In this document: positions 1 to 37,824 of the stretch, in pieces
Position numbering within the stretch: the first letter of the stretch is position 1
Layout: each line of letters starts with the position of its first letter
From: Terriglobales bacterium
GTDB lineage: Bacteria; Acidobacteriota; Terriglobia; Terriglobales; Acidobacteriaceae
DNA length: 37,824 bases
Direction: 5' to 3'
Assembly: GCA_015655195.1 (NCBI GenBank)
Contig: JAATFM010000078.1
Span: forward strand, 1-37,824
Notes under the pieces: generated by a model
Told to the model about the DNA's origin: nothing
Database searches by the model: none
The model's input: only the letters and a program-made list of their open reading frames with translations
Position numbers and translations under genes: made by a program

Positions 1-2
1 CG

Positions 3-935
3 GCCTTAGCAAACATATCCGCCCTTGGCCAGGCTCCGCCTGCTGCAAATGCGCCCGCATCTGTCCGGCAGCCGCGCACCGGCATCCTGCTGCTCGCGCA
101 TGGCGGCTCGCTGGAGTGGAACGAAGAAGTCCGCCATGTTGCCGACCGCACCGATTTATCCATCCCCACGGAAGTGGCCTTCGGCATGGCAACGCGCTCC
201 ACCATGCAGTCGGCCATCGACCGGCTCGTTGCTCGCAAAGTCACCGAGATAGTCGCCGTTCCGTTGTTCATCAGCTCCCACAGCTCGGTGATTGAAAGTC
301 AGGCTTATCTGCTTGGCCTGCGCGCGCAGATGCCGGAAGACCTCAAGGACTTCGCGGCAATGGATCACGGCGGGATGATGGACCATGGCGCAATGAGCAA
401 CATGCCAACATCGGCTGATGCAATAAAACCAATCGTCTCGCCGGTTCCTGTCCGCATGGCCCCGGCACTCGACGCCCACTCGATCGTCGCCGACATTCTT
501 ATCGATCGCGCCGCGTCCATCAGCAAAGATCCCGCACATGAGGTCGTCATCCTGGTGGCGCATGGTCCTGTTCCGGAAGAGGACAACAAGCTCTGGCTGC
601 ATGACATGGGCCTGCTGGCAGACCAGATGCGCGGCAGGGCGCATTATGCCTCCATTGATTGCCTGACCCTGCGTGACGATGCGGATGATCCGGTGCGAGA
701 TGCCGCAACGCAGCAGCTCCGGCAAAAAGTTGAGCAGGTCACAAAGGATGGCAACGCCGCCCTGATTGTGCCTTTGCTGCTTTCCTATGGAGGCATCGAA
801 AGCGGGCTGCGCAAACGTCTCGACGGGCTGACCTATCGGATGCCTTCTCAGGCGCTTCTGCCCGACGAGCGCATTGTGAGCTGGGCGATCTCAGCGGCGC
901 AGAAAAACTCTACTGCTCCTGTGCCAGGGAAATAG
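3..935 (+). CDS. CbiX/sirohydrochlorin chelatase-like protein, 5' truncated by window edge
   Basis: Frame is open from base 3 upstream of the listed Met at 174 and reads ...TGILLLAHGGSLEWNEEVRHVA..., with a second 'VILVAHGPV' half; two chelatase-like halves separated by a Met/His-rich linker. Confidence 0.75.
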   Translation, partial: ALANISALGQAPPAANAPASVRQPRTGILLLAHGGSLEWNEEVRHVADRTDLSIPTEVAFGMATRSTMQSAIDRLVARKVTEIVAVPLFISSHSSVIESQAYLLGLRAQMPEDLKDFAAMDHGGMMDHGAMSNMPTSADAIKPIVSPVPVRMAPALDAHSIVADILIDRAASISKDPAHEVVILVAHGPVPEEDNKLWLHDMGLLADQMRGRAHYASIDCLTLRDDADDPVRDAATQQLRQKVEQVTKDGNAALIVPLLLSYGGIESGLRKRLDGLTYRMPSQALLPDERIVSWAISAAQKNSTAPVPGK

Positions 936-978
936 CTCCGGATGTTTTCGCCTGACATTTCTATCTGAGCAGCGAGGT

Positions 979-1004
979 CTCGGCGGGCTGAATGGCTCGC
1001 CGAG
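979..1004 (+). terminator. Hairpin downstream of the chelatase-like gene (weak terminator candidate)
   Basis: CTCGGCGGGC-TGAATG-GCTCGCCGAG, 10-bp stem with one G-T wobble; no strong T tract follows. Confidence 0.4.
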
Positions 1005-1202
1005 TCTTCAATGCTTACGCCATGGCCTGATTGTTATGCGCGGTGTTGGTTTGCCAGGAATCGGGTTCAGTTTCTGGCATATGCTAAAACTGATTTGCCT
1101 TTGTATTTGTGAGCCGTTTTGAATGTTAGTCTTCTGTCTAACCGCCTCGAAGCAGCACACGCAAACAATTTGTGCAGAACAAACGGAAAGGTCACAGGTC
1201 AA

Positions 1203-2585
1203 ATGCGAATCGGCATTGGTTCCCAGCTTCTCATATCAATTCGCAGATTCGGTTTGGTCTGGGCTTTTGTAATTTTTCTTTTCCCAGGGCAGCGTGCCTT
1301 GTCCCAGACTCTGGCAGAGAAGCCTCCGATGGGTTGGAATAGCTGGGATGCGTACGGGCTTGGCATCAACCAGGACCAGTTCTTCGCAAATCTTCGCGTT
1401 CTTGCCTCTCTAAAGCGCTATGGCTGGAATTATGCCGTGGTCGATGAAGGCTGGTATCTGGAGAACCCATTCGATCATCCGCAGGAATTTCGCTATAGCC
1501 ATGATGGAAATGGCCGATTGGTTCCAGCTCTCGAACGTTTTCCATTGACTGCAAATGGAGCTGGTTTCAAACCAATGGCCGATAAGGTCCACGCGCTCGG
1601 ATTGAAATTTGGAATCCATATCATTCGTGGAATCCCAAAGGAAGCGGTTCGCGACAACCTGCCAGTGGCCGATTCTGAATTTCATGCCGGCGAAGCAGCC
1701 GATACCGGTGATGCCTGTCCATGGAATCCAGACAACTTTGGTGTGCGGGACAATCCGGCCGGCCAGGCATATTACGATTCCATCCTTCACCTTTACGCCA
1801 GTTGGGGAGTGGACTTCCTGAAGGTGGACTGCATTGCGGACCATCCTTATAAAGCCGATGAAATCCGTATGATTGCCAATGCTATCCGGAAAAGCGGCCG
1901 TCCGATTGTGCTCAGTCTCTCGCCAGGCCCTACGAGCCTGAATCATGCCGAGGAAGTTGCCCGTTATGCGCAGATGTGGCGAATTGCGGATGATATATGG
2001 GATGGGTGGGACTTCTCCGGTTGGCCCAAAGGATTACTTTCTGCCTTTGATAATCTTGCCCGATGGTCAAAGTATGCCGGCCCCGGCCATTGGCCCGATG
2101 CGGATATGTTGCCCTGGAGTTCTCTGCGCCCTCATCCTGGATGGGGTTCTCCAAGACAATCCCGTCTCAGCCCGGATGAGCAGCGCACTCAATTTACCCT
2201 ATGGGCGATTGCCCGCACTCCGATGATTTTAGGGGCGAATCTAACCGATCTAGACCCACTCACACTCTCCCTCATCCGCAACCGCGAGGTTATTGCGCTC
2301 AACCAGAACGCCAGCAGCAGCTCCGAAATTCCCAGCCCTGACGCATCCAGGCTCCGCATCTGGTCTGCCTCTACGGGAGGCCATTCCCCACGGCGCTATA
2401 TCGCCGTGTTCAACCTCGAAAATACATCCGTGTCAAAGGACATACCCTGGTCCGAACTACTCAATCAAGACAAGATCAGGGTTGCGGCCTGGGATGTTTG
2501 GCAGCATCGGCATATGCCTCCCGCCACGGACTTACATATCGAACTTCCAGCCCACGGATGCGCATTGTTTCGAATCAAACCGTAG
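1203..2585 (+). CDS. GH27 alpha-galactosidase-like secreted enzyme
   Basis: KPPMGWNSWDAYG and DFLKVDC motifs of GH27; N-terminal hydrophobic signal. Start at ATG 1203 preferred over the ORF-track start at 1119 because the signal peptide begins there. Confidence 0.88.
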   Translation: MRIGIGSQLLISIRRFGLVWAFVIFLFPGQRALSQTLAEKPPMGWNSWDAYGLGINQDQFFANLRVLASLKRYGWNYAVVDEGWYLENPFDHPQEFRYSHDGNGRLVPALERFPLTANGAGFKPMADKVHALGLKFGIHIIRGIPKEAVRDNLPVADSEFHAGEAADTGDACPWNPDNFGVRDNPAGQAYYDSILHLYASWGVDFLKVDCIADHPYKADEIRMIANAIRKSGRPIVLSLSPGPTSLNHAEEVARYAQMWRIADDIWDGWDFSGWPKGLLSAFDNLARWSKYAGPGHWPDADMLPWSSLRPHPGWGSPRQSRLSPDEQRTQFTLWAIARTPMILGANLTDLDPLTLSLIRNREVIALNQNASSSSEIPSPDASRLRIWSASTGGHSPRRYIAVFNLENTSVSKDIPWSELLNQDKIRVAAWDVWQHRHMPPATDLHIELPAHGCALFRIKP

Positions 2586-2635
2586 CATTCCTTGGGCACC
2601 ACAAAGGACACTTCTTCGAAAGCTGATTGAAGCCA

Positions 2636-4309
2636 TCACCAACGGAACCGCACCAATGAGACGCCATGACTCGGCAACTCAAAACTGATCTTCGCCGTTC
2701 CTGAATCCAGATCGATCCAGCGGGGAGAGTCAAGCAACTGCAATCCACCGGCGGCTTTCAGTTGCGCATACTGCTCCGGAGTCGGATTTTGCGGTGAGCC
2801 CATCGCTTTCCACGCGGCATAGGCATTGCTGTGCGTATCATCAATCCGGTAATGTTCCATAAGCGCGCGCCGTTGCGCTGCGGGAAAGCCTTTGACCTGC
2901 AAATTAACAACGGCCGAAGGCCCCGCCAGATCGTTATCGTGATAGTTCCAGAGCAGCACTGCTGCCTTCCCGTTGTCAGCCGAGGCCAGCGCATCGACAT
3001 CGGGCTGCTGCCGCACGCCAGATTTCATCAAATCATCGAGCGCTACACGGCCGCTGCTTTCTACCCGTACTCGATTGCCGGACATCAGCCCCGTCATACG
3101 AAAGAGATTGATGATCGGCTTGTCGATTCCGTTGGTCGATAAGGTGCGAAAGCCGTCAAAGTACGGCTGATCTTCAAACTCAAACGCCCAGGTCAACATG
3201 CTGATCAGGTTCACATCGTCGCGGTCACGTAACTCGAAGAGTCCCTTGATGGCCGCAGCCGTATAGGATGGATACAGCGTTCCGTTCCGGTAAGCATTGT
3301 GCGGGAACTTTCGCGAGGAGCAGGCAGCGCATCCCTCCGGATCGGCTTCGCTCAGGATCACCGGCAGCTCCGCAAACTGCGGAAATTTCCGAACAATCGC
3401 AAAGCCGGCCGCAGCATTCTGCAATTCCTTGTGCAGCCCCATCTGAACCCGATCGCCAACGATGTTCGGATTTCCCTTTACGTGGAATGAGATGAAATCG
3501 AGCGGAATTGCTCCGCCGGTCGCCGCACTCTTGTCCTCAGAACAATGCCGCAGAAACGTTTCAAGATACTGCGCCGAATGGCTTCCCGGATTCGGGCCCG
3601 TCGTCGCCGGCCCTCCCACATGGGCCTCGGGAATTGCTCGCCTCACACCAGCTACGGCGTAATCGTAAAGCCTGTTGTACTCCTCCTCGGTGCCGCGCCA
3701 GTACGAGATGTCCGGCTCGTTCCAAACCTCCCAATACCAGTCTGCAACCGCATCCTTGCCGTATCGCTGCACCATGTGCGCCGCTACCTGATAGACCAGC
3801 TCGCCCCAACGCGCATAGTCCTTGGGAGGAAATGACCAACCCTCGACCTGCCCCGGTTTCGTCGGCCAGGGAATGTGGTACGGATCGGGATGGCTCGACA
3901 GCGCCTCCGGCATAAATCCCAGTTCCACCATCGGCTGCACACCTGCCGCCTTGTACGTGTCGAAAATCCGATCCAGAATTGTCCAGTTGTACACCGGATG
4001 ACCGTTTGCATCTTCGGTATAAACATTAGTCGAGCTCCACTTCAGCTCAGGCTTGCCATCTCCGGTAGCCAGCAAAAAATGTGCGCGGATATGCACTGGC
4101 ACCGGGCTCAGATCGTGCAGCTCGCGAAGTAATGCGCCCCCCATCTTCGTGGTTGTGTAATTCGATTCGTCATAACCAAACCAGCTATATATCGGGGTGA
4201 ACTTGCCCTCCGAAGCATTTAGATCAACCTTTATCTGCACCGGTTCCTGCGCCCTGCAACTGAGGGCAGCAAGCACAATAAGAAAACCAGCAATGGAACG
4301 CATCTTCAC
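2636..4309 (-). CDS. GH39-like glycoside hydrolase (beta-xylosidase/alpha-iduronidase type)
   Basis: 557 aa, signal peptide, 'DWYWEVWNEPDISYW' acid/base region typical of GH39. Confidence 0.85.
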   Translation of the reverse strand: MKMRSIAGFLIVLAALSCRAQEPVQIKVDLNASEGKFTPIYSWFGYDESNYTTTKMGGALLRELHDLSPVPVHIRAHFLLATGDGKPELKWSSTNVYTEDANGHPVYNWTILDRIFDTYKAAGVQPMVELGFMPEALSSHPDPYHIPWPTKPGQVEGWSFPPKDYARWGELVYQVAAHMVQRYGKDAVADWYWEVWNEPDISYWRGTEEEYNRLYDYAVAGVRRAIPEAHVGGPATTGPNPGSHSAQYLETFLRHCSEDKSAATGGAIPLDFISFHVKGNPNIVGDRVQMGLHKELQNAAAGFAIVRKFPQFAELPVILSEADPEGCAACSSRKFPHNAYRNGTLYPSYTAAAIKGLFELRDRDDVNLISMLTWAFEFEDQPYFDGFRTLSTNGIDKPIINLFRMTGLMSGNRVRVESSGRVALDDLMKSGVRQQPDVDALASADNGKAAVLLWNYHDNDLAGPSAVVNLQVKGFPAAQRRALMEHYRIDDTHSNAYAAWKAMGSPQNPTPEQYAQLKAAGGLQLLDSPRWIDLDSGTAKISFELPSHGVSLVRFRW

Positions 4310-4444
4310 CTCAACCTGTACACAGAATCCAATCTACCTCGACTCACCGCTTTGGGGAATCGTTTTCTCGTGGTTGGCTTCGGTCTTTGTCAGGTGCTGC
4401 GATTCTCAATCCACCCTGGCGCTCATCACGGGAATGGTGGTCGT

Positions 4445-5572
4445 TTATCGAACGCTGGAATTGGCCATTGGTTTTGGCGCGGCCGAAGCAGCTTCTCCGG
4501 AAGGAACGGTCAGCACGGCGCCAAGAGAAACAGGGCTGCCGAAATTCGGTGCGCCGTCTGCACCGTAAGTGAACTGCTGCGCTCGGACGCTGCGGCCCCT
4601 GCCGGTAAACTCGCTGGATGTCTTTGCCGCATACAGAATCCAGTTCTCCCGTCCATCCGGGGAAGTCGTGAACGTTCCGCGGCCCGGTCCGTAAACGCCA
4701 TCCTTCGCGCTTTGCTCAAAGACCGGTCCCGATTTCCGCCAGTTGTCCGGGTCGGTGATTTCGCCCTTTCCTGAGTAGGCAAACAGACCCAGGCAATAGA
4801 CAGGGCTGGCCGTGTGGCTACCCGAGTAGACGATGAAGGTGCGTCCATCGTGATAGAGCGCCGTGGGCCCCTCGGCAACGGGCAGGGAAGAGCTGGAGCC
4901 TTTTCCCTGTTCCCAAGGCTTGTCCGGGTAGATGAGCAGATTGGCCTTGCGGGCGAGCGTGAGAGGGTTGGAAAGCGGCGCGATCCACACGGCATTGTGC
5001 CCGCCGGTCACGCTTACGAACATCAGGTACGACTTATCACCCGCGCGCAGGACGGATGGATCGATTGAAGGCTGCCCGGTGTCCACTTTGCCGGCAAATG
5101 TATACGGGCCGAGCGGATCGCCGGCTGAGGATTCGAGGGCGTAGATGCCGTGCCCGCTATTTGCGCCATCCGTGGTTGCAGTGAAATAAATCCACCAGCG
5201 ATTATCGAATTTCCATAATGTCGGCGACCATACCTGCGTGAGCGGGATCTGTTGCGGATCGGCCGGCGACGGAGTCCACACAACCTTCGGAGAACGGGCA
5301 AGCTCCTCCATGCGCGGGCCGGACCAGATCGTAATGTTGTTTCCCGTGGTTGCGAGCAGAAGATACATGCCGTTGTCGCGCGTGATGAAAGGGTCGGCAT
5401 GATCGAGGACCGGATTGGTTAGTTTGGCCTGCTGGCTTGCCGATTGCGAGCACAAGGCCGCCGGCTGGAGCGCCGCCGAGCCGATTGCAAACCATATCAG
5501 CAGGACGCGGGATACTGCGAGCGACTTGCTGATCGCAGTTCGTGCCGGCATCGATAGCGTGAGTGAAAGCAT
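4445..5572 (-). CDS. GH43-like glycoside hydrolase
   Basis: LTNPVLDHADPFITRDNGMYLLLATTGNNITIW at the N-terminus of the propeller and later EGPTALYHDGRTFIVYSG; the internal Met (5572) gives a signal peptide and avoids overlap with the upstream gene. Confidence 0.82.
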   Translation of the reverse strand: MLSLTLSMPARTAISKSLAVSRVLLIWFAIGSAALQPAALCSQSASQQAKLTNPVLDHADPFITRDNGMYLLLATTGNNITIWSGPRMEELARSPKVVWTPSPADPQQIPLTQVWSPTLWKFDNRWWIYFTATTDGANSGHGIYALESSAGDPLGPYTFAGKVDTGQPSIDPSVLRAGDKSYLMFVSVTGGHNAVWIAPLSNPLTLARKANLLIYPDKPWEQGKGSSSSLPVAEGPTALYHDGRTFIVYSGSHTASPVYCLGLFAYSGKGEITDPDNWRKSGPVFEQSAKDGVYGPGRGTFTTSPDGRENWILYAAKTSSEFTGRGRSVRAQQFTYGADGAPNFGSPVSLGAVLTVPSGEAASAAPKPMANSSVR

Positions 5573-5582
5573 CCCTGTGTCC

Positions 5583-6833
5583 TTATCGCTTGCTCGCGGT
5601 TTCGGCCGCATTGTGGCCGGTCAACTGGCGAATGATATCGATTTCACGCGCGCGGTAAGGCGATCCATCGGGATAGAAAATATCGTGGAACCATACCGTT
5701 GGTTTCACGCCAACATACGGGCGCTGCCAGGAATCCCATGGCAGCCAGGTTTGCGTCTTGCCTTGTACAAAGCCCCAGTTGATGGCGCCCACGTGGTATT
5801 GTCGCGCAATCGGCAGCACCGTATCGAAGAGGCTGCCGGAGCCGCGCGCCATGTACTCGGTGCAGAGAATCGGGCGGTTGTAAGGCTCCAACTCGTGAAT
5901 CAAGTGCTCGAACTCCTCCGGCCACCCGTAGTTGTGGAAGGTGACAATGTCGGATTCTTCAAGCTGAATGCGCGTCATGGGAGAAAGCTGATCATGCGGG
6001 GACCATCCGCCACGCCACACGCCGCTCGTGAGCGGCTGCTCCGGATGTGCGGCGCGCGCCCATGTAAAGACCTGGGGAAGAAGATCGAGAACAAGCGCGA
6101 CCTTGTTCTTGATCTCCGCGCTGCCATAGGAGCTGTCATTCGTGTTGTCCGGCTCGTTCCATAGATCCCATGCCAGGATGCGCGGGTCGTGGGCAAACGC
6201 GCCAACGACGCCTTCGACATACTCCTTCAGCCGCACCCGTTGCGACGGATCGGCAAGTGCCGCAGCGCCCGGACTCTGCACCCAGCGCGAGTTGTGCACA
6301 CCGGGAACAGGAGCGCTCTGCGGGCCCAGTTTGGGGTAAGGGTCCCAGCAGGAATCGAAGAGAACAAAGATGGGCCGAATGTGATGGCGCGCCGAGATGG
6401 CGAGAAATTCGTCGATCCGCCGCGTGAAGCCGGGCGCATCCTGCTGCCACAGCAGGTCGTGCAGAAAGACGCGCATGGTATTCATGCCGGTAGACTCGGC
6501 CCATCCCAATTCGAGATCGATCTCTTTCGGATTGAAGGTCGCGGCCTGCCACATTTCCAACTCGTTGTCCGCATCGGCTGGGATATAGTTGCTGCCGACC
6601 AGCCATGGCTGTTGGCGATACCACTCCCGAGCCTTCTCCTGCGGCCAGCGAGCCGTGCCTGCATCCGCGTCCGAAGCCGATTGGGCGCGGGCCGAAGAGA
6701 GCAGCAGGCATACGAGCGCAACGAGCGTAGCAAAGCGGCTTGCGGCAATGCCAGTGCGTCCCCATGAGAAAGAAGCTATCGAATGGGATAATATTTGGCG
6801 CGAATGAATGTAGCAGCAGAAGGATCTCATCAC
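5583..6833 (-). CDS. Cellulase-family (GH5-like) glycoside hydrolase
   Basis: NTMRVFLHDLLW, DLWNEPDNT (NEP acid/base) and ILCTEYMARG (nucleophile Glu) motifs of clan GH-A; signal-like N-terminus. Confidence 0.78.
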   Translation of the reverse strand: MMRSFCCYIHSRQILSHSIASFSWGRTGIAASRFATLVALVCLLLSSARAQSASDADAGTARWPQEKAREWYRQQPWLVGSNYIPADADNELEMWQAATFNPKEIDLELGWAESTGMNTMRVFLHDLLWQQDAPGFTRRIDEFLAISARHHIRPIFVLFDSCWDPYPKLGPQSAPVPGVHNSRWVQSPGAAALADPSQRVRLKEYVEGVVGAFAHDPRILAWDLWNEPDNTNDSSYGSAEIKNKVALVLDLLPQVFTWARAAHPEQPLTSGVWRGGWSPHDQLSPMTRIQLEESDIVTFHNYGWPEEFEHLIHELEPYNRPILCTEYMARGSGSLFDTVLPIARQYHVGAINWGFVQGKTQTWLPWDSWQRPYVGVKPTVWFHDIFYPDGSPYRAREIDIIRQLTGHNAAETASKR

Positions 6834-6960
6834 TCAGAATCAACTTTCTTCCAACGGGCTCGATCTCTCGCACCGCGCTGCATGTGCGTACCGGATAGTG
6901 GTGGCAGGCACAGGTTTTTACTCACTCAACAGCAATAACGGCTCGACCTCGCATTTTCAA

Positions 6961-7010
6961 TAGTGCATTTGGCCTAAAAACAGTAGTGCATCTACACCAC
7001 TGTGTGGTGT
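6961..7010. promoter_or_regulatory. Candidate operator cluster in the divergent GH5-like/SBP intergenic region
   Basis: Direct repeat TAGTGCAT at 6961-6968 and 6984-6991 (23-bp offset) followed by perfect inverted repeat ACACCAC-TGT-GTGGTGT at 6994-7010. Confidence 0.45.
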
Positions 7011-7113
7011 GACGGACCTTTGAGCGTATCGAACATTGGAATCGAGGCCCATCAACAGGGCGGTAAAAAGCCGCAATGCGAAGATGAGCCCGAGGCACGA
7101 CCACCATGCAATA

Positions 7114-8115
7114 ATGTGCGCGGAGACGCCCTTGAGAGTACGCACTGCAATTGGCGGAGCCGCGCTTGGTCTGCTGGCTGTGTTCCTGATTGTGGTACTG
7201 TTCGCCAGACAGATCGCGCATCCGACAGTGATCGCTGTTGTTCCGGAGACCACCGCGCAGGAAATCTGGGAGTCCGAGCACGCGGGCGCAGCACACGCCG
7301 CGCAGGCCTATGGCTGGAAGATTTATTGGAACGGCCCCAGCCGCGAGGATGATTTTCCCCGCCAGGTACAGATTGTTCAGCAGGCCATCGCGCGCAAGGT
7401 TGGCGGGCTTGTGCTCTCTCCCGATCACGATGTCGTGCTCATCAGCGCGGTCCAGGCCGCGCTCGACAAGAAGATTCCAACGGTGATCGTCGGCTCACCT
7501 CTTGGCATCTCTCCCGGCAGCAACCTTACCTTTGTCGTCAATGACGACATCGCAACCGGACGCCTGGCCGCGGAGCGCGCCGCAAGCTTTCTCAAGTCCG
7601 GCGACAGCGTTGCCATTCTCGGCATGAATCCCAACCTGCTCAGTTCCATCGAGCGGGCCAATGCCTTTGAGGACGCAATCGAGAAGCGCATCCCCGGCAT
7701 TCGCATCGAGGAGCGGCGCAGCACATCCGTAAGCTCGTCCGAGGCGGAAGAAACCGCGGAAGATGTCATCCACGCCGACCCACGTCTGCGCGTAATCTTC
7801 TCTCTCAACGTGAACCAGTCGCGCGCGGCGTATGGCGCCTTGTTAAGCACCAAGTCAGAAGGAAAGATCGCGCTGATTGCCTGCGATCAGGATCTCGACC
7901 TGCTGCATCATCTCCGCTCCGGAGGCATTGATTCGCTGATCGCGCAGAATACCTACGTCATGGGTTACGATGCCATTCAAGCCCTGCACAAGCAGCTTGC
8001 AGGCGAGCACACGGAACGGAGAATCGTCGTTCCGCCCGTATTGATTACACGAGACAACATCGATTCACAAAGCGTGCAGCAGGTGCTGGACATGAATTGG
8101 AGAGTGCAGGAGTGA
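7114..8115 (+). CDS. Membrane-anchored periplasmic sugar-binding (LacI/RbsB-type) protein
   Basis: One N-terminal TM segment then IAVVPETTAQEIWESEHAGAAHAAQAYG...GGLVLSPDHDVVLISAVQAALDKKIPTVIVGS...; no ABC permease or ATPase adjacent. Confidence 0.82.
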   Translation: MCAETPLRVRTAIGGAALGLLAVFLIVVLFARQIAHPTVIAVVPETTAQEIWESEHAGAAHAAQAYGWKIYWNGPSREDDFPRQVQIVQQAIARKVGGLVLSPDHDVVLISAVQAALDKKIPTVIVGSPLGISPGSNLTFVVNDDIATGRLAAERAASFLKSGDSVAILGMNPNLLSSIERANAFEDAIEKRIPGIRIEERRSTSVSSSEAEETAEDVIHADPRLRVIFSLNVNQSRAAYGALLSTKSEGKIALIACDQDLDLLHHLRSGGIDSLIAQNTYVMGYDAIQALHKQLAGEHTERRIVVPPVLITRDNIDSQSVQQVLDMNWRVQE

Positions 8116-10289
8116 GCCGGCCCACTGTGCTTCCACGGACAGTCTTCTATCTTGCAATCGCCGCCCTCGTGCTTCTCTGCGGCGTCTTTGGCTGGTTCTA
8201 TTGGAGCCGCGCCAACAGCTCTCCAAACCACATCTACCAGTTGAGAGACGGCAAGCTCGAAGGCTCGCAGGCTTACGGAGGCACCTGGGGAGTTGTTGAC
8301 GACGCCGTACGCAACAACTCCGACGAGCGCGGCGCGAAGCTCGTCACCGGCTCGGAAAAATGGAAAGATTACACGCTTACCGCGGACCTGAAATTCGACG
8401 GCGAGCACGGAGACATGGGCGTCATCGTCCGCTCCACCGATGAAGAAGAAGGCGTCGACGCATACAACGGGTATTACATCGGCCTTCGCACTACGGATGC
8501 GACATTGATTCTTGGCCGCTCCGATTACGGATGGATCGAAGCACGCCCGGTTCCCATGCCGGGCGGAGTGCACGCCGGCGTGTGGTATCGCCTCGTCGTC
8601 ACCGCCGTCGGATGCCGCATCGCAGCCTCCTCTCAAAATCTCTCCACCATGCAAACCGCGTGGATCGCGGTCGAGGAGCAACCCTGCGCTGCCGCGGGAC
8701 GCATCGGCCTGCGCTCCCTGGCTACGGGCGGCTTGTGGAAGAACATCGGCGTCAAGCCGGCCGCGCTGAGCGATTATCTGGCGCTCAGCAGCCATGCGGC
8801 CGCTGTCGGACATCCGGAGTTTCCAAAGCGAGAAGCGGACTACAACCGCATCTTCCGCTTCAGTCCATCCTATGGCGCTGCCGTGCAGTTACCGGGGCCT
8901 GCCGAAGCATCCTCCAGGCCGTTGCTTCATACCGGGGACCTGCAGGATTTGCCGCGCCATCAGGACCGCCCGGTTTCGCTGCGTGGAGTAGTTACCTATG
9001 CCACCCGCGATCTCTACGTGCAGGATGCCGAAGGCGGCGTTTTCGTAACCGGCGCACGTATGCCCCTGCTCAACGTGGGAGACGAGGTGGAAGTCACAGG
9101 TTACACGCAGCCCGGTCTTTACAGTTCCACCATCCGCGGTGGAATCGTGAAGCTGCTCTGGGGTGGAACGCCTACTCCGCCCATCGCGGTCACTGCCTTG
9201 CAGGCCGCATCCGGAGCCTACGACGCAAGGTTCGTCGAGCTCGAAGGCCGCCTCACCGGCATCCGGCAATCGGAGCCCAACGTGCAGGTGCTCCAGTTCG
9301 TGCAGGGAGGACAGCCGTTCAGTGCGCTCTATGTGAATCAGCCTTCCGGCTCGCTGCCGCAACTCGAAGTGAACAGTATCCTGCGGATTCGCGGCGTCTG
9401 TGTTCTCGATCGCAAAGTGACGCGCGAAATCACGCCCTTCGCCATCCTCCTGCGCTCGAATGACGATATAGAAACCATCGCGCCTCCGCCCTGGTGGACC
9501 CCGGTCCACATCGTCATGCTCTTCATTGCCCTCATCGGCCTCGCGCTGCTGATTCAGCTCATTTACTTTCGCATCCAGGCATGGCAGGCGAATGCGATCA
9601 CGCAGGAGCGCGAGCGGCTCGCGCATGACATTCACGACACCATGGCCCAGAGCTTTGCCGGCGTCGGATACCAGATTCAGGGTATCCGCAGCGGCGTGCA
9701 GCGCAAGGATCACCCGGAATTCCGGCACATTGCCGATCAGTTGGACGTGGCTTATCAACTCGTCCGCAAATCTCACGAGGAGGCCAGCCGCACCATTGCC
9801 ATGCTGAACGTCTCGGCCCCCGACATGCAGAACGAGCTTGTGGAGTCGCTGGCCAGCACTGCAAGAAAGATTGCCGGGGATCACATCGATACGGAAACCG
9901 CGATCGAAGGCACTCCGTTTCGTCTCAATCTGCGCCTTGCAAACGCGCTCCTGCACATTGGCCAGGAAGCCATCACGAACGCGATGAGCCACGCCAATCC
10001 AACCGCGCTCGCAATTACGCTTCGCTACCATGAGCCGAATGTCGAGCTGATCGTCGAAGACAATGGCGGCGGGTTCAACTATTCGCGCGAGACGGCCGGC
10101 TTTGGCATCATGGGAATGCAGAAGCGCGCGCAGAGCGTGGGAGGCCAGTTACAGATCGCGAGTGCACCGGGGAAGGGCACACGGGTCAGCGTCACAGCCA
10201 TCTCGCGGCCAACCACGCTACGCGCAAGAGTGGCGGCCACAGCCGCCGAACGGTTCCACATCCTTGCAAAGTGGCTGCGGGCCGCCTGA
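8112..10289 (+). CDS. Sensor histidine kinase (HisKA_3/HATPase) with extracytoplasmic LamG-like and OB-like regions
   Basis: GTG start overlaps the SBP stop (GTGA); WGVVDDAVRNNS...GDMGVIVRSTDEEEGVDAYNGYYIGL (LamG/DUF1080-like), VTYATRDLYVQDAEGGVFVTG...VGDEVEVTGYT (OB-like), TM, ERERLAHDIHDTMAQSFAGVGYQIQGI H-box, EDNGGGFN and GFGIMGMQKRA ATPase motifs. Confidence 0.87.
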   Translation: MSRPTVLPRTVFYLAIAALVLLCGVFGWFYWSRANSSPNHIYQLRDGKLEGSQAYGGTWGVVDDAVRNNSDERGAKLVTGSEKWKDYTLTADLKFDGEHGDMGVIVRSTDEEEGVDAYNGYYIGLRTTDATLILGRSDYGWIEARPVPMPGGVHAGVWYRLVVTAVGCRIAASSQNLSTMQTAWIAVEEQPCAAAGRIGLRSLATGGLWKNIGVKPAALSDYLALSSHAAAVGHPEFPKREADYNRIFRFSPSYGAAVQLPGPAEASSRPLLHTGDLQDLPRHQDRPVSLRGVVTYATRDLYVQDAEGGVFVTGARMPLLNVGDEVEVTGYTQPGLYSSTIRGGIVKLLWGGTPTPPIAVTALQAASGAYDARFVELEGRLTGIRQSEPNVQVLQFVQGGQPFSALYVNQPSGSLPQLEVNSILRIRGVCVLDRKVTREITPFAILLRSNDDIETIAPPPWWTPVHIVMLFIALIGLALLIQLIYFRIQAWQANAITQERERLAHDIHDTMAQSFAGVGYQIQGIRSGVQRKDHPEFRHIADQLDVAYQLVRKSHEEASRTIAMLNVSAPDMQNELVESLASTARKIAGDHIDTETAIEGTPFRLNLRLANALLHIGQEAITNAMSHANPTALAITLRYHEPNVELIVEDNGGGFNYSRETAGFGIMGMQKRAQSVGGQLQIASAPGKGTRVSVTAISRPTTLRARVAATAAERFHILAKWLRAA

Positions 10290-10321
10290 CTCGGCAGCCT
10301 GCGGATAGCCTCAGCCGGCAG

Positions 10322-10960
10322 TCAATCGTCAATCCGGATCAGGCCGCGCTTGATTGCCGTCGTGGCCGCTTCCGTCCGGTCGCTCACGCCCAGCTTGAGC
10401 AGGCAGTTGGTAACGTGATTCCTCGCCGTCTTGTCGCTGATGAACAGCTTCTGCGCGATCTCCTTGTTGGAAAGCCCCTTGCACACCAGCGTGAGCACTT
10501 CCAATTCGCGCTCGCTCAGCCTGTTGCGGCCAATTGTTTCCAGCAGCCTCCGGGAGATGTCGTCCGGAATATAGCGCGCATTCTGGTGGAGCGCATGCAC
10601 GGCCTTGACAATCTCCTCCTGCGGCGTGCGCTTGAGCAGATAGCCCATCGCTCCGGCCTGGATCGTGCGGGAAATATATTCATCCTCCTGGTAGTTGGTC
10701 AGCACCAGGATGCGGATTCCAGGCCAGATGCGCCGCATCTCGGCAATCGCCTCCGTTCCATCCATACCCGGCATACGCAGGTCCATCAGCACAACTTCGG
10801 GGTCCACCTTCTCGATCTCTTTCAGCGCTTCGCCGGCGGTGCCGGCCATCCCGACCACCGATATGTCGTCTTCGCTTTCGAGCATGGTCTTCAAACCCAT
10901 CCTCACCACCGGATGATCGTCAACAATCATCACGCGGATTGACTTTGCCTGCATCGCCAT
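10322..10960 (-). CDS. NarL/LuxR-family response regulator
   Basis: IRVMIVDDHPVVRMGLKTMLESEDD, VLMDLRMPGMDG receiver; LSERELEVLTLVCKGLSNKEIAQKLFISDKTARNHVTNCLLKLGV HTH. Confidence 0.93.
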   Translation of the reverse strand: MAMQAKSIRVMIVDDHPVVRMGLKTMLESEDDISVVGMAGTAGEALKEIEKVDPEVVLMDLRMPGMDGTEAIAEMRRIWPGIRILVLTNYQEDEYISRTIQAGAMGYLLKRTPQEEIVKAVHALHQNARYIPDDISRRLLETIGRNRLSERELEVLTLVCKGLSNKEIAQKLFISDKTARNHVTNCLLKLGVSDRTEAATTAIKRGLIRIDD

Positions 10961-11046
10961 CACCAAGCCCTCTTCGAGCCTTCCTATTCTATTCCCAGAT
11001 AGAGAAGTCGCGCCTGCCATCTTCGTGCATCTTTCGTATAGGTCAT

Positions 11047-11095
11047 GTGTACTATCGCAGATTGGTGCTTCCGCCACCTTGCGTGTTCTATCGCA
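11047..11095. promoter_or_regulatory. Direct-repeat operator candidate in RR/TonB-receptor divergent region
   Basis: GTGTACTATCGCA (11047-11059) and GTGTTCTATCGCA (11083-11095), 12/13 identical, 36-bp offset. Confidence 0.4.
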
Positions 11096-11156
11096 AGAAA
11101 CATATTGTCGCGAGTGGCCGGAAGAAAGCGATGCCGGCATTGATGAACGATTGAAA

Positions 11157-11175
11157 CCGCGGGTTCGACCCGCGG
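11157..11175 (+). promoter_or_regulatory. Perfect hairpin in 5' leader of TonB receptor 1
   Basis: CCGCGGGT-TCG-ACCCGCGG, 8-bp perfect stem, 29 nt upstream of ATG 11205; no T tract. Confidence 0.55.
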
Positions 11176-11204
11176 AAATCAGGAATTTTGTTCGGAGGCA
11201 ACAC

Positions 11205-14200
11205 ATGCGAAAGACAACCTGCATGGAGAGAATGCGCGACCTTCATCGTACCGTCGCGTTCTTCGTGTGCATCCTTGCCGTATTAACGATCTCCGCTTCG
11301 CGCGCGAACGCGCAGGACTATCGCGCCAAGCTGACCGTCACGGTGACAGACAGCGCCGGGGCCATGGTGCCCAACGCGGATCTGGCTTTGACGCGTGTCA
11401 GCACCGGAGTTGTGACGCCCGCCAAAAGCGATGCGGCCGGTGCATTCATCTTTCAGTTTCTGGAGCCCGATACGTACTCGCTGAAAGTCACGACGCCAGG
11501 AATGACCACGGCGGAAGTTACCAGCATCGTGCTGCAATCCTACGCCGCCAGCAGCATCTCGGTTCAGCTCAAGCCCGCCTCGGTCAGCTCGCAGATAACG
11601 GTCACGGCCGAAGCCGCGCTGCTTGAAACGCAAGACGCCGTGCGCTCCTTCAGCATTCCCAATGAAACCGTGCAGGAATTGCCCGTCATCAACGCGAACC
11701 CGATCATGCTGGGCAACGACATTCCCGGTGTGCGCATTCGTCCGCTCGGCGTCTATACCGACCCGTGGACCGTGACCTCGCAATACCTCATCAACGGCGG
11801 CCTGATGTACCTGAACGAGTTCCAGATCGACGGCAGCCCCAACGACGCTGAATTTGGCGGCAACACCTACGCTTACACCCCGCCGCAGTTCGCCACCAAG
11901 GAATTTTCCGTCAGCGCCAACAACTACGATGCCGAATACGGCCACACCAGCGGCGGCGTAGTTAATCTGAGCACTGTCTCCGGCACGGATAAGTTTCACA
12001 GCATGTTCTGGAGTTCGCTCCGCCGCACCGGCTGGAACGCCAACTCCTCTCAGAACAAGTTCGAAAATTCTATCAACAACACAACGGCAAACACGACGCC
12101 GTTCAACTCGCAGACGCAGCTTGGATTTCAGGTAGGCGGTCCCGTCATGATTCCGCACCTGCTGCGCCAGTCGCAAAAATACAAGCCCTACTTCTTCTTT
12201 GCCTTCGATCATTATTCCGAGCTGCTTCCGCGCAGCCTGCTGCTCTCCTATCCCACGGAGAAGATGCGCACCGGCGATTTCTCCGAGCTGCTCAATCAGC
12301 CCGGCTATCCATCCATCACCATCAACGATCCCGACAAAATACATCAGAATGCACAAGGTGTATGGGTGCGCGATCCCTTCCCCGGCAACGTTATTCCGCA
12401 GAGCCGGCTTAACCCCATCGCTCTGGCGATTGCCAAGTTCCTGCCCGATGTCGGCAGCACGCCGTCCGGGCAGCGCGTAGGCACTGCCAATCTCTCCATT
12501 CCGAACAACTATTACAACTGGCACTTCCACAATCTGCTGGGCCGCTTCGACTTCAACGTCGGCGACAAGTACAAGTTCTTCCTGCGTCCCTTCCTGGCAA
12601 ACTTTTCTGAGGTGAGCAATGCCGGCGGAATCGTAGGCCCCGGTGAAAACGGCGGCCAGTTCTCGCGCGCATCGAAGGGTTTCCTCTTCGACTTTGTCGA
12701 TGTCGTCGATGCAAAAACCGTCTTGAATGTGCGCGCCGGCTATACAAACTTCGCCGTGGTGTGGACGAGTCCGGAGAATCAGGGCTTCGATCTCACCTCG
12801 CTCGGTCTTCCCGCGAGCTTAGTCAATGGATTGCAGCAGCCCGCGCTATTCGGTAACTGGAACTTCACCGGCTATAACAGCATGGGCTGGAACGCCAACA
12901 CCGAAGTCACCGGCACCTACTCGCTCGAAGGCTCCCTCTCGCGCTCCATCGGCAAGCACAATCTTCGCTTCGGCGGCGACCTGCGTCTCACCCGTTTTAA
13001 CTTCTACAATCCCGGCTCATTCACCTTCAACAACGGACCGGACTGGACGGAAGATACTTATGCCCTTCAGGACGGAACATCCGTGAGCCGCAGCGGCGAT
13101 GGCTTTGCATCCTTCCTGCTCGGCACGCCCACCAGCGGCAACACGACCATCAATGCCAACGAGCAGATTTCCAGTAAATACATTGCCCCGTGGGTACAGG
13201 ACGACTGGCGGATCGCGCCGCACCTGACCCTCAACCTCGGCCTGCGTTACGATGTGCTCACCGGCCCCGTGGATCGGCAGGACAGGCTGATTACCGGATT
13301 CGATCCCAACATTCCGAATGAGGTCCAGCAGCAGATGCCGCCGAATGCGGCATCAATTCTGCCCGCGGCAGGGAACCTTACCGGAGGGCTGGTCTATGCC
13401 GGCATCAATGGAGGAACGCGCGAGGCGGTCGCCACGACCTACGGCAACATTCAGCCGCGCTTCGGCTTCGCATGGCAGCCGATCGATGCACTCGTCATCC
13501 GTGGCGGCTACGGGCTCTTCTACACCAACTTCCAAAGCAACGGAATGATGAATCAGCTCGGCTTTTCGTCCAACACGCCGCTGGTGGACACAAACGACAA
13601 CGGCATTCATCCAATCGACAATGTGATTAATAATCCCTTTTCCAGCGGCCTGATTCAGCCCACCGGCGCCGCGCTGAAAACCATGACCGGCGTTGGCACC
13701 AGCCTCTCGGTTTACAACCACAACTACCACGTTCCGGACGCCAACGAGTTCTCGCTTGGCGTGCAGTATCGCCTGCTGCACAACGGCGTGCTCGATGTGG
13801 CCTATGTTGGCAATCGTGTCGTCGGCTACGACATGACCTACAACGCCAATTTACCCTCGCACAGCTTCCTGCAAACCTGCTCGCTGGCCTATGGCGCTCC
13901 CACCGCACAATGGGGCAATTGCTGGAATCCTGTACAAAACCCATTCGTGAACGTTCCCGCCTTTGCCGGCACCGCCTACTACACCAACGCGACGAATCAA
14001 GCCTTCGACATGAACCGGCCGCATCCTGAATTTCAGGACGTCAACGTAGCCGGCATGAACGGTGGCCACATCTGGTACGACGGCCTGCAGGCCGACTATC
14101 GCCAGCGCATGTCGCATGGCGTCAGCTTCAACCTGAGCTATGTCTGGTCCAAGCAGATCGAGCAATGGGGCTGGCTGAGTCAGGATCTGAATCTCCGCCA

Positions 14201-14864
14201 ACGCAGCGTCTACTATCTTGAGATTCCAAAATCCTTCAAGATCGACGGCGTATTCCAGTTGCCCTTCGGACGCCATCGCGCCTTCAATATGCATAACAGC
14301 CGCATCGCGGATGCCTTTGTCGGCGGATGGGATTTCTCGCCCATCTTCACCCTGCAAAGCGGCGAGCCGATCGGCTTGCCCACGGGCGCGCGTCCCTTGC
14401 CGCACAACAAATTCATCAAGCATCCAAATTGGAGCAATCGGAATATCAACGGCTTCCTCGGCTGGGGCCACTGCGTGCTTCATCATCTGGCCGGTGGAGG
14501 CGTAGAGAAGCTGCCGACCAACACCGCTTATGGCAACTGCCCTGACGACGAAAGCCAGTACGACTGGATCGTCTATGACACGCTGCCCAACGAGGCTATC
14601 GAAGGCTCGAACTCCGATGTCATCAAGATGAAGCCCATGCTGCTGAGCGATGCGGCCCTGCAAAAGAGCTATGAGGTGCATGACGGCGTGAATGTCATCG
14701 TCCGTCTCTCCGCCTCCAATGCGCTGAACCACTTCAACATGCTCACCGCGCGTTTCAACTCCAACGCCTGGGACCCGAACTTCGGCTCCATCATCCCCGG
14801 CCAGACGCCGACCGCGGATTCGCCGCCGCGCAACGTTAACGTTCAGATCCGCGTGGCATTCTGA
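11205..14864 (+). CDS. TonB-dependent receptor, Oar-like with N-terminal carboxypeptidase-regulatory domain
   Basis: RBS GGAGG before ATG 11205; signal peptide; VTVTDSAGAMVPNADLALTRVSTG domain; INGGLMYLNEFQIDGSPN and GGVVNLSTVSGTDKFHSMFWSSLRRTGWNAN plug features; terminal VNVQIRVAF. Confidence 0.9.
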   Translation: MRKTTCMERMRDLHRTVAFFVCILAVLTISASRANAQDYRAKLTVTVTDSAGAMVPNADLALTRVSTGVVTPAKSDAAGAFIFQFLEPDTYSLKVTTPGMTTAEVTSIVLQSYAASSISVQLKPASVSSQITVTAEAALLETQDAVRSFSIPNETVQELPVINANPIMLGNDIPGVRIRPLGVYTDPWTVTSQYLINGGLMYLNEFQIDGSPNDAEFGGNTYAYTPPQFATKEFSVSANNYDAEYGHTSGGVVNLSTVSGTDKFHSMFWSSLRRTGWNANSSQNKFENSINNTTANTTPFNSQTQLGFQVGGPVMIPHLLRQSQKYKPYFFFAFDHYSELLPRSLLLSYPTEKMRTGDFSELLNQPGYPSITINDPDKIHQNAQGVWVRDPFPGNVIPQSRLNPIALAIAKFLPDVGSTPSGQRVGTANLSIPNNYYNWHFHNLLGRFDFNVGDKYKFFLRPFLANFSEVSNAGGIVGPGENGGQFSRASKGFLFDFVDVVDAKTVLNVRAGYTNFAVVWTSPENQGFDLTSLGLPASLVNGLQQPALFGNWNFTGYNSMGWNANTEVTGTYSLEGSLSRSIGKHNLRFGGDLRLTRFNFYNPGSFTFNNGPDWTEDTYALQDGTSVSRSGDGFASFLLGTPTSGNTTINANEQISSKYIAPWVQDDWRIAPHLTLNLGLRYDVLTGPVDRQDRLITGFDPNIPNEVQQQMPPNAASILPAAGNLTGGLVYAGINGGTREAVATTYGNIQPRFGFAWQPIDALVIRGGYGLFYTNFQSNGMMNQLGFSSNTPLVDTNDNGIHPIDNVINNPFSSGLIQPTGAALKTMTGVGTSLSVYNHNYHVPDANEFSLGVQYRLLHNGVLDVAYVGNRVVGYDMTYNANLPSHSFLQTCSLAYGAPTAQWGNCWNPVQNPFVNVPAFAGTAYYTNATNQAFDMNRPHPEFQDVNVAGMNGGHIWYDGLQADYRQRMSHGVSFNLSYVWSKQIEQWGWLSQDLNLRQRSVYYLEIPKSFKIDGVFQLPFGRHRAFNMHNSRIADAFVGGWDFSPIFTLQSGEPIGLPTGARPLPHNKFIKHPNWSNRNINGFLGWGHCVLHHLAGGGVEKLPTNTAYGNCPDDESQYDWIVYDTLPNEAIEGSNSDVIKMKPMLLSDAALQKSYEVHDGVNVIVRLSASNALNHFNMLTARFNSNAWDPNFGSIIPGQTPTADSPPRNVNVQIRVAF

Positions 14865-14869
14865 GCCGC

Positions 14870-14907
14870 AATGCGGGGCTGGCCTTCGTCTTCGCCGGTC
14901 CCGCATT
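14870..14907 (+). terminator. Long hairpin just after TonB receptor 1 stop
   Basis: AATGCGGGGCTGGC-CTTCGTCTTC-GCCGGTCCCGCATT, about 14-bp stem with wobbles; short T run only. Confidence 0.5.
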
Positions 14908-14982
14908 TACGAAATCGAGAGAACTGTTCCTTTGCGCCGTCAGCGCATTGGGCAATAACATTCTTCAGGACTGGACACGACC

Positions 14983-17058
14983 ATGTTGAAACTCTTCGCA
15001 CAGTATGCGTTCCGCCTTCGTCGCAAAGCAGCCTTCCACCGCAACCTCCAGCCACGCGCATCCGTAGTATGGCTCGCGTGCCTTACTCTCCTGCTCGCCG
15101 TGCTGCCGCTGTCTGTCGCGGCGCAGTCGGGCACGCAGTTGAGCAGCGGCTCCGCGTTGTATGCGCGCCTGCTGCGCCTTTCCTACAACCCTCAAGCCTC
15201 CCTGAACGGAGGCATTGTCGCCAGCGTCAACGCGTTTCCCGGCAGCGGCGCGGAAGAGGACATCTACTCAAGCACCGACGGCGTGAAGTTCACACAGATC
15301 GGAGCCATCACGGACCCCGACTTCGCCGGCGGCCTCTGCTGCGGAACGCTCTATGAGTTGCCTTCCAAGGTTGGCGCTCTCGCCCCCGGAACGCTGCTAT
15401 GGGCCGGCTCCGTCGGCCAGTCCTCCACTACGCAGGCCATGCAGATCAAGGTCTATCAAAGCGCCGACCAGGGAAAAACCTGGTCCTATCTCTCCAACTG
15501 CGCCAAGGGCACGAATCCCGGCACTACATCCGGTGGCCTGTGGGAGCCGCAGTTTACCGTTGCCGGTGATGGCGCGCTGGTCTGTATCTATTCCGATGAA
15601 ACGCAGGCCGGCCACAGCCAGCTTCTTCGCCAGATTCGCTCTTACGACGGCATCAACTGGCAGGACGCCACCTTTACCGTTGCCAGCAGCGTCCAGGCCG
15701 ACCGTCCCGGCATGGCAGTCGTCACCAAGCTGCCCAGCGGAACCTACTTCATGAGCTATGAACTGTGCGGCCCTGCGGCATGTACGGTCTTCTACCGTAC
15801 ATCCGCCGACGGCTGGAACTGGGGCGACGCCACCAACATGGGCACCAAGGTGGCAACTGCCGCCGGGCAATATTTCGAGCACGCGCCCACCAACGCATGG
15901 GCGCCGTCCGCAGCCTCCAGCAACGGAACCATTCTGCTGGTCGGGCAAGTGATGAACGAGAGCAACAACGCGGTTTCGAGCGGCAACGGCATCACCATCT
16001 TCACCAATCACTCCGCGGACGGCTCTGGCCCGTGGAGCACCATGCCCGCTCCCGTGCAGGTTCCCGCCGCATACGACAACTATTGCCCCAACTACTCCTC
16101 GCCGCTGCTTCCATCCATCGATGGGCAGAGCGTTCTTGAGTTCGCATCCAGGTACTCGGGCGCAACCTGCCTGATGTACTACGCAACCGCGCCCATCCTC
16201 GCCGGCTCGCTCACTCCCGCCGGTGTCACCGTAACCCCGGCCTCTGCCAGCATCACCACGGCGCAATCTGCGAGCGTAACCATCGCCGTGGCCGGTGCCA
16301 CGAACGGCCCCACCCCAACCGGAACCATCACGCTGTCCGGCGGCGGCTATACATCGAGCGCCACCTCCCTGAGCAGCGGCTCTGCCAGCATCACCATCCC
16401 GGCCAACGCGCTCGCCGCCGGAACCGATACGCTTACCGCCACCTATAGCGGGGACGCCAACTACCTTTCCGCAAGCGGTACCGCCTCTATCGCCGTCACG
16501 CAGGCCCCCAATCCCAGCTTTACGATTAGCGCAGGCAATCTCAGCGTCAAGGCCGGTGCAACATCGAGCAACTCGACAACCATCACCATCGCGCCGACCG
16601 ATGGATTCACAGGCAGCGTAATGCTAACCGCGCAGATCACATCCGGTCCGATCGGCGCCGGGGTCAGCTATCCCATCCTCGCTCTTGGCGCAGGCAATCC
16701 GGTAAGCATTACCGGCACGTCGTCCGGCACAATCACGCTTACCATCTTCACCAACCCCGTTATCAGCGCCCAGGCAAAGCCATCCGTCCGGCCTGGCGGT
16801 CGCTTCGCCGCAGGCTGGCTGACACTGGCAGGCGTTTTCCCATTCTGCATCCTTGTCCGGCGTTCCAGAATACGCAGCTTTTTCCTATGCTTGGTCTGTG
16901 TCGCGGTACTCGCCGGCTGCATCTCCGGGTGCGGTGGCGGCGGCCCTTCAACGTTTGCCGATCAGGGCGGCACACCCACCGGCAGTTACATCGTCACCAT
17001 AACCGGCACATCGAACACAGCGGATGCCACAGGCGCATTCACGTTGACTGTGCAATAA
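14983..17058 (+). CDS. Secreted sialidase/BNR-type beta-propeller protein (GH93-like exo-arabinanase candidate) with bacterial Ig-like domain and C-terminal TM/Cys tail
   Basis: YARLLRLSYNPQ, VYQSADQGKTWSYL, GLWEPQFTVAGDGALVCIYSDET, ADRPGMAVVTKLPSGTYFMSYE; Ig-like GTITLSGGGYTSSATSLSSGSASITIPANALAAGTDTLTATYSGDANY; tail LCLVCVAVLAGCISGCGGGG. Confidence 0.7.
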   Translation: MLKLFAQYAFRLRRKAAFHRNLQPRASVVWLACLTLLLAVLPLSVAAQSGTQLSSGSALYARLLRLSYNPQASLNGGIVASVNAFPGSGAEEDIYSSTDGVKFTQIGAITDPDFAGGLCCGTLYELPSKVGALAPGTLLWAGSVGQSSTTQAMQIKVYQSADQGKTWSYLSNCAKGTNPGTTSGGLWEPQFTVAGDGALVCIYSDETQAGHSQLLRQIRSYDGINWQDATFTVASSVQADRPGMAVVTKLPSGTYFMSYELCGPAACTVFYRTSADGWNWGDATNMGTKVATAAGQYFEHAPTNAWAPSAASSNGTILLVGQVMNESNNAVSSGNGITIFTNHSADGSGPWSTMPAPVQVPAAYDNYCPNYSSPLLPSIDGQSVLEFASRYSGATCLMYYATAPILAGSLTPAGVTVTPASASITTAQSASVTIAVAGATNGPTPTGTITLSGGGYTSSATSLSSGSASITIPANALAAGTDTLTATYSGDANYLSASGTASIAVTQAPNPSFTISAGNLSVKAGATSSNSTTITIAPTDGFTGSVMLTAQITSGPIGAGVSYPILALGAGNPVSITGTSSGTITLTIFTNPVISAQAKPSVRPGGRFAAGWLTLAGVFPFCILVRRSRIRSFFLCLVCVAVLAGCISGCGGGGPSTFADQGGTPTGSYIVTITGTSNTADATGAFTLTVQ

Positions 17059-17081
17059 CCGTCGCGGCTTCGCTGTTTCCG

Positions 17082-17118
17082 GCGCGCTGCCGATTCGCAT
17101 CGTGCGACGGCAGCGCGC
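17082..17118 (+). terminator. Very stable intercistronic hairpin
   Basis: GCGCGCTGCCG-AT-TCGCA-TCG-TGCGA-CGGCAGCGCGC: perfect 11-bp outer stem, 2-nt bulge, perfect 5-bp inner stem, 3-nt loop. Confidence 0.65.
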
Positions 17119-17161
17119 ATCTGGCCTGTTTCGCATTGACTATGAGAGAGTGAGAATAGTC

Positions 17162-18094
17162 ATGCGGATTCTAAGTGTTGGCGAGATTTTATGGGATGTA
17201 TTTCCCGGCAAAGAACTTCTTGGCGGAGCGCCTCTGAATTTCGCAGCCAATGCCGCGCGTCTGGGAAATTCAGCCGCTTTGCTCACAGCCATCGGTGAGG
17301 ATGCGCGAGGACAGGCCGCCAAAAGGGAAGCGGCCTCTCTCGGCATCCTGATGGATTTTTTCCAGACAGTCTCCAGCGTTGCGACCGGCACAGCCACCGT
17401 CAGCACCACCGCGCAAGGCGAGCCCCACTTCACAATCGCGCGTCCCGCGGCCTTCGATTGCATTGACCTGTCGGATGCGCTTCTTGAGAAAATTCATCTC
17501 TTCGATCCGGACTGGCTTTACTTCGGAACTCTGGCGCAGACCTCGCCGCACACGGAAGAGATGACGGCGCGCATCAGGCGGGAGTTGCCGCATATTCGCT
17601 GCCTGTATGACATGAACCTTCGCCCTGACAACTGGAATCTGCTACTTGTCGAGCGTCTCTGCTCCGCAGCCGATCTGCTCAAGCTGAATGACTCCGAGGC
17701 GCGCACCCTCGGTAGTCTCACCGGCATGGCAGAAGACTCGTTTTCTTTTAAATCCTTCTGCCAACAGTGGTCTGCGCGCTTCGCCATCGAGACGATCTGC
17801 ATCACTCTCGGCCCGGAAGGCTGCGCGGTCTACGATCGGGGCCGCTTCTTCACTGTCGCCGGTTATCCGGCAAAGGTTGCGGACACCGTCGGTGCCGGAG
17901 ACGCTTTTTCCGCGGCTTTTCTGCACGGATACCAGCAGCGCTGGCCGCTCGAAGACACAGCTCGCTTTGCCAATGCACTTGGCTCTATTGTTGCCAGCCG
18001 GGCAGGCGCGACGCCCCCATGGTCTCTCGAAGAATGCTTTGCCCTCGCCTCGCTTCCCATGCCGGCCGGCAGAAAGCCTTCCAGCACGGTGTGA
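17162..18094 (+). CDS. PfkB-family carbohydrate kinase (fructokinase-like)
   Basis: MRILSVGEILWDVFPGKELLGGAPLNFAANAARLG and DTVGAGDAFSAAFLHG signatures; start ATG 17162 preferred. Confidence 0.88.
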   Translation: MRILSVGEILWDVFPGKELLGGAPLNFAANAARLGNSAALLTAIGEDARGQAAKREAASLGILMDFFQTVSSVATGTATVSTTAQGEPHFTIARPAAFDCIDLSDALLEKIHLFDPDWLYFGTLAQTSPHTEEMTARIRRELPHIRCLYDMNLRPDNWNLLLVERLCSAADLLKLNDSEARTLGSLTGMAEDSFSFKSFCQQWSARFAIETICITLGPEGCAVYDRGRFFTVAGYPAKVADTVGAGDAFSAAFLHGYQQRWPLEDTARFANALGSIVASRAGATPPWSLEECFALASLPMPAGRKPSSTV

Positions 18095-18112
18095 GCCTAA
18101 AATGGTGGTGAA

Positions 18113-19663
18113 ATGAAGTCAGGATCGCTCTCACTCCTCCGCATCGCTCCGCTGCTTGCCTGCATCCTCGCCCCATTACATGCGCAGCAGCCCACAGACG
18201 ACTACAACCAGCCCTATCGCCCTCAACTGCATTTTTCTCCGCGGGAACACTGGACCAACGACCCGAATGGCCTCGTCTATTTCCATGGCGAATACCATCT
18301 TTTCTTTCAATACAACCCCTTCGGCGATACCTGGGGACACATGAGCTGGGGCCATGCCGTCAGCCGCGACCTGCTCCATTGGCAGGAGCTGCCCGTGGCG
18401 CTGCCCGAGCGCGACGGCATCATGATTTTCACCGGCAGCGCCGTGGTGGACGAGCAGAACACCAGCGGCTTCTGCGACCCCGGCCAGCCTTGCCTGGTGG
18501 CCATTTACACCGGCGCGGAACAGGCAAGAGCGCGGCAAACACAGAACATTGCATACAGCCGCGACAACGGCCGTACCTGGACGCCGTATGCCGCAAACCC
18601 GGTCCTCGACCTCGGACTTGCCGATTTCCGCGACCCCAGCGTTTCCTGGGACAGCGAGCGTCATCGCTGGCTCATGGCCGTCTCGCTGCCCACCGAGCGC
18701 AAGGTCCGCTTCTACGCATCACCCAACCTGAAAGACTGGACCCAACTCAGCGACTTTGGCCCGGCCGGCAATACAGCCGGAGCCTGGGAGTGTCCTGACC
18801 TGCTGCGCTTTCCCGCCGACAAAGACCACGCGGAGATGTGGGCGCTCAAAGTTGGCATTGGTTCCGGCGCACCGCAGGGCGGAAGCGGCGAGCAGTATTT
18901 TCTCGGTAGCTTTGACGGAGCATCTTTCACGCAATCCGCGCTGCCCGGAGCGCATGGCTGGACCAACTACGGCAAAGACGATTACTGCGCCATCAGTTAC
19001 AACAATCTGCCGGCAGACAGCCCAAATACCCTGATTGGCTGGATGAACAATTTGCAGTACGCGGACAAACTTCCCACCTCGCCGTGGCGCGGCCAGATGA
19101 GCCTTCCCCGCCGCATCACGCTGCTCCATGACAGCTCCGGCCTTGCACTCGCCCAGGAGCCGGTCATCGCGCCTCTGCGAACCAGCGGCAGCCACATCAA
19201 GGGCCGCACAAGTGCCGCGAAAGCTGCCGTAACCCTTGCCCATGAAGAAGGCCCGTTCGAGCTCGACCTGCAATTTCCAAAGACCGCCGGAGATACCTTC
19301 GGCATTCGCATCTACAGCTCCGCGGAACACTGGACGGAAATCGGTTTCGACCGCCAGCGAAGCGAGTTTTATATCGACCGCACCCATTCCGGCAACGTAT
19401 CCTTCGCACCCAGGTTTGCCGCCAGAACTGTGGCGCCATTGGACCCTACCCGCCCGCTGGACCTCCAACTCATCTACGACCGCTCTTCGATTGAAGCCTA
19501 TTCTCAGCAAGGCACCATTGCCATGACCAATCTGCTCTATCCCCCGGCGAGTGAAAGCGGAGACAAGAACGAAGTAGCCAGCCGGATTGAATTCTTTTCA
19601 ACATCCGGCAAGCCCGCTTCACTCAAGGGAAGACTGTGGAAGCTCGCATCTATCTGGCGATGA
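18113..19663 (+). CDS. GH32 levanase/invertase-like enzyme
   Basis: HFSPREHWTNDPNGLVYFHGEYHLFFQYNP (WMNDPNG-type nucleophile), FRDPSV, AWECPDL motifs; signal peptide. Confidence 0.93.
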   Translation: MKSGSLSLLRIAPLLACILAPLHAQQPTDDYNQPYRPQLHFSPREHWTNDPNGLVYFHGEYHLFFQYNPFGDTWGHMSWGHAVSRDLLHWQELPVALPERDGIMIFTGSAVVDEQNTSGFCDPGQPCLVAIYTGAEQARARQTQNIAYSRDNGRTWTPYAANPVLDLGLADFRDPSVSWDSERHRWLMAVSLPTERKVRFYASPNLKDWTQLSDFGPAGNTAGAWECPDLLRFPADKDHAEMWALKVGIGSGAPQGGSGEQYFLGSFDGASFTQSALPGAHGWTNYGKDDYCAISYNNLPADSPNTLIGWMNNLQYADKLPTSPWRGQMSLPRRITLLHDSSGLALAQEPVIAPLRTSGSHIKGRTSAAKAAVTLAHEEGPFELDLQFPKTAGDTFGIRIYSSAEHWTEIGFDRQRSEFYIDRTHSGNVSFAPRFAARTVAPLDPTRPLDLQLIYDRSSIEAYSQQGTIAMTNLLYPPASESGDKNEVASRIEFFSTSGKPASLKGRLWKLASIWR

Positions 19664-19837
19664 AGCCTGGAGCGGTCTTCGCCTCTCGCTTCGAGCGACG
19701 CGGGAGAGTTGTTGAAGTTCGCGAAGATGCCGCGGAGTGATTCCTCATTACTGAAATACATGCCGGAGTGTTACAGAATCTCCCCACGGCTGTTCTCCGG
19801 TTATAAAAATCATGGGGCATTTGTGTCGGATATGGCC

Positions 19838-19853
19838 GTTCGATAGGTGAACA
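19838..19853. promoter_or_regulatory. Candidate IclR-family (PcaR/PobR-type) box, copy 1
   Basis: GTTCGATAGGTGAACA; near-identical to 19970-19985. Confidence 0.55.
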
Positions 19854-19969
19854 TTACTCATTCAAGTCTCGATACATTGCCGTAAATGCAGGATGGGTTG
19901 AACCGGCAAAAACGTGAAGTAAATACATTTATTGCGGGCATTCCCTTTGCCTCATTCCATCTCGAAAAT

Positions 19970-19985
19970 GTTCGATAGATGAACA
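19970..19985. promoter_or_regulatory. Candidate IclR-family (PcaR/PobR-type) box, copy 2
   Basis: GTTCGATAGATGAACA (with preceding T: TGTTC-N7-GAACA dyad), 25 bp upstream of a -35-like element. Confidence 0.6.
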
Positions 19986-20009
19986 CAGTGAATTTCTATG
20001 AAATACCTC

Positions 20010-20039
20010 TTGACGCCTTTTGAAGCAAAAGTCTATACA
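20010..20039 (+). promoter_or_regulatory. Sigma70-like promoter candidate
   Basis: TTGACG (20010-20015), 18-nt spacer, TATACA (20034-20039), 49 nt before ATG 20089. Confidence 0.6.
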
Positions 20040-20088
20040 GCCTTCCAGCAAGTATTCATGTGCGTGAGCTGACTTGCGGAGGTCCGTG

Positions 20089-21687
20089 ATGTGTGAACGC
20101 GTGTGGCGGAAGCCGACCACGTTTTTGATTTTCCTTCTGGTGTTTTGCGTTAACTCTTCCAGAAATGTTGTTCAAGCGCAGCAGGGGCCCGAGTTTATTG
20201 GCAGCGGGGCAGTGCCTCCAGAACCGGATCAAAACCTGGAGACGCAACACAAGTTGGCGGAGATGAAGGTATATCTCGGGGCCGGCCGACCGCGCTATGT
20301 GCTGGAAGATTCGTACCTGCGCTGGCCGCTTTCCCCGGGCACCCGGAAATATGCCGCAATCGATGGTAACCATATCAAGTCTTACGTGAATGAAATCACC
20401 GCGATTGCCGAGCAGAGCAGAACCGATGGCAACCAATACTGGGGGCGTATTGTCGGCACCAGGTACGACCTCGAAACCGACCAATGGCTGATGCAAAAGC
20501 TCAAGGCCGCCGGCGTACAGGATGTGCGCAGGCAGGAGCTCGACGTGCCCCCGCAGTGGTGGGGCAACTCATGGGAAGTTGCAATCGGCTCCGGAAGCGC
20601 CGCGCATATGCTGCAATCCGCTTTTCCATTTGTCAATACGCCTTCAACTGCAAAGCAAGGCTTGGACCTCGAAACCGTATACGTCGGGCTGGGCAGAAAA
20701 GCTGACTTTGCAGGCAGGGATGTCAAAGGGAAGGCCGTCGTAATTTTTAGTGTTCCATCGCCCGGCGTTCGCGACAACTCCGAGCAGTGGTTCGGCGGCG
20801 TAGCGCGCGCGGAAGAGAATCAAGCCGCGGCGGTATTGGTTGTTCTCGGGCTGCCGGGCAACTTCTCGGCACAAACCGCCCAGCCGTCGTCCACGGCCCC
20901 CGCGGTGCCGACATTCCTTCTGGGCAACGATGACGGCATCGCGCTCATGGATGCAATCGACAAATCGCTGCCGGGTCCTGGCCCGAAGATTCACCTCCGG
21001 TTGGACGCGACCCCGAAACTTTCCGGCCAGAAGACCGGACTCGTGTGGGGAGTGCTTCCCGGAGCCACAGACGAAACCATTTATCTGATGGCGCCCTTGG
21101 ATTCGTTCTTTACGGGAGCAATGGACAACGCATCGGGCATTGCCACCATGGTGACGCTCGCGGAGTACTACTCCGGAATTCCTCAGGCGCAGCGGCGGCG
21201 AACTATCGTCTTTGTCGGAACCCCCGGTCATCACGACGGAGATCCCGGCACCGCATGGATGCACGAGCATCAGGACACCGTCTTCGGAAAGACCGCGGTG
21301 ATAATCAACTGCGCGCACGTTACACAGACGCAAACGTACTTGCACGGGCCTTTTCTTCGATACTCCAACGCCATCGAGACACACCGCTGGGTATTGCATG
21401 GCAGTCGAAAGCTTGAGGAAATTGCGATCAATGCCTTTGCCGATTTCGGCCTGACTACATTTGCCGTTCCGGATGCGAACGGAGGAGGAGCGCTTGGCAG
21501 GATTTATAAAGATGCGCCCTCGATGTTCACGTACGATATGGGGCCCTTTTATCACACCACAGGAGATATACCGGAATACGTCCCCGCGGCCGGCTTGGAA
21601 CAAGGAGCCCGCGCCTACGCCGAAATCATTGATCGAGTGAACGACGTAGATAGGACGGAACTCTTGGAGACGCCCAGCCAAAAATAG
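20089..21687 (+). CDS. Secreted M28-like protein with PA-type domain and non-canonical active site
   Basis: Signal peptide; PA-like region VKGKAVVIFSVPSPGVRDN; PLDSFFTGAMDNASGIATMVTLAEYY and RTIVFVGTPGHHDG correspond to M28 motifs HxD...DNASG and FVxxxGEE with changed residues. Confidence 0.75.
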   Translation: MCERVWRKPTTFLIFLLVFCVNSSRNVVQAQQGPEFIGSGAVPPEPDQNLETQHKLAEMKVYLGAGRPRYVLEDSYLRWPLSPGTRKYAAIDGNHIKSYVNEITAIAEQSRTDGNQYWGRIVGTRYDLETDQWLMQKLKAAGVQDVRRQELDVPPQWWGNSWEVAIGSGSAAHMLQSAFPFVNTPSTAKQGLDLETVYVGLGRKADFAGRDVKGKAVVIFSVPSPGVRDNSEQWFGGVARAEENQAAAVLVVLGLPGNFSAQTAQPSSTAPAVPTFLLGNDDGIALMDAIDKSLPGPGPKIHLRLDATPKLSGQKTGLVWGVLPGATDETIYLMAPLDSFFTGAMDNASGIATMVTLAEYYSGIPQAQRRRTIVFVGTPGHHDGDPGTAWMHEHQDTVFGKTAVIINCAHVTQTQTYLHGPFLRYSNAIETHRWVLHGSRKLEEIAINAFADFGLTTFAVPDANGGGALGRIYKDAPSMFTYDMGPFYHTTGDIPEYVPAAGLEQGARAYAEIIDRVNDVDRTELLETPSQK

Positions 21688-21715
21688 TCAGCAGATCTTC
21701 TCCGCCGTTGAGCTA

Positions 21716-21737
21716 GCCAGAGGATTATTCCTCTGGC
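21716..21737 (+). promoter_or_regulatory. Perfect intercistronic hairpin before TonB receptor 2
   Basis: GCCAGAGGA-TTAT-TCCTCTGGC, 9-bp perfect stem, 4-nt loop; no T tract. Confidence 0.55.
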
Positions 21738-21849
21738 GCAGAGGAAACCTGTTGCCTGGAAAGCACGCGATGACCGTCCAATGGCTTCCCCGGTCCGGAC
21801 GCACGCATATAACAGCAACGCAATTGGAAGAAGTTTCTTCGTTCAGGAG

Positions 21850-21865
21850 GTTCGATGTTCGAACA
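21850..21865. promoter_or_regulatory. Related IclR-box-like sequence spanning the TonB receptor 2 start codon
   Basis: GTTCGATGTTCGAACA: 12/16 identical to the 19970 copy; contains perfect palindrome TGTTCGAACA at 21856-21865. Confidence 0.35.
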
Positions 21866-24833
21866 AGGCTCAATTTCAAATGCAACATGGCCGGCTGAGT
21901 GTTTCAGGGCCATGTGGCCGCCGGCACATCTTCGTTTCTCCACCTTCCTCTGGCTTTGTGTCCTGAGCCTGTCGGCCACATTTGGCGCCCGGCAGTTGTC
22001 TGCACAAACATTGCAGGTCGGCGACATCCACGGCCAGCTTACGGACCCCTCCAGCGCCGCCCTGCTCGGAGCCACGGTGACACTAACCAGTCCCGCTCTG
22101 CTGGTTCCAAGAACAGCCGTAACAGACTCCTATGGAAACTATCGTTTCGAGCAGCTTCCACTCGGCACGTACAAAGTGGAATTCTCAGGAGCAGGGTTCC
22201 AGCCCACGGCAAGGGAAAATATCGTCATTACCGCGGGCTTTTCGGCAGAAGTCAACGTGCAGATGGGAGTCCAGAATGTGCAGCAGAACATAGTTGTATC
22301 TGCCACGCAGGGACCGGTGATTGATACAACCAACGCAACGGCCACCACATCGCTGGAGGCAGACGTGCTTAGCAATGAGCTGCCTGTGACACGCACCATG
22401 CAGGAGGTGGTAGCAACGACGCCAGGCGTCATGCCGGGAGGCGTGCCCGATCTCGGCGGCGGCAGCATCTCTGGTGGATCGTGGATGGCATATAGTCTGC
22501 GTGGCTCCAACACCTCGCTTCTCGAAGGGATCAATTCGAGGCAAAGCACAACTGCTCCAGGCGATAACTATGATGTCGAATCGTTGCAGGAGTTCCAGGT
22601 AATTGCGGTCGGCGGCGGCGCGGAAGTTGGTGGGCCGGGAGTCTACATCAACGCGATTTACCCGGAAGGCGGCAACAAATTTCACGGCAGGTATGAAGCT
22701 CGCTGGCAAACAGATGCTCTTGAGGGGAACAACTTAACGGATGCGATTAAAGCTCAGGGACTGAGCAATGGCACAGATTCCACAATCATCAAAAGCTTTG
22801 ACACCTCCGGCGATATCGGCGGCCCCATTCTCAAGAACAGACTCTGGTTCTTCGGAGAAGGGCATTATCAGACAATCAGCAGGACCGCGCTCGGCTATGT
22901 GCTGCCCGATGGCTCATCTGGCGTTATCTATGCGCGGGAAACAAATCAATCGATCAAGGCGACCTATCAGCTAACGCCGAACTACAAGCTCATCGGATTT
23001 TGGGACATGTTGACCGAGTACTATCCAAATCGCGGAGGAAGCGCTTTGCTGCCCGAGCTCAGCACTTTGAATGAAACAAATAGCCCGAAGAATTGGAAAG
23101 GTGAGATACAAGGTTTACCTAACTCGCGCATGACTGTGGATTTCATCGCGGGCCGCCACAGCTATTACCTCGTATACAGCGGGCAACCCAATCCCAGCGG
23201 GGTTCCTACTACCTATGATTTGTCAAGCCAGTTGAATGGCGGGCCGAATCTTGGGCAGGATCATCGATTCAGATCGAATTGGCAATTAGTTGGATCGCTG
23301 AGTTATATCCCGGAAGGATCGTTCTTCGGCCATCACGAATTGAAATTTGGCACAACGGCAATGCTGATGACACAAGGCACTGCGGATCCCGACGGCCTTG
23401 CCGGAAATTATGCCCTGATATTCAACAACGGCGCGCCGGCGGAGATTGAGGTGTACAACTTCCCGGTATCGGATACCTCTACCGGTCTGAACGAGATTGG
23501 CATATACCTGACGGATTCCTGGAAGGTAAATAAGCGGCTCACGATGAATATAGGATTCCGGGAAGACATCTTCCAGACGTTTGTTCCCGGCCAGACAAAG
23601 CTCGCCGGCACATTCGGACCTCCCTGGACGGCAACGTCTCCATTCACAGGAGTAAAAGCTACTTATCCATATATCGCAACCGGAACCTGGACTGTTCCGG
23701 CACCAAGAATTGGTGTGACCTGGAACATGTTTGGCGATGGAAAGACAGTTCTCAAGGGAAGCTACGGACGCTATAACTGGTCGCCGGGAGACGACTATGC
23801 TGTTGCCTATAATCAGAACGCAGCAACCAATACAACGTACAAGTGGAGCGGCCCTTGTCCGCCGGCTCCGCAGGTCTGTGACTTTGCACCGGGTACAGTG
23901 GATTTCGATCCGAATGGTCCGGATTATGTAAGCACAGCGGGAGGCAGTTCCGGCCCCGGAAATGCCACGGCGCTTCCGAATACGGCATTGAACTCAAATC
24001 TGAAAGAGCAATACACCAACGAGTATCAAGTGCTTGTCGAGCGCCAGTTGGGGAAGAGCATCTCGATTCGAGGCGGGTATACCTTTGCGCAGGAGCTGCA
24101 TGTGTGGGCAGCGGAGCCATATCTCGTCCCCTACAGCGCATGGGATATCCCCGTACAAGTTATTGACCCCGGCCCCAAAGGAGTGCCCGGCGTTACCCTG
24201 ACCGGCACGCCACTGACGATCTATGATCTCGAACCGGCATACAAAGGTGCAGCATTCTCGCAGCAGAAGTACTTCAACAGCCCGAATACCAGCCACTATC
24301 AAACGATCGAGATCACCGGTATAGAACACCAGACCTCCGGCAAATGGAATCTTCTGGCAAGTTATACAGCAACCAAAAATCACCAATGGATTGTCCCTAT
24401 CATCGTGAACCCGAACCAGAACTATTTCCCAACCGACGATGCCTGGACCTGGCAAGCTCGCCTGACCGGAAACTACAATCTTCCGCGGCGATTTGATGTC
24501 TCCGGGACCTATCAGTTTTACAACGGACTGCAGGGGCAGCGCACGGATACATTTCTCTCGAAGAATGTTCCGATTCCCACGGCTGGGAAGGTCGTGATTC
24601 CGGTCGAGCCTTTCGGAGCGCAGACGGGCGCTGTCCGGTCTCTTCTCAATATACGGGGGGCCAAGGACTTCTTTTCGGACAAACACAAATTGCGTGTTTA
24701 CATGGAGCTCCTCAACGCCACCAACAATGCTTCTTCCTGGGCCACTAACTTTAATTCCGGTCCATCCTTCGGTGTCATATCCCAGATTGATAACCCGCGA
24801 ATTGCTCGTTTTGGTGGAATCTTCATTTTCTAG
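21855..24833 (+). CDS. TonB-dependent receptor 2, Oar-like with carboxypeptidase-regulatory domain
   Basis: RBS AGGAGG before ATG 21855; signal; GDIHGQLTDPSSAALLGATVTLTSPALLVPRTAVTDSYGNYRFEQLPLGTYKVEF; beta-barrel-rich C-terminus ending IARFGGIFIF. Confidence 0.9.
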   Translation: MFEQGSISNATWPAECFRAMWPPAHLRFSTFLWLCVLSLSATFGARQLSAQTLQVGDIHGQLTDPSSAALLGATVTLTSPALLVPRTAVTDSYGNYRFEQLPLGTYKVEFSGAGFQPTARENIVITAGFSAEVNVQMGVQNVQQNIVVSATQGPVIDTTNATATTSLEADVLSNELPVTRTMQEVVATTPGVMPGGVPDLGGGSISGGSWMAYSLRGSNTSLLEGINSRQSTTAPGDNYDVESLQEFQVIAVGGGAEVGGPGVYINAIYPEGGNKFHGRYEARWQTDALEGNNLTDAIKAQGLSNGTDSTIIKSFDTSGDIGGPILKNRLWFFGEGHYQTISRTALGYVLPDGSSGVIYARETNQSIKATYQLTPNYKLIGFWDMLTEYYPNRGGSALLPELSTLNETNSPKNWKGEIQGLPNSRMTVDFIAGRHSYYLVYSGQPNPSGVPTTYDLSSQLNGGPNLGQDHRFRSNWQLVGSLSYIPEGSFFGHHELKFGTTAMLMTQGTADPDGLAGNYALIFNNGAPAEIEVYNFPVSDTSTGLNEIGIYLTDSWKVNKRLTMNIGFREDIFQTFVPGQTKLAGTFGPPWTATSPFTGVKATYPYIATGTWTVPAPRIGVTWNMFGDGKTVLKGSYGRYNWSPGDDYAVAYNQNAATNTTYKWSGPCPPAPQVCDFAPGTVDFDPNGPDYVSTAGGSSGPGNATALPNTALNSNLKEQYTNEYQVLVERQLGKSISIRGGYTFAQELHVWAAEPYLVPYSAWDIPVQVIDPGPKGVPGVTLTGTPLTIYDLEPAYKGAAFSQQKYFNSPNTSHYQTIEITGIEHQTSGKWNLLASYTATKNHQWIVPIIVNPNQNYFPTDDAWTWQARLTGNYNLPRRFDVSGTYQFYNGLQGQRTDTFLSKNVPIPTAGKVVIPVEPFGAQTGAVRSLLNIRGAKDFFSDKHKLRVYMELLNATNNASSWATNFNSGPSFGVISQIDNPRIARFGGIFIF

Positions 24834-24916
24834 CCGGCACTTATGGCAGCGAAAGAGTCCGTAAACAATAGCCGCGCGTCGAGCGGCCGGATGTGGATTG
24901 TATGAAAGGAGTCATC

Positions 24917-25636
24917 ATGCTGGAAAGTAAGACCGCGGTCATTGTCAGTGCGCATTCTGCGGACTTTGTGTGGAGAGCTGGCGGCGCTATCGCGCTTTAC
25001 GCAAAACGCGGCTGGGAAGTGCACGTTATTTGCCTCTCATTCGGCGAGCGCGGCGAATCGGCGAAGCTTTGGCGTGAGACCGGCATGACGCTGGAAGTCG
25101 TGAAGGCTCATCGGAGACGGGAAGCAGAGGAAGCTGCCAATATCCTCGGAGCCAGAGTTCGGTTTTTCGACATCGGCGACTATCCCATGCGCGTCGACGA
25201 CGATGTGCTCTATAAGTTAGTCAATGTTTACCGGGAGCTGCGTCCTGAATTCATCCTTACTCATTCGCTTAAGGACCCGTATAACTTCGATCATCCTTTG
25301 GCCTGCCATGTGGCGCAGGAGGCGCGCATTATTGCGCAGGCGCATGGACACGATCCAGCTTCTAAGGTTCTCGGAGCGCCCGGCGTATTTCTGTTCGAAC
25401 CTCACCAACCGGAACAATGCGAATGGAAACCGCAGATTCTGCTTGATATTACTTCCGTGTGGGAACAAAAGGCAGCGGCCTTCAGGGTGATGTCGGCCCA
25501 GGAGCATCTTTGGGAATACTATGAGCGCGCCGCTCTGCAGAGGGGAGCGCAAGGCGCCAGAAATTCCAATCGCAAGATGAAGTACGGCGAGGCTTACCAG
25601 CGTGTCTTTCCGCAGGTCGCCGAGGTGCTTGAATGA
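24917..25636 (+). CDS. galB: GalB-like 4-oxalomesaconate hydratase (PIG-L/LmbE superfamily)
   Basis: VIVSAHSADFVWRAGGAIALYAKRG...VICLSFGERGESAKLW...FDIGDYPMR...THSLKDPYNFDHPLA...FEPHQPEQCEWKP; matches remembered GalB motifs; RBS AAAGGAG 5 nt before ATG 24917. Confidence 0.85.
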   Translation: MLESKTAVIVSAHSADFVWRAGGAIALYAKRGWEVHVICLSFGERGESAKLWRETGMTLEVVKAHRRREAEEAANILGARVRFFDIGDYPMRVDDDVLYKLVNVYRELRPEFILTHSLKDPYNFDHPLACHVAQEARIIAQAHGHDPASKVLGAPGVFLFEPHQPEQCEWKPQILLDITSVWEQKAAAFRVMSAQEHLWEYYERAALQRGAQGARNSNRKMKYGEAYQRVFPQVAEVLE

Positions 25637-26307
25637 ACAGACCTGTTGTCGTGAAGACAATTGAGCGAATCGGCAGGGAAGCCGTGGAGCAGCTTGAGCA
25701 TTTTGGCGTTTCCACCATTCATGAAGCGCAAGGAAGATGTGGCCTGCTTGCAAACTACATGCGTCCCATTTATTCCGGACCGCCTGTCGCCGGATACGCA
25801 ATAACCGTCTCGCTGCCGGCTGCAGATAACCTCATGCTCCATGTGGCGGTTGAAGTGTGCCAACCGGGCGACATGCTAGTCGTTGCGCCAACGTCCTACT
25901 GCAGTGACGGATATTTCGGTGAACTTCTCGCAACCTCGCTTCGCGCTCGTGGAGTAAAAGCTCTGGTGATTGAGTCTGGGGTACGCGATATACATCTATT
26001 GACTGAGATGAAATTCCCCGTCTGGAGCCGCGCTGTTTGTTCGCAGGGAACTGCAAAGGCTACGCTCGGCTCCGTCAATGTTCCGATTGTCTGCGCCGAT
26101 GCGCTCGTGACTCCAGGGGACATTGTTGTCGCGGATGACGATGGTGTGGTGGTCGTAAAACGGGAATTGGTAGATGAAGTCATTAAGATGTCTGCTCGTA
26201 GAAGTGAGAGAGAGTCCTACGTGCGACAGCGTCTTGCGCAAGGGGAATCCGGTCTCGATATTTACGGGTGGCGCGACAGGCTCGGGGATTTGGAATACCG
26301 CGACTAA
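25633..26307 (+). CDS. ligK: RraA-like 4-carboxy-4-hydroxy-2-oxoadipate (CHA/HMG) aldolase
   Basis: ATGA overlap with galB; VSTIHEAQGRCGLLANYMRPIY, GDMLVVAPTSYCSDGYFGELLATSLRARGVKALVIESGVRD, VTPGDIVVADDDGVVVV motifs of class II RraA-fold aldolases. Confidence 0.85.
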   Translation: MNRPVVVKTIERIGREAVEQLEHFGVSTIHEAQGRCGLLANYMRPIYSGPPVAGYAITVSLPAADNLMLHVAVEVCQPGDMLVVAPTSYCSDGYFGELLATSLRARGVKALVIESGVRDIHLLTEMKFPVWSRAVCSQGTAKATLGSVNVPIVCADALVTPGDIVVADDDGVVVVKRELVDEVIKMSARRSERESYVRQRLAQGESGLDIYGWRDRLGDLEYRD

Positions 26308-26354
26308 GCACTTATGTAACAGTTACGATACTGGAAAGCTATGGAGACTTACGA

Positions 26355-27683
26355 ATGGACACGGTAAATATGAGAAGCCCCGCCAGTGCACGCCTCAACA
26401 GACTGCCGCTCGTCTCCTTCCATCGCCGCATGATGTGGATACTTGGCTTTGTCTTCTTCTTCGATCTTGTCGACATCAACACATTTTCATACGCAGCTCC
26501 CGCCATCATGAAGCTATGGCACATCTCTGTTTCGACGATTGCCTTGCTTAGCTCAGCCACCTTTGGAGGCATGTTTGTTGGATCGACGATAGGAGGCTGG
26601 CTATCAGATCGCATTGGTCGCAAGAAGGCTCTATTGCTTACGATTCTCTGCTATGCGGGCTTTTCCATGTTGAACGCTCTGGTATGGGAGCCTGTCGGCT
26701 TGTTTATCACACGCCTTCTGACCGGCGTTGGCATATCCGCAATGACAGTGGTTGGCATTGCGTACATCAGTGAGATATATCCGGCGCGGGCGCGGGGAGC
26801 TTACCAGGGATGGATCATGGTGATTGGTCTCTTTGGTGTACCGGCTACCGCATATGTGGCTCGCGCTGTTGTCCCATTGGGCACCTGGGGTTGGCGTCTC
26901 GTTTTTGTATGGGGATCTCTCGGCATCCTGTTTCCACTCTTTTACAACCTTCTGGAAGAATCTCCTCGCTGGTATGAGGACCACGGTCGCTACGATGAGG
27001 CGGATGCTGTTCTCGACAGGATTGAGGCAATCGCCCGCAAAGAGGCGGGGGAACTTTCGATTATCCCTCCATTGACGATGCAGCCCAAAACCCCGTCCCA
27101 ATATAGTGATTTGTTCAATCGCACATATCTTCCCAGGTCCATTCTGCTCGTATTTGCCTGGATGTGTCTTACTCTTGGCTTCTTCGGGTTCACATCGTGG
27201 GTGCCGACGCTTCTTGTTGCCCACGGCTTTTCGCTTGTACATTCGCTGGCGTGGTCATCGACCATGTCCCTCTCCGCGATTCCAGGCGCGCTTCTTGCAG
27301 CGTTGCTGTCCGACAGGATAGACAGGAAGTGGTCGACAACCGTGGTCGCTCTCATCATCGCACTGTGTGGCGCTATTTACGGGCTGACCTTCCACATCGG
27401 ATTAATCATCGTCTTTGGACTTCTGGTCGAAATGTTCATCCACACATTTATGCCCTTGATGTATGCCTATACAGCGGAATCTTTTCCCTCGTCGATTCGT
27501 AACTCCGGCACAGGCCTCGCCTATGGAGCCGGGCGGTTGGTAAATATCCTGGGCCCTTTTCTGATTGCATTCATCTTCAAGAACTTCGGCTACACGTATG
27601 TCTTCGCGTACATTGCGGCAACTTGGATTTTGGCCGCAATCGGCATCGGGCTCTTTGGCCTGCGAAGTAATTCTTTTGCTTGA
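26355..27683 (+). CDS. MFS transporter, aromatic acid:H+ symporter (AAHS)-like
   Basis: Many TM segments; GGWLSDRIGRKKALLLTI loop 2-3 motif; ISEIYPARARGAYQGW; SDRIDRKWSTTVVAL. Start at ATG 26355. Confidence 0.83.
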   Translation: MDTVNMRSPASARLNRLPLVSFHRRMMWILGFVFFFDLVDINTFSYAAPAIMKLWHISVSTIALLSSATFGGMFVGSTIGGWLSDRIGRKKALLLTILCYAGFSMLNALVWEPVGLFITRLLTGVGISAMTVVGIAYISEIYPARARGAYQGWIMVIGLFGVPATAYVARAVVPLGTWGWRLVFVWGSLGILFPLFYNLLEESPRWYEDHGRYDEADAVLDRIEAIARKEAGELSIIPPLTMQPKTPSQYSDLFNRTYLPRSILLVFAWMCLTLGFFGFTSWVPTLLVAHGFSLVHSLAWSSTMSLSAIPGALLAALLSDRIDRKWSTTVVALIIALCGAIYGLTFHIGLIIVFGLLVEMFIHTFMPLMYAYTAESFPSSIRNSGTGLAYGAGRLVNILGPFLIAFIFKNFGYTYVFAYIAATWILAAIGIGLFGLRSNSFA

Positions 27684-27757
27684 TGACGACAGGATCGGCA
27701 CAAGTTAGATCCGATTCGTAAGAAGATAACTCTGAATTATCCAGGTAAGGAGGCAAG

Positions 27758-28687
27758 ATGGGCGACATACAGGCGGAACAATCTCGCGCTTTCATTTCCG
27801 ACGAAGCATGGAAGGCATTGGAAGGTGCCTATGATATGCACGTGCATGTCGCTCCTGATGTAATCGAGAGAAGGATCGACGACATCGATTTGGCAAAGGA
27901 ATTTCTTGCTCACGGCTTGCGCGGCTTCGTGCTGAAGTCGCATTATCTTCCAACCACCGAGCGTGCCAAGGTAGTTTCGAAAGCTGTGCCGCCGGTGAGA
28001 GCGTTCGGTGCAATCGCTCTCAACCACAGCCTTGGCGGGCTCAACCCTGTTGCCGTTGAGATTGCCGGACGCGGAGGTTGCAAGATTGTATGGATGCCGA
28101 CAGTAGATGCTGCCAATGAAACGGCGGGCAAACCAAACGCAGCGAACGTCAAGCTTCCATTTTGGGCAAAGATTCAACGGGAACTGGCAGCTACGGGCAT
28201 CGCGCCGCCTCCTATTTCGATCCTCGAAGAGAACGGGGAACTATCGCAACCGGCTCTTCAGTGTATTGAGCTCATTGCCAAATACGGGATGGTTCTCGCA
28301 ACCGGACATTTGGGACGGGCGGAGATTGTTCTTCTCGTCAAAAGTGCTCGGGAAATGGGCGTTCGTAGCATCATTGTTACCCATGCCGAGTTTCCGTCCC
28401 AGAATTTTTCGGCTTCGGAGCAGCGGGAACTAGCACAGATGGGCGCTCTTATTGAACACTGCTTTACAACGATGTACACTGGCAAGGCTCCGTGGGAAGG
28501 ACTCTTTGCGAGCATTCGGGAAACTGGCGTCGAACGCTGTCTGCTTTCAACTGATCTTGGGCAATCAGTAAACCCGGGCGTATCTGAAGGCTTTGCGATG
28601 TTTGCTCAACGGCTTCTCGATGCAGGCTTTACGGTTGATGAAGTTCATCGAATGACTGCGACGAATTCTGGCGATTTGGCAGGTTAG
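27758..28687 (+). CDS. DUF6282-type amidohydrolase-superfamily-like protein
   Basis: RBS AAGGAGG; YDMHVHVAPDV (HxH), LKSHYLPT, ATGHLGRAE, VTHAEFPSQ, LSTDLGQ: spacing of metal-ligand His/Asp as in amidohydrolases. Confidence 0.65.
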   Translation: MGDIQAEQSRAFISDEAWKALEGAYDMHVHVAPDVIERRIDDIDLAKEFLAHGLRGFVLKSHYLPTTERAKVVSKAVPPVRAFGAIALNHSLGGLNPVAVEIAGRGGCKIVWMPTVDAANETAGKPNAANVKLPFWAKIQRELAATGIAPPPISILEENGELSQPALQCIELIAKYGMVLATGHLGRAEIVLLVKSAREMGVRSIIVTHAEFPSQNFSASEQRELAQMGALIEHCFTTMYTGKAPWEGLFASIRETGVERCLLSTDLGQSVNPGVSEGFAMFAQRLLDAGFTVDEVHRMTATNSGDLAG

Positions 28688-29484
28688 TGCGAAATCGCAA
28701 CGGGCTGGGACAGAATTATATGAAGCCTCCGCGTAACTTGCCGAGCGATCGATACGTTCAATCACTTGCGCGTGGTCTTGCAGTTATTCGTACATTTGGC
28801 GATGGGCGGCCGAGGCAGACTCTTTCTCAGGTTGCGGCAAGAACCGGTCTGGATCGCGCAGGTGCGCGCCGCATCCTTCTCACTCTTAAGACGCTCGGAT
28901 ATCTCCGCCAGGACGGGCGCGATTTTATCCCGACCCCTAACATCCTCCATCTCGGGTACAGCTATATTTCCACCATCCAATGGTGGAGCATGGCTGAGCA
29001 GAAGATGACAGAGTTGGTGAACACGGTAAATAAGTCCGCGACACTGGGAGTTCTGACCGGTTCGCATTTCATCTCGGTCGCATGTGTGCAGGCACGAAGT
29101 CTTCTGACTGTGAATCTTGCCGTGGGGCGCCGTTCGCCGGCCTATTGCACTGCGATAGGCCGGGTTCTGCTAGGAAATCTGCCGGAGGCAGAGCTTCTGC
29201 ATGTGCTGAAGCGGCGACCGCCCACAAAGCTCACCGATTATACGGTTACATCGATACCGGCCCTCGTCCGCATCATTGAACGGGACCGTAAGCAGGGATG
29301 GTCGCTGGTGAGCAAAGAATACAACGATTCTGTCTGTGCCATAGCAGTGCCTGTCTACAGTCAAACTGGCCAGATGATGGCGGCAATGAGCGCCATCGAG
29401 ACACCTATCCGCACAAGCCCGGAAAAAATGGTGGAGACGATTCTGCCGGTGCTGAAGCAGGCATCCGCGACGCTTTGGAAATGA
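28687..29484 (+). CDS. IclR-family regulator of the PcaR/PcaU/PobR type
   Basis: YVQSLARGLAVIRTFGDGRPRQTLSQVAARTGLDRAGARRILLTLKTLGYLRQDG HTH; effector domain ...AVPVYSQTGQMMAAMSAIETPIR. GTG start overlaps DUF6282 stop (TAGTG) or ATG 28720. Confidence 0.87.
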   Translation: MRNRNGLGQNYMKPPRNLPSDRYVQSLARGLAVIRTFGDGRPRQTLSQVAARTGLDRAGARRILLTLKTLGYLRQDGRDFIPTPNILHLGYSYISTIQWWSMAEQKMTELVNTVNKSATLGVLTGSHFISVACVQARSLLTVNLAVGRRSPAYCTAIGRVLLGNLPEAELLHVLKRRPPTKLTDYTVTSIPALVRIIERDRKQGWSLVSKEYNDSVCAIAVPVYSQTGQMMAAMSAIETPIRTSPEKMVETILPVLKQASATLWK

Positions 29485-29585
29485 TGCGGAGTTTGTTGTG
29501 TAGATACAGACACAATCTGCTCTGTGAAAAGCCTTTTCTCCATGGCAAAATCCTCGCATCCACGCCGGACGGGCTTTGCCGAAAT

Positions 29586-29602
29586 ACTAACCTCTCGTTA
29601 GT
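29586..29602. promoter_or_regulatory. Operator-like inverted repeat upstream of the efflux operon
   Basis: ACTAAC-CTCTC-GTTAGT, perfect 6-bp arms. Confidence 0.45.
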
Positions 29603-29707
29603 TCCAGCCGATCCCATACAAATGATTCGCGCCGCCGTACTCGCGGCAAGTGGCGAGAATGAATTGAGCGCCATGTCGCAAATGCCGTATCCTGAAAATT
29701 GAACGTT

Positions 29708-31147
29708 ATGGCAAGATTCCCCTTAGTCATGATGCTTGTCGTACTTGCTTCCGGCGCCGCCGCGTGTTGCTCGCAATCCGCGCCGCCTGCGCCGGACAAG
29801 GTGTGGCATGCGCCGGCGGAGCAGGGACTGGCGCGTGATCTGGCCGCGCATCCCGAGCCGAAGTATGCAATCGACGAGAGCCGCCACTACACGCTCGCCG
29901 AGTTGATTGACCTTGCTGAGCAGCACAACCCCGAAACGCGCGAGGCATGGCAGGCGGCCCGCGCCCGTGCCGACTCGCTTGGCATTGCGCGCAGCGCGCT
30001 CTTCCCTATGCTTACGGCCGTTGCCCTCGGTGCATCGCTACGCCAGGCGGCGCTGCTCGGCCAGCACTTTGACCGGCAGACGGTGGGCCTCTTTGAGCCG
30101 CAACTGCACGTGGACTGGCTGGTGCTCGACGGCGGCCAGCGTGCCGGTACAATCGACATCGCCAAGGCCAACCTGCTTGCCGCCAACCTCGCTTTCAACG
30201 ATACCCATCGCAAGGTAATCTACGCCGTTGCCTCGTCGTATTACCACCTGCTGAATGCACGCGGCCAGCTTGAGGCCGCCGAGTCGAGCCTTGCCAATGC
30301 ACAGGCCGTCGAGGATCAGATTCACAGCCGGCTCGACAACGGTCTGGCAACAAAGCCTGACTTGCTCGAAGCAACAGCCGCGCGGGCGCAGGCCGAGTAC
30401 GATCTTGCCTCCGCAACCGGCGTGGAAGAAATCGCCCACGGCGAGCTGGCAACGACGATGGGCTTGCCTCCCGAGACAAAGTTCGCCGTCGAAGGAATCG
30501 ACAAGCTCACCACGCCGGCCGCGATGGCGGACTCCGTGGACGAGGAGATTCACCGCGCCTTCGCGCAGCGGCCGGAACTGCTGGAACAAGTGACGCGTCT
30601 GCGCGCCGCTTCGGCGTCCATCAAGCAGGCGCGCTCGGCATATATTCCTTCGCTGAGCCTGAGCGGCGATGGCGGCATGGCGCGCGCCTATGGTGAGCTG
30701 GACCAGCTTCCGCGCACCTACGCCCAAGCCGAGGTGTGGAACGCGGGCCTCGAACTGCGCTGGACGCTCTTTGACGGCCTGCGCCGCGAGCGTGAGATGG
30801 CCCGCGCACAGGCGGAGAAGAAGGCTGCTGAAGCCGGCATTGACACGCTGCGCGACCAGGTTGCCAACGAAGTGTGGGCCGCGTACACGAACACGCAGAC
30901 GGCGCTCCACCAGCAGCAGGCAGCAGCCGCGCTGTTGGCTTCCTCCGGCGAAGCCTACGATGCGGCGCGCGAGTCCTACGGCTACGGCGTGCGGAACGCA
31001 ATCGACGTGATCTCCGCGCAGAAAGCGCTCGCGCAGGCTCGCTCTGAGGACGTGTTCGCGCGCACGCAACTGCTGCTGCAATCGGCCACACTGGCCTTTC
31101 GCACCGGCGACCTGATCCAAGTGCAGCCCGGCAAAGGAACTCCATGA
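29708..31147 (+). CDS. TolC/NodT-family outer membrane efflux lipoprotein (MdtP-like)
   Basis: Lipobox-like SGAAACCSQ; YTLAELIDLAEQHNPETREAWQAARARADSLGIARSALFP; repeated coiled-coil halves. Confidence 0.88.
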   Translation: MARFPLVMMLVVLASGAAACCSQSAPPAPDKVWHAPAEQGLARDLAAHPEPKYAIDESRHYTLAELIDLAEQHNPETREAWQAARARADSLGIARSALFPMLTAVALGASLRQAALLGQHFDRQTVGLFEPQLHVDWLVLDGGQRAGTIDIAKANLLAANLAFNDTHRKVIYAVASSYYHLLNARGQLEAAESSLANAQAVEDQIHSRLDNGLATKPDLLEATAARAQAEYDLASATGVEEIAHGELATTMGLPPETKFAVEGIDKLTTPAAMADSVDEEIHRAFAQRPELLEQVTRLRAASASIKQARSAYIPSLSLSGDGGMARAYGELDQLPRTYAQAEVWNAGLELRWTLFDGLRREREMARAQAEKKAAEAGIDTLRDQVANEVWAAYTNTQTALHQQQAAAALLASSGEAYDAARESYGYGVRNAIDVISAQKALAQARSEDVFARTQLLLQSATLAFRTGDLIQVQPGKGTP

Positions 31148-31404
31148 AGAGGACACTGAAAACACTGGCGCTGTTGCTCGTCTGGCCGCTTGCAGGCTGC
31201 TCCCATGCGCCTACATTCAACATTCTGGGATCGTTTTTCCCCTCGTGGCTCATCTGCCTCGTAATCGGCATTTGCCTTGCGTGGCTGGCGAGCTGGCTGC
31301 TGACGCGCTTCAAGCTGGAAAAGCTCATTGCCTGGCCGGTGCTGACCTATCCCAGCATGGCCGCATTCTTTTCCTTTCTTCTTTGGTTGATATTTTTCAG
31401 TTAG
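31144..31404 (+). CDS. ytcA: YtcA-like small membrane lipoprotein
   Basis: 86 aa, lipobox LAGCSHAP, two TM segments, ATGA overlap with TolC gene; between TolC and HlyD genes as in E. coli mdtNOP-ytcA type loci. Confidence 0.75.
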   Translation: MKRTLKTLALLLVWPLAGCSHAPTFNILGSFFPSWLICLVIGICLAWLASWLLTRFKLEKLIAWPVLTYPSMAAFFSFLLWLIFFS

Positions 31405-31416
31405 CGAGAACGAACG

Positions 31417-32661
31417 ATGGCGACGAACGAAACACTGCGCGAGCGAAAGATCGCGGGCTATACGGTCAGCGCAGGCATTCTGCTGGCCACCGCGATCACG
31501 GGGCTACTCGTGTTGCGGCAGGTGACGGAGAACCCGCGCACCGACGACGCTGAGGTATTTGCCAACTACATCGGCATCGCGCCGGTGGTTAGCGGGCCCA
31601 TCACGCATCTCTACGTGGCCGACAACCAGCAGGTGAAGGCCGGCGATCCATTGCTTGAGATCGACCCGCGCCCCTACGCCTACGCGCTCGAACACGCCAA
31701 ATCCGACAAGACCACGCTCGAAGGCCAGATCGGCGACGAGCGGCGCATTCTCGCCGCCAAGTCCAGCGCCGTCGATGTGGCAAAGTCCTCCGCGGACAGC
31801 GCGGAGGCTGCCCTGCATCACGCACAGGCGGCCATCGAGCAGGCAAAAGCCGAGGTAACAAACGCGAAAGCAAATGTGGAGCGCGCCGCCGCCGAGCAGA
31901 GCTACGCGGAAAATAATCTCGCGCGTCTGGAGCCGCTGCTCAAAAAGCAATTCGTCACCGTGGATCAGGTGGACCAGGCTCGCACCGCTGCCGTAACGCG
32001 AACGCAGGCCGCTCAGCAGGCGCACGCGCAGCTTGCGCTCGCCGAAGCCAGCCTCGACGCGGCCAACGCGCAGTATCGCCAGGCGCAGGCCGATGTGTCC
32101 GGAAGCAATCACGGCGTGCAGCAGGCGGCGCACAGTGTTACCACGCTCGCCCCCTATACCGGCCAACTCGGCGGCCGTCAGGCCGCCATCGATACTGCGC
32201 AATACAACTACGACAACACGCGCGTCACAGCGCCCTTCGATGCCCGCGTGACGAACCTCACGCTCTCGCAGGGAGCCTATGCCACTGCCGGCCAGCAGAT
32301 ATTCACTCTCATCGACACACGCACATGGTGGGCAATTGCCAACTTCCGCGAAACGCAACTCGCGCACATCCGCCCCGGTATGGAAGCCGATGTCTACACC
32401 CTCTCGCGGCCTTCGATCCGCTATCGCGGCGTGGTCGACAGCGTAGGCTTTGGCGTCACGCCGGACGCCGAGCTGGTGGGCAAGCTCACCGGCCCCGGCC
32501 TGCCCGACGTGCAGCGCACGCTGAACTGGGTGCATCTTGCCTCGCGTTTCCCGGTGCGCGTCCGCATTGAGAATCCGCCCTCCGACACCCTTCGTCTCGG
32601 CGAGTCGGCTATCGTCGTCATCCGCGGCGAAACCTCGCAGGTTTCGTCTCCGTCGCACTGA
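31417..32661 (+). CDS. HlyD/EmrA-family periplasmic adaptor (MdtN-like)
   Basis: TM anchor, RTDDAEVFANYIGIAPVVSGPITHLYVADNQQVKAGDPLLEIDPRPY, YNYDNTRVTAPFDARVTNL lipoyl/adaptor motifs. Confidence 0.9.
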   Translation: MATNETLRERKIAGYTVSAGILLATAITGLLVLRQVTENPRTDDAEVFANYIGIAPVVSGPITHLYVADNQQVKAGDPLLEIDPRPYAYALEHAKSDKTTLEGQIGDERRILAAKSSAVDVAKSSADSAEAALHHAQAAIEQAKAEVTNAKANVERAAAEQSYAENNLARLEPLLKKQFVTVDQVDQARTAAVTRTQAAQQAHAQLALAEASLDAANAQYRQAQADVSGSNHGVQQAAHSVTTLAPYTGQLGGRQAAIDTAQYNYDNTRVTAPFDARVTNLTLSQGAYATAGQQIFTLIDTRTWWAIANFRETQLAHIRPGMEADVYTLSRPSIRYRGVVDSVGFGVTPDAELVGKLTGPGLPDVQRTLNWVHLASRFPVRVRIENPPSDTLRLGESAIVVIRGETSQVSSPSH

Positions 32662-32669
32662 GCGCAAGC

Positions 32670-34844
32670 ATGGCAACCGCGCCCCAATCCGCTCCTCAAT
32701 CCGCGCCAACCATTCCGCATGCCAGCCGCTTCACCGCATGGCTGCCAAAATTTCTGCGCGATGAGCTGGCGCCGTATCCCGGCCGTGCCGCTATTGTGAC
32801 GCGCATGGTAATTGCCTGCGTCCTGACGGTCATTTTCATTGCCGTCTTCCGCATTCCCGGCGGCGCGATTGCCGTGGTGCTGGCAATGATTCTCTCCCGC
32901 GAAGACATTCTTGCCTCCGCGCGTTCGGCCTTTGGGCGCATTGGCGTCTTTGCCATCGCCGGCATCTTTGTGCCGATTGGCGGAAGGCTCTTTGCCGGCT
33001 TACCGCTCACGCATTTTCTGTGGGAAGCGGCAAGCATCTTCCTCTGCTTCTTTTTGCTACGCACGCTGGTGAATTTTGCGGTTGCATCGAGCTTCAGCCT
33101 TGTCGTCACCAACATTCTTGCCATCTGGTATCTGCCGGGCCCGGCCTCGCGCAATGTGGAGTTGACGCTGTGGCAGGTTCTGGCGGCAAGCGTGGGCTCG
33201 CTCGTTGCTCTCGCCGTGGAAGCGGTCTTTCACGCCATCAGCCGGCGCGATGAAGTTCTCACCGGTGTCTCGGTTCGTCTCCAGCTCGTCGAGCAATTGA
33301 TGTGGGCCTACGCCGCGGGCGACCCGCTTCCACCCACGGTAGTACGCGAACTCTCGCGCTATGCCGTCGTCGGCGTCGGCGTGTTGCGCCGCCATATTGC
33401 ACGCACGGCCAGCGAGCCCATCCACCGCATGAGAATGAGCACACTCGTCTCGCTCACCGGCCGCGTCATCGACTTTGCCGCCGCGCTTCCGGGCACCGCG
33501 TCGTCGCTCGCGCCCGCTGACCGCGAACGCGCTGGCGAATTGGCGCGGCATCTTGCCGAGATCAGTTCCTGTCTTCCATTTCCCAACCGGCCGCAGTCGC
33601 CGCAAGCAGCGGAGTGGGAGCCGGGCTCTGGCTCCGGATCCACGCCGCTGCTCAATGAACTGGAAGCTATGGCCGCGCTTATCCCTTCGGTGCTTGCTAG
33701 CGATACCTCGCTCGACCCACGGCTTGAAATTCTTGACGCGTCAAGCGAGTCCTCGCGGCTCTTCCTGCGCGACGCCTTCCGCAATCCCGAGCACCTGCGC
33801 TATGCGCTCAGCGGCACGCTGGCCGCGATGGTCTGCTACATCCTCTACATGGGCCTCAGTTGGCCGGCGCTCGGCACCTCCGTCACCACCTGCGTTCTCA
33901 CCGGTCTCTCCAACATCGGCGCCTCGCGACAGAAGCAGGTTCTCCGCATCGCCGGCGCGGTGCTGGGCGGCTTCGTCTTCGGCATGGGCGCGCAGATATT
34001 CGTCCTGCCCGCCATTGACACCATCGGCGGCTTCGCGCTGCTTTGTGCTGCGGTCTCATTCGTTGCTTCATGGATTTCTACTTCCAGCTCGCGGCTCTCC
34101 TATGCCGGCTTGCAACTTGCACTGGCCTTTTACCTCATCGTGCTCAGCGAGCCGACGATCCAACTCTCGCTCACCGTGGCGCGCGACCGCGTGCTCGGAG
34201 TGCTGCTGGGAATCTTCATGATGTGGCTGGTCTTCGAGCGGCTTTACACGCGGCCCGCAGTCAGCGAGATGGTCAGCTTCTTCGTCCGCAACACGCGGCT
34301 CATCGCGGACCTTGTCGAGACCACGATCATCGATGCAGATGCCGCCGCCATCGTTCTCATACGCCGGCAGCGCGAGCAGATTTACAGCAACTTCGGTGAG
34401 GTCAACGCGCAGATGGACGCCGTGCCATTTGAAACCGGCGCGCTGCGTGTCGCGCACATGGCTGGCCGCGACCGCATTCGCCGCTGGCAGGCCGCGGAGC
34501 GCACCTTTTATCTGCTCCAGGCGCCGCTGTTGCAGTTCCGCATCTTCGCGGATTCCAGCCTGCGCTCGCACGCCTTCTATAACATCGAAGGCAGCTTCCG
34601 CATTGCCTGCGGCCAGGCCTTCCGGCAGATTGCCGCCAGCCTCGATGCGCAGCTGAAAGGCACATCCGCCCCCGCACCCATCGAGTGCTCCCTCACGTCT
34701 CTCCTCGACTCGCTCGAAGCGGGCCACGCAAGCGAATTCACCGAACGCGAGCGCGCCCTGATGAAAATGACGCGAACCATCGGCGGCATTGTAGACCGCA
34801 TGGCCCACGAAGTAGCCGCCGAGCCGCTCTTCGCCGTCGAGTAA
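32670..34844 (+). CDS. FUSC-family inner membrane efflux protein (MdtO/AaeB-like)
   Basis: Two sets of TM segments separated by soluble domain; 8 nt after HlyD gene. Confidence 0.85.
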   Translation: MATAPQSAPQSAPTIPHASRFTAWLPKFLRDELAPYPGRAAIVTRMVIACVLTVIFIAVFRIPGGAIAVVLAMILSREDILASARSAFGRIGVFAIAGIFVPIGGRLFAGLPLTHFLWEAASIFLCFFLLRTLVNFAVASSFSLVVTNILAIWYLPGPASRNVELTLWQVLAASVGSLVALAVEAVFHAISRRDEVLTGVSVRLQLVEQLMWAYAAGDPLPPTVVRELSRYAVVGVGVLRRHIARTASEPIHRMRMSTLVSLTGRVIDFAAALPGTASSLAPADRERAGELARHLAEISSCLPFPNRPQSPQAAEWEPGSGSGSTPLLNELEAMAALIPSVLASDTSLDPRLEILDASSESSRLFLRDAFRNPEHLRYALSGTLAAMVCYILYMGLSWPALGTSVTTCVLTGLSNIGASRQKQVLRIAGAVLGGFVFGMGAQIFVLPAIDTIGGFALLCAAVSFVASWISTSSSRLSYAGLQLALAFYLIVLSEPTIQLSLTVARDRVLGVLLGIFMMWLVFERLYTRPAVSEMVSFFVRNTRLIADLVETTIIDADAAAIVLIRRQREQIYSNFGEVNAQMDAVPFETGALRVAHMAGRDRIRRWQAAERTFYLLQAPLLQFRIFADSSLRSHAFYNIEGSFRIACGQAFRQIAASLDAQLKGTSAPAPIECSLTSLLDSLEAGHASEFTERERALMKMTRTIGGIVDRMAHEVAAEPLFAVE

Positions 34845-34902
34845 CAGCATCAGAGGATAAAGAAGGGGAATTATATTCCCGACTTTCCCCAACACCGCTG
34901 AC

Positions 34903-34944
34903 TTGCTAACTTGCTATTGCGCGAAGCGCTGCTAACTTGCTAAG
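34903..34944. repeat. Short CTTGCTAA repeat cluster between convergent genes
   Basis: GCTAACTTGCTA at 34906-34917 and 34932-34943 (26-bp offset), each made of tandem CTTGCTAA-like units. Confidence 0.6.
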
Positions 34945-35015
34945 ACCTCAACCCCGATCCTGGTTCACCGTTGAAACCGCCCAGCGCAAGGCAAAAAGCG
35001 CCATCCGCGCTCGCT

Positions 35016-37391
35016 TCAATACAACAGATACCTCGCGCGAATCTTTTCGAAGCCGTCAATCGCTTCCTGCCAGTCCTCTTCGATGCGCCTCGGGTCCGCG
35101 CCCGCTACGACGGCATCAAGCGTCGCCTTATTTCGTACCAGCATATCGAGCTTCTGCACCTCGTACTCCACCGGATACAGCCGGTGCAGGGCAGCGACAA
35201 TCTCAATTCCAAGCTCCGGCGCGTCCAGCGCACTGCGGTCCGTGATAACAACATTCACTCCGCCGCACTTCTGATTCGCATAAGTCGCGGCATTCGGCGT
35301 AAAGCTAACCGCAACAAAGCGCACGCCGCCAATCTCTCTCGCATTCAGCTCCCGCGCCAGCGTCACGCCATCAATCCACGGCGCGCCCACCAGCTCGAAT
35401 GGCGTATCCGTGCCGCGCCCCACCGAGATATTCGTCGCCTCAATCATCCCAATGCCGGGATAGAGCGTCGCCTCCGTCAAGCTCCGCATATTCGGCGAAG
35501 GGTCAATCCATAGCCTGCCCGTCGAGTCGAACCAGTCGCCGCGCATCCATCCCCGCATTGCCACCACGGTCAGCTTCGCGCCGATTCCGCGCCCCGCATT
35601 AAACATTTGCGCCAACTCGCCCACCGTCATGCCGTGCCGCACCGGCGTCTGCCAGTAGCTCACAAACGACTCGCGCCCGCCGTCGGCAATCGGCCCCTGC
35701 ACATACGCGCCGCCAATCGGATTCGGCCGGTCCAACACATAGATCGGCTTGCCGGCCTTCGCCGCGGCCTCAAGAAAATACCCCAGCGTGCTCTCGTAGG
35801 TATAGAAGCGCACGCCGATGTCCTGAATGTCGTAGACAATCGCGTCCAGCCCCGCAAGCTCTTCCGGCGTGGGCCTGCGCTTCGTGTCGCTGTCGCCATA
35901 GACGCTGTAAATCGGCGCGCCCGTCGCCTCATCGCGCGAGTTGCCAATCTGTGTCGTGTCCAGCTTGCCCCCAATTCCATGCTCCGGGCTGAAGATTCCT
36001 GCAAGCTGAATCCCCGGCGCGTGAGCCAGCACATCCGCCGTGCGCTCCCCCCGCGCGTCGATTCCTGTTTGATTTGTCACCAGCCCCACACGCACCGGAT
36101 GAGCCACATCGGGATGCAACTCGCGGAAACCATCGCTCTCAAGCACATCGATTCCGGCCCTCACGTCACCATTACGGCCGCCCACGCGCCGCGCCGCCAT
36201 AATCGATTCGTTATAGCCCGTGATCCGCGCCAGCCGCAGCTTCTCCTGCTCGCTCACGGTCAGGTCCAGCGTGCTCGCCACTGCCGTCGCCAGCCGCCCG
36301 CGCAGGTCCGTCACGCCCTTGCTGCCACGCGGATGCACCGCATTCGTCAGCATAATCACATAAGTATTCGTCGTCGGGTCAATCCACAGCGAAGTGCCCG
36401 TGAAGCCCGTATGCCCGAACGATCCCACCGGCAGCAGCTCGCCGCGATTCGTCGAGAACGATGTATCGATGTCCCATCCCAGCCCGCGCAGGCTCGCGGC
36501 CAGCGGCGGACCCTGCGGCGTAGTCATTTTTTCAATGACGGGCCGGCTCAGAATCTTCGTTCCGCTCAGCAGTTCCTGCGCGAAGATCGCGAGATCGTCG
36601 GCTGTCGAAAACAAGCCCGCGTGTCCCGCCACGCCGCCCATTCGCCGCGCCGTCGGATCATGCACCACACCGCGCAGCATCGTTCCATGCTCGTCGTATT
36701 GTGTCGGCGCAATCCGCGCCAGCCAATCCTGCGGAGGAAGAAACCGCGTCTCTTTCATTCCCAACGGAGCAAAGACATTGCGGCTCGTGTACTCATCCAG
36801 CGTCATTCCGGTGAGCTTCTCCACCAGAAACCCCAGCGTCTCGTAGTTAATGTCGCTATAAACAAATCGCGTCCCCGGCGGATTCAACGGCTTCGCCTGC
36901 ATCACCATCGTGTAAGCCGTCGCGCGGCCCTCCCACGGCGTTTTCAAATCCAGGTCCGGCGCAAGCCCCGAGTAGTGCGTCATCAGCTCACGCACCGTAA
37001 TCTCCGCCTTGCCGTTCTGCGCGAAATCCGGCAGATAGCTTGCCACCGACGCATTGAGCCGCACGCGTCCCTCCTGCACAAGCTGCATCACCGCTGTCGT
37101 CGTGGCAACGCATTTGGTCAGCGATGCCAGATCGAAGATCGTATCCACCGTCATCGGCTCGCGCGTCGGCTCCAACGACCGCTCCCCAAACGCCTTGCGA
37201 TAAACAACCTTCCCATCGTGCCCGATAAGAACCACCGCGCCGGGAATGTTGCCGTTCGCCACAGCCTCCTGCATCATCGCGTCAATCGCAGCAAAGCCTG
37301 CGCCCTGCGCCTCAGCCGGTGCAATCGCAATCACCGCCGCAAGCAGGGAAGCGCAACAAGTCACGCAACGCATTATTTTTCTTCCGCCCAT
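35016..37391 (-). CDS. namZ: Fusion of AmiE-like serine hydrolase (beta-lactamase family) and NamZ exo-beta-N-acetylmuramidase (DUF1343/GH171)
   Basis: N-terminal half has SLTK (SxxK), YSDIN (YxN-type), HTG; C-terminal half has GIDVLESDGF...RVGLVTNQTGID...GIFSPEHGIGG...YDIQDIGVRFYTYESTL...DRPNPIGG...PSPNMRSLTEATLYPGIGMIEATNISVGRGTDTPFE. ATG 37391 lies 1 nt after the murQ stop. Confidence 0.9.
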   Translation of the reverse strand: MGGRKIMRCVTCCASLLAAVIAIAPAEAQGAGFAAIDAMMQEAVANGNIPGAVVLIGHDGKVVYRKAFGERSLEPTREPMTVDTIFDLASLTKCVATTTAVMQLVQEGRVRLNASVASYLPDFAQNGKAEITVRELMTHYSGLAPDLDLKTPWEGRATAYTMVMQAKPLNPPGTRFVYSDINYETLGFLVEKLTGMTLDEYTSRNVFAPLGMKETRFLPPQDWLARIAPTQYDEHGTMLRGVVHDPTARRMGGVAGHAGLFSTADDLAIFAQELLSGTKILSRPVIEKMTTPQGPPLAASLRGLGWDIDTSFSTNRGELLPVGSFGHTGFTGTSLWIDPTTNTYVIMLTNAVHPRGSKGVTDLRGRLATAVASTLDLTVSEQEKLRLARITGYNESIMAARRVGGRNGDVRAGIDVLESDGFRELHPDVAHPVRVGLVTNQTGIDARGERTADVLAHAPGIQLAGIFSPEHGIGGKLDTTQIGNSRDEATGAPIYSVYGDSDTKRRPTPEELAGLDAIVYDIQDIGVRFYTYESTLGYFLEAAAKAGKPIYVLDRPNPIGGAYVQGPIADGGRESFVSYWQTPVRHGMTVGELAQMFNAGRGIGAKLTVVAMRGWMRGDWFDSTGRLWIDPSPNMRSLTEATLYPGIGMIEATNISVGRGTDTPFELVGAPWIDGVTLARELNAREIGGVRFVAVSFTPNAATYANQKCGGVNVVITDRSALDAPELGIEIVAALHRLYPVEYEVQKLDMLVRNKATLDAVVAGADPRRIEEDWQEAIDGFEKIRARYLLY

Positions 37392-37392
37392 C

Positions 37393-37824
37393 TCACCCTT
37401 CAATCGCCTTGCGCACATTCCCCTTCGCCTTCCGCAGCCGCCGCTCCGCCTCGCGCTTGCTGAGCTTTCCCTTCAATATCACCAGCGCCAGCGGCAAGCT
37501 CATTCCGGCTTTCTCCAGCGTCGCAACCGCCGTCTCGCGGTCCACTTCAGCGAGCGTTTGCAAAATCGCGATGCCGCGCTCCAGCAGCTTCTCATTCTTC
37601 AGGTGCAGGTTCACCATCAAGTTGCTGTACACATAGCCCATTCGCGCCATCGCGCATGTCGTCAGCATATTGCAGATGAGCTTCTGCGCGGTCCCAGCCT
37701 TCAGGCGCGACGAACCGGTCAGCACCTCCGGCCCCACGTCCACCTCAATGCTGTACTTCGCAATCCCGCCCAACTCCGAGCCTCGGTTGCATGCAATCCC
37801 GATCGTGGTTGAGCCCTTGCCGGC
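37393..37824 (-). CDS. murQ: N-acetylmuramic acid 6-phosphate etherase, N-terminus beyond window
   Basis: Open to the window edge: AGKGSTTIGIACNRGSELGGIAKYSIEVDVGPEVLTGSSRLKAGTAQKLICNMLTTCAMARMGYVYSNLMVNL. Confidence 0.95.
   Translation of the reverse strand, partial: AGKGSTTIGIACNRGSELGGIAKYSIEVDVGPEVLTGSSRLKAGTAQKLICNMLTTCAMARMGYVYSNLMVNLHLKNEKLLERGIAILQTLAEVDRETAVATLEKAGMSLPLALVILKGKLSKREAERRLRKAKGNVRKAIEG

Follow-up and report, generated by a model that had tools for sequence, protein, structure and literature searches.

The window, by which we mean the whole 37,824-nucleotide stretch analysed here, carries a co-directional gene set that opens with an M28-family peptidase and closes with an IclR-family regulator (Table 1). 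The GalB and LigK/GalC assignments within this set are firm by sequence comparison, yet no LigB-family (PF02900) ring-cleavage dioxygenase was found above threshold in the genome to which the window belongs (a 4.76-Mb assembly, 96% complete), a result that bears on entry into the 4-oxalomesaconate branch. The DUF6282 protein is ~70% identical across three families of the phylum (window 27758-28687; L138 10282-11208; L196 9094-10020), genes for its relatives adjoin galB-ligK-ligB in one genome (G513) and lie ~3 kb from ligK in another (G355), and its motifs HxH, GH, THAE and TDLG are amidohydrolase-like, the first His of HxH being not conserved; we regard it as a candidate lactonase or tautomerase of the 4-oxalomesaconate pathway. 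Genes nearby look plant-polysaccharide related, with weak rhamnosidase-like and arabinosidase-like matches at 2636-5611 and a GH32 enzyme at 18113-19663, and TolC/OEP, HlyD and MdtO-like efflux genes follow at 29699-34844, after a 215-bp gap. A search of the window against Rfam found no RNA family.

Table 1. Genes and predicted control elements of the locus (feature, positions in the window, strand, remarks)
Distal operator, box 1 (predicted)	19837..19853	+	CGTTCGATAGGTGAACA; core GTTCG-N5-TGAAC at 19838-19852
Proximal operator, box 2 (predicted)	19969..19985	+	TGTTCGATAGATGAACA; perfect TGTTC-N7-GAACA palindrome
Candidate promoter TTGACG-N18-TATACA	20010..20039	+	weak; not recovered by promoter scan
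M28-family peptidase, first gene of unit	20089..21687	+	Pfam PF04389; signal-peptide-like N terminus; GGAGG upstream of ATG
Box 3, candidate operator missed by the initial annotation	21850..21864	+	GTTCGATGTTCGAAC, perfect GTTCG-N5-CGAAC; overlaps RBS/ATG (21855) of TonB/Oar-like gene
TonB/Oar-like outer-membrane beta-barrel protein	21855..24833	+	PF25183, PF13620
GalB-type 4-oxalomesaconate hydratase (PIG-L fold)	24893..25636	+	5cgz, E 3.9e-105
LigK/GalC 4-carboxy-4-hydroxy-2-oxoadipate aldolase	25633..26307	+	PRK09262, TIGR02798 above cut-off; 3noj
MFS transporter, aromatic-acid/H+ symporter-like	26268..27683	+	TIGR00895, 207.8 bits, below family cut-off
DUF6282 protein, amidohydrolase-like motifs	27758..28687	+	~70% identity to its counterparts in two distant relatives, whose genes lie near ligK
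IclR-family regulator, PcaR-like	28687..29484	+	recognition helix D56-RAGARRILLTL; diverged ligand pocket

The set is headed by a 425-bp intergenic region, confirmed here between the end of the GH32 gene (19663) and the ATG of the M28 gene (20089), in which the initial annotation had described two IclR-type boxes, GTTCGATAGGTGAACA at 19838-19853 and GTTCGATAGATGAACA at 19970-19985. Both the coordinates and the 15/16 identity proved correct; what had been missed is that each box is a GTTCG-N5-TGAAC palindrome (read GTTCG-ATAGR-TGAAC), and that box 2, taken with one further base on each side, is a TGTTC-N7-GAACA palindrome occurring a single time in the genome. The operator of P. putida PcaR that had been quoted for comparison, GTTCGATAATCGCAC, is borne out by the literature (PMC12455658), and the boxes fit it. 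Group-1 IclR operators, those of PcaR, PcaU, PobR and others, follow GTNCG-N5-6-CGNAC (Suvorova and Gelfand, PMC8222616), from which boxes 1 and 2, with a spacer of 5, differ by one mismatch, TG replacing CG in the right-hand half-site. The boxes stand 132 bp apart, equal to 12.6 turns, on opposite faces of the helix. A search for tandem partners 19-20 bp from each box found none; ahead of box 2 we observed TCGAA-N4-TTCGA, one base off the published spacing of the extra direct half-site repeat of PcaU-type operators, and box 1 has nothing comparable.

Pattern searches of the assembly revealed how rare these sites are. Boxes 1 and 2 are alone in matching GTTCGATAGRTGAACA with at most one mismatch, the next best site having two, and in the window the pattern occurs three times with up to 3 mismatches (0.32 expected); genome-wide, that 3-mismatch level yields 22 matches, and the control pattern, read in reverse, yields 19, a chance-like background. 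Box 3 matches GTNCG-N5-CGNAC exactly and, with zero mismatches, is the one such site in the 37.8-kb window. The palindrome GTTCG-N5-YGAAC has 13 distinct sites in the genome, three of which (boxes 1-3) fall within 2,027 bp here, where, were the other ten distributed evenly, ~0.004 would be expected by arithmetic. Each of those ten overlaps an open frame of 169 codons or more, an overlap that points to coding sequence but does not prove it. As regards location, boxes 1 and 2 lie in the gap before the M28 gene and box 3 at the start of the TonB gene; this start is uncertain, since initiation at Met20 (21912) would yield a signal peptide of more usual form and would place box 3 in the leader. The iclR gene is the last of the co-directional set headed by the boxes, and directly before iclR itself no site was found.

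The protein encoded at 28687-29484 contains both the HTH_IclR and IclR_C domains and matches P. putida PcaR (8eju) at E 1.3e-40. Its residues R57, R61 and R62 occupy the positions equivalent to the DNA-contact arginines R56, R60 and R61 of PobR, and it has Arg at HTH position 33, a residue avoided there by even-length IclR motifs (PMC8222616), in line with the odd length of the boxes. It scores 257.5 bits against the PcaR/PcaU/PobR model TIGR02431, below the cut-off of 284.75, its ligand pocket departs from that of the family (see below), and it is linked to galB, ligK, MFS and DUF6282 genes, not to beta-ketoadipate (pca/pob) genes; for these reasons we term it PcaR-like and do not file it as PcaR. 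A genome search found no second PcaR-type gene, and the one other IclR homologue found is distant (26% identical).

Sites of the same class accompany PcaR-type genes more widely. We compared the 330 bp upstream of each of 49 PcaR-type genes, sampled at family level (presumably the Acidobacteriaceae), with 49 coding controls, and found GTNCG-N5-CGNAC with at most one mismatch upstream of 42 genes as against 10 controls, and exact matches numbering 19 and 1, respectively; of the spacer lengths from 2 to 9, a length of 5 was conspicuous. This sample also contained 13 tandem pairs at 19-20 bp. At several loci (L048, L052, L144, L146, L151, L159 and others of the family), tandem palindromes 20 bp apart, GTGCGTTTATCGTA and in several cases GTCCGNCTATCGAAC, were seen ~150-195 bp before the PcaR-type regulator.

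We also examined homologues sharing the recognition helix. The closest one found (tblastn, plasmid records) is 46% identical and encoded on a Comamonadaceae plasmid, divergently from pcaIJF; it has the identical helix RAGARRILLTL, and TGTTCGTATGTCGAACA lies between the divergent genes. In Burkholderia, two homologues sharing this helix carry TGTTC-N7-GAACA sites (TGTTCTATATACGAACA and TGTTCTACATACGAACA), a form present upstream of the regulator gene in 3/7 same-helix homologues, and a Roseicitreum homologue carries GTGCGTATAGCGAAC. A matching site was thus found in four of the seven, and the three from Cupriavidus have no good site. These observations support the pairing of the IclR protein with the boxes, though not uniformly.

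None of the other genomes searched carries this IclR together with galB/ligK, and so the exact boxes have no phylogenetic footprint among them. In the galB/ligK clusters of G536, G182, G513, G652 and G647 no orthologue of the window IclR is adjacent, a distant IclR homologue lying ~9 kb from the cluster in G182, and the regulators identified next to these clusters are of the TetR or GntR type. A scan of genome contigs with the single IclR sequence gave matches of 38% identity at most. Exact 15-mer matches were also followed up in three family genomes (G166, G172, G241) and set aside, none being tied to an IclR gene; the neighbour was identified in G166 only, where the site adjoins an outer-membrane beta-barrel gene (PF25183).

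The promoter proposed in the initial annotation held up in part. The TTGACG-N18-TATACA motif is present and the spacing arithmetic is right, placing the centre of box 2 at about -69; a scan of 19600-20100, however, finds no promoter, because TATACA is without the conserved final T, and a scan of the 425-bp gap for sigma-70 promoters and terminators likewise returned nothing. In the gaps of the 20089-29484 unit no terminator-like site was found on the + strand, and a single transcript for the whole is plausible. The gap after M28 measures 168 bp and contains a stable hairpin at 21715-21738, GCCAGAGG-ATTATT-CCTCTGGC, just past the M28 stop (9 base pairs when folded, and lacking a T run), possibly a processing or attenuation element. 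The earlier claim that the IclR protein controls the entire unit stands as far as the boxes are well supported by sequence as its operators; the extent of a single unit is less certain, given the 168-bp gap with its hairpin and box 3 at the next gene.

Taken together, these observations lead us to propose that the boxes are operators of the PcaR-like IclR regulator encoded at 28687-29484 and that box 2 most probably lets this protein activate the unit's promoter, a combined explanation that does not insist on the effector and to which we assign a probability of about 0.72. The reading of the boxes as PcaR-type IclR operators for the local protein is well supported, because of the motif class, the helix arginines, the sites of the same-helix homologues, the near-absence of such sites elsewhere in the genome and the lack of a second PcaR-type gene; that the local IclR binds them is, on these grounds, quite probable. 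According to this model, a regulator dimer would bind each palindrome with one recognition helix (R57, R61, R62) at each GTTCG half-site. The presumed trigger is an intermediate of the 4-oxalomesaconate branch; in its presence the regulator would act from box 2, ~69 bp before the probable start of transcription, to switch on the promoter serving M28-TonB-galB-ligK-MFS-DUF6282-iclR. Box 1, which lies another 132 bp upstream, might add occupancy, and box 3 may provide a second point of control, at the start of TonB.

The same regulator and boxes could also operate mainly by repression, with an unliganded dimer on box 3, and on boxes 1 and 2 by cooperation, blocking initiation of TonB transcription or translation until the effector releases it. 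The overlap of box 3 with the RBS and start codon of the TonB gene points in this direction, as do the weakness of the promoter proposed ahead of M28, the peak of published IclR sites between -3 and +1 nt relative to gene starts (PMC8222616) and the behaviour of P. putida PcaR, which activates or represses depending on box position (PMC12455658). Boxes 1 and 2, however, precede the proposed promoter elements, so that a dimer bound to them would leave RNA polymerase unobstructed, and a location at about -69 suits activation from box 2. We consider a mainly repressing regulator rather unlikely, and lean slightly towards activation as its principal mode.

Arms of the GTTC/GAAC type occur in the operators of several transcription factor families, LexA boxes for example being TGTTC-N4-GAACA, and one could thus assign the boxes to an unrelated factor (LexA- or GntR-type, for instance) instead of the local IclR, an assignment with which the three siteless Cupriavidus homologues would agree. 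A global regulator would nonetheless be expected to have non-coding sites elsewhere, and the ten other genomic sites all overlap open frames; the arms here are N7 apart and not N4 as in LexA boxes, and the same palindrome stands beside some regulators with the same helix, all of which makes an unrelated factor improbable. That the boxes are a chance repeat or a remnant of local duplication without function, as might be argued from there being only two near-identical copies and one related site, we find scarcely credible, since 0/1000 first-order Markov versions of the 425-bp gap contained a repeated 16-mer with one mismatch or none, 3/13 genomic motif sites fall in 2 kb, and the similarity of the two copies ends at the box edges, with unrelated flanks, so that they are not part of a duplicated longer segment.

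The ligand pocket of the PcaR-like protein bears on what it may sense. In 8eju succinate is reported to contact Y151, T177, S240, N257 and S259 (PMC12455658), and aligning ~70 homologues to the 8eju sequence we found S, T, A, S and I at these positions of the window protein, which is not the pocket of TIGR02431. At position 151 each of the ~70 homologues has Tyr or Phe, whereas the window protein has Ser; position 259, Ser or Gly wherever aligned, is Ile; positions 257 and 240, mostly Asn and Ser among the homologues, are Ser and Ala. Thr177 is kept, and R239 of 8eju is replaced by Cys. The closest homologue (L191) retains all five pocket residues, and within the sample of ~70 this combination of changes is seen in the window protein alone, suggesting that it responds to an effector other than that of PcaR. 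More tentatively, and in our estimate with less than even odds, the protein might be a regulator of the PcaR lineage that has kept its DNA code and rebuilt its pocket, sensing an acid of the 4-oxalomesaconate branch and not one of the beta-ketoadipate type, and governing the transporter/peptidase and galB/ligK unit through three dispersed operators.

The operator class is already known and the operator prediction by itself is ordinary; what is unusual is that a PcaR-like regulator is associated here with galB/ligK and has an altered pocket. Literature searches found no tested PcaR-type operator for acidobacteria. If the proposal is true, the locus would represent a compact re-tasking of a regulator in acidobacteria, with the same helix and operator class serving a different pocket and pathway, and its regulator would be a candidate biosensor of acids of the 4-oxalomesaconate type, for which Pseudomonas relies on an unrelated LysR protein.

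Compared with the PcaR/PcaU operators of P. putida, A. baylyi and C. glutamicum, the locus shares the GTTCG-N5-CGNAC palindrome and a PcaR-like regulator with an RxxxRR recognition helix, but differs in the TGAAC right half of boxes 1 and 2, in the 132 bp between them (as against the usual tandem spacing of 19-20 bp), in the third box at an internal gene start, in its galB/ligK-type linkage in place of beta-ketoadipate genes and in its diverged pocket. In PcaR loci of the same genus and family (e.g. G144, L166) a PcaR-type gene is oriented divergently from genes for a CoA-transferase and a thiolase, and GTGCGATAATCGCAC occupies the intervening gap in the same-genus G144; with their GTGCG half-sites and Y-T-(S/A)-N-(S/G) pocket, however, these appear to be ordinary regulators of the beta-ketoadipate kind. 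DesX and VanR1, named in PMC12314914, are likewise of the IclR type and regulate genes for the catabolism of vanillate and syringate; compared by the genes controlled, theirs are for O-demethylation. The control of galBCD by GalR in Pseudomonas resembles the present case in its targets, the 4-oxalomesaconate hydratase and CHA aldolase genes, and in Pseudomonas sp. NGC7 4-oxalomesaconate induces the galB operon through this protein (PMC12314914); GalR, however, is of the LysR type and uses different sites, whereas the regulator here is of the IclR type.
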